From: Linyphia triangularis
Taxonomy: Eukaryota; Arthropoda; Arachnida; Araneae; Linyphiidae
Assembly: GCA_963978545.1 (NCBI GenBank)
Contig: OZ021732.1
Coordinates: 65,727,214-65,791,213, forward strand
DNA: 64,000 nucleotides
Direction: 5' to 3'
Shown: positions 1 through 64,000 of the stretch, piece by piece
Numbering within the stretch: the first letter of the stretch is position 1
How the letters are laid out: each line of letters opens with the position of its first letter
The notes under the pieces: model-generated
The model's input: the letters and a program-made list of their open reading frames with translations, nothing else
Database searches by the model: none
Told to the model about the DNA's origin: nothing
Program-made: the position numbers and the translations under genes

Positions 1-1814
1 TGATTGTAATTTAAGTTATATCACTAGTAAATTTGTTCATTTAAATGATAAAGATAAAAAAAAATTGTTTTAATGCTGGATGAAATTCATTTAAAGCCTT
101 TTTTGGATTACAAATGGGGAGATATTCTTGGAATATCCTGTAATGCAGAAAAAGCAGCAACAACTGCTTATGTTTTCATGATTCAAAGTATAACTTCATC
201 ATATAAAGATGTAGTTTATATTTTACCAATTAGGAAAATAACTGCAGATTTTCTGCATTCTGTTATTGTTAAACTTTTAACTGATTTAGAAAACTTAGGC
301 TTTTGTGTGTTTTGTATTTCTAGTGATAATAATGCCATAAATAAAAGGGCCATGTCCTATTTTGCCAATTCACCAGCACAAACGTTTATTTACAAACATC
401 CTGTAGATGAGAATAGACCTTTGTTTTATGTTCGAGATCCAGTTCATTTATTAAAATGTATTAGAAACAACTGGCTTAATCAAAAAAATTCTGATCTGTC
501 CTTATATTATCTAAATTTTAACTTTAATGGAACTTCAGAAATTCATTCAATGAAAATCCACCATTTAAAACTATTCAAACTATTTTTGAAATTGAAAGAA
601 ATCAATTATTAAAGCATTGCCATACTTTGACTCAAAAGTCTAGTTCCCCTTCCAATTTGGATAGGCAAAATGTGAAATTTGTAGTTCAAATATTTAATTC
701 CCATTTAGTCAAAGGCCTGTTTAAAGCTGGTCCAACCTATGATCTTCTACATTACCAAGAAACTGCAGATTTTGTTAAAATTATTCTTACTTGGTGGGAA
801 ATCATGAATGTAAAAACTGTCTTCAAAGGCAAACATAAAAGAAATGTATTTGAAGAACCTTTATCATTCCTTGAAAGTGATGTCAAGATTAGGTTTTTAT
901 ATGCATTCCTGGGTTGGCTAGATGTCTGGAAAAAATGCAATTTAAATTCTGGCACATTAAGTGAAGAAACTCATACTGCTCTATGGCAAACTATGTATGC
1001 TATTATTGAAATTGCTAGGTATTGTACTGAAAATTTCAATCTACACCATATTTTGATGAGCAAATTTCAAACCGATTCCTTGGAAAATCGTTTTGGGCAG
1101 TATAGGCAGCTTGCTGGGGTGCAGTACCATATAACACTAACACAGCTGTTGGAAGTGGGGGAAAAAATAAGAGTTCAGACTATCCTTCCATTGAACTTAG
1201 TTTCAAATAGCCTAGGAACTATTTCTGTTAATTCGGAATCAGAAGATAAACCATTGGATTTAAGTCTACCTAAAAACCACATTGTTTTTCTCCTTAAAAA
1301 GTTTAATATTATTTTTGAAGATGATGATTTTGCCAAAATTATAAACATTGAAGAAGTATTAGTTTATATTGCAGGGTATTGCATACATTCGTGTATTAAT
1401 AGAATAAAATGTGACGCATGTTTAAGCACATTGACTGCTCCAAAAGACACTACTTCTAGCAGTTTAATTGAAGAATTAAATAGAGGGGGGTTAAAGTTTC
1501 CGAATGAGTCAGTTGTAAATGTTATATCTACATGTTATATTGTTGTTTCTAAATTGCTATCTGTAAAGTTCAAAGATGAATTCCTAAAAATTGAAAAAAA
1601 AAAAGAGCCACTGTGTTTACTTTGACTGAGCATTTTTTAAACTTAGACGAACAAAGTTTTGATTTTGATGTATGTGTTAATGGACACAGTAGTTCTTTAT
1701 TGCAAAAGTACATATTACATTCATGTATTAATACGCTTTTGAAAAACTATTGTAAGAATGCTAATAATGTCTTACATAATTGTAAACAAAAGAAAAGAAA
1801 GTTAGAAACTTTGA
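1..1814 (+). pseudogene. P-element/THAP9-like transposase, 5' part (broken)
   Basis: Remnant of a P-element-superfamily transposase, a nuclear DNA transposase with an RNase H fold and a GTP-binding insertion. It starts outside the window. The reading frame changes three times: near an A-run at 57-65, near 550, and at an A-run just before 1613, giving blocks 73-612, ~555-1625 and 1613-1814. Visible family features are an acidic LDEIHLKP segment near 76 and SSDNNAINKRAM near 322-357 (RNase H region). The RDPVHLLKCIRNNW block lies near 436-471. The C-terminal domain has the strongly conserved ENRFGQYRQLAG motif (1084-1119) followed by a Cys-containing helix region. It is interrupted at 1815 by a hAT-like insertion and resumes at 6225. 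It sits antisense in what is probably an intron of UTP18. Family call is confident; activity is excluded by the breaks unless they are assembly errors. Confidence 0.85.
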
Positions 1815-2286
1815 CAGGGTTCGTACAGATTTTTTGAAAACAAATTCAAGGACTTTTTAAGGACTTTTCAAGAACCTTCCAAGCAAAAAAATAAGGACCT
1901 TAAAATTAAATTTTAAAAAATCTTAAAAAAATAATAGTAATGTTCAACGACGGAAATATAGCATATACTTTGTGAAAATATTGCATTTTATTTCTTATTC
2001 AAGATACTAAACAAAAAGTTCATTAGAACTTTAAATTTTTAAGAAAATAGAAAAAATTTGATTGGAGCATTCAGTATCATTTAAATTCGAAGATGTCATT
2101 TTCATTAAAATTTAATCATTTTGTCAGTTACATCAAATACAACAACTTTAGTTACTGTATATTAAGCAACGATACTTTTATTGAAGTGTGTTTCACAGGA
2201 CGATTTCAGTTTCTGAACTTTTTTAAATACGCAAAATGGGTCAAATCGCATCTAAATAATTTGTTAATCACTGATTAACTGAAATG

Positions 2287-2464
2287 GTTGGCTGTTTTCA
2301 GATTATCTGGCGCCATCAGCAACACGAGGGCTATAATGCGTGGAAACATTTGTCATTAGACAAGCCAACATACATTTACAAACGCCCATGCCTAACACGG
2401 GACTCGAACCCGCAACCTTGCGGTCTAGAAGCTAGCACGCTAACCAATATACCGTTTGGTCGGC
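2287..2464 (-). mobile_element. tRNA-derived SINE, copy 1
   Basis: Read on the minus strand, it begins with a tRNA-like head: an A-box-like TATTGGTTAGCGTGC and a perfect B box GGTTCGAGTCC. A unique body follows, and the element ends in a tail containing CAGATAATCTG and AACC. A 12-bp target-site duplication TTAACTGAAATG flanks it (2275-2286 and 2465-2476). Two near-identical full copies occur at 32493 and 53988. It is nested in the hAT-like element, so it inserted later. Confidence 0.92.
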
Positions 2465-2476
2465 TTAACTGAAATG

Positions 2477-3269
2477 CATCCAGAAACCATGGAGCTGATA
2501 GGGTTAAAGGTGCAAATTTGATCATAATAGTCTTTATAACGATAATTATTTTTAGTTTCTAACCTTGCTTGACAATAAGGGTTCGAAAGTGGAACTTATG
2601 TTCCATGGTGTGTTTGAAAATCAATAATCGAATACATATTGCCCTTCTAACTTTCTAAATGCAAAGTTATTTTTGAATTTAGAAATCTAAAATAGTGGGA
2701 TATACGACCCTAATTACTAAAAAAACGTTTCAATAAATACAATTGCTTCAATTGAATAGTTAATCTCTCATCATGTGATGTGCCAACCTCATCTGATCCA
2801 GACGGTATAAAGTTGGAATCCTTACATTTAACCTTCCGTTAGTCGCGCACAACTCACAGGTGCATCCCTACACTTTTTCCTCCTCTGCCTTTATTTTTAT
2901 TGAATTACTTGTGATACGATTTTTTAATAAATTTTACTATTTAAATAGATTGTTTAATACTTTATCTCTCCGATGAATCTTAAATCGGTAATAATCAACT
3001 ATTTAAACTAAAATAAATTTCATTTGGCTTTCAAAAAACCGGAAACACCTCATAGATGCAATGCGACTAAACATATATCGGAAAGTGGAACGCGACTAAC
3101 AGAAGGTTAAAATCGTGCAACCATAAGTGTGATCTATCACGTCATTACTAAATAAGAAAACATCCTGAAATGAAAATACTTCTAGTATATAGTACAAATT
3201 ATTGTATTTGGATGTAGTTTCCACATTTCTTTTTAATCATTCTGTACCTTGAAGCAAGAGCTACCAAAG

Positions 3270-3303
<34 letters not shown>

Positions 3304-3999
3304 AATGATAAGTATATAAATAGAGATATCTTTCTTTACATTATTTATGGTTAGAAAATAGCAAAGTTAAGTGTATTTTAAATAGATGCATCACTTTAAG
3401 ATATTATGTGAACACTACGCTGAAGTGGCTGGGCTAAGAAGGAATTGAATGGTTGAGCTTACAAACAAACCAACCTTAAAGGCAAAGAAAGGGGCAGTAC
3501 TATATAAGAGATAATAAAAATCTCCAAATCACAATTGCAAGAGATTCAAAATTTAACTCCATGTCAAGTAATTTGAGGCGATCCTTTAGACAGAAGGTCT
3601 GTAAAACTGCGCCAAAATCACATTGTCAAGGGTTTTTTGCTACGAGGAATCATTAAGCATTGGAAACAATTACAAACAAATTACTAAAGAAAAATATATT
3701 TCCCAACTTAGCAGAAAGATAATGCGTTGCAAGTAAAAACAAATATATGATGAACTTTTACAATATTTAACTTGAACGACTTCGTTACTTTACTAAACGA
3801 CAATCTTAGCACAATAACGCCAACCAGGGCGGTTCCGTGAGGGGGGGGGGGGATAAACCCTAACACTTTTAGCATGCGAAACCATCACAGAGCAAGCATT
3901 GCAGTAGTGTATGGTTAGCTTGAAATTAATACCCTTCATAATCACTGGATTAAACAAGGTAGTAATGAATTTCATTTTGTAATTGAAATATGGGAAACA
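2477..3999. other. AT-rich interior of the hAT-like element
   Basis: No supported gene. Holds a poly(T) run (3269-3296) and a G-run (3841-3852). The only open frames are short and lack family features. Confidence 0.5.
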
Positions 4000-4178
4000 C
4001 GGGTTGGTTGGTTGGTACGCTGAACGACATCTTTATGCATAGTAACGGTTTATCAGGACGGATCTACAGCTTAGGGGGATTCCGAACCACAACGAACATA
4101 CGCGCCTAACCCAGGATTCGAATTCACCGCCTTTGTCATGCGAGGTCAGAGAGCTAACCTAACAGCCATCAGATGGGC
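4000..4178 (-). mobile_element. Divergent tRNA-derived SINE variant
   Basis: The minus strand reads a tRNA-like head (A-box-like GGCTGTTAGGTTAGC, B-box-like GAATTCGAATCC) and ends in a CCAACCAACCAACC tail. It shares the tail and architecture with the other SINEs but not the body, so it is a different subfamily. Flanking GAAATATG/GAAATACG may be an eroded duplication. Confidence 0.65.
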
Positions 4179-4419
4179 GAAATACGATTTGGACACGCTA
4201 TGTATAGTTCGGTTGAGTTAGTATACTATGGTATGGTGTATTCTCGTCACCTGAAATATTAAAAAATATCGTTACTATTAAAAATTGTAGAACCAAGTTG
4301 CATTAAGCATTGTAATTGTGAGACAACTTTCCATTTAAAAGACAGTCTCTATCTCGCTATCAAGGTAGAAATGTCGGGTTAGATCCTTAATTTTCAATCA
4401 TTCCTCCCTTGTGCATTTG

Positions 4420-4506
4420 ACTTGACTCTCCATCAAACTCACTCGATCCTACAATTTGGCTCAGTATGGCCCTCGTGCCGTTAAACTTAAACCAACCAAC
4501 CAACCC
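4420..4506 (+). mobile_element. SINE 3'-end fragment
   Basis: The segment ends in AAACCAACCAACCAACC and contains GGCCCTCGTGCCG, matching the tail-proximal GGGCTATAATGCGCC/CACGAGGGC part of the full SINEs. No tRNA-like head was found, so it is 5'-truncated or decayed. Confidence 0.5.
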
Positions 4507-4837
4507 GATCATACAATCTTCCCCGCCCATATCAACTCTTTAAGTGCCATGAATATTTGGATGCAGGATAGTTTATCAACGATTATTTCACAAATAAAAC
4601 ATTAAATAACATATCAATAAAAAATAAAGGATTTTGCTGACAACTAACCCTAATACTAAGTTTCATCAACGACAAGAGAATACTAAATCAACAACTGAAG
4701 AATTTAGTGTAATTTTACGTCAAAAGCAGAAATACCAATACGATCAAATGACTTCTCTTCACATTAGTTAAAAGACTTACTTCTCCAATTCAGTTTTCAA
4801 ACCATATTTGAAGTTTAAAATAAGATGGCATTAAAAT

Positions 4838-5350
4838 AACTTATAAAAACAAAGTTTGCATTATAAATCCTTTATATGCATTGCCAATTTGTATATTCGT
4901 TAACACAGGAGCCGATTCTGTAAACAGCGTGTGCTTGGTATTTGCATCTAATTTTAAATATCAAAAGCACTTCTATCAGGAAAATGTGGGGCAAACTAAG
5001 TTTCAAAATTTATTTATGAAAATGTGTATTATGCTCTGCTGTAAAGCTGCATTTATTGTGCATTTATGCTCTCATATTCAAATATCACTTATTTATTCTT
5101 ATTAAAGTAATTTTTTATTTATTAAAAAAAAATCGGCAACAGGAAAAAGTTTCAACAATGGTCGGTTCAATGCTTTTTTTTAATACGATTGGATGGCGAT
5201 AAGTTAGTTTATTAGTATTCCATAAAAGCAACCTTTTAATAACAGTTACAACCGCAAAATTTGATAGAATGCATCGTCATCGACATCATCTGCTAAATTT
5301 CAGCCAGATTGGATGACAGCAAGGGGGTTAATTATTCATCCGCAGATTTG
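4838..5350 (-). repeat. Dispersed ~500-bp repeat, copy A
   Basis: Its reverse complement aligns by eye over its whole length with 35548-36048. Shared landmarks include TCTGCGGATG, GTCATCCAA, GGAATACTAATAAACTAAC, ACACGCTGTT(A/T)ACAGAATCGG and ATATAAAGGATT. The phrase GTCATCCAA..GC..GAAA occurs twice in each copy. No coding potential or TIRs recognised; the repeat class is unknown. Confidence 0.75.
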
Positions 5351-6059
5351 TCCTCCATCGAAAAACCACAAAATCGAAGTTAACATAAAGGATTTAAAAA
5401 TAAAAATTAAAAGTCGTAAATTTGGATGCATTTGGCAGCAAGAGTCCCGATATGGTTAGTAGAGCAAAAAATTATAAATAGACTAAAAAATACTAAATCA
5501 GTGAGTACTTACAAAAAAAGATCCTAATGCAATTGTTTTAAAGCTTCACTTTATATAATAAGTATTGTCCGAATATAACCGCATTGGAAAGGCGTTACTG
5601 TTTCATGTTGCAGAAATATTTTGAATTATTAAGGGTTTTTTTAATTTTAGCAGATCTATATTTTTGTACACTGAACGCGGTTGCAACAAGAAAAAAAGTT
5701 TCAACAAATCAAAATTTAAGTTGACAAGGGTGACCTTCACTTACCAGCCATGAAATCTTTTACAAGGGCAGAAGGCTCATACATTTTAATATTCAAAATA
5801 GACATGCCCAGGAAAAACAGTTTAATAGATGCTCATTTTATCGTGAATAATTTATTACTATGATGATCCTCACAATTCAGAATTACATTATTTATTATAA
5901 ATACTTTTCAACTACGGAAAGAGAAAATAAAGGGGAATAAAATATAAAAGTTGTTTTTTTTTTTTGTTTCTTTTAATTAGGAGATAAGGATTTCTTTTCT
6001 ATGGAAGTTTCTGAAATACACACGCACAGAAAGAAAAAGAAAAGGAATAGCAAATGTCA
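5351..6059. other. Right interior of the hAT-like element
   Basis: AT-rich with no coding region seen. GGTTGCAACAAGAAAAAAAGTTTCAACAA near 5680-5708 resembles part of the dispersed repeat at 4838-5350. Confidence 0.4.
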
Positions 6060-6219
6060 GTTATTTTCAAGAACTTTTCAAGAGCCCTCAAGAATTAAAA
6101 AACTTTCAAGGACCTTCAGGTTAAAAATAAGGAGCTTTCAAGAACTTTTCAAGGACCCTTGGAAACATTAAGTAAAAATAAGGAGTTCTTAAGGACTTTC
6201 AAGAACTGTACGAACCCTG

Positions 6220-6480
6220 TTTGAAGCTTTCAAATGAACAAACTGCAGACTCTAATGAAGCAACATCCTCTACATTTAAATGTGTTAAAATAGTTCAAAA
6301 ATGCAAAATCACAAAAAATGTAAAAACTAAGCCTGCTGACGTAAAAACAAAACCTGCTGGTATCAAAACAAAACATGCTAAACCTGCTGGTGCTAAAACA
6401 AAACCTACTGGTGTTAAAACTTGTCCAACAAAAGCTTTGAATTTGTGTTTAAAAAAAAAAAGATTAATGTAAAATGAATT
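6220..6480 (+). pseudogene. P-element-like transposase, 3' end after the insertion
   Basis: Open frame from 6221 to the stop at 6472. Removing 1815-6219 plus one copy of TTTGA joins 1814 to 6225 in phase, so this is the C-terminal tail of the P transposase. The tail is Lys-rich with short repeats of the type KTKPAG (about four). AATAAA-type signals follow at ~6556-6566. The outer TIR of the P element was not recognised downstream. Confidence 0.75.
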
Positions 6481-7621
6481 GTATTTGCTGAATGGCTACA
6501 CAATGAATTTCAATACAATTGTGTTGTGATCTTTTTTTTTTTTTTGTATTATTGTTAAATAAATAATTATTTATACTTTGAATATTGTATTTCTTTTATA
6601 AAAATATTTTGTTTCGATACAAACTAAAGTTTGTGTTCAAGTTTTGATTATTTTTAGAATATGCTTATTAGAAATCCATTTTGCTAAAATAGTTTTCACT
6701 TAAGCTAAAATTAAAGACATCTATATGAACTTTTTTACTCTGAAGATAATTGTTAAAATCGTGAATCAATAAATTTACAATTAACCAAGCTTTATCAGAA
6801 ACAATTTTATAAATCTAGATATATTTAATAAAATAAAATTGCCATTGTATCAATGAGTACAAACTTCTTAAACATTGTACACAAGGAAAATATTTAGTGA
6901 CTAGCTTGAATAATATGGTCTAATTTATTTGTTATTTCTCCCTAAAACCAAAAACTTGTGTTATGTTCCATCACTTATATCTGAAATGTATCGGGATTTT
7001 CAATAATTGCGATAAAAATGAACGCTTTTATAAGTAAACTTCTTAAAGCACGTAAGCTTGCGAAATTCCCCAGGTTCAAGAGTGGCCTCCAGTTGATGAC
7101 GTCATAGTGGAGTTGTGAGGCTTCCTTCTATAGGAGGTGTTGTTACTGATGGCTGATATATAAATAAGGTTTACTTAGTAATTTATTCCCAAAACTTAAG
7201 ATTATAAAGTTTATACTATGCATATAGATTATAAACTATAACTTTTATCAATATTATAGCAAAATTTTTTTATTAAAATGATGTTATGGGGTCTGTAAAT
7301 GAATGTTGGTAATAAGACCCATAAGAGGTCATGTGTACAAATTATATAAATAGCAATAAACATAGTGATGAGAAATCATTACTTTTACCATATTGATTAA
7401 AAATGGAAATTTCAATTATTGCATTTATTAAAACTTCAATGATTATATTGTTAATTGTATTTGGAGTAAACAGATTACATATATTTAAACTAAATTAGAG
7501 TATTATATATGATGTTGCTTGTACTCATCTTTTTGAAATTTATCCTGTGGTTGTACACATTTTTTTTATTAAAAGTTATCTGACAATTATATGAAAAAGT
7601 ATTAACAATACTTAAGCTTAC
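6481..7621. other. AT-rich, probable UTP18 intron
   Basis: Lies downstream of the last visible UTP18 exon on the minus strand. No further WD40 exon, splice-bounded open frame or mobile element was found. It contains the 3' trailer of the P element (poly-T at 6533-6545, AATAAA-like motifs) and otherwise AT-rich sequence. Confidence 0.6.
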
Positions 7622-7716
7622 CTTGGTGGTCATTAAATGAATATTTCCATAACGTCCATGAATAACGATATATTTACCATCTGGAGACATTTGAAACCGC
7701 CGCATATTCTTTTGAT
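7622..7716 (-). CDS. UTP18: UTP18 coding exon 11 (last visible)
   Basis: Acceptor AATAG, donor AAG|GTAAGC. Encodes RRFQMSPDGKYIVIHGRYG and HLMTTK, a WD40 blade with an SPDG turn. It ends in phase 0. The next exon is not in positions 1-7621. Confidence 0.93.
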
Positions 7717-10700
7717 CTATTCCTTAATAAAAAATACATAATTTTTTTTAACAATCAATTACAATTTAATATTTCTTAATAGTAATATCTTATTGGTATC
7801 AGCATTAATAGTTTTGAATTGATAAAAGCAAGTGTAAACATAATCAAACCTAAATATGGAAATTTTAAACATAACACAATGCGTAAATAATAAAATTGAA
7901 TATTGTTTAAAAACATTAATGTTTTAAAAAAATTAAAAATATTACATTTCTGACATTTTTACGACATTAACAATTTAATAAACTTAGAGATTTTTAAGAA
8001 CTTATTTCTACAAAAAAATATTTTTTTATGTATCTTTTTGGTCACTTACCTTTTTGTGCAGGTATTCGGGCAATTTTTCCGGCAAACATATCGTATGAAA
8101 ATAGATGGGAACGGCAATAAGATCCCACAATAATCTCTCTGCCATCTACTGTGAAATGAGAAGTTTCAATAGGAAAGTCTTCGAAGCAAATGGATTGAAT
8201 TTTAGCATTGATTTTTCCATCTATCTGCAACAGAGAAAAGAGAAAATAAAGTGCAAATTAAAAAAAAAATTAGTACAATAAACTTTAAAAAAAATTACTT
8301 TTTAAATCTGCAATTTTTCCATGTATACATTAAATTGATGATTTTGTAAGAAAGAAACACAAACTTGATTGAACAACATCATTGAAAAGAAATAACCAAA
8401 ACCATTTAATGAAATATAGTCAAACGCTGTAAACGCGAAATCACATAAAATGAAATCCTGTTTAACGCGAAGTAAAAGCAGTGCTCTGTACTTAAAACTT
8501 AATGTTAATTTATTCGTTCAACACGAAATTCAGTTAACAAGAACAACTTCAGCGGCCCCATCGACTTCGTGTTAACAGGTTTGATTGTACTTATTTATGA
8601 GATTGAAACAGAAAATTGCCAAAATACCTGAAAGAGATTTGCAGTCCCATTTGTTGTAGCTACCAATGCTACTTTTGAAGTAGGATGGAATTCCACAGTT
8701 TTTACCATAGACTATAAATGACATTATTTATTATAAATTACATAGTTCAACAAAGAGTATTTCATCAGTAAATTTTCAAAACATATTACAAATACAGAAT
8801 TGCTATAATTGTCCCAAAACAATACTATACATAAACTAATTTTTTAATAAATATTTGATACTTACAGCTTTCATGTTTGTATCAACCAAGTTTGGGCATT
8901 TACGGATATTAATGTTCCCTTTTGGCAAACTCTCAAATTTTTTTATGAAATTCCCCGTTTTTCGTAACAACTCATCGCTCTCATCTATGGAGATAGGGAA
9001 AATATTTAGTTAAATAACACAACATTTTAATTTAGCCAAGTTACCTTATTTACAAAAAATAATTTACAAAATAGCAAAACATTCTTACCTCCAGAATCTT
9101 TGCTTGCTTCTCTACCAATTTCAGCCCATTTTGGTGCCCCCATTATTTTAATGAACCTGGAAATTTATAATAAAAGAACTCATAATACCTAGTTAGGAAT
9201 TTACTACAAAGAGTTTTTTTATTTTTTATTCAAAAACATAATACACAATCACTGGAAAAAGACTTGTTTGAAGAAAAAAAACTCAATATTGAAGTTTGCA
9301 ATCTAACATACATATTAGAGAATTAACCAAATATTTTCTTAACTTCATTAATAAAATTAGCATTTACAAAATAATACCTAATGTAATACTCATTAAACAT
9401 AATATAAAATTTTAAATAATTAATGCATTAATTATATTTTAAGCAAGCAATATAAACAACAACTTGAAGTACAGATTATAGAAATTGGAATCGGAGAATT
9501 TAAAAAAAAAAAAAAATTACTTTTCTTGAACATAATCCGTGTACTTTTCATCTCCTCTTAAAGACACACTTCGATGACAGTTTCTTAAATCTTTTGCTTT
9601 TGTTTTTACCCTGAAAATTGTAAACAAAAGTTTTTAAACAAGTTTTAAAAGTAGTTTCTTGCACTTTACACAAGCAAAGATAAAGTAAAAAGAAATAGAG
9701 AAGAATTAATACATTACAAATATTATGGTTTATGTTATAACTTAATTGTTTACTCTACAGTTAAGGCTAATTAAATAATACTATATTCAATTCCTCGATT
9801 TCCAAACATTGCGTTGTGAATACCTTTTACCCTAAACCTGCCTATCATATAGTGGTACCTTTTAGATTACCTGAAAACACAGCATGGTACAATATATTGA
9901 ATGGAGAGAATTAAGACCAGCTAGAGACCTGAGAAATCATTTATTGCAGGGGAAAGATATTAAGTAATGGAATTACAGACCAAATGAAGAGTTATTGGTT
10001 AAACACTGGACCAATGTAATACTAGCTTAAGCGATAGCATGAATTGAGATATCAAAACAATGAGGGATTATATAAATATAAAGAAACCAAAATTTAAATT
10101 ACCCAAAAAAGCAGAACACCAGGACTAAGAATAGCATATCGATTGAATAAGGGAATGAAATATTACCCTTTTAATTTAACCACAAGGGGGAAAAGAACTT
10201 GTAAAAAGATCCCGAAAACCCTTCCAAAAATACCTGGGACCCACATGGGGTATACTAGAGGACAGAGGGCCGCATGGGGGACGTCTGAATGTATCCGATT
10301 GACCTGGCGAGAGTAGAGGTTTGCAGTAAATCAGTCTCGTATTTGGAGAACAACAAAGTCCTTGTGAATGGGACGAAGATAGTTCTTATGTAGATGTTGG
10401 ACAGAGGAGGACAGACTCCTAGAGGTGGTAGGATGAGGACAAAACTGATATTTCACTTGAGAAGATAGTCTGTAGGCAGGCCACCGGCCATCTTACTGGA
10501 CAACGACGGGATATTATGTAGGTAGGCCACCGGCCTTCTTACTGGCAGCGACGAGATATTATTAGATAGGCCACCGGCCTTCTTACTGGCAGCGACGGGA
10601 TATTATGTAGATATGATGTAGGTAGGCCACCGGCCTTCTTACTGGCAGCGACGAGATATTATTAGATAGGCCACCGGCCATCTTACTGGCAGCGACGAGA

Positions 10701-13700
10701 TATTATTAGATAGGCCACCGGCCATCTTACTGGCAGCGACGAGATATTATTAGATAGGCCACCGGCCATCTTACTGGCAGCGACGGGATATTATGTAGAT
10801 ATGATGTAGGTAAGGTTCTAGAACTGTTGCAGAACTGGCAACTAATCACCCTGACCACACTGGACTCGTCAGGGACGCAGAAAACACTCTTGAAACCGCC
10901 ACAGAAATGTCCAGGAATCACGTCGACCAAGGGAAGGAATACTGTAGGCCACCGGCCGTCTTAGCTGAGCAGCATCTAGGAACGAGATGTCATTTTTTCG
11001 GGAGGCCACCAGCCATCCTTCTAGTCTCCGCCCGAGAGATCACCTAAGGTGCGCCATTTCTTCCACGGGGACGCTACATCCGAGCAACCATAAAAAAAAC
11101 ACAACTTCTCCGCACTAGGTTTCGCCTCTCAATGATCACGGAAAGCAGCCCCGTACTCCTGTCCTAAACTTGCCTCCACCAATCACAGGCTCTCTCTACC
11201 ATGACGCGTTTCTCGGGCGAACAGAAAGGAGGGATCCCATTGGACAAAAGTTAAGCGTCCCTTTTCGAATTCTGAAACGACGCCGGGGAGAAATTCCTAA
11301 TCCCGCAGCCGAAAACAGGGGGTATATACGAAAATCCACATGCTATTCCGCGTCCCGATCTCCGGCTTTTTTAATAAAAAGGATTTATAAAATAAAAAGG
11401 TGAATTAAATATCACCCACCTTTAATAGGGCATTAATTACCAAAAATGATTGACTAATTTTACACAGATAATTCCGGAAGAACATGACAAGTGAGAGAAT
11501 GCTTCCATTATACCATAACAAACCCGTTGAGGAAGCCAAACATTTTTTCAATCATAACATTTATAAATTGAGAGAGAAATAGATTCTCATTTAATATCAT
11601 ATCATAATTTCACTTTAAATTATTTATCAAAATGAAAACTACATTGACTAGAGCTATTTAATCATAGTTACTTAAGAGCCTAGATTTTGTAAAAACTTTT
11701 GCTCCTTTCAACATCACAAAATTTTCTACATACAAAAAAAATTAGATTAAGTGTACTTCCATAAATTTAGCCTTAGCATTTAATAAAAAAAATTGAGAAA
11801 TTTTTTTAAAAATTCTTCTTACACCTAGTACCTTCAAAATTTTTGGCATGCCTTACACTTAAAATTTAAATCAATGGGAAAAAAAGGGTATTTTTTTCCC
11901 CCAGACATTTTTTATAACAACTAATTAAAATAATACTACTATATGGCAGTGAAACTTGGAAAATCACAAAGCAACAGGAAAATAAATTGAACGCATTCCA
12001 TACTAAATGTTTAAGAAAAATTCTGAAAATTTATTGGCCGCAAAAAATTTCAAATCGTGATTTATATATCAAAACAGCAGATAAACCCTTAATCAATGAC
12101 CTAAAGAGAAAAAGATGGCATTGGGTCGGCCATGTTCTTAGAAGGGACCCCAAATCCAATGAACGAATCGCCCTAACATGGTCTCCTGACGGTAAAAGGA
12201 AGAGAGGACGACCAAGACTGACGTGGAGGCGAATGATCTTGAAGGAAAGAGACAATCTCGGTTGGCCAAGCTGGGCTGTTGCCAGGGAGGCCGCGCTGAA
12301 CAGGAGGGACTGGGTTTCGACAATTGCGGCCTCATGCGCCTACAAGGCGTGAAGATACTCAAGGCAAGGCAATTAAAATAATTAAAAATAAATGAAAATT
12401 AATGTAAAAGATTTCATTTCAAAAATAAAAATTACTACTCATTTTATCCAACATGATCTTAAATACAAAGTTTTATTTGGCATCCATAGCTTTTAATATA
12501 TTAAGGCACAATTAAAAAAAAAAAACGTAGTTCTCAAGTTAAAAAGGTCTAGCTAAATTAATATTTGCTGTACCAAAATCCAAAAATTAACAGTGACAAA
12601 TTTGATTATTTATAAAATCAAGTTTATAATAAAACTTTAAACACCACTACTTACAACAGACTTTCATCATCTTCATCTTCCCAAGCAGGTACTAGTGTAT
12701 TTTTCTTTGGCTAAATTAAAAAAGTATAATATTAAGAGAAATATCAATTTAGCCAAACTCAATGTACTATTAATTAAAGTTACTATTTATTTGAAAATAT
12801 AAATTATACGCGTAATATTTAACATTTGATTAACCTTTTCTTCAAAGAGAATTTTAGAGTCATCTTGCATCAAACCCTGTTCAAAGTCCTCTTCATCATC
12901 TAATTCCTCAGGTTTACCTCCAAAAAGTAATTTCTCTAAATCAGCCTCTTCCTTGTCCATTGGTTTAGCTGCTCCAAGAATTTGTTGTGCCTTATGCAGT
13001 TGGGGAGCCTGAAAATCCAAATGCAAGAATTTAGCCATGATATAAGAAATTTCAATTAAATCCCAATTTCATAAATAAAACAAAAAAGAACTTGTATTTA
13101 TTTTACTGAATTTACTTGAGACTGATTTACATATTGCCAGACAATTAGCCAATGAGTTAATTGAGAAGTCACTTACAGACAGTGATTGGAATGCTAGATT
13201 CCCATTAACATAGTGTCATTGATTGGAACAATCTCTTTGGTATTGAGCAAGCATTATGCCACCAGTCGATGATTGTAGTAAAACACAGCACAATTAACTC
13301 TTTGCAGAAGGATGCAGATCGCTTACAATGACTACAGTACATGTTCAAATTGATTTTTCGAAAACAATTGAATTTTTTACTGTTACATCAATTTATAGCA
13401 ATGCATTCATTTTGTGTTCAAATTAATAATTTAAAACAAACATTATATATTTATCCTGTGAAATCTATAACTTTCATCACTTTATTATTAATTGCCAGGG
13501 AGGGAAATAATTGCACTCTCTGTTGACACCCATGGCTAGACGCAACAGCAAATTCAAATAGAAAATATTTGATCTACTGGAATGTATGCTACTGGCATGT
13601 CAGTGACAAACTGGCCTTGCTAATAACTGGCACAAATCTTTAATGGTGCTAGTAGCTGGCAACCTCAACTGAAACGTCAACTATTAATGTCTAAATCAAG

Positions 13701-16700
13701 CTTGCTTGAAAAGCTTAATATATATTTTGTATGAAAAAACATATGGCCATTTTATATAAATTAATTGTAGTGTTCTATATGTCAATGCACCATTAATATT
13801 CACTTATTGCCATGTTATATAAAAGATATTAATTGTTGCACTAGTAAGCATGCATAAATTTATGTAAACATAGAAAACAAATTATATAATCACACTAGGT
13901 ATTACTTGTAAAGTGATTTCCATTGAAATGCCAAAGGCAAACAAAAATGTGCACTTAAATTAAACTATGCTTTACTTTGACTTATAACAGTTTTACAAAC
14001 TGTCACTAAAATATCAAAAATCCAATATAATCCACACATATTTGAAAGTGTATTTTATACAATTGAAAGAGTCAATTTTATAACTTTTATTTTTAAAATG
14101 TCTTAAAAAATTTTTGTAAAATTCTGTAATTTAAAAAAAAAAAAAATACAACAAATAGATTTTGCTAGATCACAGAATTAAAAATATTCACTTAAGAGGT
14201 ACAGGATTGAAGTATGAACAAAAACTAAAATAAACAGTACTTTTCGGAACCTTTTTACAATAAAATGACCTTTTATGAAATGTTTAGGATAATGCATTTT
14301 AATAAATTTTAAAAACTATAATTCTAAATTTTAATACTAGAATAGAAGTAACAAAGAGGATCTAATGGAGAAGAAACTTTTCAAAATATTAGTTCAACAT
14401 ATATAACGATTGAAATATTTCTAACGAGCATCGGTATATGCCATTATTGTTTAGATTTAAAAGTAGAGATTACAGTAGAGTATCTCGAATTTTAAATCGC
14501 TAGGACTTCGGTGATTTCAGACTTCAGAACACATCCTTATTTATACACAAAATCAATGAAAGAAAATATATAAATGGAATATACTAAGAAAAACCTTATA
14601 TAACTTCATGTGGTTTTGAAAAACATTTGTTTTAAGATTAGCTGTTTTAATAGTTTTGACTTTTGGCTGAACTTATTTCCTGTTTTTCGAATCCTCATTC
14701 TTTCTGATTTTGATTGTCTCTTTACTCTAGTATTTAATTGCAGTGCTTAATACTTCAACTAACTGATCCTTGGGAATTTTATCCTCAACCACCTGGTTTT
14801 CACTGTCATCACTTTCAGATACAAATTTCTGTTTAAAAAAAAAATAATAATAATAATTTTCTTTGTTTAATTTTAAAGACATAAATATTGCAATAGGTTC
14901 GGATTTTAAATATTTCCAGGATATTCCGGATTTCAGATATTTTACTGTATTAAATTCACTGAAACTATTCCTTTTAAAACAGAATTCCCAAACCATGCAG
15001 CCTATGGGCTGCATAAAGTCTGCAACAGTTACTGCTGCCAACTTGCATAAAAGAGAACAAATTCCTGGTGTGAAATTGTTTCACATAATATCAATTTATC
15101 CCAAATGTATAATTCTTATTCAGAAGTCCAACAAAGATTCCAAAATAATGTGACGAACACAATTATTTCAAACATATTTTCTCAAAAATGTCCATTAAAT
15201 TCTAAATAATATTTTTAAAATGTCTATTAAAATTATGACATGCCTATTAATGATAGCAATCAATTTGTCTTCTCATTACATTGCCTGTTATCATGAAAGA
15301 GAAAGTGGAGATTTTCGAAAACTTTTTTAATTAAATCCAAATACTTTGTTTGAAATTGATTACAATCTGTTGATATTATTTCACACATTAAATTTAAATG
15401 AAAAATTCAGTAGTGATTAAACTACCTTACAAAAAGAACTAAAAATGCCTATTTGAAAGCAAAGACAGATTTAAAAAGTAATAATCTCAATTTCAGAGTC
15501 AACTTTCATTTCTAAAAAATATGGTTAGAATAACAATTTTAAACATAGGAAAAAAGACCAAATGTATTTTAAGGATATTCAGAAATCTAAATACCATTTT
15601 AACTAAAACTTAATTCATTTAGCCAGTAAAAGAAGCAATACTTTTTTAAATCTCTCAACTATAAAACATTAGCTTCTCAATACATTGCCTGTATCTGTTA
15701 ACAAAAAATATGTTTTGCACAAATAAACAACCTTGAGCTTATAAGTAACTTGAAGAAATGAGTGATTGATATGAAAATTTGAGGGTTTATTAAAGTGCCT
15801 ATGCAGAAATTTCATTCAGTGAGCATAAAACATACTGATGTATGGCAATTATTTTGAATTGCTACATTAGTCAATTGCAAAGATCAATAATAATGTTAAG
15901 CAAAGATAATACATCGGAGTCTTGTAAGAGTAACCCGAAAATCCTCCACTTCTAAGTATGCAAACTCAAATATATTTTATTAAAATTAATGACCACACAA
16001 AAAAGTGTGGCGTGCATGTTAGCTTAATCAACATGTTACAGCTCTTTTACAAAATTTAGTGTTGAACACTCATTTAGAACATCAGTAACTGATCTATGAC
16101 TGAAAACGCTAAAACAGTTTCTTACCAATTTCTTCTTTTTATTTCGTAATTTCTGACGTTCTACAATAATAATTTCGTCCTCTGGGTCATTTCCACTTTG
16201 CTTCCTATTAAAATATAAATAAATATATATTATACTGGAACATTGAATTTAATTAGCAACTTCAAGAGATAAAATAAATATTTAAAATCACACAAAAACA
16301 TTCATATATGCAACACACAAGAATTAAAGTTCTAAAAGTATATCAATGCAAGTAAAATCTCCCTACTTGCAATTTATGAAGACTAATCCTCAGTTTTGAG
16401 AAAAAGTACAGTACATATAAATATTTATTTAAAGTGAAAGATGAAAAATATATTTATGAAAGCAAGATAATTTTTTTCACTCTTTATCAAATTTTAATTT
16501 TCACACAAAAATTAATACCTTGTTTCTATTGTATTAAATTAATTAATATTAAAAAAAAACTAATTTAAAAATCACATAATAAGTAACCTATGTTAAAGTA
16601 GTTGTTTTAAATTATTTTTGTCCCTGCTCGCATACTTTGAATTGACATTAGAGCATACAAAAAAAAAAAATTAGCTTTAAACCTTAAGGAAATAGCTTAT

Positions 16701-19700
16701 ATTGTACTTTTAAATACGTTAAGGATCTTTAAAAATTTCATTAACATATAAGATGTGATTTTAAAAAAATTGTCTGAATAATAATGAATTTAATTCATAA
16801 CAAAACAATGGTGTATACTGCACAAGCATAAAATAATTAGATCTTAAGAAAAAAAAAGGTTTCAACATACGTAGTGAAAAAATATTTATTAAAACAACAA
16901 AATACAGATACCATATAATATATACACAATCATAAAATAAAAAACACTTTTTACAATTTTAATAAATTGAATCTTTTAAATTCCACATAAAAATTATTTA
17001 CTTAATACCACTGAAATATTATTTTAAAATGCAGATAAAAAATGTGGGAAAAAAGCATTCCTCCTCTCTAAACCTGGAACTATTAAATGGTTTAAACTAT
17101 TGATAACTGATTAAATGATCAGAACTTACTTCAGATTCTCTAAATCCAAAGTCCCTTCAGTAAAGTATTAAGATTGAAAAAAATTGGAGAATTTTATAAA
17201 CCTGAATAGAACCTATGCATGAAATTTCTCAAGCCTCCTCCATATACCTTAGTACGTGCAGCAGAATTTTTATATTAGTGTTATAAAACCAAAGTCTTAC
17301 TGCAGGATTAACAAACAATTTCATTGAAAACTTACATTTTACTTCAAACATAGTAATTTCTTATTCAAATGGCAGTGCATAGCAAAGCCAATTGGAGTTG
17401 GAGTGTCAAATAATAATTTTAATAATTTATGTACTATAAGGAATAATTTATCCAGCCGCAACAGTAATGCAAAGATATTAATTGAAAATTTTATTAACAT
17501 TTCGATAAAATTCCTACAAAACCGATAAAACTTGTCCAAGTTCTACAAATCCAAATTCTGTTTTTTACAGAGCCATTTCGTAACTTGACTGAAATAAAAT
17601 TTAACATTTCTAAGCATTTACTTTTATAAAAAAAAAGATATTCTAGAATAAGATATTTTTACTTTATTTCCGATGAATTAGCAGATCGCGGTCACAAAAT
17701 TCAACTTAGTAAACAATTTTGTAAAACTGAAATCCAATTTGAAATCAGAGAAGAAAACAAATTCTACAGCACACAGTATTTTTGTTTGGCAATTCCTTTC
17801 TCATTTTGCAGACTTTTACTATTGCTACTATAAAAAAAATAGCTGATATTTTACTACAACACCTTTATTATTTAGTTTGATTATTCCACAGTGTTTCTGC
17901 TCCTACACCTAGTATTTAATTTGCAGCTAGCATAAATCGCAAGACCATTTGCAGCCAGCATGCAAGACCATATTAAGTTGAAAAAGGGTAAATTCTGACA
18001 CTTGGCAAAGCTCTTTCGTGTCTATGTACAGTTTTCTGGTAAATAAAAAAATCAAAGTAAATAGAAAAAAGATATACTGACTGTGGAGACACCAGTACAT
18101 TGTGAGGAACACTTGCTTTGTCGAGTTTTTCCTAAAAAAAAAAACATAATACAAAGTCTTGGTTAAACATTTGTAAACTATGGTAATGAATTACGCTACT
18201 TATTTTAAAGCAATCAAAGTGATTTTAAAACTAGGCATACTTTAAAAAATACATATATATGTATTTAGAATTATTTAAAAATTGGAAATAATAAATTTGC
18301 AAAATTTATTCATGATAGAAAGAAGAGGTTAACAAAAATCATGAGAAGAATTTGACTCATAATTTTTAATTATTATAACATTTAATTCACTAGAATCTTC
18401 CTTACACATTACATTGTACAAGGTGCTGCTATTAATTTTCAGGACTGACCAAATGACTCCACAAAATACTGTGTAAATTATGTATCCATTTAATATGTTT
18501 TAAAGTAATCTCCATCTGCTGTAATGCACTTCTGTTCTTGGTTGTAAAAGTTTTGGAAACAACTTTTAACGTCTGCTTTAGAAATGCTTGTTAAAACTAA
18601 CATCATCACGTCAGAAATTTTTTTTACGTCTTCGACAGTCTTGTTCCCTTTTTTCAGTTTCTGAAATAAGAAAAAGACTGTGGGGAAAAGGTCAGGAGAG
18701 TATAAAGAATGATTCGTCTTCACGATCTCATGATCGACCAAAAACTGCTTCACAGCCAATGCAATTTGAAGCCAAGCATTATTATAAAAAAGAAGCTAAC
18801 TCCTTTTCTGTCAAAAACAAGATATTGTGAGTTCTTTGTCGAAGCCAGGCAATGTAAAACAGCCATGTGACTATCTCGCTAGGTAGTACAAACACATCAT
18901 TAATGCGAAAAGTTCAATGATGTCAAAGACATCAAGAAAACTGTGACTTCAGAATTGAAGAGCAATTATTTCAAAACATATCAAATGGTTATGCAATTCA
19001 CATAATATTTTCCGGAGTTATTGGATCAGTCCTGAAAATAAATAGCAGCACCTTCTTTAAATGAAGCAGGCTGTGAAGTCATGAGCCCCTCACCAACAAT
19101 CTGCAAACTTTGGCTATATGAGGATACAGAGAAATTTATACAAATCGCATTAATAATGGGTTTTGTAAAAATATAAAAACTAGGGGTATAGAACATAACA
19201 CAACTTTTAATTACACTATAATACAGGTCACAGTATTAAAATTGACATGGATTGGTGTTATTTACCATTTTCGTTATCCTATTTTCCTCAATTTAACAAA
19301 AATTAACAGTTTGACAGTAATTATTGCGTTACCAAAAAATAATTCAAAATGGCAAAATTGGCAATTTGTTTTTTGATAGCTATTACATTATCCTTTCGGG
19401 TAAGTGAAACAGGTGAGGAACTGTCATTGACGGGCATTGCTCAAGGTAATAGAACTCTGGGTTAAAGAAAAAAATTTTTAACTTTCTACAACTTTGTCAA
19501 ATTTCTATAGATATTTCAGAAGTGGGGACATTCAGATCTCTTTAAAAGGCATTACCACAGTGATTTTGATGCAAATCATTTTAGCTATTTTATGTGGCAA
19601 TTTCTGTAAAACATAAATTTTTCAATGACAGCTACATTACATGCAAGCGCTATTTCAAAGAAAACCTTAATGACAGGTCCTATGGCCACCTCAAAATATT

Positions 19701-21458
19701 TATCATATATTAATTCGTTCAGGAGTTATGTTGACCATAGACACACACAGACATCTTTCTAGACTATTTTTTTTAATAGAGACATTCCAAAATGTTTAGA
19801 AGTACAAAAAAAACTAGGAGTGAGGAACATTGCAGAACTTTCAATTACCCTATAAAATGGATCAGTGGTATTAATGTTGTGATATATGGTGTTATTTACA
19901 GTTTTCATATTTTCACTCATAAAACAAAAATGGCAGTTTTGGAAAAAAAATTTTACAAGGACAAAATAAAAAATAAAAATTTTAAAAATTGCAAATTGGT
20001 GATGTTATTTGATAGACATTACATTGTCCTTTCTAGTGGGCGAAACAAAAAAAAATCAATCGTTGATGGACGATTGCTCAAGGACAGTTACTGATGACAG
20101 TCTGATACTACCTCAAAAGTTACTTTGGGATACATACCCTTCATTCACATAAGTCGCTTCAATTGTAATACATAATAAATTGCAAAACATATTTAATTAC
20201 AAGAATAGAACAGAGCTATTTCAACCATGTTTTCTAATTCTTTCAACTAGAAAAATTTAAATAAATTTTGAAGAATACATTTTCTTAAAAAATTTCCATT
20301 TTTAATTAATGTCATACTTACAATTAAAACCTTATGACTATTTACACAAGCATTTCTTTAAAATATTTTTTCCCATGAAATTTGTATATTATGTCCGAAA
20401 TTGTTACGATTTGCTAGTCACTTTTGAAGCAACTGTAAGAAAATAGTGAAAAAATAAGAAAAGATCAAATGATTGATGAAATATACAGGGTTCCCACTCA
20501 AATCACAGAATGAAAATCAATGACTTTTCAATGACTTTTAAGGACCTAATTAATGTTTTTAAGGACTTATGAAAATTTGTTTTTAGACATCATGTCTATA
20601 TTTAAATTTTTGATAAAGTATATTCTACCAAAAAAGTTACAAGTTGGTGGATGCGTAATACAAATTTGTGGGAAAATTCTGATAGTGGTGGTCACGCGGG
20701 GATAGCAAGTCTGAGTTGTATTTTTATAAATTTGGCAGTTGGCAGTATCTGTAAAAATTAAGGACTTTTAAGGACCTCTAAGCATTTTCAAGGACTTTTA
20801 AGCACCTCTAAGCATTTTCAAGCACTTTCAAGGCCTTGAAAACAAGTTAAAAAATATTAAGCACTTTTAATGACTTTCAATGACCGTGGGAACCCTGAAT
20901 ATAGCTTTTTATTCAAATATGCATTTTTCAAAACATAAAAACAAGAAATTGCTGGATGGAAGACTCAAATGAAATAAAAAAGATGATTTACACTAAAATG
21001 CATTGGGATGCAAAGATTTGAACTATGAAGAAATGCTAATAGAAAGCATGCTAGGTAGCAGTCATATTTTGCCTCTTTCACTGGTTTTTAAGTGCATTTT
21101 GTAATTTTCCGTGCCAACCAGTAGAGTTGCTGACAGTTACTGAGAGTAATTACTTTAGATTCGGATTCTTTATCTCTGGGACCTAAACAGAATTCAAAAC
21201 ACACTTTTCACAATCAAAATCCAACCCTAACTGATTTTTTTTATTTCAATTAGTGTCTTGAATGAATGAAAATAGAAAAAAAAATTTCATTGATATGTGG
21301 ATCATTCTCAATTGGAAACTACTTTTTTTATATCCACCTCATTGTATAACATTTAAAATAAGAAACTCGTCAGCTCTCTAAAAGAAAATATTTACCGAAT
21401 TCTTCTTTCTTTTCACTTGCTTCATATTTTTAAGATCTTGCTTTGGAAGAGTATCCAT
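7622..21458 (-). CDS. UTP18: UTP18, U3 snoRNP / SSU processome WD40 protein (5' eleven coding exons)
   Basis: UTP18 is a nucleolar WD40 protein of the UTP-B subcomplex of the small-subunit processome, needed for 18S rRNA maturation. Coding exons (minus strand): 21458-21396, 16200-16126, 14828-14754, 13008-12835, 12710-12655, 9610-9521, 9156-9089, 8984-8866, 8711-8628, 8224-8050, 7716-7622. All have AG/GT borders and all phases agree, giving 1,074 nt or 358 codons without a stop. The product has a Lys-rich basic N-terminus and an acidic linker. It has the family blocks EEADLEKLLFGG, PAWEDEDDE, MGAPKWAE and DELLRKTGNF. The WD40 start is VEFHP, DGKINAKIQSICFEDFP and FQMSPDGKYIVIHGRYG. The family is ~550 residues, so roughly the last third, the rest of the propeller, lies left of the window. 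Introns are filled with transposons. The 5' exons 1-3 are weaker because the N-terminus is poorly conserved. Confidence 0.93.
8050..8224 (-). CDS. UTP18: UTP18 coding exon 10
   Basis: Acceptor TCTGTTGCAG, donor AAG|GTAAGT. Encodes IDGKINAKIQSICFEDFP and SYDMFAGKIARIP, the most diagnostic match to UTP18 in the window. Confidence 0.95.
8628..8711 (-). CDS. UTP18: UTP18 coding exon 9 (first WD40 strand)
   Basis: Acceptor TTTATAG, donor CAG|GTATTT, 28 codons. VKTVEFHPTSKVALVATTNG is a WD40 blade start, followed by NLFQ. Confidence 0.9.
8866..8984 (-). CDS. UTP18: UTP18 coding exon 8
   Basis: Acceptor CTCCATAG, donor GCT|GTAAGT. Encodes DESDELLRKTGNF and SLPKGNINIRKC, the family's DDLLQRTGNF / SLPRG segment just before the first WD40 repeat. 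Confidence 0.92.
9089..9156 (-). CDS. UTP18: UTP18 coding exon 7
   Basis: Acceptor TTTCCAG, donor GAG|GTAAGA. Encodes the diagnostic MGAPKWAEIG motif (family: MGGVPAWAE). Confidence 0.9.
9521..9610 (-). CDS. UTP18: UTP18 coding exon 6
   Basis: Acceptor ATTTTCAG, donor AA|GTAATT. Basic sequence with KAKDLRNCHRSVSLRGDEKY, equivalent to the RFRK..L..LK..F stretch of the family. Confidence 0.85.
9790..11420. repeat. GC-rich repetitive island in UTP18 intron, unclassified (LTR-like?)
   Basis: From about 10180 to 11350 the sequence is markedly richer in G+C than its surroundings. It contains a minisatellite (10473-10808) plus further GGCCACCGGCC-type motifs at 10946 and 11003. On the minus strand a TATATACCCCC motif (~11322-11332) and an AATAAA (~9945) would fit the ends of an LTR-like transcription unit. 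No TG..CA borders, TSD or coding region were found. Confidence 0.4.
10473..10808. repeat. 44-bp minisatellite, ~7 units
   Basis: The unit is about 44 bp, built around TAGGCCACCGGCC, CTTACTGGCAGCGACG and AGATATTATTAGA. Some units end instead in GGGATATTATGTAGATATGATG, so two unit types alternate. Copies are nearly identical. Lies between UTP18 exons 5 and 6. Confidence 0.9.
11421..11922. other. AT-rich intron
   Basis: No features seen other than short A/T runs. Confidence 0.5.
11935..12370 (+). mobile_element. 5'-truncated non-LTR retrotransposon (LINE), RT C-terminus
   Basis: Codes, to a stop at 12352, the C-terminal tail of a LINE reverse-transcriptase ORF. It opens with LYGSETWKITKQQ, then has RWHWVGHVLRR, RKRGRPRLTWRR and AREAALNRRDW, a tail typical of many animal LINE ORF2 products. 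It ends in the short repeat CAAGGCAAGGC. A 12-bp duplication AATTAAAATAAT flanks it (11923-11934, 12371-12382). Inserted antisense in the UTP18 intron; the frame is still open, so it is fairly young. Clade not assigned. Confidence 0.9.
12655..12710 (-). CDS. UTP18: UTP18 coding exon 5
   Basis: A 56-bp exon coding PKKNTLVPAWEDEDDESL, between TTTAG and TT|GTAAGT. Corresponds to the family's PVWVDEEDE-type segment. Ends with 2 nt of a split codon completed in the next exon. Confidence 0.88.
12835..13008 (-). CDS. UTP18: UTP18 coding exon 4
   Basis: Acceptor TTGGATTTTCAG, donor AAG|GTTAAT; 58 codons. Contains EEADLEKLLFGG and an acidic run, matching the family's conserved EELVFGD-type block before the WD40 domain. 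An in-frame ATG at 13038 reads through the acceptor and is probably not the real start. Confidence 0.85.
14754..14828 (-). CDS. UTP18: UTP18 coding exon 3
   Basis: Acceptor TTTAAACAG, 25 codons (KFVSESDDSENQ...KDQLVE), donor GAA|GTATTA. The frame meets a TAG further on, so splicing here or at CAG|GTGGTT (also phase 0) is needed. The donor choice is uncertain. Confidence 0.6.
16126..16200 (-). CDS. UTP18: UTP18 coding exon 2
   Basis: 25 codons of acidic-then-basic sequence (NDPEDEIIIVERQKLRNKKK). Donor TTG|GTAAGA. The acceptor AG at 16201-16202 keeps phase 0. An alternative AG four bases upstream (16205-16206) would break the phase. Confidence 0.65.
18420..19054 (-). mobile_element. Decayed mariner-like element (~635 bp)
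   Basis: Ends are ~29-bp inverted repeats (AAGGTGCTGCTATT then ATTTTCAGGACTGA, with one mismatch), at 18420-18448 and 19026-19054. The minus strand 18759-18490 reads a mariner transposase C-terminus: AVKQFLVDHEIV, HSLYSPDLFPTVFFLF, then DVKSCFQNFYNQEQKC. The catalytic SPDL-FF block is kept. The N-terminal two-thirds of the transposase is missing, so it is an internal deletion derivative. No clear TA duplication is visible. Located in UTP18 intron 1. Confidence 0.85.
19175..19450 (+). repeat. Diverged direct repeat, unit 1
   Basis: Resembles 19795-20095: AAAACTAGGGGTATAGAACAT / AAAACTAGGAGTGAGGAACAT, GGTGTTATTTAC, GATAGCTATTACATTATCCTTT / GATAGACATTACATTGTCCTTT, and ATTGCTCAAGG. The segment between them ends in GACCATAGACACACACAGACA. 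Probably an unclassified interspersed repeat arranged in tandem. Confidence 0.6.
19795..20095 (+). repeat. Diverged direct repeat, unit 2
   Basis: Second unit of the pair described at 19175-19450. A 100-codon open frame across it is not shared with unit 1, so it is not taken as a gene. Confidence 0.6.
20486..20897. mobile_element. Short CAGGGTTCCCAC element (hAT5-type MITE)
   Basis: 12-bp perfect TIRs CAGGGTTCCCAC (20486-20497; complement 20886-20897) with a 6-bp duplication AATATA (20480-20485, 20898-20903). The interior is packed with TTTTAAGGACCT / TTTCAAGGAC motifs, as in the ends of the element at 1815-6219. Noncoding; lies in UTP18 intron 1. Confidence 0.88.
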
Positions 21459-22056
21459 ACTTAAAAATCAGAAACAGCCAATATCTGAAAATTTAGTGAC
21501 AGTTATTGAGTAAATACAAAGGAAGATTTCAGAGATATTAATTACCTTTAGTCAAAGAACATTATTTAAAAAAAAAAAATTGAATTGTATAACATTTGTT
21601 CCTGTATAACCCAAGTTTATTGTTTAAATTTGTTTCTATGATATTTAAAATTAAACATTTAAGACGTAACAGTTTTAGCAGCATACTGAAATTACTAGAG
21701 TGTGACAACACTATCTTAACATCTCCTCAATGTAACAAAATGTATTAAAATTATAAAAATATAAGTTGTCATATATTTTCCTAAAAACTATTTATTCATT
21801 AAACAGTCAAATTAGAACTATCAAGTTCTTATAATGATCTAAAAGTTGGTGTAATCTCATTTAATGACTTTATTATAGCCTACTGGAATGTTCAACAAAC
21901 CAATCAACGCCAAAATGTATTCTGACATGGATGAAGATACTTACTCTCAGAAGTAGATTTCATCCTTTAAGTTTGAAATTATACTGCATATGGTAAAAGG
22001 GTATTATCGTCAAACGTAGTCGACAGTCTTGCAAATCTGAATAAACTATTTATAGT
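20904..22056. other. Intronic / flanking sequence
   Basis: Apart from UTP18 coding exon 1 (21396-21484 with its short leader) no gene or mobile element is supported here. Confidence 0.5.
21396..21458 (-). CDS. UTP18: UTP18 coding exon 1
   Basis: Starts MDTLPKQDLKNM and is Lys-rich (KRKKNS); 21 codons, donor TCG|GTAAAT, phase 0. The upstream TTTTCAG at 21485 would open this exon 26 bp before the ATG. Placed as the N-terminus because phases match the following exons. Confidence 0.65.
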
Positions 22057-22497
22057 CCAGTCATTCTAGAGTTAAACCTTGCACAAATTCCCATTGAGCT
22101 GAAATTTTGCAGAGTAGCTCTATTTGATGCCCTGAACAACCCACAAAAAGTCCCCTACTCCCCCTTTTTGGCTTCCTGGTTTTTTAGGTACTGGAATGCT
22201 GGGGCACTGGAGAAATGCTGGAGCAGCTGTTACACACAAATGGCTAGTCGCATTGAGCTCAAATGAAAGGTAAATAAATGGGTTTTAATTTAAATATAAA
22301 TTTGATATCATTCATTAACTTACAGATCGATAAAAGCTGTCAAAGTCGAAAAAGTTTGCATTTTTGACTACTTTTTCAATTTAAGTACTTCCATTTTTAA
22401 TAAATTATTTATACATTTTACATAAAACTATTCAACTCTTTTTTAGCTTTCTATACATATATAAATATTGCTTATGCAATAAATAGTTGCAGATATA
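22057..22497 (+). repeat. Left TIR of long-TIR element 1
   Basis: Inverted partner of 24637-25082. Internal landmarks shared by both arms: AAAAGTCCCCTACTC, GAAATGC.GGAGCAGCTGTTAC, ATTTGATATCATTCATTAAC and ATAAATATTGCTT(A/G)TGC. Confidence 0.92.
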
Positions 22498-22999
22498 TGA
22501 GTGTTTCAGTGAAACACTACCTCGTATTGGGAGTCTCATAATAAAGCGTGCAGTGTTTCACCCTGATCAAACCAAACACAATAACCACTTTCCTCAAGTC
22601 TTTTCCATTTAAGACCTGTTTTTAGACTAAAATACAATATCATATTACATAGATATGTAGATAAACATGTCAAACGCATCTTTAAGAAAAAATGTCTCTG
22701 AATAAATAATGTCTCTGAATAAATATTTTCATTAGAAATTTTAATTTTCAACCAATTACATATTGTTTGTATACAATAACTAATAATGCATAAAAAAAGC
22801 AATAACAATGTTTGTGGGATATAATTCTTACTATCCTCGTTATACAACTAGGAAAACTATTTTTTTTTTCTTTTAGAAGATATATATACATATTTTTACC
22901 TTTTTTGTCATTAAAGCAGAAATATTAGGCTACTTTCTTCATCAAATAGTATATTATCTATGAATTTGTTTTTTCACATCCCTCGGTATTATCCACAAA

Positions 23000-23850
23000 T
23001 ATTTGAGCATCAAAGTTCTGCTCTCTTGCAATCACATCTGCTACTCGAGTTGCAGTTACTCTTACAGTTGCAAGATATAATTTATAACAGTTCATCTGGA
23101 GAGGGAAGTAACATTGTAGGTTAAAGAACTAATTTGTCATTTAAGAGTTTCCATACCCATTTTGCAGTATCTAGAACATTTTTTAACCACTGTTGTATTT
23201 GATGGTAAACAAGAAGTGAATGATGACATACCGCAGATAACATTGGATGGAGAGTTTCTAATTTAAAAGTGGTGGTTAATGCACATTTGGCTATACCTCT
23301 GCTGTACATGTATATCCGTAACTCGTCAAGTGTTACCCAATTTTGGCTTTTGTGAAGTGTTACCATGAACTTTTCTCCTGTTTCTGCTATTTGATCACAA
23401 TCTGTTTCAACCAAATTAAAAATGTCCAGCATTTTCTTTATTTGAAAATTTTCAGATAAAATACTCCTTTCTTTTATTGTACAGAGCAGATGTTGTATCG
23501 CATCCAGTCATAAAATGGATTAAAAGTATATGGTTCTTCATATCTCCAATCTTTCTCTGTATACCTACAATATAGAACAATTTTGCAATTTTTGATCCGA
23601 CATTCGATACAAGGAGCATAATGTTTGCTTTATTTGGCATTCTAGAAACTAGCATTGTCAAAATATCACTGTCTGTAGCAACAACTGCCACCTTTCACTT
23701 ACATTTAGATTTTTTTTAAAGCAGTGGCAACAATTAAGGTATCAGCACCACCTCCAGCTTCTTTCACATCCACTCCTCCCTTTTCAAGACGAATTTGTAG
23801 TTGTTGTATGAGCATGGTTTAATTTCCACTATTTGACAGAAAATCTTCAT
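23000..23850 (-). pseudogene. PIN/FEN-like transposon-borne protein, C-terminal half (broken)
   Basis: Minus-strand frames, joined across stops and shifts, read in order as follows. First a Q-rich helix (IQQLQIRLEKGGVDVKEAGG), then ADTLIVATALK. Next comes AVVATDSDILTMLVSRMP, then HILLIHFMTGCDTTSALYNK. A 100-residue segment with a WKLLNDKLVL end follows. The last piece is a Cys-rich stretch (CNCKSNCNS..RCDCKRAEL.CSNIC). The spaced acidic motifs (ADTL, TDSDIL, GCDTTS) look like those of PIN/FEN nuclease folds. I recall this arrangement from repetitive uncharacterised proteins in arthropods and cnidarians; no function is proven. Upstream parts seen in element 2 are absent here. Confidence 0.65.
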
Positions 23851-24636
23851 GTTTGCATGTAACTATTTGTGTCATATACTATTATGTTCGCACATTCCCA
23901 TTTTCGTGCTCTTCGAATTTGTTCTTCATTAGTTGTAGGATCACCTTATCCTCAAAATATTTACGTGATGAACACAAGATGGGGGTAGCAAAATAATGCT
24001 ATCACTATCTATCAGACATTGAGACTGTATTTTTTAAAGCTTTTCGAATACTAGAGGGGCAAACATAACTTTTTCTATAAGCTACATGAACAATGAAACC
24101 ACTTTTGAAAATTTCCTTTAAATTATCATTTTATTGTAAGCTTGTAGTTTAAAGCGTTTCTGCAGCTTTTCTCCAATAGTCACTTTCAATGGGAATCCGC
24201 AGATTGTGCAATTTTCTCAGTACATTATTACCTTTGTGCAACAGTCTTTAAACAGGGTGTAATCTTAAGTTCTATTTTAACTAGCAGCAAAAAATCCCAA
24301 TGAAAAGGAAAAAAGCGATACTTTTCAATAAGCAATCAATAAATTGTCACAACGAACAGCGATATCAGCATTTAAAAAAAACAAAAAAAACGGACATTTG
24401 TGAAACTTCTTAAATCAATCCTGTTTCCCTCATTTCCGGTCAAAAGCATCCCCCAGGTTCTATCAGATTCCGCATGTTTTTTAATTTCACATCCTTTTTA
24501 GAAAGGTGGGAGCCAATTTTTGTGGCTAAATTGGTGTAATGATCTTTTAATTCCAAATGGGAATAGCCTCATTTAGTCTCGAGACACTTGATGGTCAAAT
24601 GAAAAGGGGAAAACTTGTATTGCATCACTTAAACCC

Positions 24637-25082
24637 TTGCATATCTGCAACTATTTATCGCACAAGCAATATTTATATACTTCTAGAAAGCTGAAAAAGA
24701 GTTGAATAGTTTTATGTCAAATGTGTAAATCATTTATTAAAAATTGAAGCGCTCAAATCGAAAAAGTAGAGAAAAATGCATGCTTTTTCGACTTTGGCAG
24801 GCTTTTATCGATTTGTAAGTTAATGAATGATATCAAATTTATATTTAAATTAAAGCCCATTTATTTACCTTTCATTTTAGCTCAATGCGACTAGCCGTTC
24901 GTGCGTAACAGCTGCTCCGGCATTTCTCCAGTGCCCCAGCACCTAAAAAACCAAGAAGCCGAAGGGGAAGAGTAGGGGACTTTTTGTGGGTTGCTTAAGG
25001 CATCAAATAGAGCTATCTGCAAAATTTCAGCTCAATGGGAATTTGTGCAAAGTTTGACCTATTTTTTGCCTAGAATGACTGG
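24637..25082 (-). repeat. Right TIR of long-TIR element 1
   Basis: Reverse complement of 22057-22497 with scattered mismatches and small indels, implying some age since insertion. Confidence 0.92.
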
Positions 25083-25563
25083 GGTATTACTGAAACTAAA
25101 AAAAATATTGCTCATTAACTGCACAAATAGAACATGCACTGTGGTTTAGTTTGAAAGAGCGCATCAAAAATGTTATAAAAATCTGTTATTCACATTGATC
25201 TGTTGAGAATGTATTACAAACTTTATAAATTTAAATAATAATTTAAAGTCAAAGACTAACAGCCGACTAATCCAGTAGTTCATATAATTAACTACCAACA
25301 AAAAGTTCACCAATGGTATAAACAGGATAAAATTAAAATTTATTAAAAATATATATCTGCCTGCCTGCATATCTGCTACTTTAAGCACTGACAAAAAGGA
25401 ACAGTCGGAAGTGAATGTATAAAAAATGCTCAAATGGACATAACAGCATAAAAAAATATTGAATTTTTTAACTCCTCAATTTTAGTTCTGAATTCTAACT
25501 TCTAAGCATTTACCACTTTTTTACTTTTAAAATGTTCTTATTTTTTTCAACTACATCCAAGTA

Positions 25564-25986
25564 ATGGCTAAATTACTCAATAGTAATGCAAACAGACAGT
25601 CCCGCTTTTCACCTGCTGTCCCACTGCCCGAATGTCCTGCTTTTTCGTTACAGAGTCCTTCCAAACAAAACAAAAATGTTCTTCTGCAGAACTTTGTTAA
25701 TCAAGAAAAACTAAAAGTGTGGGTAACTGATGAAGTTTCTGGAGGTGAAGGTTTCACTCATTTCCATCGGCACTCATATGAAAATGCCAATATTAAAAAA
25801 AATTTGAAATTTGACTCTAATTTGCCACGAACAACTACAACTGTGGCCGTTAAAAAGACATTTTATATTAATAAAATTTGGATTTCTGAGAAAACACAAC
25901 TTTCTATGGATACTTTGAAATTTTTATTAATAACTAAAATTAACTCTACATATACTTACAAAGAGTTTCAGGATTTCCTAAAATGA
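25564..25986 (+). pseudogene. hAT transposase C-terminal-like ORF fragment
   Basis: A 140-codon open frame ending at TGA. Its last 50 residues, LPRTTTTVAVKKTFYIN, then IWISEKTQLSMDTLKFLL, resemble the C-terminal dimerisation region of hAT transposases (the TT..VERSFS..K motif followed by L..E.L..L). The first ~90 residues are not recognised. The match is weak and partial; it could instead be a host exon or another element. Confidence 0.4.
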
Positions 25987-26622
25987 AACAAAAATTTCTT
26001 AAAGTCAATAGCCTCAAATAAGGAGTATATGTAAAGTATGGCTGAAAGTTAATAATAAAGTTAAATAAACATGTGAATCCCAATGTATATTGTAAATCAT
26101 TACGAAAAGGCCTCAAACATTGGAGATTTTAGGATTGTGTATTCCGAACCCCATAAATATAATATTAAAAACAAAGACCTTCACCATTGGCAGAGACATG
26201 TCCTGATTTTTAGTCAGAAAAATCTAGTCAAATTACTCAATGATTGATTCCTAGTTTGCAGTACGATCGGCATTTAGCAATAATTGTTAAGTGATACAGT
26301 TCAGAATTTAAATTTTTTAACCATAATCCATTAACTTTGCTTTCAATTTCTTATTATAGAAAAAAAAATGAAGAACTGTCTAGAATGTTATTTTCATTAA
26401 TAGTTTGAGAAATTCCATGCTAACATCAAGATTTTTTTTTACCCCTTCATTTGTTATTATTTCCTTCAATTGCTACAATACAAACACAATAAACAACTAA
26501 AGACTCAATGCCTTCTAGGTTGGTTTTAAGCATTAATAAAGTTTTCAAAAAAGAGAAGGAGTATTAGAGTAGCACTCGATAAAATTATTTAAGCATAAAA
26601 AAAAATTGTTTTATTAACATAC

Positions 26623-26890
26623 CTTGAATTGAAAGTTCTGTAACACAGTTCGGCACGTGTTGCTATTGTTTATTTGTTTGTCAGCTAAGTTCGGGCTGCT
26701 TATTTCTGCCATTACCAAGTCTTGCTGCTGCCACCATAGAGCAAATAATAGTATAAGAGGCGGCGTTTCCCATTGACCTTCATCAGAGAAAAACATTGCA
26801 TGTTTTGAGGCATCATGGGTAACATACTTCCAAAAGAAACAGCAAACGCCTTGCGTACTGTGTAAAATTTCGCATTTTAAAAATAGCGTT
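26623..26890 (-). promoter_or_regulatory. Candidate UTP18 5' UTR exon / promoter region
   Basis: The minus strand has a good donor CAAG|GTATGT at 26623-26618. The segment is richer in G+C and CpG than its surroundings. The acceptor ATTTTCAG at 21485 opens the first coding exon 26 bp before its ATG, so a 5.1-kb leader intron containing long-TIR element 1 is plausible. A 94-codon open frame across it is not recognised. Inference from splice signals only. Confidence 0.35.
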
Positions 26891-27009
26891 TTATCCACCT
26901 AATATATGAATAAATCTTATGAAAAAATTCACATATTTTCCTTAGAATGTATACATTATGCTGCATTAAGAAGAAAAGAAGAAAGTTTCGGATAATTTTA
27001 TTAAATTTG

Positions 27010-27121
27010 ACTTCAAGAAGTTCACCTATTTGGCCGTCGACGGGAAAGTGTGGGAGTTCTTCCAACACAATCTTCTCGCATCCGTGAAGGATCGTGGCCG
27101 TATCGTTCGCCTTACAATTCC
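27010..27121 (-). other. Exon-like, GC-richer segment
   Basis: On the minus strand an acceptor TATAATTTCACAG is followed by an open, CpG-containing stretch reading NCKANDTATILHGCEKIV, EELPHFPVDGQIGELLE. Base composition is unlike the AT-rich surroundings. I do not recognise the peptide. Could be an exon of a gene upstream of UTP18 or a UTP18 leader exon. Confidence 0.3.
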
Positions 27122-27984
27122 CTGTGAAATTATAAATTTGAATAAAGGAAAAAGTTTCGGCTCAACAGGTTTATTTATTTCTAACTATTCATTAAAATAA
27201 CAAAGAATCGTAATTTTATGCTTTTGAATAATATTTAAGAAATTCAAAAAGTGGTAGCATTACAAAAATTCATTATTAAAATTCTTTAAAAAACAACAAC
27301 AATGGCAACAAAACACATAAAATATTATCTCGATCTGTCTTCATGATGCAAACAAAAGTATCATATTTTTATTTGTTTTTTTAGATATTTTCAAAGGTAT
27401 TTAGTTCAGTTATGAAAGAATAAAAATAACCCATTAGCATGAATGTACACTGTTTATTAAAAAGAACTTTAAAATGTTATTTTACAGACGAACATATTCT
27501 TACTAAGTTCACCTTTCAATAATTACAAATAAAAAAAACTATTTATTACTAGATAATGAAAATTGAAAAATATTTAATAATGAAAATCTCATTATTTAAG
27601 TATCATAATGGTTATTCAAATAATTGGTTTAACAAATTTTTTTTTAAATATTGATTTACATTTTTTTTTTTTTTTTAAATCTTCCTTCCAAGACCAAGTT
27701 TTTATGTTGAAGCTTATAACACAGTAGAATAGCATGGCTTTGAAAAAGTGTAAAGAAAAATGTCATCTCTTATTTTGAATACGACTAAAATTAATGATAA
27801 TTGATAAAAGTTGATAATAGCAATTTCATAAAACTGAAATCCCATTTAACAATTAACAAATGTTCAAGAAATTGATTTTTTTCATTATCTTTCCAAAATT
27901 TTAACATATTGTTAATGCATAATATTTAGCACATAATTTTAATGTATGTTATAATAACTATATTGTAGGAATTGGACAGATGTA
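27122..27984. other. AT-rich intergenic sequence
   Basis: No gene, repeat or element recognised; poly(T) run at 27661-27676. Confidence 0.5.
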
Positions 27985-28450
27985 TAACATCCCAGATAGC
28001 ATGCAAGCTTACGAAAACCTTGTCATATGCTTGTCATTAGACTTGCAGTTCTAAGCTTGCCGAGTAACCCTCTAATAAAAGGGTTTGAAAAGGGCAGCCG
28101 TGAAAAGCTTGGAAAGTAACACCTTTCGAAAAGGATTTGTAAAGGGTCGAATTCCAGGGCATCAGCAACCCCCCCTTTTCGAAAGGGTAGGTAAAGGGTC
28201 GAATTCCAAAGGCTGCAGTCTTTCCCCTCTAATAAAAGGGTTCGAAAAGGGCAGCCGTGAAAAGCTTGGAAAGTAACACCTTTCGAAAAGGATATGTAAA
28301 GGGTCGAATTCCAGGGCATCAGCAACCCCCCCCCTTTTCGAAAGGGTAGGTAAAGGGTCGAATTCCAAAGGCTGCAGTCTTTCCCCTCCCCTTGCCGCAG
28401 ATCAGATAAGATCTCCCCCGTAAAACGTGTGTGACTAGACTTATCTTGCA
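27985..28450. repeat. Repeat island with near-perfect 157-bp tandem duplication
   Basis: Opens with ATCCCAGATAGCATGCAAGC (27989). Two ~157-bp units follow (28069-28225, 28226-28384), differing at only a few positions. Each contains AAAAGGGTT(T/C)GAAAAGGGC, ACACCTTTCGAAAAGGAT, GGTCGAATTCCAGGGC and CCCCCTTTTCGAAAGGGTAGG. The internal CTTTTCGAAAG palindromes could form hairpins. The mirrored motif ATGCTATCTGGGAT occurs at 41845, next to another array with AAAAGGTTTACACACCCTTT units, so both may belong to one unnamed element family. Confidence 0.7.
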
Positions 28451-29774
28451 ACCGGTTTTGAGTTTGGCATTCGAATGTTGGTTAAAGAGCTTGACCAAGA
28501 GCTTGACGGACACGGAAGATGAAATACTTTCATCTTTAATTCCCGCTGTAAAAACCGGTACGTACGTTGTTTTATAATTATAATTAATTAATTTTTTATC
28601 AATCTGCAATAATATTATTAAAACGGAAGCGTTGGAACGTTTTATCAAATTCTTAAAGAAATAGGCTTAATTAGTTGTTGACACATAGTAACGCAGCCTA
28701 GAAAACATTAACAATTTTTTCATAGACAAGTAACTTTTTTGTTTCTTCGAAAAGTTTTATGGGCCGAAAAAAAATCAGCTATTTTTGTGGCGAAAAGTTA
28801 TTGAATTGCGTTGGGGTAGAATTTTTTAAATAGTACATGCTTTGTTATAAACAATAGCTTAATTTCATAATTCACTCTGAGCGTAATTTTTACCTCCGTA
28901 ACACGTTTTTACGATACTACAATTTATAAATCTGTACTTAAGATAAACTACCAGGAGTGCAATGTTAAACACTAAATTGCATTTATGGGATCCCGCATTT
29001 TATGATAGTTTACTTCTGAGGTACAGAAATGTTCCTTACGTGCTGTAAGTTTAACATAATGAAATAAAATTTAGCCGTGTTTCACCAACATTCCCTTAAA
29101 TACAGACAGGGCAGCCGACAGGATTTTCGGCCCCTATGCAAATGTAACTCGGGCCCAATTACCCTCCCTCGCCCATATACACATATTAGCGTCGATACTA
29201 AAAAGATAATATCTCCACAGTTATTATAGCCACATTGCATTCAGGACATTTAACCTAAGAATAAGATGAAGCAATAAATGATTATACATTTTTTCATTGT
29301 TTGGGTAAACAAATACTAAACTTGCTGCGTATTCTCAAACCAGAAATATAGAGAAAACGAGAAAAAACAAAGATAAATTAGAGGAGTAAGATGAACTGAT
29401 AGCACTGTTCTCAAATACCAACTTAAAGTTAGCGGCCCCCTGGTACCTTCCCAGTCAAAATACAGATCAATCAGAATGCGCTATATGAGTGCGCCCATGA
29501 TGCGTCACAATTCCAATTGCATCGAGCTTTTGTTGACGTTCGTTGTTCTCTTGTCTCCGACTGAGGTAGACGGCAAATTTTGCTGTAAAATTTTACACAT
29601 GCGCGTGTTGCTAAAACGACCTTTGCTTTTTATACACTTGATTGGAAAAACCCGAGTTCGATTTCATCCAAAACGAAGAAAAAAATTGATGTGAAAAATC
29701 GAGAATTTAAAAAAGAATGAATTAAATCGTATGCGTTAATTAACACCAAATTTGGACAGCTGACTTGTCTCATT
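28451..29774. other. Intergenic; possible eroded hAT end
   Basis: CAGGGCAGCCGACAGGATTT at 29107-29126 looks like a hAT left end, but no matching right end or TSD was found. A CpG-containing block at 29470-29690 with a short open frame is unrecognised. Otherwise AT-rich. Confidence 0.35.
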
Positions 29775-31214
<1,440 letters not shown>

Positions 31215-31222
31215 GTCTCATC

Positions 31223-32480
31223 TGCCATGATTTTTATACTATAAAAATGTTCGTTGTTAAAAACTCGTATTTCCGCTCTTTAAATGTACTGCGATTCTGA
31301 TGATTATTGAATGTTTGGCTCTTTGCACAGAAACGTCTGCCGAACCCTGGTAAATGTAAAAAAGGTTTTGGTAATAGAAATAGTACACCAGCGTTAATTG
31401 GGTGCTCTCATGATATGTTTTGGCTTTATAAAATACTGTAATACAGCCTCTAAAAAAAATTATCTCAATAATATTCATTTCTAAACATTAAAATACAAGA
31501 ATTAAAATAAATTATTGTTTTAATTTTTTCGTTTCAATAAAAGTTAAAATGTCCTTATGTGTACTGATTTTTAAGAAAATAGTTTGTTAAAACATCTTGT
31601 GAAATGCATATCGTCTTCCATTTATTTATTCCTAGTAAGAGGTTACATTTTTCGAAAGCTATTTTATTGGCTTATTTAGGTAGAAAAATGAAGAGGCAAA
31701 CTCCCATACGCTAGAAAATATTTCCAACTGGTAGTTTTTGTAAGAAAGAAAAGCAACGAAGAGACATTTTGGAAACTTTCGAAAACAGCATTTTAGATTA
31801 TGTGACCTTTATTTAAACAGTTTAAGGTCTCAATTAAATTCATTTCATGGTATTCGAGGTTATTGCATATTCAACATAATAGGCCAAGAAATACATATAA
31901 ACTTATAAATCAGCATACTAAAATATCGTATTTTCTAGACAAACTAGAAAGGATAGGACAAAAACAATATAAAGATTTTTTTTTTTTTAAGTTTTAAATT
32001 TTAAAATAAAATTTCAATTATAAAAGTTTGCTGTCGATTAATCGAGTACTACAATTTTACAGAATTTTCTGATATTTTAGAAAAACTTATTAAATAACTA
32101 ATGATTATTAGATAATTTTTATTTCAAGGCAAAATTTTCAAACAAATCAATGTATTGGATTTCAAAACAATTACGTATTTACCATTTTAACAATTTTACG
32201 GACATTTTTAAAAAAAGCAGTATAAAAAAAAAAAAGATTTTTTTTTCTTTCTTTCCCCCCCCCCCCCCCCCCAATAGTATTACTTAAGGGTAAAATAATC
32301 AAAAGGGTAAAATAATATCATAAGGGCCTAACATTTTACAAAACGTTGCCTGCAAATTGAACCAGGTAGTTCTCAAATATTAAAAAATTTCTACATAAAT
32401 TACAAACACAATGAATTAATAATCATTTTAGATATGCATTAATTTCTGGTGATACGTTCTTACATAAGTAATGAATTTAT
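31223..32480. other. AT-rich intergenic sequence
   Basis: No genes seen. A C16 run lies at 32257-32272 after a T-rich stretch. Confidence 0.5.
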
Positions 32481-32492
32481 CATTTCCTTATT

Positions 32493-32671
32493 GCTTGGTT
32501 GTTTTCAGATTATCTGGCGCCTTCAGCAACACGAGGGCTATAATGCGCCGAAACATTCGTCATTAGACAAGCCAACATACATTTACCAACACCCATGCCT
32601 AACACGGGACTCAAACAAGCAGCCTCGCGGTCTATAAGCTTGCACTCTAAACACTATACCGTTTGGTCGGC
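32493..32671 (-). mobile_element. tRNA-derived SINE, copy 2
   Basis: Same family as 2287-2464. The minus strand has the GCCGACCAAACGGTATAGTG head, a B box degraded to GTTTGAGTCC, and the AACCAA tail. Flanked by CATTTCCTTATT (32481-32492) and CATTTCCTTTT (32672-32682), an imperfect duplication. Confidence 0.9.
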
Positions 32672-32682
32672 CATTTCCTTTT

Positions 32683-34615
32683 TAAATCAATGAATAATAT
32701 AAATACCATTTACCCAAATAAAAAATGCTTTTGAGAATGTAAACTTGGTATTTTGAAAAATAATTATTTAAACTTTAAATAAATAAATCTTTAAACAAAT
32801 TACTTTTATTGGTATCGATAGCTAGCTTTTGAAATTAGTTTTAAAAAAATTCAATTTTAAATGTATAAATTCTAAATCTTGACACACATACTAAAATTAA
32901 ATGTTACTCTGAACTCATACATTCTTATCAATCGTATATTGCAAGCCCACTTTAAGGACACTCCGGTGCATCCCCAAGGCATGTCTGGTCTTTTGTCAAA
33001 GAGCAGACATGCAGCATGTGTGGCCAATTAACCAATTTCCCAAGGCTATAACGCTGTTGTATGGTATTGACAGATACACCGAGCCCAACTGCTTCTTGGT
33101 TTGCGGGGCGGGGGTTAGAAATAGAGGAGGTGCTTTTCTCCATCTGAAGTTAAAAAAAAAAAATTCGGTACCTTTTGTCTTTTTGTTTTGTTGTATGGAT
33201 CCAATAAATTTTAAAATTTTTTAGTAAAACAAGATATCGCGGGTTCTTCTTGACAAGCCCTTCTTTGTTTTTATTTAAATTTTATTTTAGTTACTGTGTT
33301 TTTAATTTTGGCGAATTTTCTAATCGCCAAATGTCCTATGCTACATCTGTTCCAATGTCCCTTTCAAACTCTGTTTAAAATACATTTTCCAATATTTCTC
33401 AGAAAATTTGCGTTCCACAACTCAAAAGATCTGACTGCAAAATGCTGAAACCCAACTCAAAGCTATCTCCTGAAGTTTGAGGTAAGCTTTTTTTTTTTTA
33501 CTTTTGTAATTTTTAATCAAATGTGCGTAGTGTTAAAAACAATGAATTCTTCTGCTAGTCGCTTTCCTGGTAACCTTGTTGACCAGCTCTTCAAGAACTA
33601 CTTCATTATTTTCTGTTGTTTATTTTATTACTTTTTCATGTTTTTTTAGTATTATGGAGTGAAATTATAATTTTTCTAATGTTTATTTTTATTTAGTCAC
33701 CATTTTTTTTAGTGTGTTTATAGGCTATTTTCTTGTAGAGCAGTCTCAATCTTTAAAATTTTATTTTATTATTTCATTTGATTATTAATTTTTTGCAGTC
33801 ACATTTTAGAATTGGAGGATCAGTACTTCTACTACACTTTTTTAGTAGTATTATAGTTACTCACTATTTAGTTTTTTTCTTTGGTTTTCTGAAAGAAAAA
33901 AAAAGACTTTTGTCTGCTCTTGCCATATTCATGTAACGCCTTAAAAAACTGAACATTTGATCATAATAGGAAAGAGGGTTGGGCAGCTAATATTAAAAAA
34001 TAATAAAACTAGTTATAAATTTAAATTACTCACTTTTTAACATAATGAAAGGAAATTTAAAACTGCAGTGTTTCACAACTATTCTGTTAAGGTATTGAAA
34101 AACAAATAATCTTACAATTCTACATTATAACGAAAAGAACATTTAATAAACATTAGTGCCGTTTCTAAAACACAACTTAAGCATGTGTTATTAAAAAAAC
34201 GTAAGCATGAATGTTATAAATAAAATCAATGTAAACACATAATACAAACAACGCAAGAAGTAACATGTTAAAAAATCAACGCTGGTGTATACAGTGAAAT
34301 TTATTAAATGTTAAATATTGTTATGATATAATGTAAACACTGTCTATTGGTGTATTCTAAATCCCCTAAACAAGGCAATTTCATTGGCTACCGAAACCAA
34401 ATTTTTATGTTGTTGTGAATTGACAAAAAGTGCCAGTCTGTTCAACCTTGTTTTGCTCATAGAATTTCTTAATATGATGTTAATGATCACAAAGTTGAAA
34501 GCTCAGAAGTTTCAATTGAAACTGGTAAAATACATTTTTTTTTTTTTTTATTAAGTGACGTATATTCGGAAATATGTCTACAGAACATTCTGCGAAAGCA
34601 TCAAGAAAACCTTTC
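32683..34615. other. Intergenic
   Basis: A less AT-rich patch at 32945-33145 has open frames on both strands, neither recognised. The rest is AT/T-rich without supported features. Confidence 0.45.
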
Positions 34616-34829
34616 TACAGGGTTACTACAAAAGAATCATTCATTTTCAAAACAAGATTTATTCAAAAGTATTATACTTTTGAATAAATCGGGTAAACTT
34701 GAGCACCACCTGGAGCATAAAACTTAAATATTTTGCGGTTGTTTTCTTGTACCAATCATATGTGTAAGTATAATACTTTTGAATAAGTCGGGTTTTGAAA
34801 ATGAATGATTCTTTTCTAGTTACCCTGTA
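34616..34829. mobile_element. Hairpin MITE, 214 bp (Tc1/mariner type)
   Basis: Almost the whole element is a palindrome. Arms of ~65 bp begin TACAGGG(T)TACTA, include AAAGAATCATTCATTTTCAA and end AAAAGTATTATAC. The terminal TA dinucleotides fit TA target duplication. The transcript would form a long stem. Confidence 0.88.
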
Positions 34830-35547
34830 TTTTGTTTTCCATATTTCCTAATCTGCTTCGATGATGTTTTGAAAACCAAGAAAACCTCTTTCATAAAATT
34901 TTACCAGATTTTCTATGGCAGATTTGTATTATTGGTATCAGGAAGGAGAAGTCTTTGTGTCTACGCATGCTCTTTCAGGGAATCAGTAAGTTTTCTCTGC
35001 TCTGACCATCTGAAGGACGTCATGACCCCAGCATATAGAAATGAGAAAGAAATGTAAAATCGGAAGAGTTTGAAATGAAATAGATGTGCTTGTATTTTTG
35101 TGTTCATTTCTCGTTGTTATAGTTATTTTGAAAAAATGACTGACTCGAAAAGTTAGTTAAATGAGGATATTAAGTATTAACTATTTACAAAAATTGTTAC
35201 ATTACACTTGGAAATATAATTTTTCTCAATTTTCAGGGAGCTGTAGCCCTATCAGCCTCCTCCCTGTATACGCCACGGACTTCATATGGCTAAGCAATCC
35301 TACGTAAGTAGAATCCTTTATTTGTTCTGATCTTCAATACCAAATTATTAATCGTGGTGAAACAGGGAGTGTTAAACTTTTATCGAGCGAGGGGAGTACT
35401 TTCATTTCACCTAAAATTATAAAATAGCATTTAAGAAAAATCGAATATTTCAATAACGTACGTATTAGAGGCATTAAAGTTTCAATAAAGGATGTATTTT
35501 GAATTCTTTAAATTAACTTCGATTTTGTGTGAGTGTCGATAGAGTGC
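34830..35547. other. Intergenic; eroded hAT right end
   Basis: GGAGCTGTAGCCCTATCAGC with CCTCCCTGTATACGCCACGG (35238-35279) resembles the right end of the hAT at 52735-53685 (GGGGGCTGCAGCCCCATCAGC). No left partner was found. Confidence 0.4.
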
Positions 35548-36048
35548 AAGTCTGCGGATGCTTAATTAACCCACCTTGCCGTCATCCAAGCGGGCTGAAA
35601 GTTGGTAGATAGATTCGATGTCGATGGCAATACATTCTTTCACATTTTGGGGCTGTTATTGTCACTAAAAAGTTGCTTATACGGAATACTAATAAACTAA
35701 CTTGCCTTCATCCAATCGCGCTAAAATAGCAGTAAGCCGATCATTGTTGAAACTCTTTGATATTGCCAAATTTTTTTTAAATAAATAAATAATAAAATTG
35801 TTTTAATCAAAATAAAAAAAAAAAAAGATGTTTGGATGTGAATGCATAAATGCACGTTCATTTCTAATAAATACATTTTGAAACGTAGTTTGCAACACAT
35901 TTTGCTGATATAAATGTGTTTGATATTTAAAATTAGATACAAGCACCAAGCCACACGCTGTTAACAGAATCGGCGCTGTGTTAATGAATATAAAAATTGG
36001 CGATGTATATAAAGGATTAATATTTAAAACTTTGTTTTCATGGGTTAT
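35548..36048 (+). repeat. Dispersed ~500-bp repeat, copy B
   Basis: Homologous over its length to the reverse complement of 4838-5350; shared landmarks are given there. Not flanked by visible TIRs or TSDs. Confidence 0.75.
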
Positions 36049-36589
36049 ATAATTATGTCTCGCGAAAAAAAAAAGAATAACGTCATTTGAAAATGAGTCA
36101 AAAATTCACAAATATTTGAGTTCGCAGCTGTATGCGACTAAAACAATTTATAGAGGGATCTGTCTTGACGAAATAATTAATTTCTTCAAGAAGTTTAGCT
36201 AAATATTATAATTTTATTTAACAATATCAATAGCATGGTTTATTTCATATGTATTTAAAGTTTTGCGAACCAAAACGCAAATTATTTTGTAAAACTTGGC
36301 AATTCTCTAGTAAAAGTTCCCGCGCGGAAAGAGTTTCTACTAAATGTCCCATGCAAAAGAAAGAAAAAAAAATTCGCCACAAGACTCTGCTTCTCGGAGT
36401 TGACAGGAGTGAACTGCCCCCTATAAATCAACACCACAGGAGGTGAGGAAGCTGACCAGACCCCCCAAACCTCGAAGATCCCAAAACGCCCGAAACCGCC
36501 CGAGAATCCTCTGCAGAACAAATAGTTCTCGGGCGCTGTAGGTTTCAGGGGGTTAAGATTATTTTAACACGTATTTGTGGAAAGCAAAA
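36049..36589. other. Intergenic, with GC-richer block
   Basis: 36315-36550 is C-rich and CpG-containing (CCCGAAACCGCCCGAG, TTCTCGGGCGC) and has no recognised coding frame. Confidence 0.4.
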
Positions 36590-37570
36590 TTAGAAAGCCA
36601 AAACTATTTATGTTGAAACTTTCAAAGCTCTAGGCCTATTAGAAGTCGCTTTTTGTTAAAAAAAAAAATAATAATTCAAAGAATCAATCGAAAATCAAAT
36701 TAAAATTTTAACATTCTGTTTGTCAATAGTCCAATTAGAATGCCAAAACTACTTGTATTGAAAATTTCAGAACTGTAGCCCAAATAGAAATCGTTTTGTA
36801 AAATATTTTTTAATTAATTAAAAAAGAACTAAATAAAAATGTAAAATTATGTTTTTCAAACGTCCAATTAGGAGGGCACAACTACTTATGTTGAAAATTT
36901 CAGAGCTGCAGCTCTATTAGATATCGTTTTGTTAAATATATATTAATAAATTAAAAAAAAAAAAAAAATAATAATAATAATAATAATAATAATAATTAAA
37001 AAGGAACTAAATAAAAATTTGAAACTCTGTTTTTCAAAAAAAGGCCAAATAAAAGACAAAACTACTTATGTTGAAAATTTCAGAGCTGTAGCAATATTGG
37101 ATATCATTTTGTAGAATAGTTATTAATTAATTAAATAAAAAGAACTAAATAAAAAATTAAAATTCCGTTTTTTAAAAGTCCAATTAGAAGGCTAAATCTA
37201 CTTATGTTGAAAATTTCAGAGCTGTAGCTCTATTAGAAACCGTTTTGTAAAATATTTATTAATTAATTAAAGAAAAAACTAACAACAAATTTAAAATTCT
37301 TTTTTTCAATAGTTCAATAAGAAGGCCAAAATTACTTATGTTGAAAATTTCAGAGCTGTATCTCTATTTGAAGTCACTTTGTAAAATAAAAGTTAGTTAA
37401 AATATTAATTAAAAAAGAACTAATTAAAATTTTACATTCTGTTTGACATTCATAAATTAGAAGGTCAAAACTTCTTGTGTTGAAAATTTCAGAGCTCTAC
37501 TCCAATTTTAAGTAGGTTTCTATAACAGATCCACAAACAGACAGACACACAGCTTGTTTTATTATTATAG
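36590..37570. repeat. ~140-bp tandem array, ~7 diverged units
   Basis: Each unit contains CCAATTAGAAGGCCAAAACT, TTATGTTGAAAATTTCAGAG, CTGTAGCTCTATTAGA.ATCG and an AATTAATTAAAAAAGAACTA AT-spacer. Units start near 36600, 36735, 36875, 37055, 37190, 37325 and 37460; one holds an (AAT)n expansion (36968-36996). The array ends in ACAGACAGACACACAG followed by TTTTATTATTATAGAT. Single diverged units with the same terminal phrase occur at 49740-49860 and 50100-50280. Confidence 0.8.
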
Positions 37571-38220
37571 ATTTTAAATTTGTTTATTTTTTTCAGATAG
37601 AAATGAATGGGATTCCCTTTAGTTTTCCTCAAGAATATTCCAGAAACTTCTTGTCAGATGCAGCAAATAAATGAAGAAATATTTGTAGTATATATTTAAA
37701 ATCATGTTTAAATTATATTCTTTGTATAAAATGAAAAAGCAACTCATTTGTGTTTGTTTACTTCAAAATAAAGAATTATCTAAAAAAGAATTATCAGTAA
37801 AAATGCATTTTTAGTTGTATATGTTTCTAATAATAAAACTATAAGTAGCTTGGATTAACCCTTTAAAACAAATTTTAATGCAATTTAAATTGTCTAACGC
37901 AACCTACTAAGATCTCAATGCATTTTTTTAATAATATATACATAATTTTTTATTGAATTTTGAATCTTTATTTTTTTTAAAATTCTTTACAAAAAAAAGT
38001 AAATTATGTTTATTATTCTAGTAAGTTCTACCTAGCAAATAAATTAAATTTATCAATAAATTGGGTTATGATTGATACCATTAAAGGCAAATTGTAATTA
38101 AATTCCTATAGAATAAATATTAATTTTTCATTAGCCACTAAATTTAAAGCATTTTCCGACAATATTGGAACTCTCCCAATTAAGTGTTTCTTTTTGAACA
38201 CAAAAGATAAATGATACTTT
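37571..38220. other. AT-rich intergenic sequence
   Basis: Nothing recognised. Confidence 0.5.
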
Positions 38221-38664
38221 TAGTCTAAGAGCCCATGGCCGGCTACCTGTTTGTATTTGACCAGACCTGAGTTTTTGTACGTTAAGGCCCCTATACCTAT
38301 CATTCATAAGTAGGGGACTCACTAAGCTCAAAGTGGTGGACACGTCGAGCGCTCAGGTAAGACAGGTATCGATTTTTGACTAATTTTAAATCCATTTGAC
38401 CACGTCTGCCGTTTTAAAATTTGAAAATATATTATTATTACTATCGGAAAATAAGAATGGCAGACCATTATCGCGCATTTTACTTTGTGGCAGACAATTT
38501 TGAAAATGCTAAAAAAAAAAAAATTTTGAAAGTATTTGACCAGATCTGCCATTGATATATTTTATTTATTATAGTCTTAAAAACTTATATTGAACACGGC
38601 AGACGTCTACATTGCGTACACACATCAACAAATAATAAAATCTTAGCTACTATCCGGCCAGATG
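38221..38664 (+). repeat. Left TIR of long-TIR element 2
   Basis: 444 bp. Contains ACGTTAAGGCCCCTATACC, AAGTAGGGGACTCACTAAGC and, repeatedly, the phrases TTTGACCA.(A/G)TCTGCC and GGCAGAC, spaced about 60-90 bp apart. These are candidate transposase-binding repeats. Confidence 0.95.
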
Positions 38665-38777
38665 TATATGTATTCCGTTCGCTGTTTTACATCAATGTAA
38701 TTTACTTTATCACTGTATTTAGAGAAATTAAAAATTTTTCGTATTCTATATACTAAACTTCATTAGTTAGATGAGAA

Positions 38778-40706
38778 TTAATTAATATTAATCGGAGTTA
38801 AGTATGAAATTAATTGTTGTGGAGTATCATCTGTCATTATTTTACTGTTAAAACCAGTCCACATAGGAGTATTTAACAACCTAAAAGCATGACTTAGCAT
38901 CCAAATATTGTCAATTCGATCGTAAAGACTCTTATGCACAATTATATTAACTTCTTCCTCACTTTGAATTTCAATATTGCTAGTTTTTTTGAGTTTTTTA
39001 GCACACTGTGGCAACTCATACTGTATTGTTTCAAAAGATCGTCTTCTACGTTTATTTTTTTTAATAACTCCAGCTTCTTCTTCTTCTATTTCTTCTACAT
39101 TTTCATTTTCGATGTTTTGATATATGATTCCAACTGTATCATGGAGAGTGTCTTTTCCATTCTTGGTCTCAACAAATCGGTCATAATTATCAAATGCCAT
39201 ACCTGTCGAAAGATTTTCATTTCTATTAATTGCCTCTGGACATATTCCGGTGCGTAAAACTGATGAAAACGTTGCTTCTGTTTCAAGCTCTTCGATAGCA
39301 CTGTAACTAATACAATGACCGTAACGATTTATTATATCGATTACCTTCCGACTGCTTGTAAGACTTTTTAATGTCATGCCTAAGCAGATGTGTTTCGAAG
39401 TCTTAATGTTGCCATTGTGACTCATGTAAATTACGTCCTGTGACAGAGATTTCACGTGACGTTGAAAACTGTCACAATTCCGGAGTTTACGACTATAACC
39501 TCCAAGAATTGATGAAAAAAACTCGGAAACCATTGGTGGTGTTGAACATTCACCTTTGATTAGTCGTTGACTAGTTATATAATCAGGTAATTTCTTTTTT
39601 TGTATACCCAGAATCTCCTCTCTCAAAATGGCGGCGGCTGCTTGCAAAGTGTCTTGGTCTTTCAAGTGCGCAAATAACGATTCATCAATAGTTGAAATGC
39701 CTCTAGGGCAACAACTTTTTTTTTATTAGATATCAAAATTTGGATTTTATCATTAAATTTTCTGTGAATTTTTTCTTCTAAATAGTGTGTTGTGAATATT
39801 GATGTACTGTCCGAGCCTTCACTCAATTCTTTAAACATATCGAGATACTCTTTATGTAAGTATGTTAAAAAATAACAACGTCCTCGTTTTATTACATTTT
39901 CTTCAATTAAATTGCATATTTCTTTATAAACAGTATCATGTATTTCTCGAGAGATATGCCACGAAGTACGGACAGGACTTTTTATTAATGATCTTTTTCG
40001 AATTCTAAAATTTTGCCGGCAAACATCATGATAATAAATGTTACAAGAGAGAACACTTTGTATTTTTGTCAAAGTTTCATTGTAAATTTCAGTATCTGGC
40101 TTAAAGTTTGATAAAATACTTTTTTCAAATTGATCTTTTTCTGAAGTTCGTAATGGCTCATTCTTAGACCGATTTTGTTTCTTTTTTTTATTACAAAAAA
40201 AAACACAAATTCAGGTTGGCTGCAGCCACGGTATCAGAAGTCTGAGTATTCGATAATTCTGCTGAATCTTCAGATGGTCCTTCCTTCAACGGCTGATGTA
40301 CTTCAGCCTCGATATCTTTTTCCATGTCATCATGTGTCTCAGGAACGTTCACATCTTCTATAAGAGAATCATTCATCATTGTTTCATCAACTATTGTGCT
40401 ACTAGCTGATGCCGATGGTTGTTCAATTGAAGGCAAAGAAATACTAGATTGCGATGAAAAAATTTTCGTGATATCTGTAGAATTTTTTTTTTTTCAGCGC
40501 TGTAAACGTCTTGTAACAACTACTATGATAAGCACAATCAAAAATTTCGTCTGGTAGAATAATTTCTTTATATTTTAATTTATGAAGTTTCCGTAACCTT
40601 AAAATCTTTCGACATTTTGCCATTATCTCTTCCGAAAATATAAGTAATTTCTCAGTTTTTACATTGGCACAAAAACACGCTTCACTTTTTCTTTATCAAT
40701 CGACAT
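38778..40706 (-). pseudogene. PIN-like transposon-borne protein, N-terminal and central part (frameshifted)
   Basis: Joined frames read as follows. First a Cys/His segment (CFCANVKTEKLLIFSEEIM, then YHSSCYKTFTALKKK; ~40690-40490). Next a Ser/Glu-rich linker (40436-40191) and a second Cys/His segment (LNLCFFCNKK near 40205-40185, then CNIYYHDVCRQNF near 40046-40010). Then helical sequence, AAAAILREEI, and PPMVSEFFSSILGG. The last block is HICLGMTLKSLTSSRKVID, RYGHCISYSAIEELETEATF and GMAFDNYDRFVETKNGKDTL. It ends at a stop after a basic KKNKRRRR patch. Shifts lie at A/T-runs (39717-39724, ~40185-40200, 40485-40500). The central block is one I recall from repetitive arthropod proteins whose C-terminus carries the TGCDTTS region kept in element 1. 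Molecular function unknown. Confidence 0.65.
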
Positions 40707-41002
40707 AATGTCAGATATATATGACAAATAATAGACAAATGAAGAAAATAAAATAAAGCAGCACTATGTATTTTATAAAATTCACGAAACACGAGGTATC
40801 TGTATGAACGTTCACAAATATACTGAAAACATCAGGCATTAGCCGTTACGTTGGGGTTGTTACAAGGCCCTTCCAGGTATAAACCCTCCATTATTCGAAT
40901 GCTAGTAATATAACTGTAAGAGAACATACTATAGGTTAGAATGAGTACAATAGTAATACATAGGAAAAAGAAGAGAGATAGCTGTATAAAATCTGTGCCA
41001 AC

Positions 41003-41446
41003 CATCTGGCCGGATAGTAGCTAAGATTTTATTATTTGTTGATGTGTGTACGCAATGTAGACGTCTGCCGTGTTCAATATAAGTTTTTAAGACTATAATA
41101 AATAAAATATATCAATGGCAGATCTGGTCAAATACTTTCAAATTTTATTTTTTTTTAGCATTTTCAAAATTGTCTACCACAAAGTAAAATGCGCGATAAT
41201 GGTCTGCCATTCTTATTTTCCGATAGTAATAATAATATATTTTCAAATTTTAAAACGGCAGACGTGGTCAAATGGATTTAAAATTAGTCAAAAATCGATA
41301 CCTGTCTTACCTGAGCGCTCGACGCGTCCACCACTTTGAGCTTAGTGAGTCCCCTACTTATGTATGGTAGGTATAGGGGCCTTAAAGTACAAAAACTCAG
41401 GTCTGGTCAAATACATACAGGTAGCCGGCCATGGGCTCTTAGACTA
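41003..41446 (-). repeat. Right TIR of long-TIR element 2
   Basis: Reverse complement of 38221-38664 with very few differences. Confidence 0.95.
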
Positions 41447-41860
41447 TTTATAAAGGAAAGTTTTTGCAACCTTTCCTATATCTACAGGGTGGGAACCTCA
41501 GAGTGAAAAGGTTTACACACCCTTTACAGTGAAAACCTTTTGGCAAGCCTATTATGAAAAGGCTTATACAACCCTTACGGCAAAAACCGTGTGGCAGGCT
41601 TATCACGAAAAGGTTTACACACCCTTTACGGCGAAAACCTTGTGACAAGCTCATCCCGAAAAGGTTTACATACCCTTTACGGCGAAAGCCTTGTGGCAAA
41701 GGGGGTCATGAAATGGTTACCAAAAGCTTGACGTCTGGAGACTAGGACCCTTTCTTCAAGGTTTTATGATGGTTACTCCCTTGTCATCTGAACCTTACTC
41801 CCTTTTCGCTTGAGAGGTTTAGACAAGGGTTTTAAAAGGATAAAATGCTATCTGGGATAA
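41447..41860. repeat. 51-bp tandem array (4 units) and adjoining AAGG-rich segment
   Basis: Units of 51 bp (41501-41704): GAAAAGGTTTACACACCCTT, TACGGCGAAAACCTTGTG, then a variable end. Because 51 is a multiple of three, both strands stay open (17-residue repeats such as QGFRRKGYVNLF on the minus strand), but nothing suggests a gene. The segment ends with ATGCTATCTGGGAT (41845), mirroring the start of the repeat island at 27989. Confidence 0.75.
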
Positions 41861-42019
41861 TTACACATTCACAATTACGCTAAAAAAATTTGTATTGTTA
41901 GGTAAACATGTAAATATAACTTTCGGTTTCACTTTTTCATCTTATGGGAAACTAATCCTTTTACACAACGATTTCTTTATGAACTGTGACTTTTATTTAT
42001 TGAATGCACTGCATCATAT

Positions 42020-42477
42020 TGTTATGAATTTTTCCGCTGAGGCAATGATGGCACAGTTTTTAAGATGAAAACTTCTATTTATTCACTCTTCGCAGGCACA
42101 AAATTTATTCAAAAACAACAGTCGAATCAATCTCAAGCTTCAACACAAGCTTCAGTAAGAACAACTTCGAATACAGCGATTATACAAGCTCTCTCCAGTA
42201 AACAAAGCAATCAGCTCTCATCGAAGTCCGAAGTCAATCTGAAAACTTTCCCGATCTCCGGTCTTTAAATACTTGGCGCGAGAGGACATTCGCGAAATTT
42301 CTAGCCAATTCGTCGGAAAAGAAACATCTCGAAATTTCTCGATTGCTTTAGATGTTGCCACCTCTTTCTAACTTGTATAATCGCTGTTAATAAATAAAAT
42401 AAGATAAATATAAATTACAATAGAATTGTAAAATAATACGTCACTATTTACACTATATACAGACAATTTGTGCAACA
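42020..42477 (-). repeat. 3' LTR of the deleted Gypsy element
   Basis: About 458 bp, TG..CA ends, differing from the other LTR at a modest number of positions (for example GAGGACATTCG versus GAGTCATTCGG), so insertion is not very recent. Confidence 0.92.
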
Positions 42478-42564
42478 TTTCCCCCTTCTTAAAGACTGCA
42501 CGTCCTGGGCAGTGAAGTCCTTAAGAGGAAAGGCCATTTAATCACTTCTACTGTAATATGGGGC

Positions 42565-42775
42565 TCACCTATTGTAATGTACAACTCTAGGGTTACAGGA
42601 AGGTTTCCTTTGAATCCTTACCCCGACGTCGTTGAGCTTCTTAAGGATCCCATACGGCCCTTCCCAATTCATCTGGAGCATAGGGGAGAGTCCTTTCCGA
42701 CGTTTAGGATTCCATAACCACACTTTGTCACCTTTCTGGAATGAACGGTCAGTGGTCTTCATGCGCTCCGTCAGG
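42565..42775 (-). pseudogene. Integrase C-terminal fragment (Gypsy), left of the hAT insertion
   Basis: Reads ERMKTTDRSFQKGDKVWLWN, KGLSPMLQMNWEGPYGIL and VVHYNR, the SH3-like C-terminal part of a Gypsy integrase. A TAG stop follows VVHYNR where the family normally continues RLAPY, and the frame is open again after it. Confidence 0.8.
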
Positions 42776-44415
42776 CAATGGCGGATCCAGCCAGGGGGCG
42801 CGGGGGGTGCGCGCCCCTCTCTCAGCTTGAGTCTATATATTTTTAAAATAAGTTCACGTAATAAACATATTTCGACCTTCATCTAATTTCCGGAAAAAAA
42901 ACAGAAAAACAAAAATAAAAAGAGCTTATTTTTGGATCAAAGTTTTTTTTATAGCCTTCTCCCTTCTCATTCAAACGGACGTTGAAAGACTGTACAAGCA
43001 TTCAAACCTCCACCCCCTTGATCTTGAAGACATCTTCACGACACTTCAAAACACATCCCTTTCTGTTAAAAGTATCCTGGGATTGAATTATCAATAAATA
43101 TTCTTCCCGTTCTTCAAGACTAAAGATACCTTTTTCTGTCGGCTGAGAGGAAGAGATTTTGACTATCACATGCGTAATGTTCAACGCCAACTAGGGGGGG
43201 GGGGGGGGATGAGAGGTTGACCGTTTGGGTTAATCTCCCTCCTCGGAAATTGCTACCTTCATTCAGCTGGACATGGTAATTGGCTAAATTTTAAAGTTTT
43301 GATAGAAAGGAAAAAGTAGGTTGTTTATAAACTGCATAAGAACTCGTCCAGCTCTAGCTCGTGCTTCGGCTTGTAAATAAGCGCCATGTTTGAATTCAGA
43401 TGTATGGCAATTTTTTACAAGAAATAGACTTGCAAACTTATAATTATTAGTAAAACATTCTCTTTGGAAAACAGTTTTTCCCTACATACTTTAGAATACT
43501 CGAGTAGCTATGGATTATCCAATAAAACTACGTATTTTTACTTATTAAGCTCACTGTATTAATATTTTATGAATAGGTTAAATTTTGATGTACAATTACT
43601 GATTTTCCATTTTTATGTAAGTATAGTATAGGATTTATACTTAGTCAGTTAGTCACAAATAATAGTAGCAAGTTCCCACTTTCATTGTAATTTCTTCAGT
43701 ATAATCGATACTTCAGGGAATGTAGCTTGCAAAAATGTTTAAAATGCACGATACATTTTGAATACAATTTGTTTTTAAAATAAAACAGGTAATAAAAAAA
43801 CCAAAGGACAGTGTTAACGCGACCTAACCGCTACCACGCCAACCTTACTAGTCAGAAATGTGACGAAAGAGTCAATCAATGACTATGGATAATCTCAAAG
43901 TATATTTCTTAAACACTGTCTAGCTGCTTTTTTTTTTTTTTTTTAATAATTTCGTCCTGGCTAAGACACAATCTTGTGCCCCCCCTCAGGAAAATCCTAG
44001 ATCCACCACTGGGTGAAAGTTGGTGGATTGCGCAGTGACTGTAGCATATGTTGTATTATCTTTCAGAGATAATTTTGCTTCTTCAGTATAATCGATACCT
44101 CCAGAAATGTAGCTAGCTAAAATTTTCAATATGTATGGTACATTTTCAATACAATTTTTTTATTAAATAAAATAGTTAATGAAAAAACAAAAGGACAATG
44201 TTAACCAACCTACGCTAGGCTATCAAGTCGGAGGTGTGACGAATGAGGTGGGGGGGGGGGTGTCAATCAATGGGTATGGATGATCTTGAAATATATTTTT
44301 GAACACTACTTGGATTTCCTTTAAAAAAGCTTTTTTTAAATATTCAATTTCGTCCTGACTAAGGCACGGCAAATTGTTGCGTCCCTCCCTCAGGAAAATC
44401 CTGGATCCGCCACTG
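42776..44415. mobile_element. Nonautonomous hAT element inside the Gypsy integrase
   Basis: TIRs CAATGGCGGATCCAG and complement of CAGTGGCGGATCCAG (14/15), with an exact 8-bp duplication CCGTCAGG (42768-42775, 44416-44423). The right ~330 bp is present twice (43685-44013 and 44090-44415), each copy ending in a CCTCAGGAAAATCC terminus, so it has a duplicated end. G-runs at 43193-43208 and 44250-44259. No transposase seen. Confidence 0.93.
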
Positions 44416-44423
44416 CCGTCAGG

Positions 44424-44700
44424 ATGTGGATTCTCTCTCTGGCGAACCGATGTACGGCTTCCAAACGTGCCTGCAGATCATCTAGATACTGGACAGGCGA
44501 GGAAGGAGTGTCCGGTGGTCGTCCAAAGTGGAGGTTGCAGGAGAGCCTAAGGTCTCTTCCGAACATCTTTAGCGATGGAGAAAATCCGGTGGTCTCGTGA
44601 GTTGCACTCCCAAATGCCAACAGAAGCGATAAAAGTTTTTGAACCTCGACTTGTTGGTTGCAGGACTTTGAGATTGGTTGTTGAGCAGAAAACGTGGGTT
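44424..44700 (-). pseudogene. Integrase fragment (Gypsy), right of the hAT insertion
   Basis: Reads LLSLLLAFGSATHETTGFSP, LKMFGRDLRLSCNLHFGRP and ARLEAVHRFARERIHIL, the segment after the catalytic domain in Gypsy integrases. It joins 42775 in phase once the hAT and one TSD are subtracted. The deletion breakpoint with the gag-protease ORF lies near 44690-44740. Confidence 0.8.
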
Positions 44701-46818
44701 TCCGAACTTGAACTCCTTCTTGGGTGAACGTCGGCAGTTCTCTGAACATGGGCGTCCGGAAGAAGCGTACGCATTCCTTTTCAACAGAGCATCATCTCCA
44801 GTAAACTGTTCTGTGACTGCACTAGAATCGTTCACAGGTGCAGCTGGTATATCCCGGGACCTCCGTTCGACGCTTGTAACAGGAGCACGGGTGCCGATTG
44901 CCTGTTCACTAACTTTGTTCATTCCCACACGAACCACTTCCTGGGAGGGTTTCATCAACGTTGCTTTCTTCGGTTCTCTTTCCGGGGCTGGGGAGGTACT
45001 TTTCATAGATGTGGACTCTGCCTCTACAAATCTGGAGATCCTCGCGAACTCTTCAGCATTCTCTAAGGCATTGTCTTCATGAGCCATAATCCGATATACG
45101 CACAGCTCTTTCCTGTCTAGATCGTGTAAAGGAACTTCACCTCTCCATGTTTGCAGCTTGCCTTTCTGAAAATTCAGCGTAATTCCATTTTTCTTCAAAA
45201 AGTCTAGTCCGAGAATGCACGGATCTACAATTTCGGCAACATAAACGGTGTGCTTGAAGGTGTTAAATCCAAAGGCAATGTCCACTTCCAATTTTGCTTG
45301 CACGGAGATACTGCCACCAGACACAGTTTGTAGCGAAACAGAGGGCGCTGTGTAGAGAAGTCGGCTGTTCAGACTACGAGCTACGTCCGTCCTTACGATC
45401 GTTACGTTCGCTCCCGAATCGACGACTAAACGACATGGAGTTCCGTTGATCTCCCCCTTCACGAATAAACCCTGGTTTCCTCCTTGACAGGATGCGACGT
45501 GGAAACGGCTGGTCGGGACTTCACCTGTTCTACATTGCAGCTTCTGCCCTGCGAGATGACATCTTCTAAGATTCAATTGCTGAGATTCCGTGGTAGTGCT
45601 TTCCCTTCTATTTTTCAAATCAAGGCAGTTACGGCGTAAATGCCCTTTCCTTTTGCAGTAGCAGCAAATGACTCTTCGATCTCTGGCTCCTGGATAGCTT
45701 CTCATCATTCTATCAATTTTGCTTTCCAGTTCTCGAATCTTGCTGGTGACAAGGTCAGAAGAATCCTCGGCTGATGCACCACGCACACATCGTCGGTCTT
45801 TTCCAGAAGCTAGCTGCGCGGCTTCTACTCTCATGGCGTACACGAGGGCAGACTTCAGGTTTTTGTTTTGGGATAACCTTACCGCCTGCTGCACATCGGG
45901 ATCTTGAATAGCGTCGATGAAATACTGCAGTGAAAGATCGTCTCGCACATCCGGGGGACAGTCGGGAATAGCAAGGAGCGACAGTCTTTCCACATCCGAT
46001 GCCAATTCTTGAAGAGTTTCATTGGCCTTCTGCTGTCTCACTTTCAATTGCAGTCTGTTGTAATCCTTTAGATGCTGCTCCCCAAACCTTAACTCCAACG
46101 CACTTACCAGCGCCACGAATTCTCCCAGCTTCTCTTCAGGTAGTGTCTGTAAAATGTCAGCAGCTTCACCTCGAAGAGATGCTGCGAGATGGAATGCTTT
46201 CGAAGTATCGTCCCAACCATTCGCAGAAGCAATCATTTCAAACTGCGTTTGATAAACGCGCCAAGACGACCTCCCATCAAAAGTGGCCACTTTGATGTTG
46301 GAACGTGGCGCAATAAAGGGAGTGGAAACATTATCCCAATTAGGCGTTGCAATTGTCACAGCTTCGCGAGTTTCCATTTTTCGCAGCCTTTCTTCTACAA
46401 GGTCAATGAATTTGTCTTGCTCTTCCTTTAAGGTGGAAACATTTTCTTCGATTTCAATCCTCACAGTCACAAGATCTTCTTTGACTTCCGAAATATCAGC
46501 CTTCATTGACTGAATGACATTTTCCGTGCGCTCTATAAATCCGTCAACGGACGCAGAAGGCGATTCTTGTCTGGAGGCTAAAATTTTAATGTCCGACGAT
46601 GTTGCTTCTTGGCTGGCGGCGAGTTCGGCGTTAGTCGTTTCTTGGCGGGCTTGTCCGGCTTTTATTTCGGTGGCGGTGGACTCTTGGCTGACTTTTATTT
46701 CGGCGGCGGTGGTTTCCAGTTGGGCCTTCATTCCAGCAATCATTTCCACCTTCATTTCAGCAATCATTTCCATCAGTTGCTTCGTTTGGTCTTCCATCAT
46801 TCCTCTAGTAATTGGCAT
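44569..46818 (-). CDS. Gypsy gag-protease ORF (749 codons)
   Basis: Starts MPITRGMMEDQTKQ, 33 bp inside the 5' LTR. Residues ~10-150 are a long coiled coil with repeated KAxQxETTxxE-like units. Residues ~175-340 are a gag capsid-like helical region (SSWRVYQTQFEMIA to YAMRVEAAQ). A zinc knuckle C385-x2-C388-x4-H393-x4-C398 follows. A retropepsin domain has the active site VVDSGAN (D467) and the ILGLDFL flap-end motif (535-541). Beyond ~590 there is a Pro/Ser/Glu-rich linker, then about 60 residues read in a frame unlike pol, up to a stop in integrase DNA. The ORF is open throughout; it could still supply structural proteins in trans. Confidence 0.88.
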   Translation of the reverse strand: MPITRGMMEDQTKQLMEMIAEMKVEMIAGMKAQLETTAAEIKVSQESTATEIKAGQARQETTNAELAASQEATSSDIKILASRQESPSASVDGFIERTENVIQSMKADISEVKEDLVTVRIEIEENVSTLKEEQDKFIDLVEERLRKMETREAVTIATPNWDNVSTPFIAPRSNIKVATFDGRSSWRVYQTQFEMIASANGWDDTSKAFHLAASLRGEAADILQTLPEEKLGEFVALVSALELRFGEQHLKDYNRLQLKVRQQKANETLQELASDVERLSLLAIPDCPPDVRDDLSLQYFIDAIQDPDVQQAVRLSQNKNLKSALVYAMRVEAAQLASGKDRRCVRGASAEDSSDLVTSKIRELESKIDRMMRSYPGARDRRVICCYCKRKGHLRRNCLDLKNRRESTTTESQQLNLRRCHLAGQKLQCRTGEVPTSRFHVASCQGGNQGLFVKGEINGTPCRLVVDSGANVTIVRTDVARSLNSRLLYTAPSVSLQTVSGGSISVQAKLEVDIAFGFNTFKHTVYVAEIVDPCILGLDFLKKNGITLNFQKGKLQTWRGEVPLHDLDRKELCVYRIMAHEDNALENAEEFARISRFVEAESTSMKSTSPAPEREPKKATLMKPSQEVVRVGMNKVSEQAIGTRAPVTSVERRSRDIPAAPVNDSSAVTEQFTGDDALLKRNAYASSGRPCSENCRRSPKKEFKFGNPRFLLNNQSQSPATNKSRFKNFYRFCWHLGVQLTRPPDFLHR

Positions 46819-46850
46819 TCGAAATTATGAAATCCCACTTCTGACACCAC

Positions 46851-47306
46851 TGTTATGAATTTTTCCGCTGAGGCAATGATGGCACAGTTTTTAAGATGAA
46901 AACTTCTATTTATTCACTCTTCACAGGCACAAAATTTATTCAAAAACAACAGTCGAATCAATCTCAAGCTTCAACACAAGCTTCAGTAAGAACAACTTCG
47001 AATACAGCGATTATACAAGCTCTCTCCAGTAAACAAAGCAATCAGCTCTCATCGATGTCCGAAGTCAATCTGAAAAATTCCCGATCTCCGGTCTTTAAAT
47101 ACTTGGCGCGAGAGTCATTCGGGAAATTTCCAGCCAATTCGTCAGAAAAGAAACATCTCGAAATTTCTCGATTGCTTTAGGTGTTGCCACGTCTTTCTAA
47201 CTTGTACAATCGTTGTAAATAAATAAAATAAGATAAAAATAAATTACAATAGAATTTTAAAATAATACGTCACTATTTACACTATATACAGACAATTTGT
47301 GCAACA
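46851..47306 (-). repeat. 5' LTR of the deleted Gypsy element
   Basis: About 456 bp, TG..CA ends, pairs with 42020-42477. Confidence 0.92.
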
Positions 47307-47707
47307 ATACCATTGACTGGTTTCTTAACATTGAAACCAAATTAGAGAATCAACAACGTTTTTCCATTTCCGGAGAGAAGAGCACACATGCTTTCATTCA
47401 AAACTTGATCACCTAACTTGACTCATCCTTCCTCTCCAGAAAATACTGACTTCACGAAAACATTTCTTAAAAATTCAGACACCTCAATTGCCTCTTCTAA
47501 AGTGGTAATTATTAATTAATTATTAAATGGCAGTCTGTAGGCTAATTGAAATTTAATCGAAAATTCCGCGATACACACAATAATCAAGGAAAACGAAACG
47601 GGTACCCACACGAACTTTCATTTTGAAGTCATTCAAACACAAATAAATAGTTTTAGAAACTAAAATCAATGCAAACTATAATTAGACAGTGTTAGAAAAG
47701 AACTTAC
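47307..47707. other. Probable intron of the THAP gene
   Basis: Lies downstream of the THAP exon donor on the minus strand. No second exon with the family's F..FP continuation was found here. Confidence 0.4.
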
Positions 47708-47787
47708 CTGCAAAATGAAATTTTTGGAGCAGTACGTGCTATTTTTGCCGGGTGATTTGTGCATCCAAATGCGGAGCAAGCAGCCAT
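47708..47787 (-). CDS. THAP-domain protein, first coding exon
   Basis: The minus strand reads ACAATGG start context, then MAACSAFGCTNHPAKIARTA, PKISFC, and donor CAG|GTAAGT. The C-x4-C spacing near the N-terminus, the GCTN motif and the (I)SF residues at the exon end match the start of THAP zinc fingers (C2CH DNA-binding domain). THAP genes often have an intron at this point. The Cys after ISF, where His or Phe is usual, is odd. Function beyond DNA binding cannot be told; it could be a host THAP gene or a P-element-derived gene. The rest was not found in the window; the intron to the left holds the Gypsy element and probably more. Confidence 0.65.
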
Positions 47788-47936
47788 TGTCTAAACAAAA
47801 TGCGTTTATGTTTTGAAATTATGTGTCCCACAATTCCTCGCGCGTTTGCTCGCTCGTTTTCGGTCAGGGATTTGGAGGTTTATGATCAGTCTGCTTTATT
47901 ATTTGGTCTATGGCTGCCACAGTCAAGACGCGTTGA
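47788..47936 (-). promoter_or_regulatory. 5' UTR / promoter-proximal region of the THAP gene
   Basis: CpG-richer sequence upstream of the ATG (GAGCGAGCAAACGCGCGAGG). A LINE inserted 150 bp upstream of the start codon. Flank sequence continues at 49102. Confidence 0.4.
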
Positions 47937-49090
47937 AAGCAGACCTTCTGCCATTAAGTAAGAGAAGAGAGACTTGTCTTGTGAAATACTTTAGTAAACT
48001 ACTTAGTTATGGGACCCAAAACAGAACTGCTGATTACATCTTACATTGGACTGATAATCAAAGACTAAGAAGAGATAGCCCCTTTTCGCGTGCAATTTCC
48101 TTAAACGCAGTCCATCAAGATGTAGAACACCATTCCCTTAAAACTTGCGTTGATCCCTCACGAGGGATTCCGCGAGTGCACTTTTGCCCGTCTTTAGCAA
48201 TAAGCACAACTAAAACTTCGTACGTTCCTGAATTGCTACAACAGCTGGCTCTCGAGATCATAAACAATATCCCTAAGGAGGGAATCCAAATCTATACTGA
48301 TGGTAGCAGGGATGAGCAGAATCGGACTGGAAGTGGAGTCTACATCAAGAGACCAGATGGCGACATAAATATTAAAAGGAGAAACCCGGATTATTGTTCC
48401 GTCTTCCGTTCGGAGCTTTTGGCTATCGAGGCGGGACTGAATGCAATTGAAGACTTTTCGCATTTAGACCCCATCTGGATCCTTACGGATAGTAGAAGTT
48501 CTATCGAATATTTGAGTTCATGGTCCAGAGTGGGTGATAGGGCTGGTACGGCAATCTTGAAACGTATGTGTAAACTTTCCGAAACGCGAGATATTTACCT
48601 GCAGTGGATCCCGTCCCATGTATAGGTCTTTATGGCAATGAGATCGCTGACTCGCTGGCAAAACTTGGCACACATGAACCCCTGCCAGATAACTTGGTAC
48701 TTACTTCCTCGGAAATTCACTCCATTAGAAAGAAACGTGTACAGCTGGACTGGATTGTTCCCCCGGTGCACACCTGGTAGTCTGGGGAAAAGCCGGGACG
48801 CGCTTTGACCTTCAGAGGAGATAGAGGTGATCAGACTGCGTACACAAGATTTATCAGTGGTCACCTAAGGTGTATGCGATATGAACATAAAAGAAAGGTC
48901 TATCCAACTTGCAATAAGTGTTTCACCGGTGCAGCTAGCCCGGCTCACCTCCTTAGCTGCATGCATTTTGAAAAAGAAGATTTCCTGCGCGACCCAGTCT
49001 TGTTCTTCGACCTCCTGAGGGTGGGTGGACTCATGGACCTGGTCTAGCTCCGCTAGACCAGTTGGGATAAGAAACAACAACAACAACAAC
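47937..49090 (+). mobile_element. 5'-truncated LINE with RNase H domain (I/Jockey-group-like)
   Basis: Begins within ORF2 (open to 48625). It carries an RNase H domain: IYTDGSRDEQNRTGSGVYIK, FRSELLAIEAG and WILTDSRSS, with acidic residues at TDGS, E of SELLA and TDSRS. After a frameshift it shows a zinc-knuckle-like CNKC..SPAHLLSC near 48916-48960 and ends in (CAA)n at 49073-49090. An exact 11-bp duplication AGACGCGTTGA (47926-47936, 49091-49101) shows target-primed insertion. RNase H in a LINE suggests the I group; exact clade not assigned. Confidence 0.9.
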
Positions 49091-49101
49091 AGACGCGTTG
49101 A

Positions 49102-50831
49102 TCCTAACCAGCTATTTCGCTATGATTCATGGGTACATAACAATCAAAATATCACAAGTTTTACGTATTTATGGCTATACTTGCCGCATTATCAGATGTA
49201 CCAAAAAAGTACCGAGCCATTGAAAAAATCATATTTTTCAGTAATTGCTAAATAATGGCTCTAATGATTTTGTTCAAAATAGCTGTGGTAATGCCTCTTA
49301 AGGTGTTCTATACAGCGCCTCTTCGAAATTCTAGTAAAAAGGCTTCAATGGCTAAAAAGTTGAAAAATGTACGAACGAGACCCGTCATCGTATATTTTGG
49401 GTACCCGTTTTGACGCTTCGTGAACCATGTTCGCTTCACGCGCTGAAAAATTTATTGGTACACATAAGCACATCATGCTCACTTCGCTTGGTGGGATGCT
49501 CATTAGTGTGAAATCATGGGTAAGTTGGTTCGTTTCGCTCCCAAAAAGGTTCATTGCTATGGCACATAATCCCTTTAATATAATTAGCCCCCCCCCCCCC
49601 CATCTCCCCACTCCTTCCGAGAATTCTTTTAAACCCTCCTAAATTTCAGAGTTTAACTCATATTGGAAATCACTTTATAGAAAAGTTTTGAAAATTTAGA
49701 GAATGTAATAAAAGGGTAACAAAATAAAATTTTAACGTTAAAAAAATAAATTAAAATTTTTATTTTCTGTTTGTAAAAGTCCAAAACTACTTTTGTTTGA
49801 AATATCAGAGATCTACGCTCTTGAAACAAAACTTGAAATAAACAAGAAAGACATTTCTATATAATGAAAAAAAAAAAAAAGGAAAAACAGTGTAATTCTA
49901 ACCTACAAAACAAAAAGAATTTGGTGTGGGGAAACTTTCTACCCTTTTTCCTTTGCAACTTCTAGAGATAAAAATCTTATCTCCCCTTTCATGTTGTCGA
50001 AATCTTGCTACCCTCTATCAAGGTTTATTTCCATAGTCCCTTTTTTGTGATATGTGTCCGGTTGAAAGAATGTGATAAAAATAATATATATATTTAAAAA
50101 TTAAAATTAATTAAAAACGATTAAAACTTTACATTCTGTTTATCAAAAGTCCATATTAGACGGACAAAAGTATTTGTGTTGAAAATTTCAGAACTCTATG
50201 CCTATAAAAGGAAGTAGAATTCTGTAAAGGGACAGACAGGACAGAAAAACATCAGATTCTTTGTTTTATTATTATAGATAAAACGTTTTTGAAAATGATA
50301 TATTTATTTTAAATGATTACTTACATAAATTCTTTATGTACAAACATGTTTAGTAGTATCACAGGTAAACTATTCATAGATTTTTATAGAATTGGATATA
50401 TTATTAGGACATGGTATTAAACAAAATATCGAAATTTAAAATTACTAGATCCGATAGCGATATATATATCATAACTTGCCAAACAATATAGGCATTCTTT
50501 TCTGCTGTAACCTTGCTAATGAAGGAGTGGTAAACCAAAACTTGTAATCACTCTCAAATTATTAGCTAAATATACTCTTGTGAGGGTAACCGAAACTAAA
50601 AAAGAAAAGAAGAAGGGGGGGGGAGGGGGGGGGGAAGGAACTAGGTCAAAACCGTTAAAATATTTCAAGTTTCTTTATTACTTCTCGACAGTGTTCGCCA
50701 GTAAAATATATCCAAAGCGTACTTTCACCTACCTCTCTAAATTTTAAGGGGTATTTTTAAAATCTAAAGGGAATTTTTAGATTAATTAAAAAAAAGAGAA
50801 GCAAAAAAAGTTTCTTGACAAAATTAATAAC
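49102..50831. other. Intergenic with diverged ~140-bp units
   Basis: Single units related to the 36.6-37.5 kb array occur at about 49740-49860 and 50100-50280; the second ends in the same TTTTATTATTATAGAT phrase. C-run at 49590-49602 and G-runs at 50616-50633. No genes. Confidence 0.5.
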
Positions 50832-51657
50832 TGCAACAACAGGGACGACGCGAACTGGGGGCGTAGGGGGCGACTCGCCCCCCCAAAGTTTTAGAAAGTT
50901 GGACATTCGGCAAATTTTGCAAATTTCATCGAGATCTTTCTTTTTCTAAAGTCGAACCACAATAAAATTGAACTTAATAAAAAAAAAAAAAAAAAAAAAA
51001 AATTGAACAAAAATATCGGAATGCAGCGTGACCCGAGTTTGACGAATCGGCATTTTTACACTAGAAGTCAATTATAGGGGAGCCGGGTGTCTTTTTTGCC
51101 GAATACAATGATGGACTGCCCCCCGAACGCAAATATTACCTTATAAATATCTTCATTATCTCACCCCGTCAATGTTTTTAGAAAGGCTGGTAGTTGGCAA
51201 ATTTCCGAAATTTCATCCCTTCTTTTAAAAATGCCAAGTGACGGATGTTACAAAACATATTGAATGGAAAAAAGTACAAATAATTAAAATCATCATTATT
51301 ATTACAAAATTGTGATCACACTGCAGCCTAAGTTGAAGGTCGGCAATTTTGTATTGGAATAAGTATATCCTTTTTGATAGGAACATTAAAATAATCTAAT
51401 CATTGATTTCTTCACTGACATTATATAACTTTGATGTGTTACAGTAGATGATATATTTGTGGTACGTCAGATAACTCCTCAAAAACCATCAGATACACAT
51501 TAAACGTCATTTATATAAAGTATGTAATGTACGTCATACGAGTTAAAGGTTTTATACAAAATATCAAAACACCAAAATTTTTGTATACGAAAATTGACCC
51601 GCATTTTACAAAGTTATTGCAATTAATGTGAAGTAGAATTCCATAAATGATGTTGTA

Positions 51658-52411
51658 TACAGGATGGTCATAAAGAAACTTGGCCGTTATATGAACATCT
51701 AGAGACAGTCTCGTTCAACAGATCGAGATGAGATTTCAGGTATAGTTATTTAGAGGTATGGGGTCGGAATTCTGTGAATTTCAGCAAAATGGCGCTCACA
51801 CTTAAGCCGGTTATAGTTACGAATGGCAACGCTTGCTTTTTCCTATCGAAAAATGATCACCGCATGTGAAAACTCTAAAGAGCGTTGGAACGGTACGTGT
51901 ATCACAAAAAACAGACTCGTAATGGACGCACAAAATACAGATCTGCGACTGACCAACAAAAACACGATCGGAGCAATGGAGGCCGCTCGCCAAATATTCA
52001 TCTTAGAAAACCGATTAAATTGCCTGTGATGGCACTCATGTGAACTTAGGCCTCTATCAAATGCAAATTTCCATTGTGTGTCTCGATCGCGTGTTTGTTG
52101 GCTGTTCGCAGAGCTTTTTTTTTGTGCGTGCATAATGCGTTCGTTTTTTTTGTGATACAGGTACTATTCCACCACTCTTTAGGGTTTTCTCATGCTCTGA
52201 GCATTTTGAGACAGGAAAAAGGCGCTGTCATTCGAAAATTTCAAGTGTATGTATAACTATAACCATTACCGTGAGCGCCACTTGTTGAAATTCGCAGAAT
52301 CTCGAGCTCATACCTCTGAATTACTATACCTGAAATCTCATCTCGATCTGTTAAAGGGAACGGAAGCTAGAGCCCCATATATCGGCAAAGTTTCTTTTTG
52401 ACCACCTTGTA
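51658..52411. mobile_element. Long-hairpin MITE (~754 bp, TA termini)
   Basis: Starts TACAGGATGGTCATAAAGAA and ends as the complement of TACAAGGTGGTCAAAAAGAA. The arms remain paired for ~300 bp, including GAGATGAGATTTCAGGTATA, GTATCACAAAAAA and CGCACAAAA. TA at both ends fits Tc1/mariner-type insertion. Confidence 0.88.
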
Positions 52412-52734
52412 CTTCATATATTGAAAATGCATTCCCAAAATAGTGCATGTCACATGTAAACTGGAAGGCAATATCGAATTTATTCCAACAAAATAATCTT
52501 TGGAAAAGTATTGAAAGGTTTACTATCTAAAATTCTTAATGTTTCCCGTGCTCAAATAGTTATGGCCCGACATTGTCCGGTACAACCAAGTTCAGTGTAT
52601 TGCAAATTATGAGTATCCTTTCATTCATATCCTCGATTTCTGACGCAGTTTGTCCTTTGTGTTGCCCTTGCGCCTAATAAATCTGACAAACAACTAACCA
52701 ACCTATCCTGGATTTCACCACTTTATACTCTAAA

Positions 52735-53685
52735 CAGGGGCGTAGCCAGGATTTTTTTTCCGGGGGGGCTGAGAAATTATAAATGTCAACTTCGGAAACA
52801 ATAATTATCATTCAATAATTTACAAATCAAAATTAATCAAACTAAAAAACAAATAAACACTTTTTGGGATTGTAATACTTTTAGCACATATAGCATAATT
52901 AGTTACTGGAATTTTAAAACTATATGGTAATTAATTTAGGTAAACATATTTCAATAAAAATATATTAATTATTAAAATATTATAATTAAATCAATTTATT
53001 ATTGGAGTTATAATGTTATTGCCAACAATAACCATTAACATTTGATTAACAAAGTCCCAATCTAACGCTTTAACGTCAAAATCCGCATGCCCAGCGAAAT
53101 AGGTCAATAGTTTAAAAAAAAAGCTTTATGATCGTAACCATTTATATAAAATAATTTATTTGAATAGTGAAAAATTGCACTTACCTTGAATGGGGTAGAA
53201 ATAAGAAATTTCTTATATAGAGAATTCTGAAGTGTTTAACAAAGTGGGATCCGAGCAATGTTGAATATGTATACAATGCTGCTCTTGGAGGTTGGAGATG
53301 TCTGCTAAGAAAGAGCCGGTTTGTGGCTTTCTGGAACCCCTTGTCACCTATTGTACTAGTGAACCAGAGTCCCTGGGGGGGGGGGCAGAGGGATCATGGA
53401 CTACGAAAGTCCGCACCAACGAGACTAGACATCGCGTATCACGTCGACTAGTCATCACACCTGAAGTCTGGAGTGCTACATTCAGGACAGATTCAACTTA
53501 ATTCGATTCGTTAATAATTCCAGTGCTTTGTCTGTCCAATTTCAAAAAATTAGAAAATAACGAAAACTTGTGTTAATTTCAAATTTTAATTATCCAAGCA
53601 TAAATAGATCTATTTCTGACTTTCGAGGTTTGAAAATTTCGGAGGGGGCTGCAGCCCCATCAGCCACCCCCTGGCTACGCGCCTG
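52735..53685. mobile_element. Nonautonomous hAT element (CAGGGGCGTAGCCAGG)
   Basis: TIRs CAGGGGCGTAGCCAGG and complement of CAGGCGCGTAGCCAGG (15/16), with an exact 8-bp duplication ACTCTAAA (52727-52734, 53686-53693). A CpG-richer segment at 53230-53510 may be captured DNA; its short open frame is not recognised. Same family as 29775-31214. Confidence 0.93.
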
Positions 53686-53987
53686 ACTCTAAACATCGAG
53701 AAAAAATTGTCTTTCAGATAAACTAGGTTTTCTTAGTCTAAATACCTTTAAAAATATTTCAAATTGGTTCAATAAATCTCAAATTAGGTTCAAAACCATT
53801 ACATGTGGGTAAGGGAAATGGGGGGTGGGTTTTTGGAAATTTCATGCTGACAGTGACGTTCCTCATGCTTTGAAGATCAAATGTGCAATTTCTTCTTTCT
53901 CAAGATCGGAATAACACTGTAGATTTGAATACCTCCCCCTCACCTTTCCCGAAAAACCCCACAGGTACTATTCCTTATATAGTTTGG

Positions 53988-54169
53988 TTGGTTGGTTGTA
54001 TTCAGATTATCTGGCGCCGTCAGCAACACGAGGGCTATAATGCGCCGAAACTTTCGTCATTAGACAAGCCAACATACATTTACAAACACCCATGCCTAAC
54101 ACGGGACTCGGAACCCGCAACCTCGCGGTCTAGAAGCCAGCACGCTAATCACTATACCGTTTGGTCGGC
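53988..54169 (-). mobile_element. tRNA-derived SINE, copy 3 (youngest-looking)
   Basis: Exact 15-bp duplication CCTTATATAGTTTGG (53973-53987, 54170-54184). The minus strand has the tRNA-like head with A box TAGTGATTAGCGTGC and a B box carrying one extra C. The CCAACCAACCAA tail is intact. Nested in the 5-kb hAT. Confidence 0.95.
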
Positions 54170-54184
54170 CCTTATATAGTTTGG

Positions 54185-55760
54185 ATTGTTGTGTGTATGA
54201 CATGCTTTTTTATAGATCTGAATATTTTGTCACTAAATTCGAAGTTCAATTAGTTACGAATAATTTACCTTTCTGCATATAAATATTATAGTTTGGTTTA
54301 ATGCTAAAGTAATCCATTTCATTTTAATTCCGCATAGGAAAAAAAAAAAAAAAAAAAACACTAGCATTTTCAAGTTTATTTTCCTTCTTGAATAAATGAT
54401 TATTTTTCAAAAAACGAGTAATATTTGCAGAAATTAATGCTGAAAAACCACACCACATCAGTGAAAAACCACAAAAAAAAAAAAATCATTTAATTAAATC
54501 CAGCAATTTTAGCAAAAATATATACTCGAAGTAACTACTTTTAAGAAATAGGTTTCTGGATTGAAATGTTACAAAAAAAAATTAAGTTTTATTATTAACA
54601 CATTTTTCAACAAAAATCAAAATCTTTTATTTTTTAGTTAGGAAAATGTGTTAAAAAGTATTTAAAAATTAAATAATTAACAAAACGTTTTTAATAATTA
54701 TTGTCTTTTGCAATGCAATTATAGTGTCCATGAGCGCCTACATGATTATTTGCAGGGAGGTGTAAGGCGACGAAAAGGTTTTTGTTTAATCCTTGATTTT
54801 TCGAAGATGGGAATTGGATTTCCTAATTGGATGGTAGTTAATAATTGTGCATTAATGTTCTGTTCAAATTGATAAATTAATATCTATATATTTTTTTCTT
54901 GTAAATTTTCCCACTTTTTTTCCCCGTTACCTTAATTTTAGAAATCCAGAGGGGAGGGAGTGCAAGTGCATGTTTTTTATGTCCCTGACATTGTATCTAT
55001 TATAAAAATTGCAGTGCTTCGCGTAGGGAATTTTCTGAAATAGCAATAGTCCGCCAGAATTATAAAAAGAAGAATTTTTTCAGAATTTGTTTTTTGATCA
55101 ACCTTTATACAATTCTTTGTAAAAAAGTCACCTATTTGATCAATAATTTACATCTATTTAATTCCATGTTAAAGTGCTATTTTCCAACCACTTTTACACG
55201 TTTAATTAATTTTTTTCGAAACTGCAATTTGAATATTTAAAAAAAAAGTTGTATCGAAATGAAGCACTCGTACTACTGAGGTTACTGAATTGGTTTGAGA
55301 TTGTGGGAGAAATTCTATCTATCTGCAAGGTATAAATGTCTTCCCCCTCCAAATAAAAACGCTTCCAAAAATAATCTCCTTTGTTCGGAGAGAAAGGGGT
55401 AATTTACTAAAAAGAAATGAAAAATTAAATGAATTTGAAGGAACTTTAACTATAATGTGATGGGAATTTACTTAAAATTTGACATTAATTACATATTAAT
55501 AAAAAACCATAAAATATAAAAAATTGTTTAAACGGTAATTTAAAAGTAATTAAAACTAATTACACATTAAACAAAATAATAACAATTAAATAAAAAAATG
55601 CATTAACAATTAGTTTTACATTAATTAACATTTAATTATGTATTAATAATTAATTATATATTAATTATTCATATATTAATTAAAAATTATTTATACGTTA
55701 ATTTTACATTAATAAAAATTAGTTAACAATTTAGTAACATCTTAATTTATATTTTCTACA
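54185..55760. other. AT-rich right interior of the 5-kb hAT
   Basis: Poly(A) runs (54340-54358) and TTAATTA-rich sequence; no coding signal. Confidence 0.5.
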
Positions 55761-55892
55761 TTTACACCGGACATGCCTTGATTTCAGTCGGCAAAAGGGT
55801 GTCTTCGCCCCCCCAACCAAAATTCTTAGTGACGGCCCTGTGCAACAATAACAGTGTTGCACGATCACGATTTCGCGTAGCAGAGCGGAAAT

Positions 55893-56120
55893 ATGCTTTT
55901 TAAATTACTAAAAACACTTGATCGTTTTAACCTTAAACTAACTATTAACACTGTGCCGTTCGGTGACACCATCACGTTGGCGTCCCACGAAACTATCGGC
56001 AAATGCCGGCAATACTACAAAAACTATAGCTCAAATGACGGAGAAGTAAAACTTGACGATTTACGATATCCTGAAAATCTCGAAAAAACGCCGGCGATAG
56101 ACATAAGCGAAATGAACTGA
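55893..56120 (+). CDS. Small unrecognised ORF (75 codons)
   Basis: Follows directly after the 5-kb hAT in CpG-containing DNA that differs from its AT-rich surroundings. Encodes MLFKLLKTLDRFNLKL, then charged sequence with GKCRQYYKNY and ending DISEMN. No domain recognised; may be an exon or chance ORF. Confidence 0.25.
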   Translation: MLFKLLKTLDRFNLKLTINTVPFGDTITLASHETIGKCRQYYKNYSSNDGEVKLDDLRYPENLEKTPAIDISEMN

Positions 56121-56420
56121 ACTTCTGAACTACAGTCCTACTGGCGCCAAATAAACAAAAACAAAACAAAAAAATAATCCCGATTAGGCATGCGAACGAC
56201 ACAGTGTTAATCTACGTTTTCCATTAATTTCACGCATGATGGTTACCTTTTTTCTCGATTTTGTATAAGAGGACATGGTAAAAAGCCGGCGAAATACCAT
56301 TTAATTAAGGAGCGTACGATAATTACATTTGGAAATCGTGGGACAACCCCCCCCCCCCCCCTTCTCTCTACAATTCGCCTATTAAAACTGCACATGGTAT
56401 CAGCAGCCAATCAATGACTT

Positions 56421-56725
56421 TGTGGCGCCTACCACAGCCCACCAGAAACCATACTCTGACGTCATGCCAAGAACTCTATTCCATCTAATGATGAAGAGAA
56501 GGACCTGGCAACAAAAGTTAATGTTGACTTGAAGAGCTCAGATTTTAAACAGTTGATGTTCACGCTAAATGCAATGTTATGTTTGTCCAATTGTAACGCA
56601 ACCTACTTCATTTAAATTTAATTGTTTTAATCCTATTCTTAAGTAAATAAATAGTAACTGTTATGTACGAGAGCACAGAGAGTGTTATTTACCATAGATA
56701 TAACACGCACACGTGCTTCACTACA
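56421..56725 (+). repeat. 5' LTR of the intact Gypsy element
   Basis: About 305 bp, starts TGTGGCGCCTACCACAGCCC and ends CTTCACTACA. Contains an AATAAATAG signal near 56646 and poly-purine-poor promoter sequence. Confidence 0.85.
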
Positions 56726-56901
56726 ATGGTGACAGGACACATGCAACCTATGTAAACTGCAATCACGTTCCATCCCCTTGAATTTTGGACGCAAAAACAA
56801 ATTCCTGGATTATTTCGCCCAGACAACTGACGCCGAATCTCTGTGAGTAAATTGTTTCATTTTTCCCCGTATTACATTTCTGAAAGAACTGACTTGAAAA
56901 A

Positions 56902-57678
56902 ATGACCAATGAAGAAGCGATCGGCAGCGCACGCGGTGCAGATTTTCCGCCATCCATTGCACGAGTTGCAGTTAAAGCACCTCCGTTCTGGCGTGCTAAC
57001 CCGGAAATATGGTTTCGCCAGATGGAAAGCCAATTTGTTCTCGCAGGCGTGATGACAGAAACAACAAAGTTTCATCATGTCGTTTCGGCACTCCAGCCTG
57101 AGGAGCTTGCCATCGTTGGTGACCTCCTTTTAAACCCACCAGCAGAAAACCCATACACCGCCATCCGAAATCGCCTATGTATACAATACGCCGATACTGA
57201 GGAAGAACGTCTGCGTGACCTCATATCCGGCATGCAACTGGGGGACAAAAAACCTTCACGGTTGCTATTGGAAATGAAAAGCAAAGCCGGAAGAAGAGTA
57301 AGTGACGAGCTTTTAAAGTCACTATTTCTACAACGCCTTCCCGCACATGTACAGCAGATTCTAGCTATTTCTAACGATGAGCTAGAAAAATTGGCAGAGA
57401 TGGCTGATGGAATTCTGTCGGTTGCTGGCAGCGCTGCAATACAGGAGGTGAAAACAGAAGACAACACACTTCGGCAGATGCTGGCAGAAATTTCAACTCG
57501 CTTGTCACGACTGGAGACAAGACCTAGTACGCCGTCAAGAGATAGCTCTAGGCGAGGCAGCCGCCGACGAAGTTCAAGCCGTCCTCCAGCTGACCCAGAA
57601 CATTGTTGGTATCACCAGCGTTTCGGAAGAAGAGCGACAAAGTGTACAGCCCCATGTACTTTCGTGCAGGAAAACTAG
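56902..57678 (+). CDS. Gag of the intact Gypsy element
   Basis: 258 codons from ATG to TAG. APPFWRANPEIWFRQMESQF is a typical Gypsy gag capsid start, followed by helical capsid sequence to ~residue 190. Then come a Ser/Arg-rich basic stretch (RRGSRRRSSSR) and a C-x2-H-x9-C-x3-C motif (CWYHQRFG..ATKCTAPC) in place of the usual CCHC knuckle. Pol continues in the -1 frame; GGAAAAC at 57669-57675, just before the stop, is a candidate slip site. Confidence 0.88.
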   Translation: MTNEEAIGSARGADFPPSIARVAVKAPPFWRANPEIWFRQMESQFVLAGVMTETTKFHHVVSALQPEELAIVGDLLLNPPAENPYTAIRNRLCIQYADTEEERLRDLISGMQLGDKKPSRLLLEMKSKAGRRVSDELLKSLFLQRLPAHVQQILAISNDELEKLAEMADGILSVAGSAAIQEVKTEDNTLRQMLAEISTRLSRLETRPSTPSRDSSRRGSRRRSSSRPPADPEHCWYHQRFGRRATKCTAPCTFVQEN

Positions 57679-60600
57679 AGAGGCCGTCACTCGCGCAAGT
57701 GGGTGACGGCAAGGCTGAGGTGCTACGTTTGTACTTGGCGGACAAGTCAACAGCGTCACAGTATCTCATAGACACAGGTGCCGATGTTTCAGTGGTACCA
57801 CCCTCTGTCTTTGAGAAAAGCCGATCTCCTGCCAAGCTCCAGTTGTTCGCGGCGAACGGTACAACAATTCCCACTTTCGGTCAGAGACTCTTACAACGGA
57901 TATCTGTTGCGGATACAACCGGTATCCAGTTGGATTTAGGATTGCGACGTGCATTTCACTGGCCGTTCATCATCGCCTCAGTGTCCCATCCAATCATCGG
58001 GGCTGACTTCCTGAGACATTTTGGACTGCTGGTTGACATCCGACAGTGTTGCTTGATTGACCCTCTCACCCAGCTACGATCAAATGGCAAGGTTATTGTC
58101 AAGGAATCTCCCGGAGTGAAATCAATCTGGGGTGACACCAAGTTTCATTCCTTGCTCTCCAGGTTTCCTTCCCTCATTGAGGCCGGACCCACACCACGCC
58201 AGGTCAAGCACGGGATACAACATCACATTCCAACAAGTGGACCCCCTGTGTTCGCGCGACCAAGAAGACTTCCACCTGACAAACTCAAAGCTGCCAAGAG
58301 GGAGTTCGAGTACCTAGTGGCATCTGGCGTCTGCAGGCCTTCAAGCAGTTGCTGGTCCTCTCCCCTGCACATGGTCACAAAGAGCAACGGAGATTGGCGT
58401 CCGTGTGGAGATTTCCGCAAGCTAAACAGCATTTCGGTTCCAGACCGGTATCCAGTTCCACATATTCAGGACTGCCTGCAGGTGCTGGAAGGTAAGAAGC
58501 TGTTCTCCACCATCGACCTGGAAAAAGCTTATCACCAGATACCAGTCGCAGAGGAAGACATCAAGAAAACAGCTGTAACAACTCCATTTGGACTGTTCGA
58601 ATTTCTTTTCATGCCCTTCGGATTGTCAAATGCAGCTGCAACCTTCCAGCGATTTATTCACCATGTGTTGCAAGGTCTCGACTTCTGCGTTCCGTATTTC
58701 GACGACGTCCTTGTGGCTTCAGAAGATGAGGAACAACACCTTGAGCATCTTCAACAAATTTTCAAACGCTTTGAACAATATGGTGTTCGGTTGAATGCTT
58801 CTAAGTGTGTTTTTGGCCATACCGAAGTAAAATTTCTGGGACATATGGTGACTCCCAAAGGCATTACTCCACTGCCAGAAAGAGTGACAGCAATCACCAA
58901 CTTCCCAAAACCAGAGACTGTAAAAGAAATGCGTCGATTTCTGGCCATAAGCAATTTTTACAGACGGTTTGTTCCCAATGCAGCTTCAACTCAAGCACCG
59001 CTGAACGCATACCTGAAGGGTGCCAAAAAGAATGACAAACGGCCCATTGTCTGGACTGAGGAAACTTCTATTGCCTTCGATAGATGCAAGAAGGATTTAG
59101 CAGAGGCCACTGTCTTGCACCACCCATCCTCGCAAGCCACACTGGCAATAGTGGTTGATGCATCAGATTCTGCAATGGGAGCCGCACTGCATCAGCATGT
59201 AGAACAGGGTTGGCAGCCGCTTGCATTCTACTCGAAAACTCTCTCACCAGCACAAAAAAAGTACTCTGCATATGATAGGGAACTGCTAGCTGCCTACATG
59301 ACAATTAAATACTTTCGACATATGGTGGAAGGTCGAAGTTTTATCCTCTTCACCGACCACAAGCCCATCACTTATGCATTCTGCCAGAAGGAAGACAAAT
59401 GCTCACCGAGACAGCTGCGACAGTTAAACTATATCAGCCAATTCACCACAGATATCCGACATCTCAAGGGTACCGACAACTCAGTAGCTGATGCCCTGTC
59501 CCGAATAAATATCTCCATAATCAGCACACCATCACTTATCAACTTCCAACAGATGGCTGCAGAACAGCTTACTGATGTGGAATTGCAGAGGATTTTGTCA
59601 TCCCCAAATACAACGTCCCTAGGGTTACAGCCATTGTCTATTGGCCAACCAGCAGTTACTCTCTACTGTGACATTTCGACAAAATGCATTCGTCCTTTTG
59701 TGCCAGAACTATTTCGTCGAGAGGTGTTCAATAATCTTCACTCCCTTTCTCATCCAGGTGTTCGAGCATCAGTGAAACTGATTGGAGAAAGATACGTCTG
59801 GCCATCAATGAATGCAGACATCTCATCATGGGCACGCACATGCCTGCAGTGTCAACAATCCAAGGTGTCAAGACATACCAGAAACACAGTTGGCAGTATT
59901 GTTCCACCCAGTGCAAGGTTCGAGCATGTCCACATCGACCTGGTAGGCCCCCTTCCTCCATCGGAAGGTTTTCGCTATTGTCTCACATGTGTTGACAGAT
60001 TTTCGAAATGGCCAGAAGCTTTTCCTTTGGTGGACATCACAGCAGACACAGTTGCCAAAGCTTTCTACAGTGGTTGGGTTTCTCGCTTCGGCACCCCACT
60101 CAGGTTGACAACTGACCAGGGGACACAATTTGAGTCTTCTTTACATGATGCACTGACCAAGTTCCTGGGAACAGCTCGTCAAAGAACAACACCTTACCAC
60201 CCGGCATCAAACGGCCTTGTTGAGAGATTTCATCGACAGTTAAAGGCGGCAATCATGGCCCACGGAAACCCTCAGTGGACAGCAGTTCTGCCGACAATCC
60301 TTTTGGGTTTCAGAGCTGCATGGAAGGAAGATCTACAGGCTACTACAGCCGAGATGGTATATGGTTCAACTATCCGCATTCCTGGAGAATTCCTATGCCC
60401 CTCATCAAGTGTTCCTGACCCAACTACATTTGTGGGGAAGATGCGAGAGGCAATGAGTAAGCTACTCCCTCCAAATCCCCAGCTACATGGCAAACAGTCA
60501 GTTTTCATCAGCAAAGATCTGCCTACATGCAGTCACGTTTTTTTGAGAACGGATGCAGTGAAGAAAAGTCTGCAATCACCTTATGAAGGCCCTTTTGAAG

Positions 60601-60857
60601 TTGTCAGTCGGGGTGAGAGATTCTTCAAAATTCGAAGGGGCACCAAGGAGACGACAGTAAATATAGAACGTCTCAAGCCAGCCTACATAGCAAAGGAAGC
60701 TGACAGAAAGGCACTACCTGCAACAGATGCATCTACACCTACAACTAGCTCTCAAACAGAACCAGCATTGCCCCAGCAAGAAGCTCCAAATCCGGTCCTG
60801 GTAACGAGGACTACTCGATCAGGAAGAAGGGTGAAATTCAACAGCAGATACCTTTAA
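57603..60857 (+). CDS. Pol of the intact Gypsy element (protease, RT, RNase H, integrase)
   Basis: Open for 1,084 codons from the overlap with gag. Numbering from 57603: protease YLIDTGAD (D57) with IIGADFL; RT with FSTIDLEKAYHQI (D305), MPFGL and YFDDV (365-369). RNase H has D519 (VDASDS), D585 (FTDHKP) and D630 (VADALSR). The integrase zinc region is H713, H717, C747, C750. The D,D35E core is D779 (HIDLVGP), D838 (TTDQGTQF), E874 (NGLVERFHR). The C-terminal SH3-like part is followed by RSGRRVKFNSRY. All catalytic residues are present, so it may be functional. The TTG-encoded first residue is not a real start; translation should come from gag by -1 frameshift. Confidence 0.95.
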   Translation: MLVSPAFRKKSDKVYSPMYFRAGKLERPSLAQVGDGKAEVLRLYLADKSTASQYLIDTGADVSVVPPSVFEKSRSPAKLQLFAANGTTIPTFGQRLLQRISVADTTGIQLDLGLRRAFHWPFIIASVSHPIIGADFLRHFGLLVDIRQCCLIDPLTQLRSNGKVIVKESPGVKSIWGDTKFHSLLSRFPSLIEAGPTPRQVKHGIQHHIPTSGPPVFARPRRLPPDKLKAAKREFEYLVASGVCRPSSSCWSSPLHMVTKSNGDWRPCGDFRKLNSISVPDRYPVPHIQDCLQVLEGKKLFSTIDLEKAYHQIPVAEEDIKKTAVTTPFGLFEFLFMPFGLSNAAATFQRFIHHVLQGLDFCVPYFDDVLVASEDEEQHLEHLQQIFKRFEQYGVRLNASKCVFGHTEVKFLGHMVTPKGITPLPERVTAITNFPKPETVKEMRRFLAISNFYRRFVPNAASTQAPLNAYLKGAKKNDKRPIVWTEETSIAFDRCKKDLAEATVLHHPSSQATLAIVVDASDSAMGAALHQHVEQGWQPLAFYSKTLSPAQKKYSAYDRELLAAYMTIKYFRHMVEGRSFILFTDHKPITYAFCQKEDKCSPRQLRQLNYISQFTTDIRHLKGTDNSVADALSRINISIISTPSLINFQQMAAEQLTDVELQRILSSPNTTSLGLQPLSIGQPAVTLYCDISTKCIRPFVPELFRREVFNNLHSLSHPGVRASVKLIGERYVWPSMNADISSWARTCLQCQQSKVSRHTRNTVGSIVPPSARFEHVHIDLVGPLPPSEGFRYCLTCVDRFSKWPEAFPLVDITADTVAKAFYSGWVSRFGTPLRLTTDQGTQFESSLHDALTKFLGTARQRTTPYHPASNGLVERFHRQLKAAIMAHGNPQWTAVLPTILLGFRAAWKEDLQATTAEMVYGSTIRIPGEFLCPSSSVPDPTTFVGKMREAMSKLLPPNPQLHGKQSVFISKDLPTCSHVFLRTDAVKKSLQSPYEGPFEVVSRGERFFKIRRGTKETTVNIERLKPAYIAKEADRKALPATDASTPTTSSQTEPALPQQEAPNPVLVTRTTRSGRRVKFNSRYL

Positions 60858-60885
60858 TGTCTCGCTATCGCTGGTGGGGGGCTAC

Positions 60886-60987
60886 TGTGGCGCCTACCAC
60901 AGCCCACCAGAAACCATACTCTGACGTCATGCCAAGAACTCTATTCCATCTAATGATGAAGAGAAGGACCTGGCAACAAAAGTTAAT
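60886..60987 (+). repeat. Truncated 3' LTR
   Basis: Matches the first 102 bp of the 5' LTR up to AACAAAAGTTAAT, then diverges. The remaining ~203 bp is absent. Confidence 0.85.
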
Positions 60988-61645
60988 ATTCACTTGGAAT
61001 ACTGCACGAATACTGCACATTCTAGTAAATTGGGACACACGGGGTCACGTGATGGTGTACCTTTTTGGCCACAAACTGCGCGCGCATGCAGTCACGTGAC
61101 ATGTTTACTTCCGGAGCAATACTGGAAGATAAATACTTTAGGCGGGCAAACCGCTGTTTCAGATCTTTTGTGTATATTTTTTGTTCTCTGACGCTCTTTG
61201 ACCACGTTTGTTCTAAAACGTATGGTTTTTTAAAAGATAATTTTCTGATTTGCTTCTATATTTGTGAGATTTCCCTTATTATTTACTATTATATTTGTGT
61301 GATTTTCCATTATTATTTGCTTTAATTTTTGTCCATTTACACTATAAGCATATCCTTTCTTTGTGGTTAACTATTAACCCTATATCGCATTGTTAACCCT
61401 ATCGACATACAGCATATATAATTTTTTGAACGTTTGTTAGACAAAACGTTTTAAGCATTTATTTACTTTGTTATTATTTGTAGAATTTAGAAATTACTTA
61501 TAATTTTTTTGCATTTGCTTTAGAAGGAAAGAACATTGTTTGATTTGCGTTTTTGATCAAGAACTTAAGTGTTTTTACAATTGTTTGCCTTTGTTATTTG
61601 CTTGAGTTTAGTTATATTTTGTTCTGTTTTTCAGTTTTCCTTAAG
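60988..61645 (+). other. 5' region of the SGNH/zinc-finger unit
   Basis: Starts with a near-duplicate GAATACTGCACGAATACTGC, then a CpG-containing block (CACGGGGTCACGTGATGG, GCGCGCGCATGCAGTCACGTGAC) with two CACGTGA-type E-boxes, then T-rich sequence up to the ATG. Reads like a promoter/5' UTR, either of a retroelement or of a host gene. Confidence 0.4.
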
Positions 61646-63835
61646 ATGAGAATTCTCGTAATAGGCGATTCCATTGTTAAGAATCTGAGGTTATTCTTGA
61701 CTGAGGGGTTGTTTGATCACGAGGTAACTCTCAAGGCTTGTCCAGGTTACACGATTGAAGGGTTGACAGGTGTAATTTCCTCTTTGGACAACCAGTACAA
61801 CTGGGTTTTTGTGCATGTTGGTGCAAACAATACCTATCATGATCACACTGAGACCATGTTAAAAAAGTATGGTTGCCTCTTTGAGGAAATAGTGTCTTTA
61901 AACCCTGACGTCAAAGTTGTTGTTTCAGGTATCTTGCATCGTAAGCAGAACCAGTTTGAACAAGAGGTAGGTAAAAAAGCCCGGTTTGGAAATCAACTTC
62001 CTTCCTTAAATGAAAAGATTGAATGCATTAATTCTAGGCTGGAGAGGCTATGCCAAGGTCGAGAAGCATTTTTTTATTACAGGTTGCATGACCCTATCTT
62101 GGGGAGGGACGGTCTTCACCTTGGACCACGTGGCCATCCGCAGATGGGGAACGACATCGTGAGGGCACTAAAGACGTTAATAGGTAAGGAACTTAAGAAG
62201 GTATGTAATGTCCCTCTTTTTCTTTCTCCCAGGATTTTTCCTTCTTTACCTTTAGAATGTTCTCAGCCGTCCTTTACAACTTCCTTTCCAAGATCTTTTT
62301 CTTCGTTGTTTTCTTCAAATGCTCCTTTCCCTCTTAGGCCTCTCTCTTCTAAGCTTTCTACTTCAGCTACTTCTTCTAAGCTTTCTGCTTTAGCTACTTC
62401 CTCTAAGGTTTCTGCTTCAGCCACTTCTAAGTCTAAGATCTCTACTTTTCCTTCTGCTACTTCTAAGCCTTTTGGTTCAACTCCTTCTTCTAAATCTTAT
62501 GCTCATGTTCTTATTTCGAAGCCTTTTGCTTCCACTCTTACTTCTAAAACTTATGCTTCCGCTCTTACTTCTAAAACTTATGCTTCTGCTCTTGCTTCTA
62601 AAACTTTTGCATTCACTCTTGCTTCTAAGCCTTTTGCTTCCTCTCTCCCTAAGCCTTTTGCTTCCTCTCTCCCTAAGCCTTTTGCTTCCTCTCTCCCTAA
62701 GCCTTTTGCTTCTTCTCTCCCTAAGCCTTTTGCTTCTTCTCTCCCTAAGCCTTTTGCTTCTTCTCTCCCTAAGCCTTTTGCTTCCTCTTTCCCTAAGCCT
62801 TTTGCTTCCTCTCTCCCTAAGCCTTTTGCTTCCGCTCTCCCTAAGCCTTTTGCTTCCGCTCTCCCTAAGCCTTTTGCTTCCGCTCTCCCTAAGCCTTTTG
62901 CTTCCGCTCTCCCTAAGCCTTTTGCTTCCGCTCTCCCTAAGCCTTTTCCTTTCCCTTCCGCTCCCCCTAAACCTTTTCTTACTCCTTCTGCTCTTTCTTC
63001 TAGAGCTTCTGCCTCTTCTCCAAATCCCTTTTCTTCCTGTAAGTCTTTTGCTTCCAACTCTTCAGCTTCCTTGTCCAAGCCTTCCTCTTTGGCTTCCTAT
63101 TCTAAGCCTTTGCTATCTTCTGCTGCTTCTAAACTTTTTCCTTTCACTGTTGAATCTGCCTTTCCTACTGACTCTTCTGACATGGTTTACAGTATCAAAG
63201 TAGGCAATCGGTTTTCAGTGTTGGAAAATGAGCCGTCTCTCTGTCATAAATCATTTTCTTCTCCTTCAACTAAACCCCAAAGTATGGCATTTCGGGTAAA
63301 GGTTGATGACTGTCATTCAATCACTGAAGTATGTAATTTCGAACCATCAGTAGAAAAAAATTATGATGTAACTGGTGGTGCAAAAATTAAAATTACTTAT
63401 CCTAGACAGTGCTTGGAATGCAAAGAGTATTTTCCTACTAAAGATACTTATAATAAACATACACAAAAAGCTCTGTGTAAATCGAACCAAATGGAAGTAT
63501 TTAAAGTTTCATATCCTAGAAAGTGTTCCGAATGCTTAAAATCCTATGCATCTAAAGCACCATTCTCCAATCATAAGAAAAAGTGTATCAAAGAACAAAT
63601 ACCTGTAAATTCCCTGGTTTCTTCAATTAGCATTAATAATTTAGAATGTTATGGCACTGTCTTGATAGAATCTCCTGACAACAATACATTATTAACAACT
63701 CTTTATCCAAGTTTAAAAGCTGATGTTCAATGCCTAGCACATACAAAAGTAGATTCTGAAACAGTCTCTGAAGTTTACCGACAAACTTGTAAGCAAAAAA
63801 GTTTTTTTAAGTCGACCTATCCTAAAAAAATGTGA
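61646..63835 (+). CDS. SGNH/GDSL-esterase-like + repeat + zinc-finger protein (probable retroelement ORF)
   Basis: The first good ATG is 61646 (an upstream open extension starts with TTG). Residues 1-175 form an SGNH-hydrolase-like domain: MRILVIGDSI (block I Ser), VHVGANNTY (block III, GANN for GxND) and DGLHLGPRGHPQM (block V Asp/His). Next is a Ser/Lys/Pro/Ala low-complexity region holding 13 perfect-length KPFAS(S/A)LP repeats. The C-terminal part has Cys/His fingers (YPRQCLECKEYF..H..C at ~63395-63480, YPRKCSECLKSY..H..KC at ~63513-63588). The frame stops at 63835 but two further fingers follow in another frame, with the shift in an A-run (63825-63831). SGNH domains occur in ORF1 of CR1/L2-type LINEs and in some DIRS-like elements, so a retroelement is likely. 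A host gene is possible. Confidence 0.7.
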   Translation: MRILVIGDSIVKNLRLFLTEGLFDHEVTLKACPGYTIEGLTGVISSLDNQYNWVFVHVGANNTYHDHTETMLKKYGCLFEEIVSLNPDVKVVVSGILHRKQNQFEQEVGKKARFGNQLPSLNEKIECINSRLERLCQGREAFFYYRLHDPILGRDGLHLGPRGHPQMGNDIVRALKTLIGKELKKVCNVPLFLSPRIFPSLPLECSQPSFTTSFPRSFSSLFSSNAPFPLRPLSSKLSTSATSSKLSALATSSKVSASATSKSKISTFPSATSKPFGSTPSSKSYAHVLISKPFASTLTSKTYASALTSKTYASALASKTFAFTLASKPFASSLPKPFASSLPKPFASSLPKPFASSLPKPFASSLPKPFASSLPKPFASSFPKPFASSLPKPFASALPKPFASALPKPFASALPKPFASALPKPFASALPKPFPFPSAPPKPFLTPSALSSRASASSPNPFSSCKSFASNSSASLSKPSSLASYSKPLLSSAASKLFPFTVESAFPTDSSDMVYSIKVGNRFSVLENEPSLCHKSFSSPSTKPQSMAFRVKVDDCHSITEVCNFEPSVEKNYDVTGGAKIKITYPRQCLECKEYFPTKDTYNKHTQKALCKSNQMEVFKVSYPRKCSECLKSYASKAPFSNHKKKCIKEQIPVNSLVSSISINNLECYGTVLIESPDNNTLLTTLYPSLKADVQCLAHTKVDSETVSEVYRQTCKQKSFFKSTYPKKM
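62627..62938 (+). repeat. 24-bp coding minisatellite, 13 units
   Basis: 312 bp = 13 x 24 with no length variation. Units AAGCCTTTTGCTTCC followed by TCTCTCCCT or GCTCTCCCT; two block types, SSLP-type first and SALP-type last. Encodes KPFASSLP/KPFASALP. Confidence 0.97.
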
Positions 63836-64000
63836 AACCTGCACTAATGTTTTCAAAAATCGAAAGGCATTTTATAATCATAAAAGTAAATGTTCTATTA
63901 ATATGTACAAATTCAATAAATGCTTTTATCCTACATGTGAAGAATCCTTTAGACAGCTAGGGCGCTTGAATAAACACTTATTAGAGAAACACAATTTGGG
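63836..64000 (+). pseudogene. Continuation of the zinc-finger region after a frameshift
   Basis: In the frame entered at the A-run 63825-63831 the sequence reads KKCETCTNVF..NHKSKC and CFYPTCEESFRQLGRLNKHL..H, two more C2H2-like fingers with the same YPxxC lead. Open to the window edge, so the protein continues beyond it. Confidence 0.7.

What the first reader, a model, noticed from the sequence alone, without database searches (positions are those of the whole stretch)
22057..41446. Two long-TIR elements carry complementary parts of one PIN-like protein family
Elements 22057-25082 and 38221-41446 have ~445-bp inverted termini of the same size but unrelated sequence. Both carry minus-strand remnants that I place in one repetitive protein family. 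Element 2 has the N-terminal Cys/His segments plus the CLGMTLKSLT...GHCISY block. Element 1 has ADTLIVATALK, ATDSDIL, TGCDTTSALY and a Cys-rich tail. The TIRs suggest this family travels on DNA transposons, and the acidic motifs suggest a PIN/FEN-like nuclease. No standard DDE transposase is visible in either, so the protein itself could be the mobility enzyme, or cargo.
Basis: partly seen in the sequence, partly recalled or inferred. Interest (0 to 1): 0.88.

Follow-up and report, generated by a model that had tools for sequence, protein, structure and literature searches.

The report
Deletion copies of transposase-nuclease transposons
Two shortened jumping genes in this genome carry opposite ends of one long protein type that is predicted to join a DNA-cutting transposase to a flap-type nuclease; one of them is a deletion copy of a 6.2-kb element found elsewhere in the same genome, and both likely belong to an already named transposon group (Academ), so this is mostly a known kind of thing.

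Summary
The two elements are real: E1 22053-25086 (TIRs about 469 bp, 91% identical) and E2 38221-41446 (TIRs 444 bp, 98%). Their TIRs are unrelated in sequence, but both start TAGTC and both sit between perfect 3-bp duplications (TTA; TTT). E2 is an internal-deletion copy: three 6.2-kb elements elsewhere in the genome have the same TIRs, 3-bp TSDs and about 3.0 kb more interior; E2 lacks roughly the C-terminal two thirds of their gene. Full-length relatives are single polypeptides of about 1340-1670 aa: Cys/His modules, a predicted RNase-H/DDE transposase core (nearest folds Hermes, RAG, Transib), then a FEN1/EXO1/XPG-type nuclease with its acidic residues conserved. E1 carries nuclease and Cys-rich tail of a second, distant clade of the same superfamily. 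Architecture and 3-bp TSD fit AcademX as summarised in a passage of PMC10045372; no Academ sequence was available, so membership is likely, not shown. Novelty: new members of a known kind.

The parts
22050..22052 (.). E1 target-site duplication, left copy (TTA)
   Evidence: 14 of 16 E1 copies with both ends readable have a perfect 3-bp TSD (21 examined, 5 dropped)
22053..22520 (+). E1 left TIR (about 468 bp; begins TAGTCCAGTC)
22955..23120 (-). E1 remnant of the Cys-rich C-terminal tail (CNCKSNC...RCDCKRAEL.CSNICG); limits approximate
   Evidence: reading; nine cysteines of this tail invariant in the 8 clade-B relatives aligned
23124..23507 (-). E1 remnant of the region after the nuclease (...LDELRIYMYSRG...VYHQIQQWL...W.WK)
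   Evidence: clade-B profile E=4e-25
23455..23694 (-). E1 remnant of FEN/XPG-type nuclease (TDSDIL ... TGCDTTSALY)
   Evidence: clade-B profile 4e-17; clade-A profile 3e-8
23708..23818 (-). E1 remnant of nuclease motif ADTLIVATAL
   Evidence: clade-B profile 1e-6
24617..25086 (-). E1 right TIR (ends ...GACTGGGGTA)
25087..25089 (.). E1 target-site duplication, right copy (TTA)
38218..38220 (.). E2 target-site duplication, left copy (TTT)
   Evidence: 11 of 11 E2-lineage copies with both ends read have a perfect 3-bp TSD
38221..38664 (+). E2 left TIR (444 bp; begins TAGTCTAAGAGCCC)
38783..38788 (.). E2 internal-deletion junction (element positions about 564/567; about 3.0 kb of the 6.2-kb form missing; AT-rich joint)
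   Evidence: same junction string in 6 of 8 E2-type copies, not found by that exact string in the other 2
38781..39722 (-). E2 remnant: region before and into the predicted DDE core; ends before the second Asp
   Evidence: clade-A profile 1e-118
39180..39203 (-). first Asp motif of the predicted DDE core (GMAFDNYD)
   Evidence: second Asp of the motif 20 of 20, first Asp 18 of 20 in sampled relatives
39665..40210 (-). E2 remnant: second Cys/His module (FFCNKKKK...YYHDVC)
   Evidence: clade-A profile 2e-32
40447..40692 (-). E2 remnant: first Cys/His module (CFC...YHSSCYKTFTALKKK)
   Evidence: clade-A profile 1.2e-3; frame break at the A-run next to it
41003..41446 (-). E2 right TIR
41447..41449 (.). 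E2 target-site duplication, right copy (TTT)

Best explanation
E1 and E2 are internally shortened DNA transposons (for E1 the shortening is inferred) that carry opposite ends of a long protein which in relatives is a single chain, predicted to combine a DDE (RNase-H fold) transposase with a FEN1/EXO1/XPG-type 5' nuclease, and they were likely moved in trans by the proteins of full-length elements. Shown by sequence: TIR pairs, TAG...TA ends, 3-bp TSDs, and that E2 is a deletion form of a 6.2-kb element with the same TIRs in the same genome. Supported by sequence profile and predicted structure: one polypeptide with Cys/His modules, DDE-like core and FEN-like domain, in two clades (E2 = clade A; E1 = clade B, with a Cys-rich tail). 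That E1 is likewise a deletion form of a longer element is inferred from its relatives; its full-length partner was not found. Inferred and untested: the Cys/His modules bind TIR DNA, the DDE core cuts and joins the ends with a 3-bp stagger, and the FEN-like domain trims a 5' strand, flap or hairpin during excision or gap repair. Likely filing: Academ superfamily, AcademX lineage.
Confidence: 0.85

Rival explanations
1. The FEN/XPG-type nuclease is the mobility enzyme and the rest is accessory.
For: The nuclease keeps its acidic residues in the 20 sampled relatives (19 at the last position, one gap) and is in the same chain as the rest in the full-length relatives read.
Against: The upstream core has DDE-type topology and conserved D, D, E with Hermes/RAG/Transib as best structural rows; fixed 3-bp TSDs and precise ends are what a DDE strand-transfer enzyme leaves (general knowledge), and FEN-family enzymes are not known to join DNA (recalled).
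Confidence: 0.05
2. The nuclease protein is cargo or a host gene captured by two elements; the TIRs are incidental.
For: E1 and E2 TIRs are unrelated in sequence. For other clade-A copies in the genome (for example L029, L030) no inverted repeat was seen in the stretch held, which ends 1.5 kb from the match.
Against: Six of six long E2-lineage copies (L031-L036) carry E2 TIR sequence at one or both ends; the protein recurs as many copies in this genome and in arthropods and a cnidarian; core and nuclease are one chain.
Confidence: 0.05
3. The superfamily is not Academ but an unnamed DDE superfamily with a fused FEN nuclease.
For: No Academ sequence could be compared; the AcademH paper was not held; Pfam offers only DUF6589.
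Against: A nuclease-bearing lineage with 3- or 4-bp TSDs is how AcademX is summarised in PMC10045372 (passage), and Academ is listed among superfamilies with a DDD/E transposase in PMC9587614 (passage); that its nuclease is called XPG is recalled.
Confidence: 0.25
4. E1 and E2 are complementary halves of one split or two-component element.
For: E2 keeps the N-terminal part, E1 the C-terminal part; both remnants are on the minus strand.
Against: E2's own long partner encodes its own nuclease; E1's remnant is clade B with a Cys-rich tail not seen in the clade-A proteins looked at; E1 copies are 87-91% identical to the window copy (old) while E2 copies differ by 0.5-0.8% from their majority (recent).
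Confidence: 0.02

Closest known systems
Academ superfamily, AcademX lineage (Repbase)
   Same: DDD/E transposase (passage of PMC9587614), nuclease, 3- or 4-bp TSDs (passage of PMC10045372); here 3-bp TSD and a predicted DDE core plus FEN/XPG-type nuclease in one chain.
   Different: No reference sequence could be compared. Long TIRs (444 and about 469 bp), TAGTC starts and two distant clades are what this locus adds; whether Repbase already lists them is unknown.
AcademH
   Same: Same superfamily by name; transposase with an extra DNA-processing enzyme.
   Different: Encodes a helicase and makes 9- or 10-bp TSDs; here 3-bp TSDs and no helicase family above cut-off in the 11 long proteins scanned (a Pox_D5 match at E 0.14 in P0138 is below cut-off).
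hAT (Hermes), RAG, Transib DDE transposases
   Same: Best structural rows for the predicted core; RNase-H fold with a large helical insertion before the Glu helix.
   Different: 7-10% sequence identity in those structural alignments; no fused FEN-type nuclease is known in them (recalled); hAT makes 8-bp and Transib 5-bp TSDs (recalled).
FEN1/EXO1/XPG 5' nuclease family
   Same: Fold and acidic residues.
   Different: Here it is the C-terminal part of a transposon protein, followed in clade B by a nine-cysteine tail.

Membership tests
Academ, AcademX lineage | DDD/E transposase | tested here: met
Academ, AcademX lineage | Nuclease (XPG type; that name is recalled) encoded with the transposase | tested here: met
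Academ, AcademX lineage | TSD of 3 or 4 bp | tested here: met
   3 bp: 11 of 11 E2-lineage copies with both ends read; 14 of 16 E1 copies (shuffled pairing mean 2.6, maximum 9 in 10,000).
Academ, AcademX lineage | Sequence homology of the transposase to Repbase Academ proteins | not testable with these tools
   No Repbase/Dfam library; AcademH paper not held.
AcademH | Helicase domain and 9-10 bp TSD | tested here: not met
   3-bp TSDs; no helicase family above cut-off in 11 proteins scanned.
hAT | 8-bp TSD (recalled) | tested here: not met
   3-bp TSDs.
FEN1/EXO1/XPG nuclease family | PIN-like fold with the acidic metal-site residues | tested here: met
   predicted structure
FEN1/EXO1/XPG nuclease family | 5' flap or exonuclease activity | not testable with these tools
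   needs biochemistry

The most novel reading that the evidence does not exclude
A transposase that carries both catalysts of a two-step strand reaction in one chain: a Hermes/RAG-like DDE core that cuts and joins the 3' strand, and a fused FEN/EXO1-type nuclease that processes the 5' strand (flap, overhang or hairpin), so that excision and gap repair do not depend on host FEN1/EXO1/XPG; an old animal design with two distant clades, each spawning swarms of deletion copies.
Probability: 0.35. Interest if true: 0.65.

Novelty: new member of a known kind. Interest (0 to 1): 0.35.

Why it matters
It removes a puzzle (a nuclease travelling without a transposase) and replaces it with a testable enzyme: a single chain with a predicted DDE core and a FEN-type nuclease, found in many arthropods and in a cnidarian; where the listed hits bear a name it is 'uncharacterized', 'hypothetical' or 'unnamed'. 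The recent E2 copies and their 6.2-kb partners give a concrete system to ask why a transposase needs its own 5' nuclease. It also shows how deletion copies can mislead about what moves an element.

Tried and rejected
Pfam scan of six window ORFs: nothing above cut-off. PDB search with E2's 314-aa ORF: one chance-level match, E 0.8; with the clade-A profile: no match; only the clade-B profile reached EXO1. Foldseek alone found no confident relative of the DDE model. A tblastn hit at 44675-44866 (E 9e-5, 26%) was read as an alignment and taken as chance; not followed further. A consensus of 19 E1 copies did not open the frame further. DUF6589 (PF20231): above cut-off in 1 of 11 long proteins (P0113), weaker in five other clade-A proteins and one clade-B protein; no paper in the library names it. 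Papers: nine searches; no held paper has both 'Academ' and 'XPG' as whole words. That says nothing about subscription papers or Repbase Reports. Full-length E1 partner in the genome: asked for, never answered. Count of E2 TIRs in the genome: asked for, never answered.
Full report
What is in the sequence. Two inverted-repeat elements are present. E2 is 38221-41446 with 444-bp arms, 436 of 444 bases identical; E1 is 22053-25086 with arms of about 468/470 bp, 412 of 453 aligned bases identical. E2 begins TAGTCTAAG and ends CTTAGACTA. Apart from TAGTC the two TIRs are unrelated. The flanking bases are TTA/TTA for E1 and TTT/TTT for E2.

Copies in the same genome. The genome is 1.35 Gb in 369 contigs and unnamed. 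E1's left 501 bp gave 597 first-look candidates, of which 40 were scored; the 39 other than the window copy are 87-91% identical to it, so this is an old and large family. I fetched 20 of these 39, taken from the top of the list. Of 21 E1 copies examined (20 plus the window), 16 had both ends; 14 of the 16 have a perfect 3-bp TSD, against a mean of 2.6 (maximum 9 in 10,000) when right flanks are shuffled among copies; L018 and L021 do not, and 5 were dropped because the right end was not found. E1's 80-aa nuclease remnant alone gave 150 scored matches in the genome. E2-type copies are recent: eight (window plus L050-L056) differ by 0.5-0.8% from their majority and all eight have perfect 3-bp TSDs. 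Of the ten loci fetched the other three were not counted: L049 is interrupted and one end lies outside; L057 shows only a distant DNA match to E2 and L058 none.

E2 is a deletion form. A search of the genome with a relative's protein (P0048) gave 60 matches (46 of 445 candidates scored), with open frames up to 1492 aa. Of the 20 loci it returned, six (L031-L036) align to E2 at 93-99% in DNA on both sides of a large gap and carry E2 TIR sequence at one or both ends; a seventh, L040, matches only E2's right-end 654 bp and TIR. In the three for which both ends were read (C10, C15, C3) the element is 6208-6245 bp, bounded by E2's TIRs and by perfect TSDs ATA, GAA and ATA. E2 matches both sides of these elements and lacks one block of about 3.0 kb between element positions 564 and 567. 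C12 has about 500 bp of unrelated sequence near one end and its outer end was not fetched; L035 and L036 have one complete TIR in the DNA held; these three were left out of the TSD count. Because the gene runs on the minus strand, the deletion removes roughly its C-terminal two thirds. The long frames of C10, C15 and C12 reach the nuclease; that of C3 breaks before it. None of L031-L036 shows one unbroken frame including the first Cys/His module.

The protein. The E2 remnant found 57 relatives; those with an organism name are arthropods. A longer relative (P0049) found 237, of which 120 were listed, many 1400-1670 aa, again mostly arthropods where named, plus one filed under a bacterial MAG (P0138), possibly contamination. 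E1's remnant, searched so that full-length proteins were eligible, found 8, four of them 1341-1506 aa, among them one from the octocoral Dendronephthya gigantea. Reading these shows one layout: Cys/His modules, a conserved block ending in (F)DN.D...G..T.H, then TYD/TFD, G.FH, LEQ/IEQ, then DG, FD, K..E..R, ADT, D.D and GCD...GK. The E1-type proteins end in a nine-cysteine tail, invariant in the 8 aligned; I saw none in the clade-A tails printed. The two sets align over 1183 columns (hhalign E 1.8e-90), so E1 and E2 belong to one superfamily but to two distant clades; E1 is 21-35% identical to clade-A proteins in partial alignments.

How it most likely works. Predicted: the protein of a full-length element binds TIRs through its Cys/His modules, the DDE core cuts at the TAG ends and joins to target DNA with a 3-bp stagger, and the FEN-type domain removes a 5' strand, flap or hairpin during excision or gap filling. 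E1 and E2 would be moved in trans, since they keep TIRs but lack a complete gene; the shared deletion junction (6 of 8 by exact string) and low divergence of E2-type copies, each with its own TSD, agree with this. None of the enzymatic steps was tested.

What it is called. A passage of PMC10045372 states that in the Academ superfamily AcademH makes 9- or 10-bp TSDs and AcademX 3- or 4-bp TSDs, and that the difference seems related to the helicase and the nuclease they encode; a passage of PMC9587614 lists Academ among superfamilies with a DDD/E transposase. The elements here have a nuclease and 3-bp TSDs, and no helicase family was matched above cut-off. I therefore file them as likely AcademX; the sequence test could not be made, because no Academ reference and not the AcademH paper itself were available.

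Verdict on the finding. A good observation, right about the nuclease, wrong about the absence of a transposase. Its own refutation test is met for E2 as far as prediction goes. The result is two new members of what is probably a known kind.

Noticed in passing
window 40480-40500: In E2 the first Cys/His module and the rest of the gene are separated by a frame break at an A-run, and the longest frames of the 6.2-kb-type copies L032 and L034 begin at the same place; inherited, or a slippage or splice site.
   Followed up: partly
window 36588-37525: Array of about 135-bp repeats, 67-86% alike.
   Followed up: no
window 30437-30688: Nearly perfect palindrome with arms over 100 bp and no spacer.
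   Followed up: no
window 41504-41707: Four copies of a 51-bp repeat just beyond E2's right end.
   Followed up: no
L049 (G000:C5:13279000-13286000), about 3160-5631: An E2-type copy interrupted by about 2.5 kb of other sequence; E2 positions 1523-1530 are matched on both sides, a possible 8-bp duplication.
   Followed up: no
P0008 and P0001 against E2: Proteins 83% (spider Trichonephila, 35% of the query) and 76% (wasp Microctonus, 66% of the query) identical to E2's product; across such distant hosts this hints at horizontal transfer, not tested.
   Followed up: no
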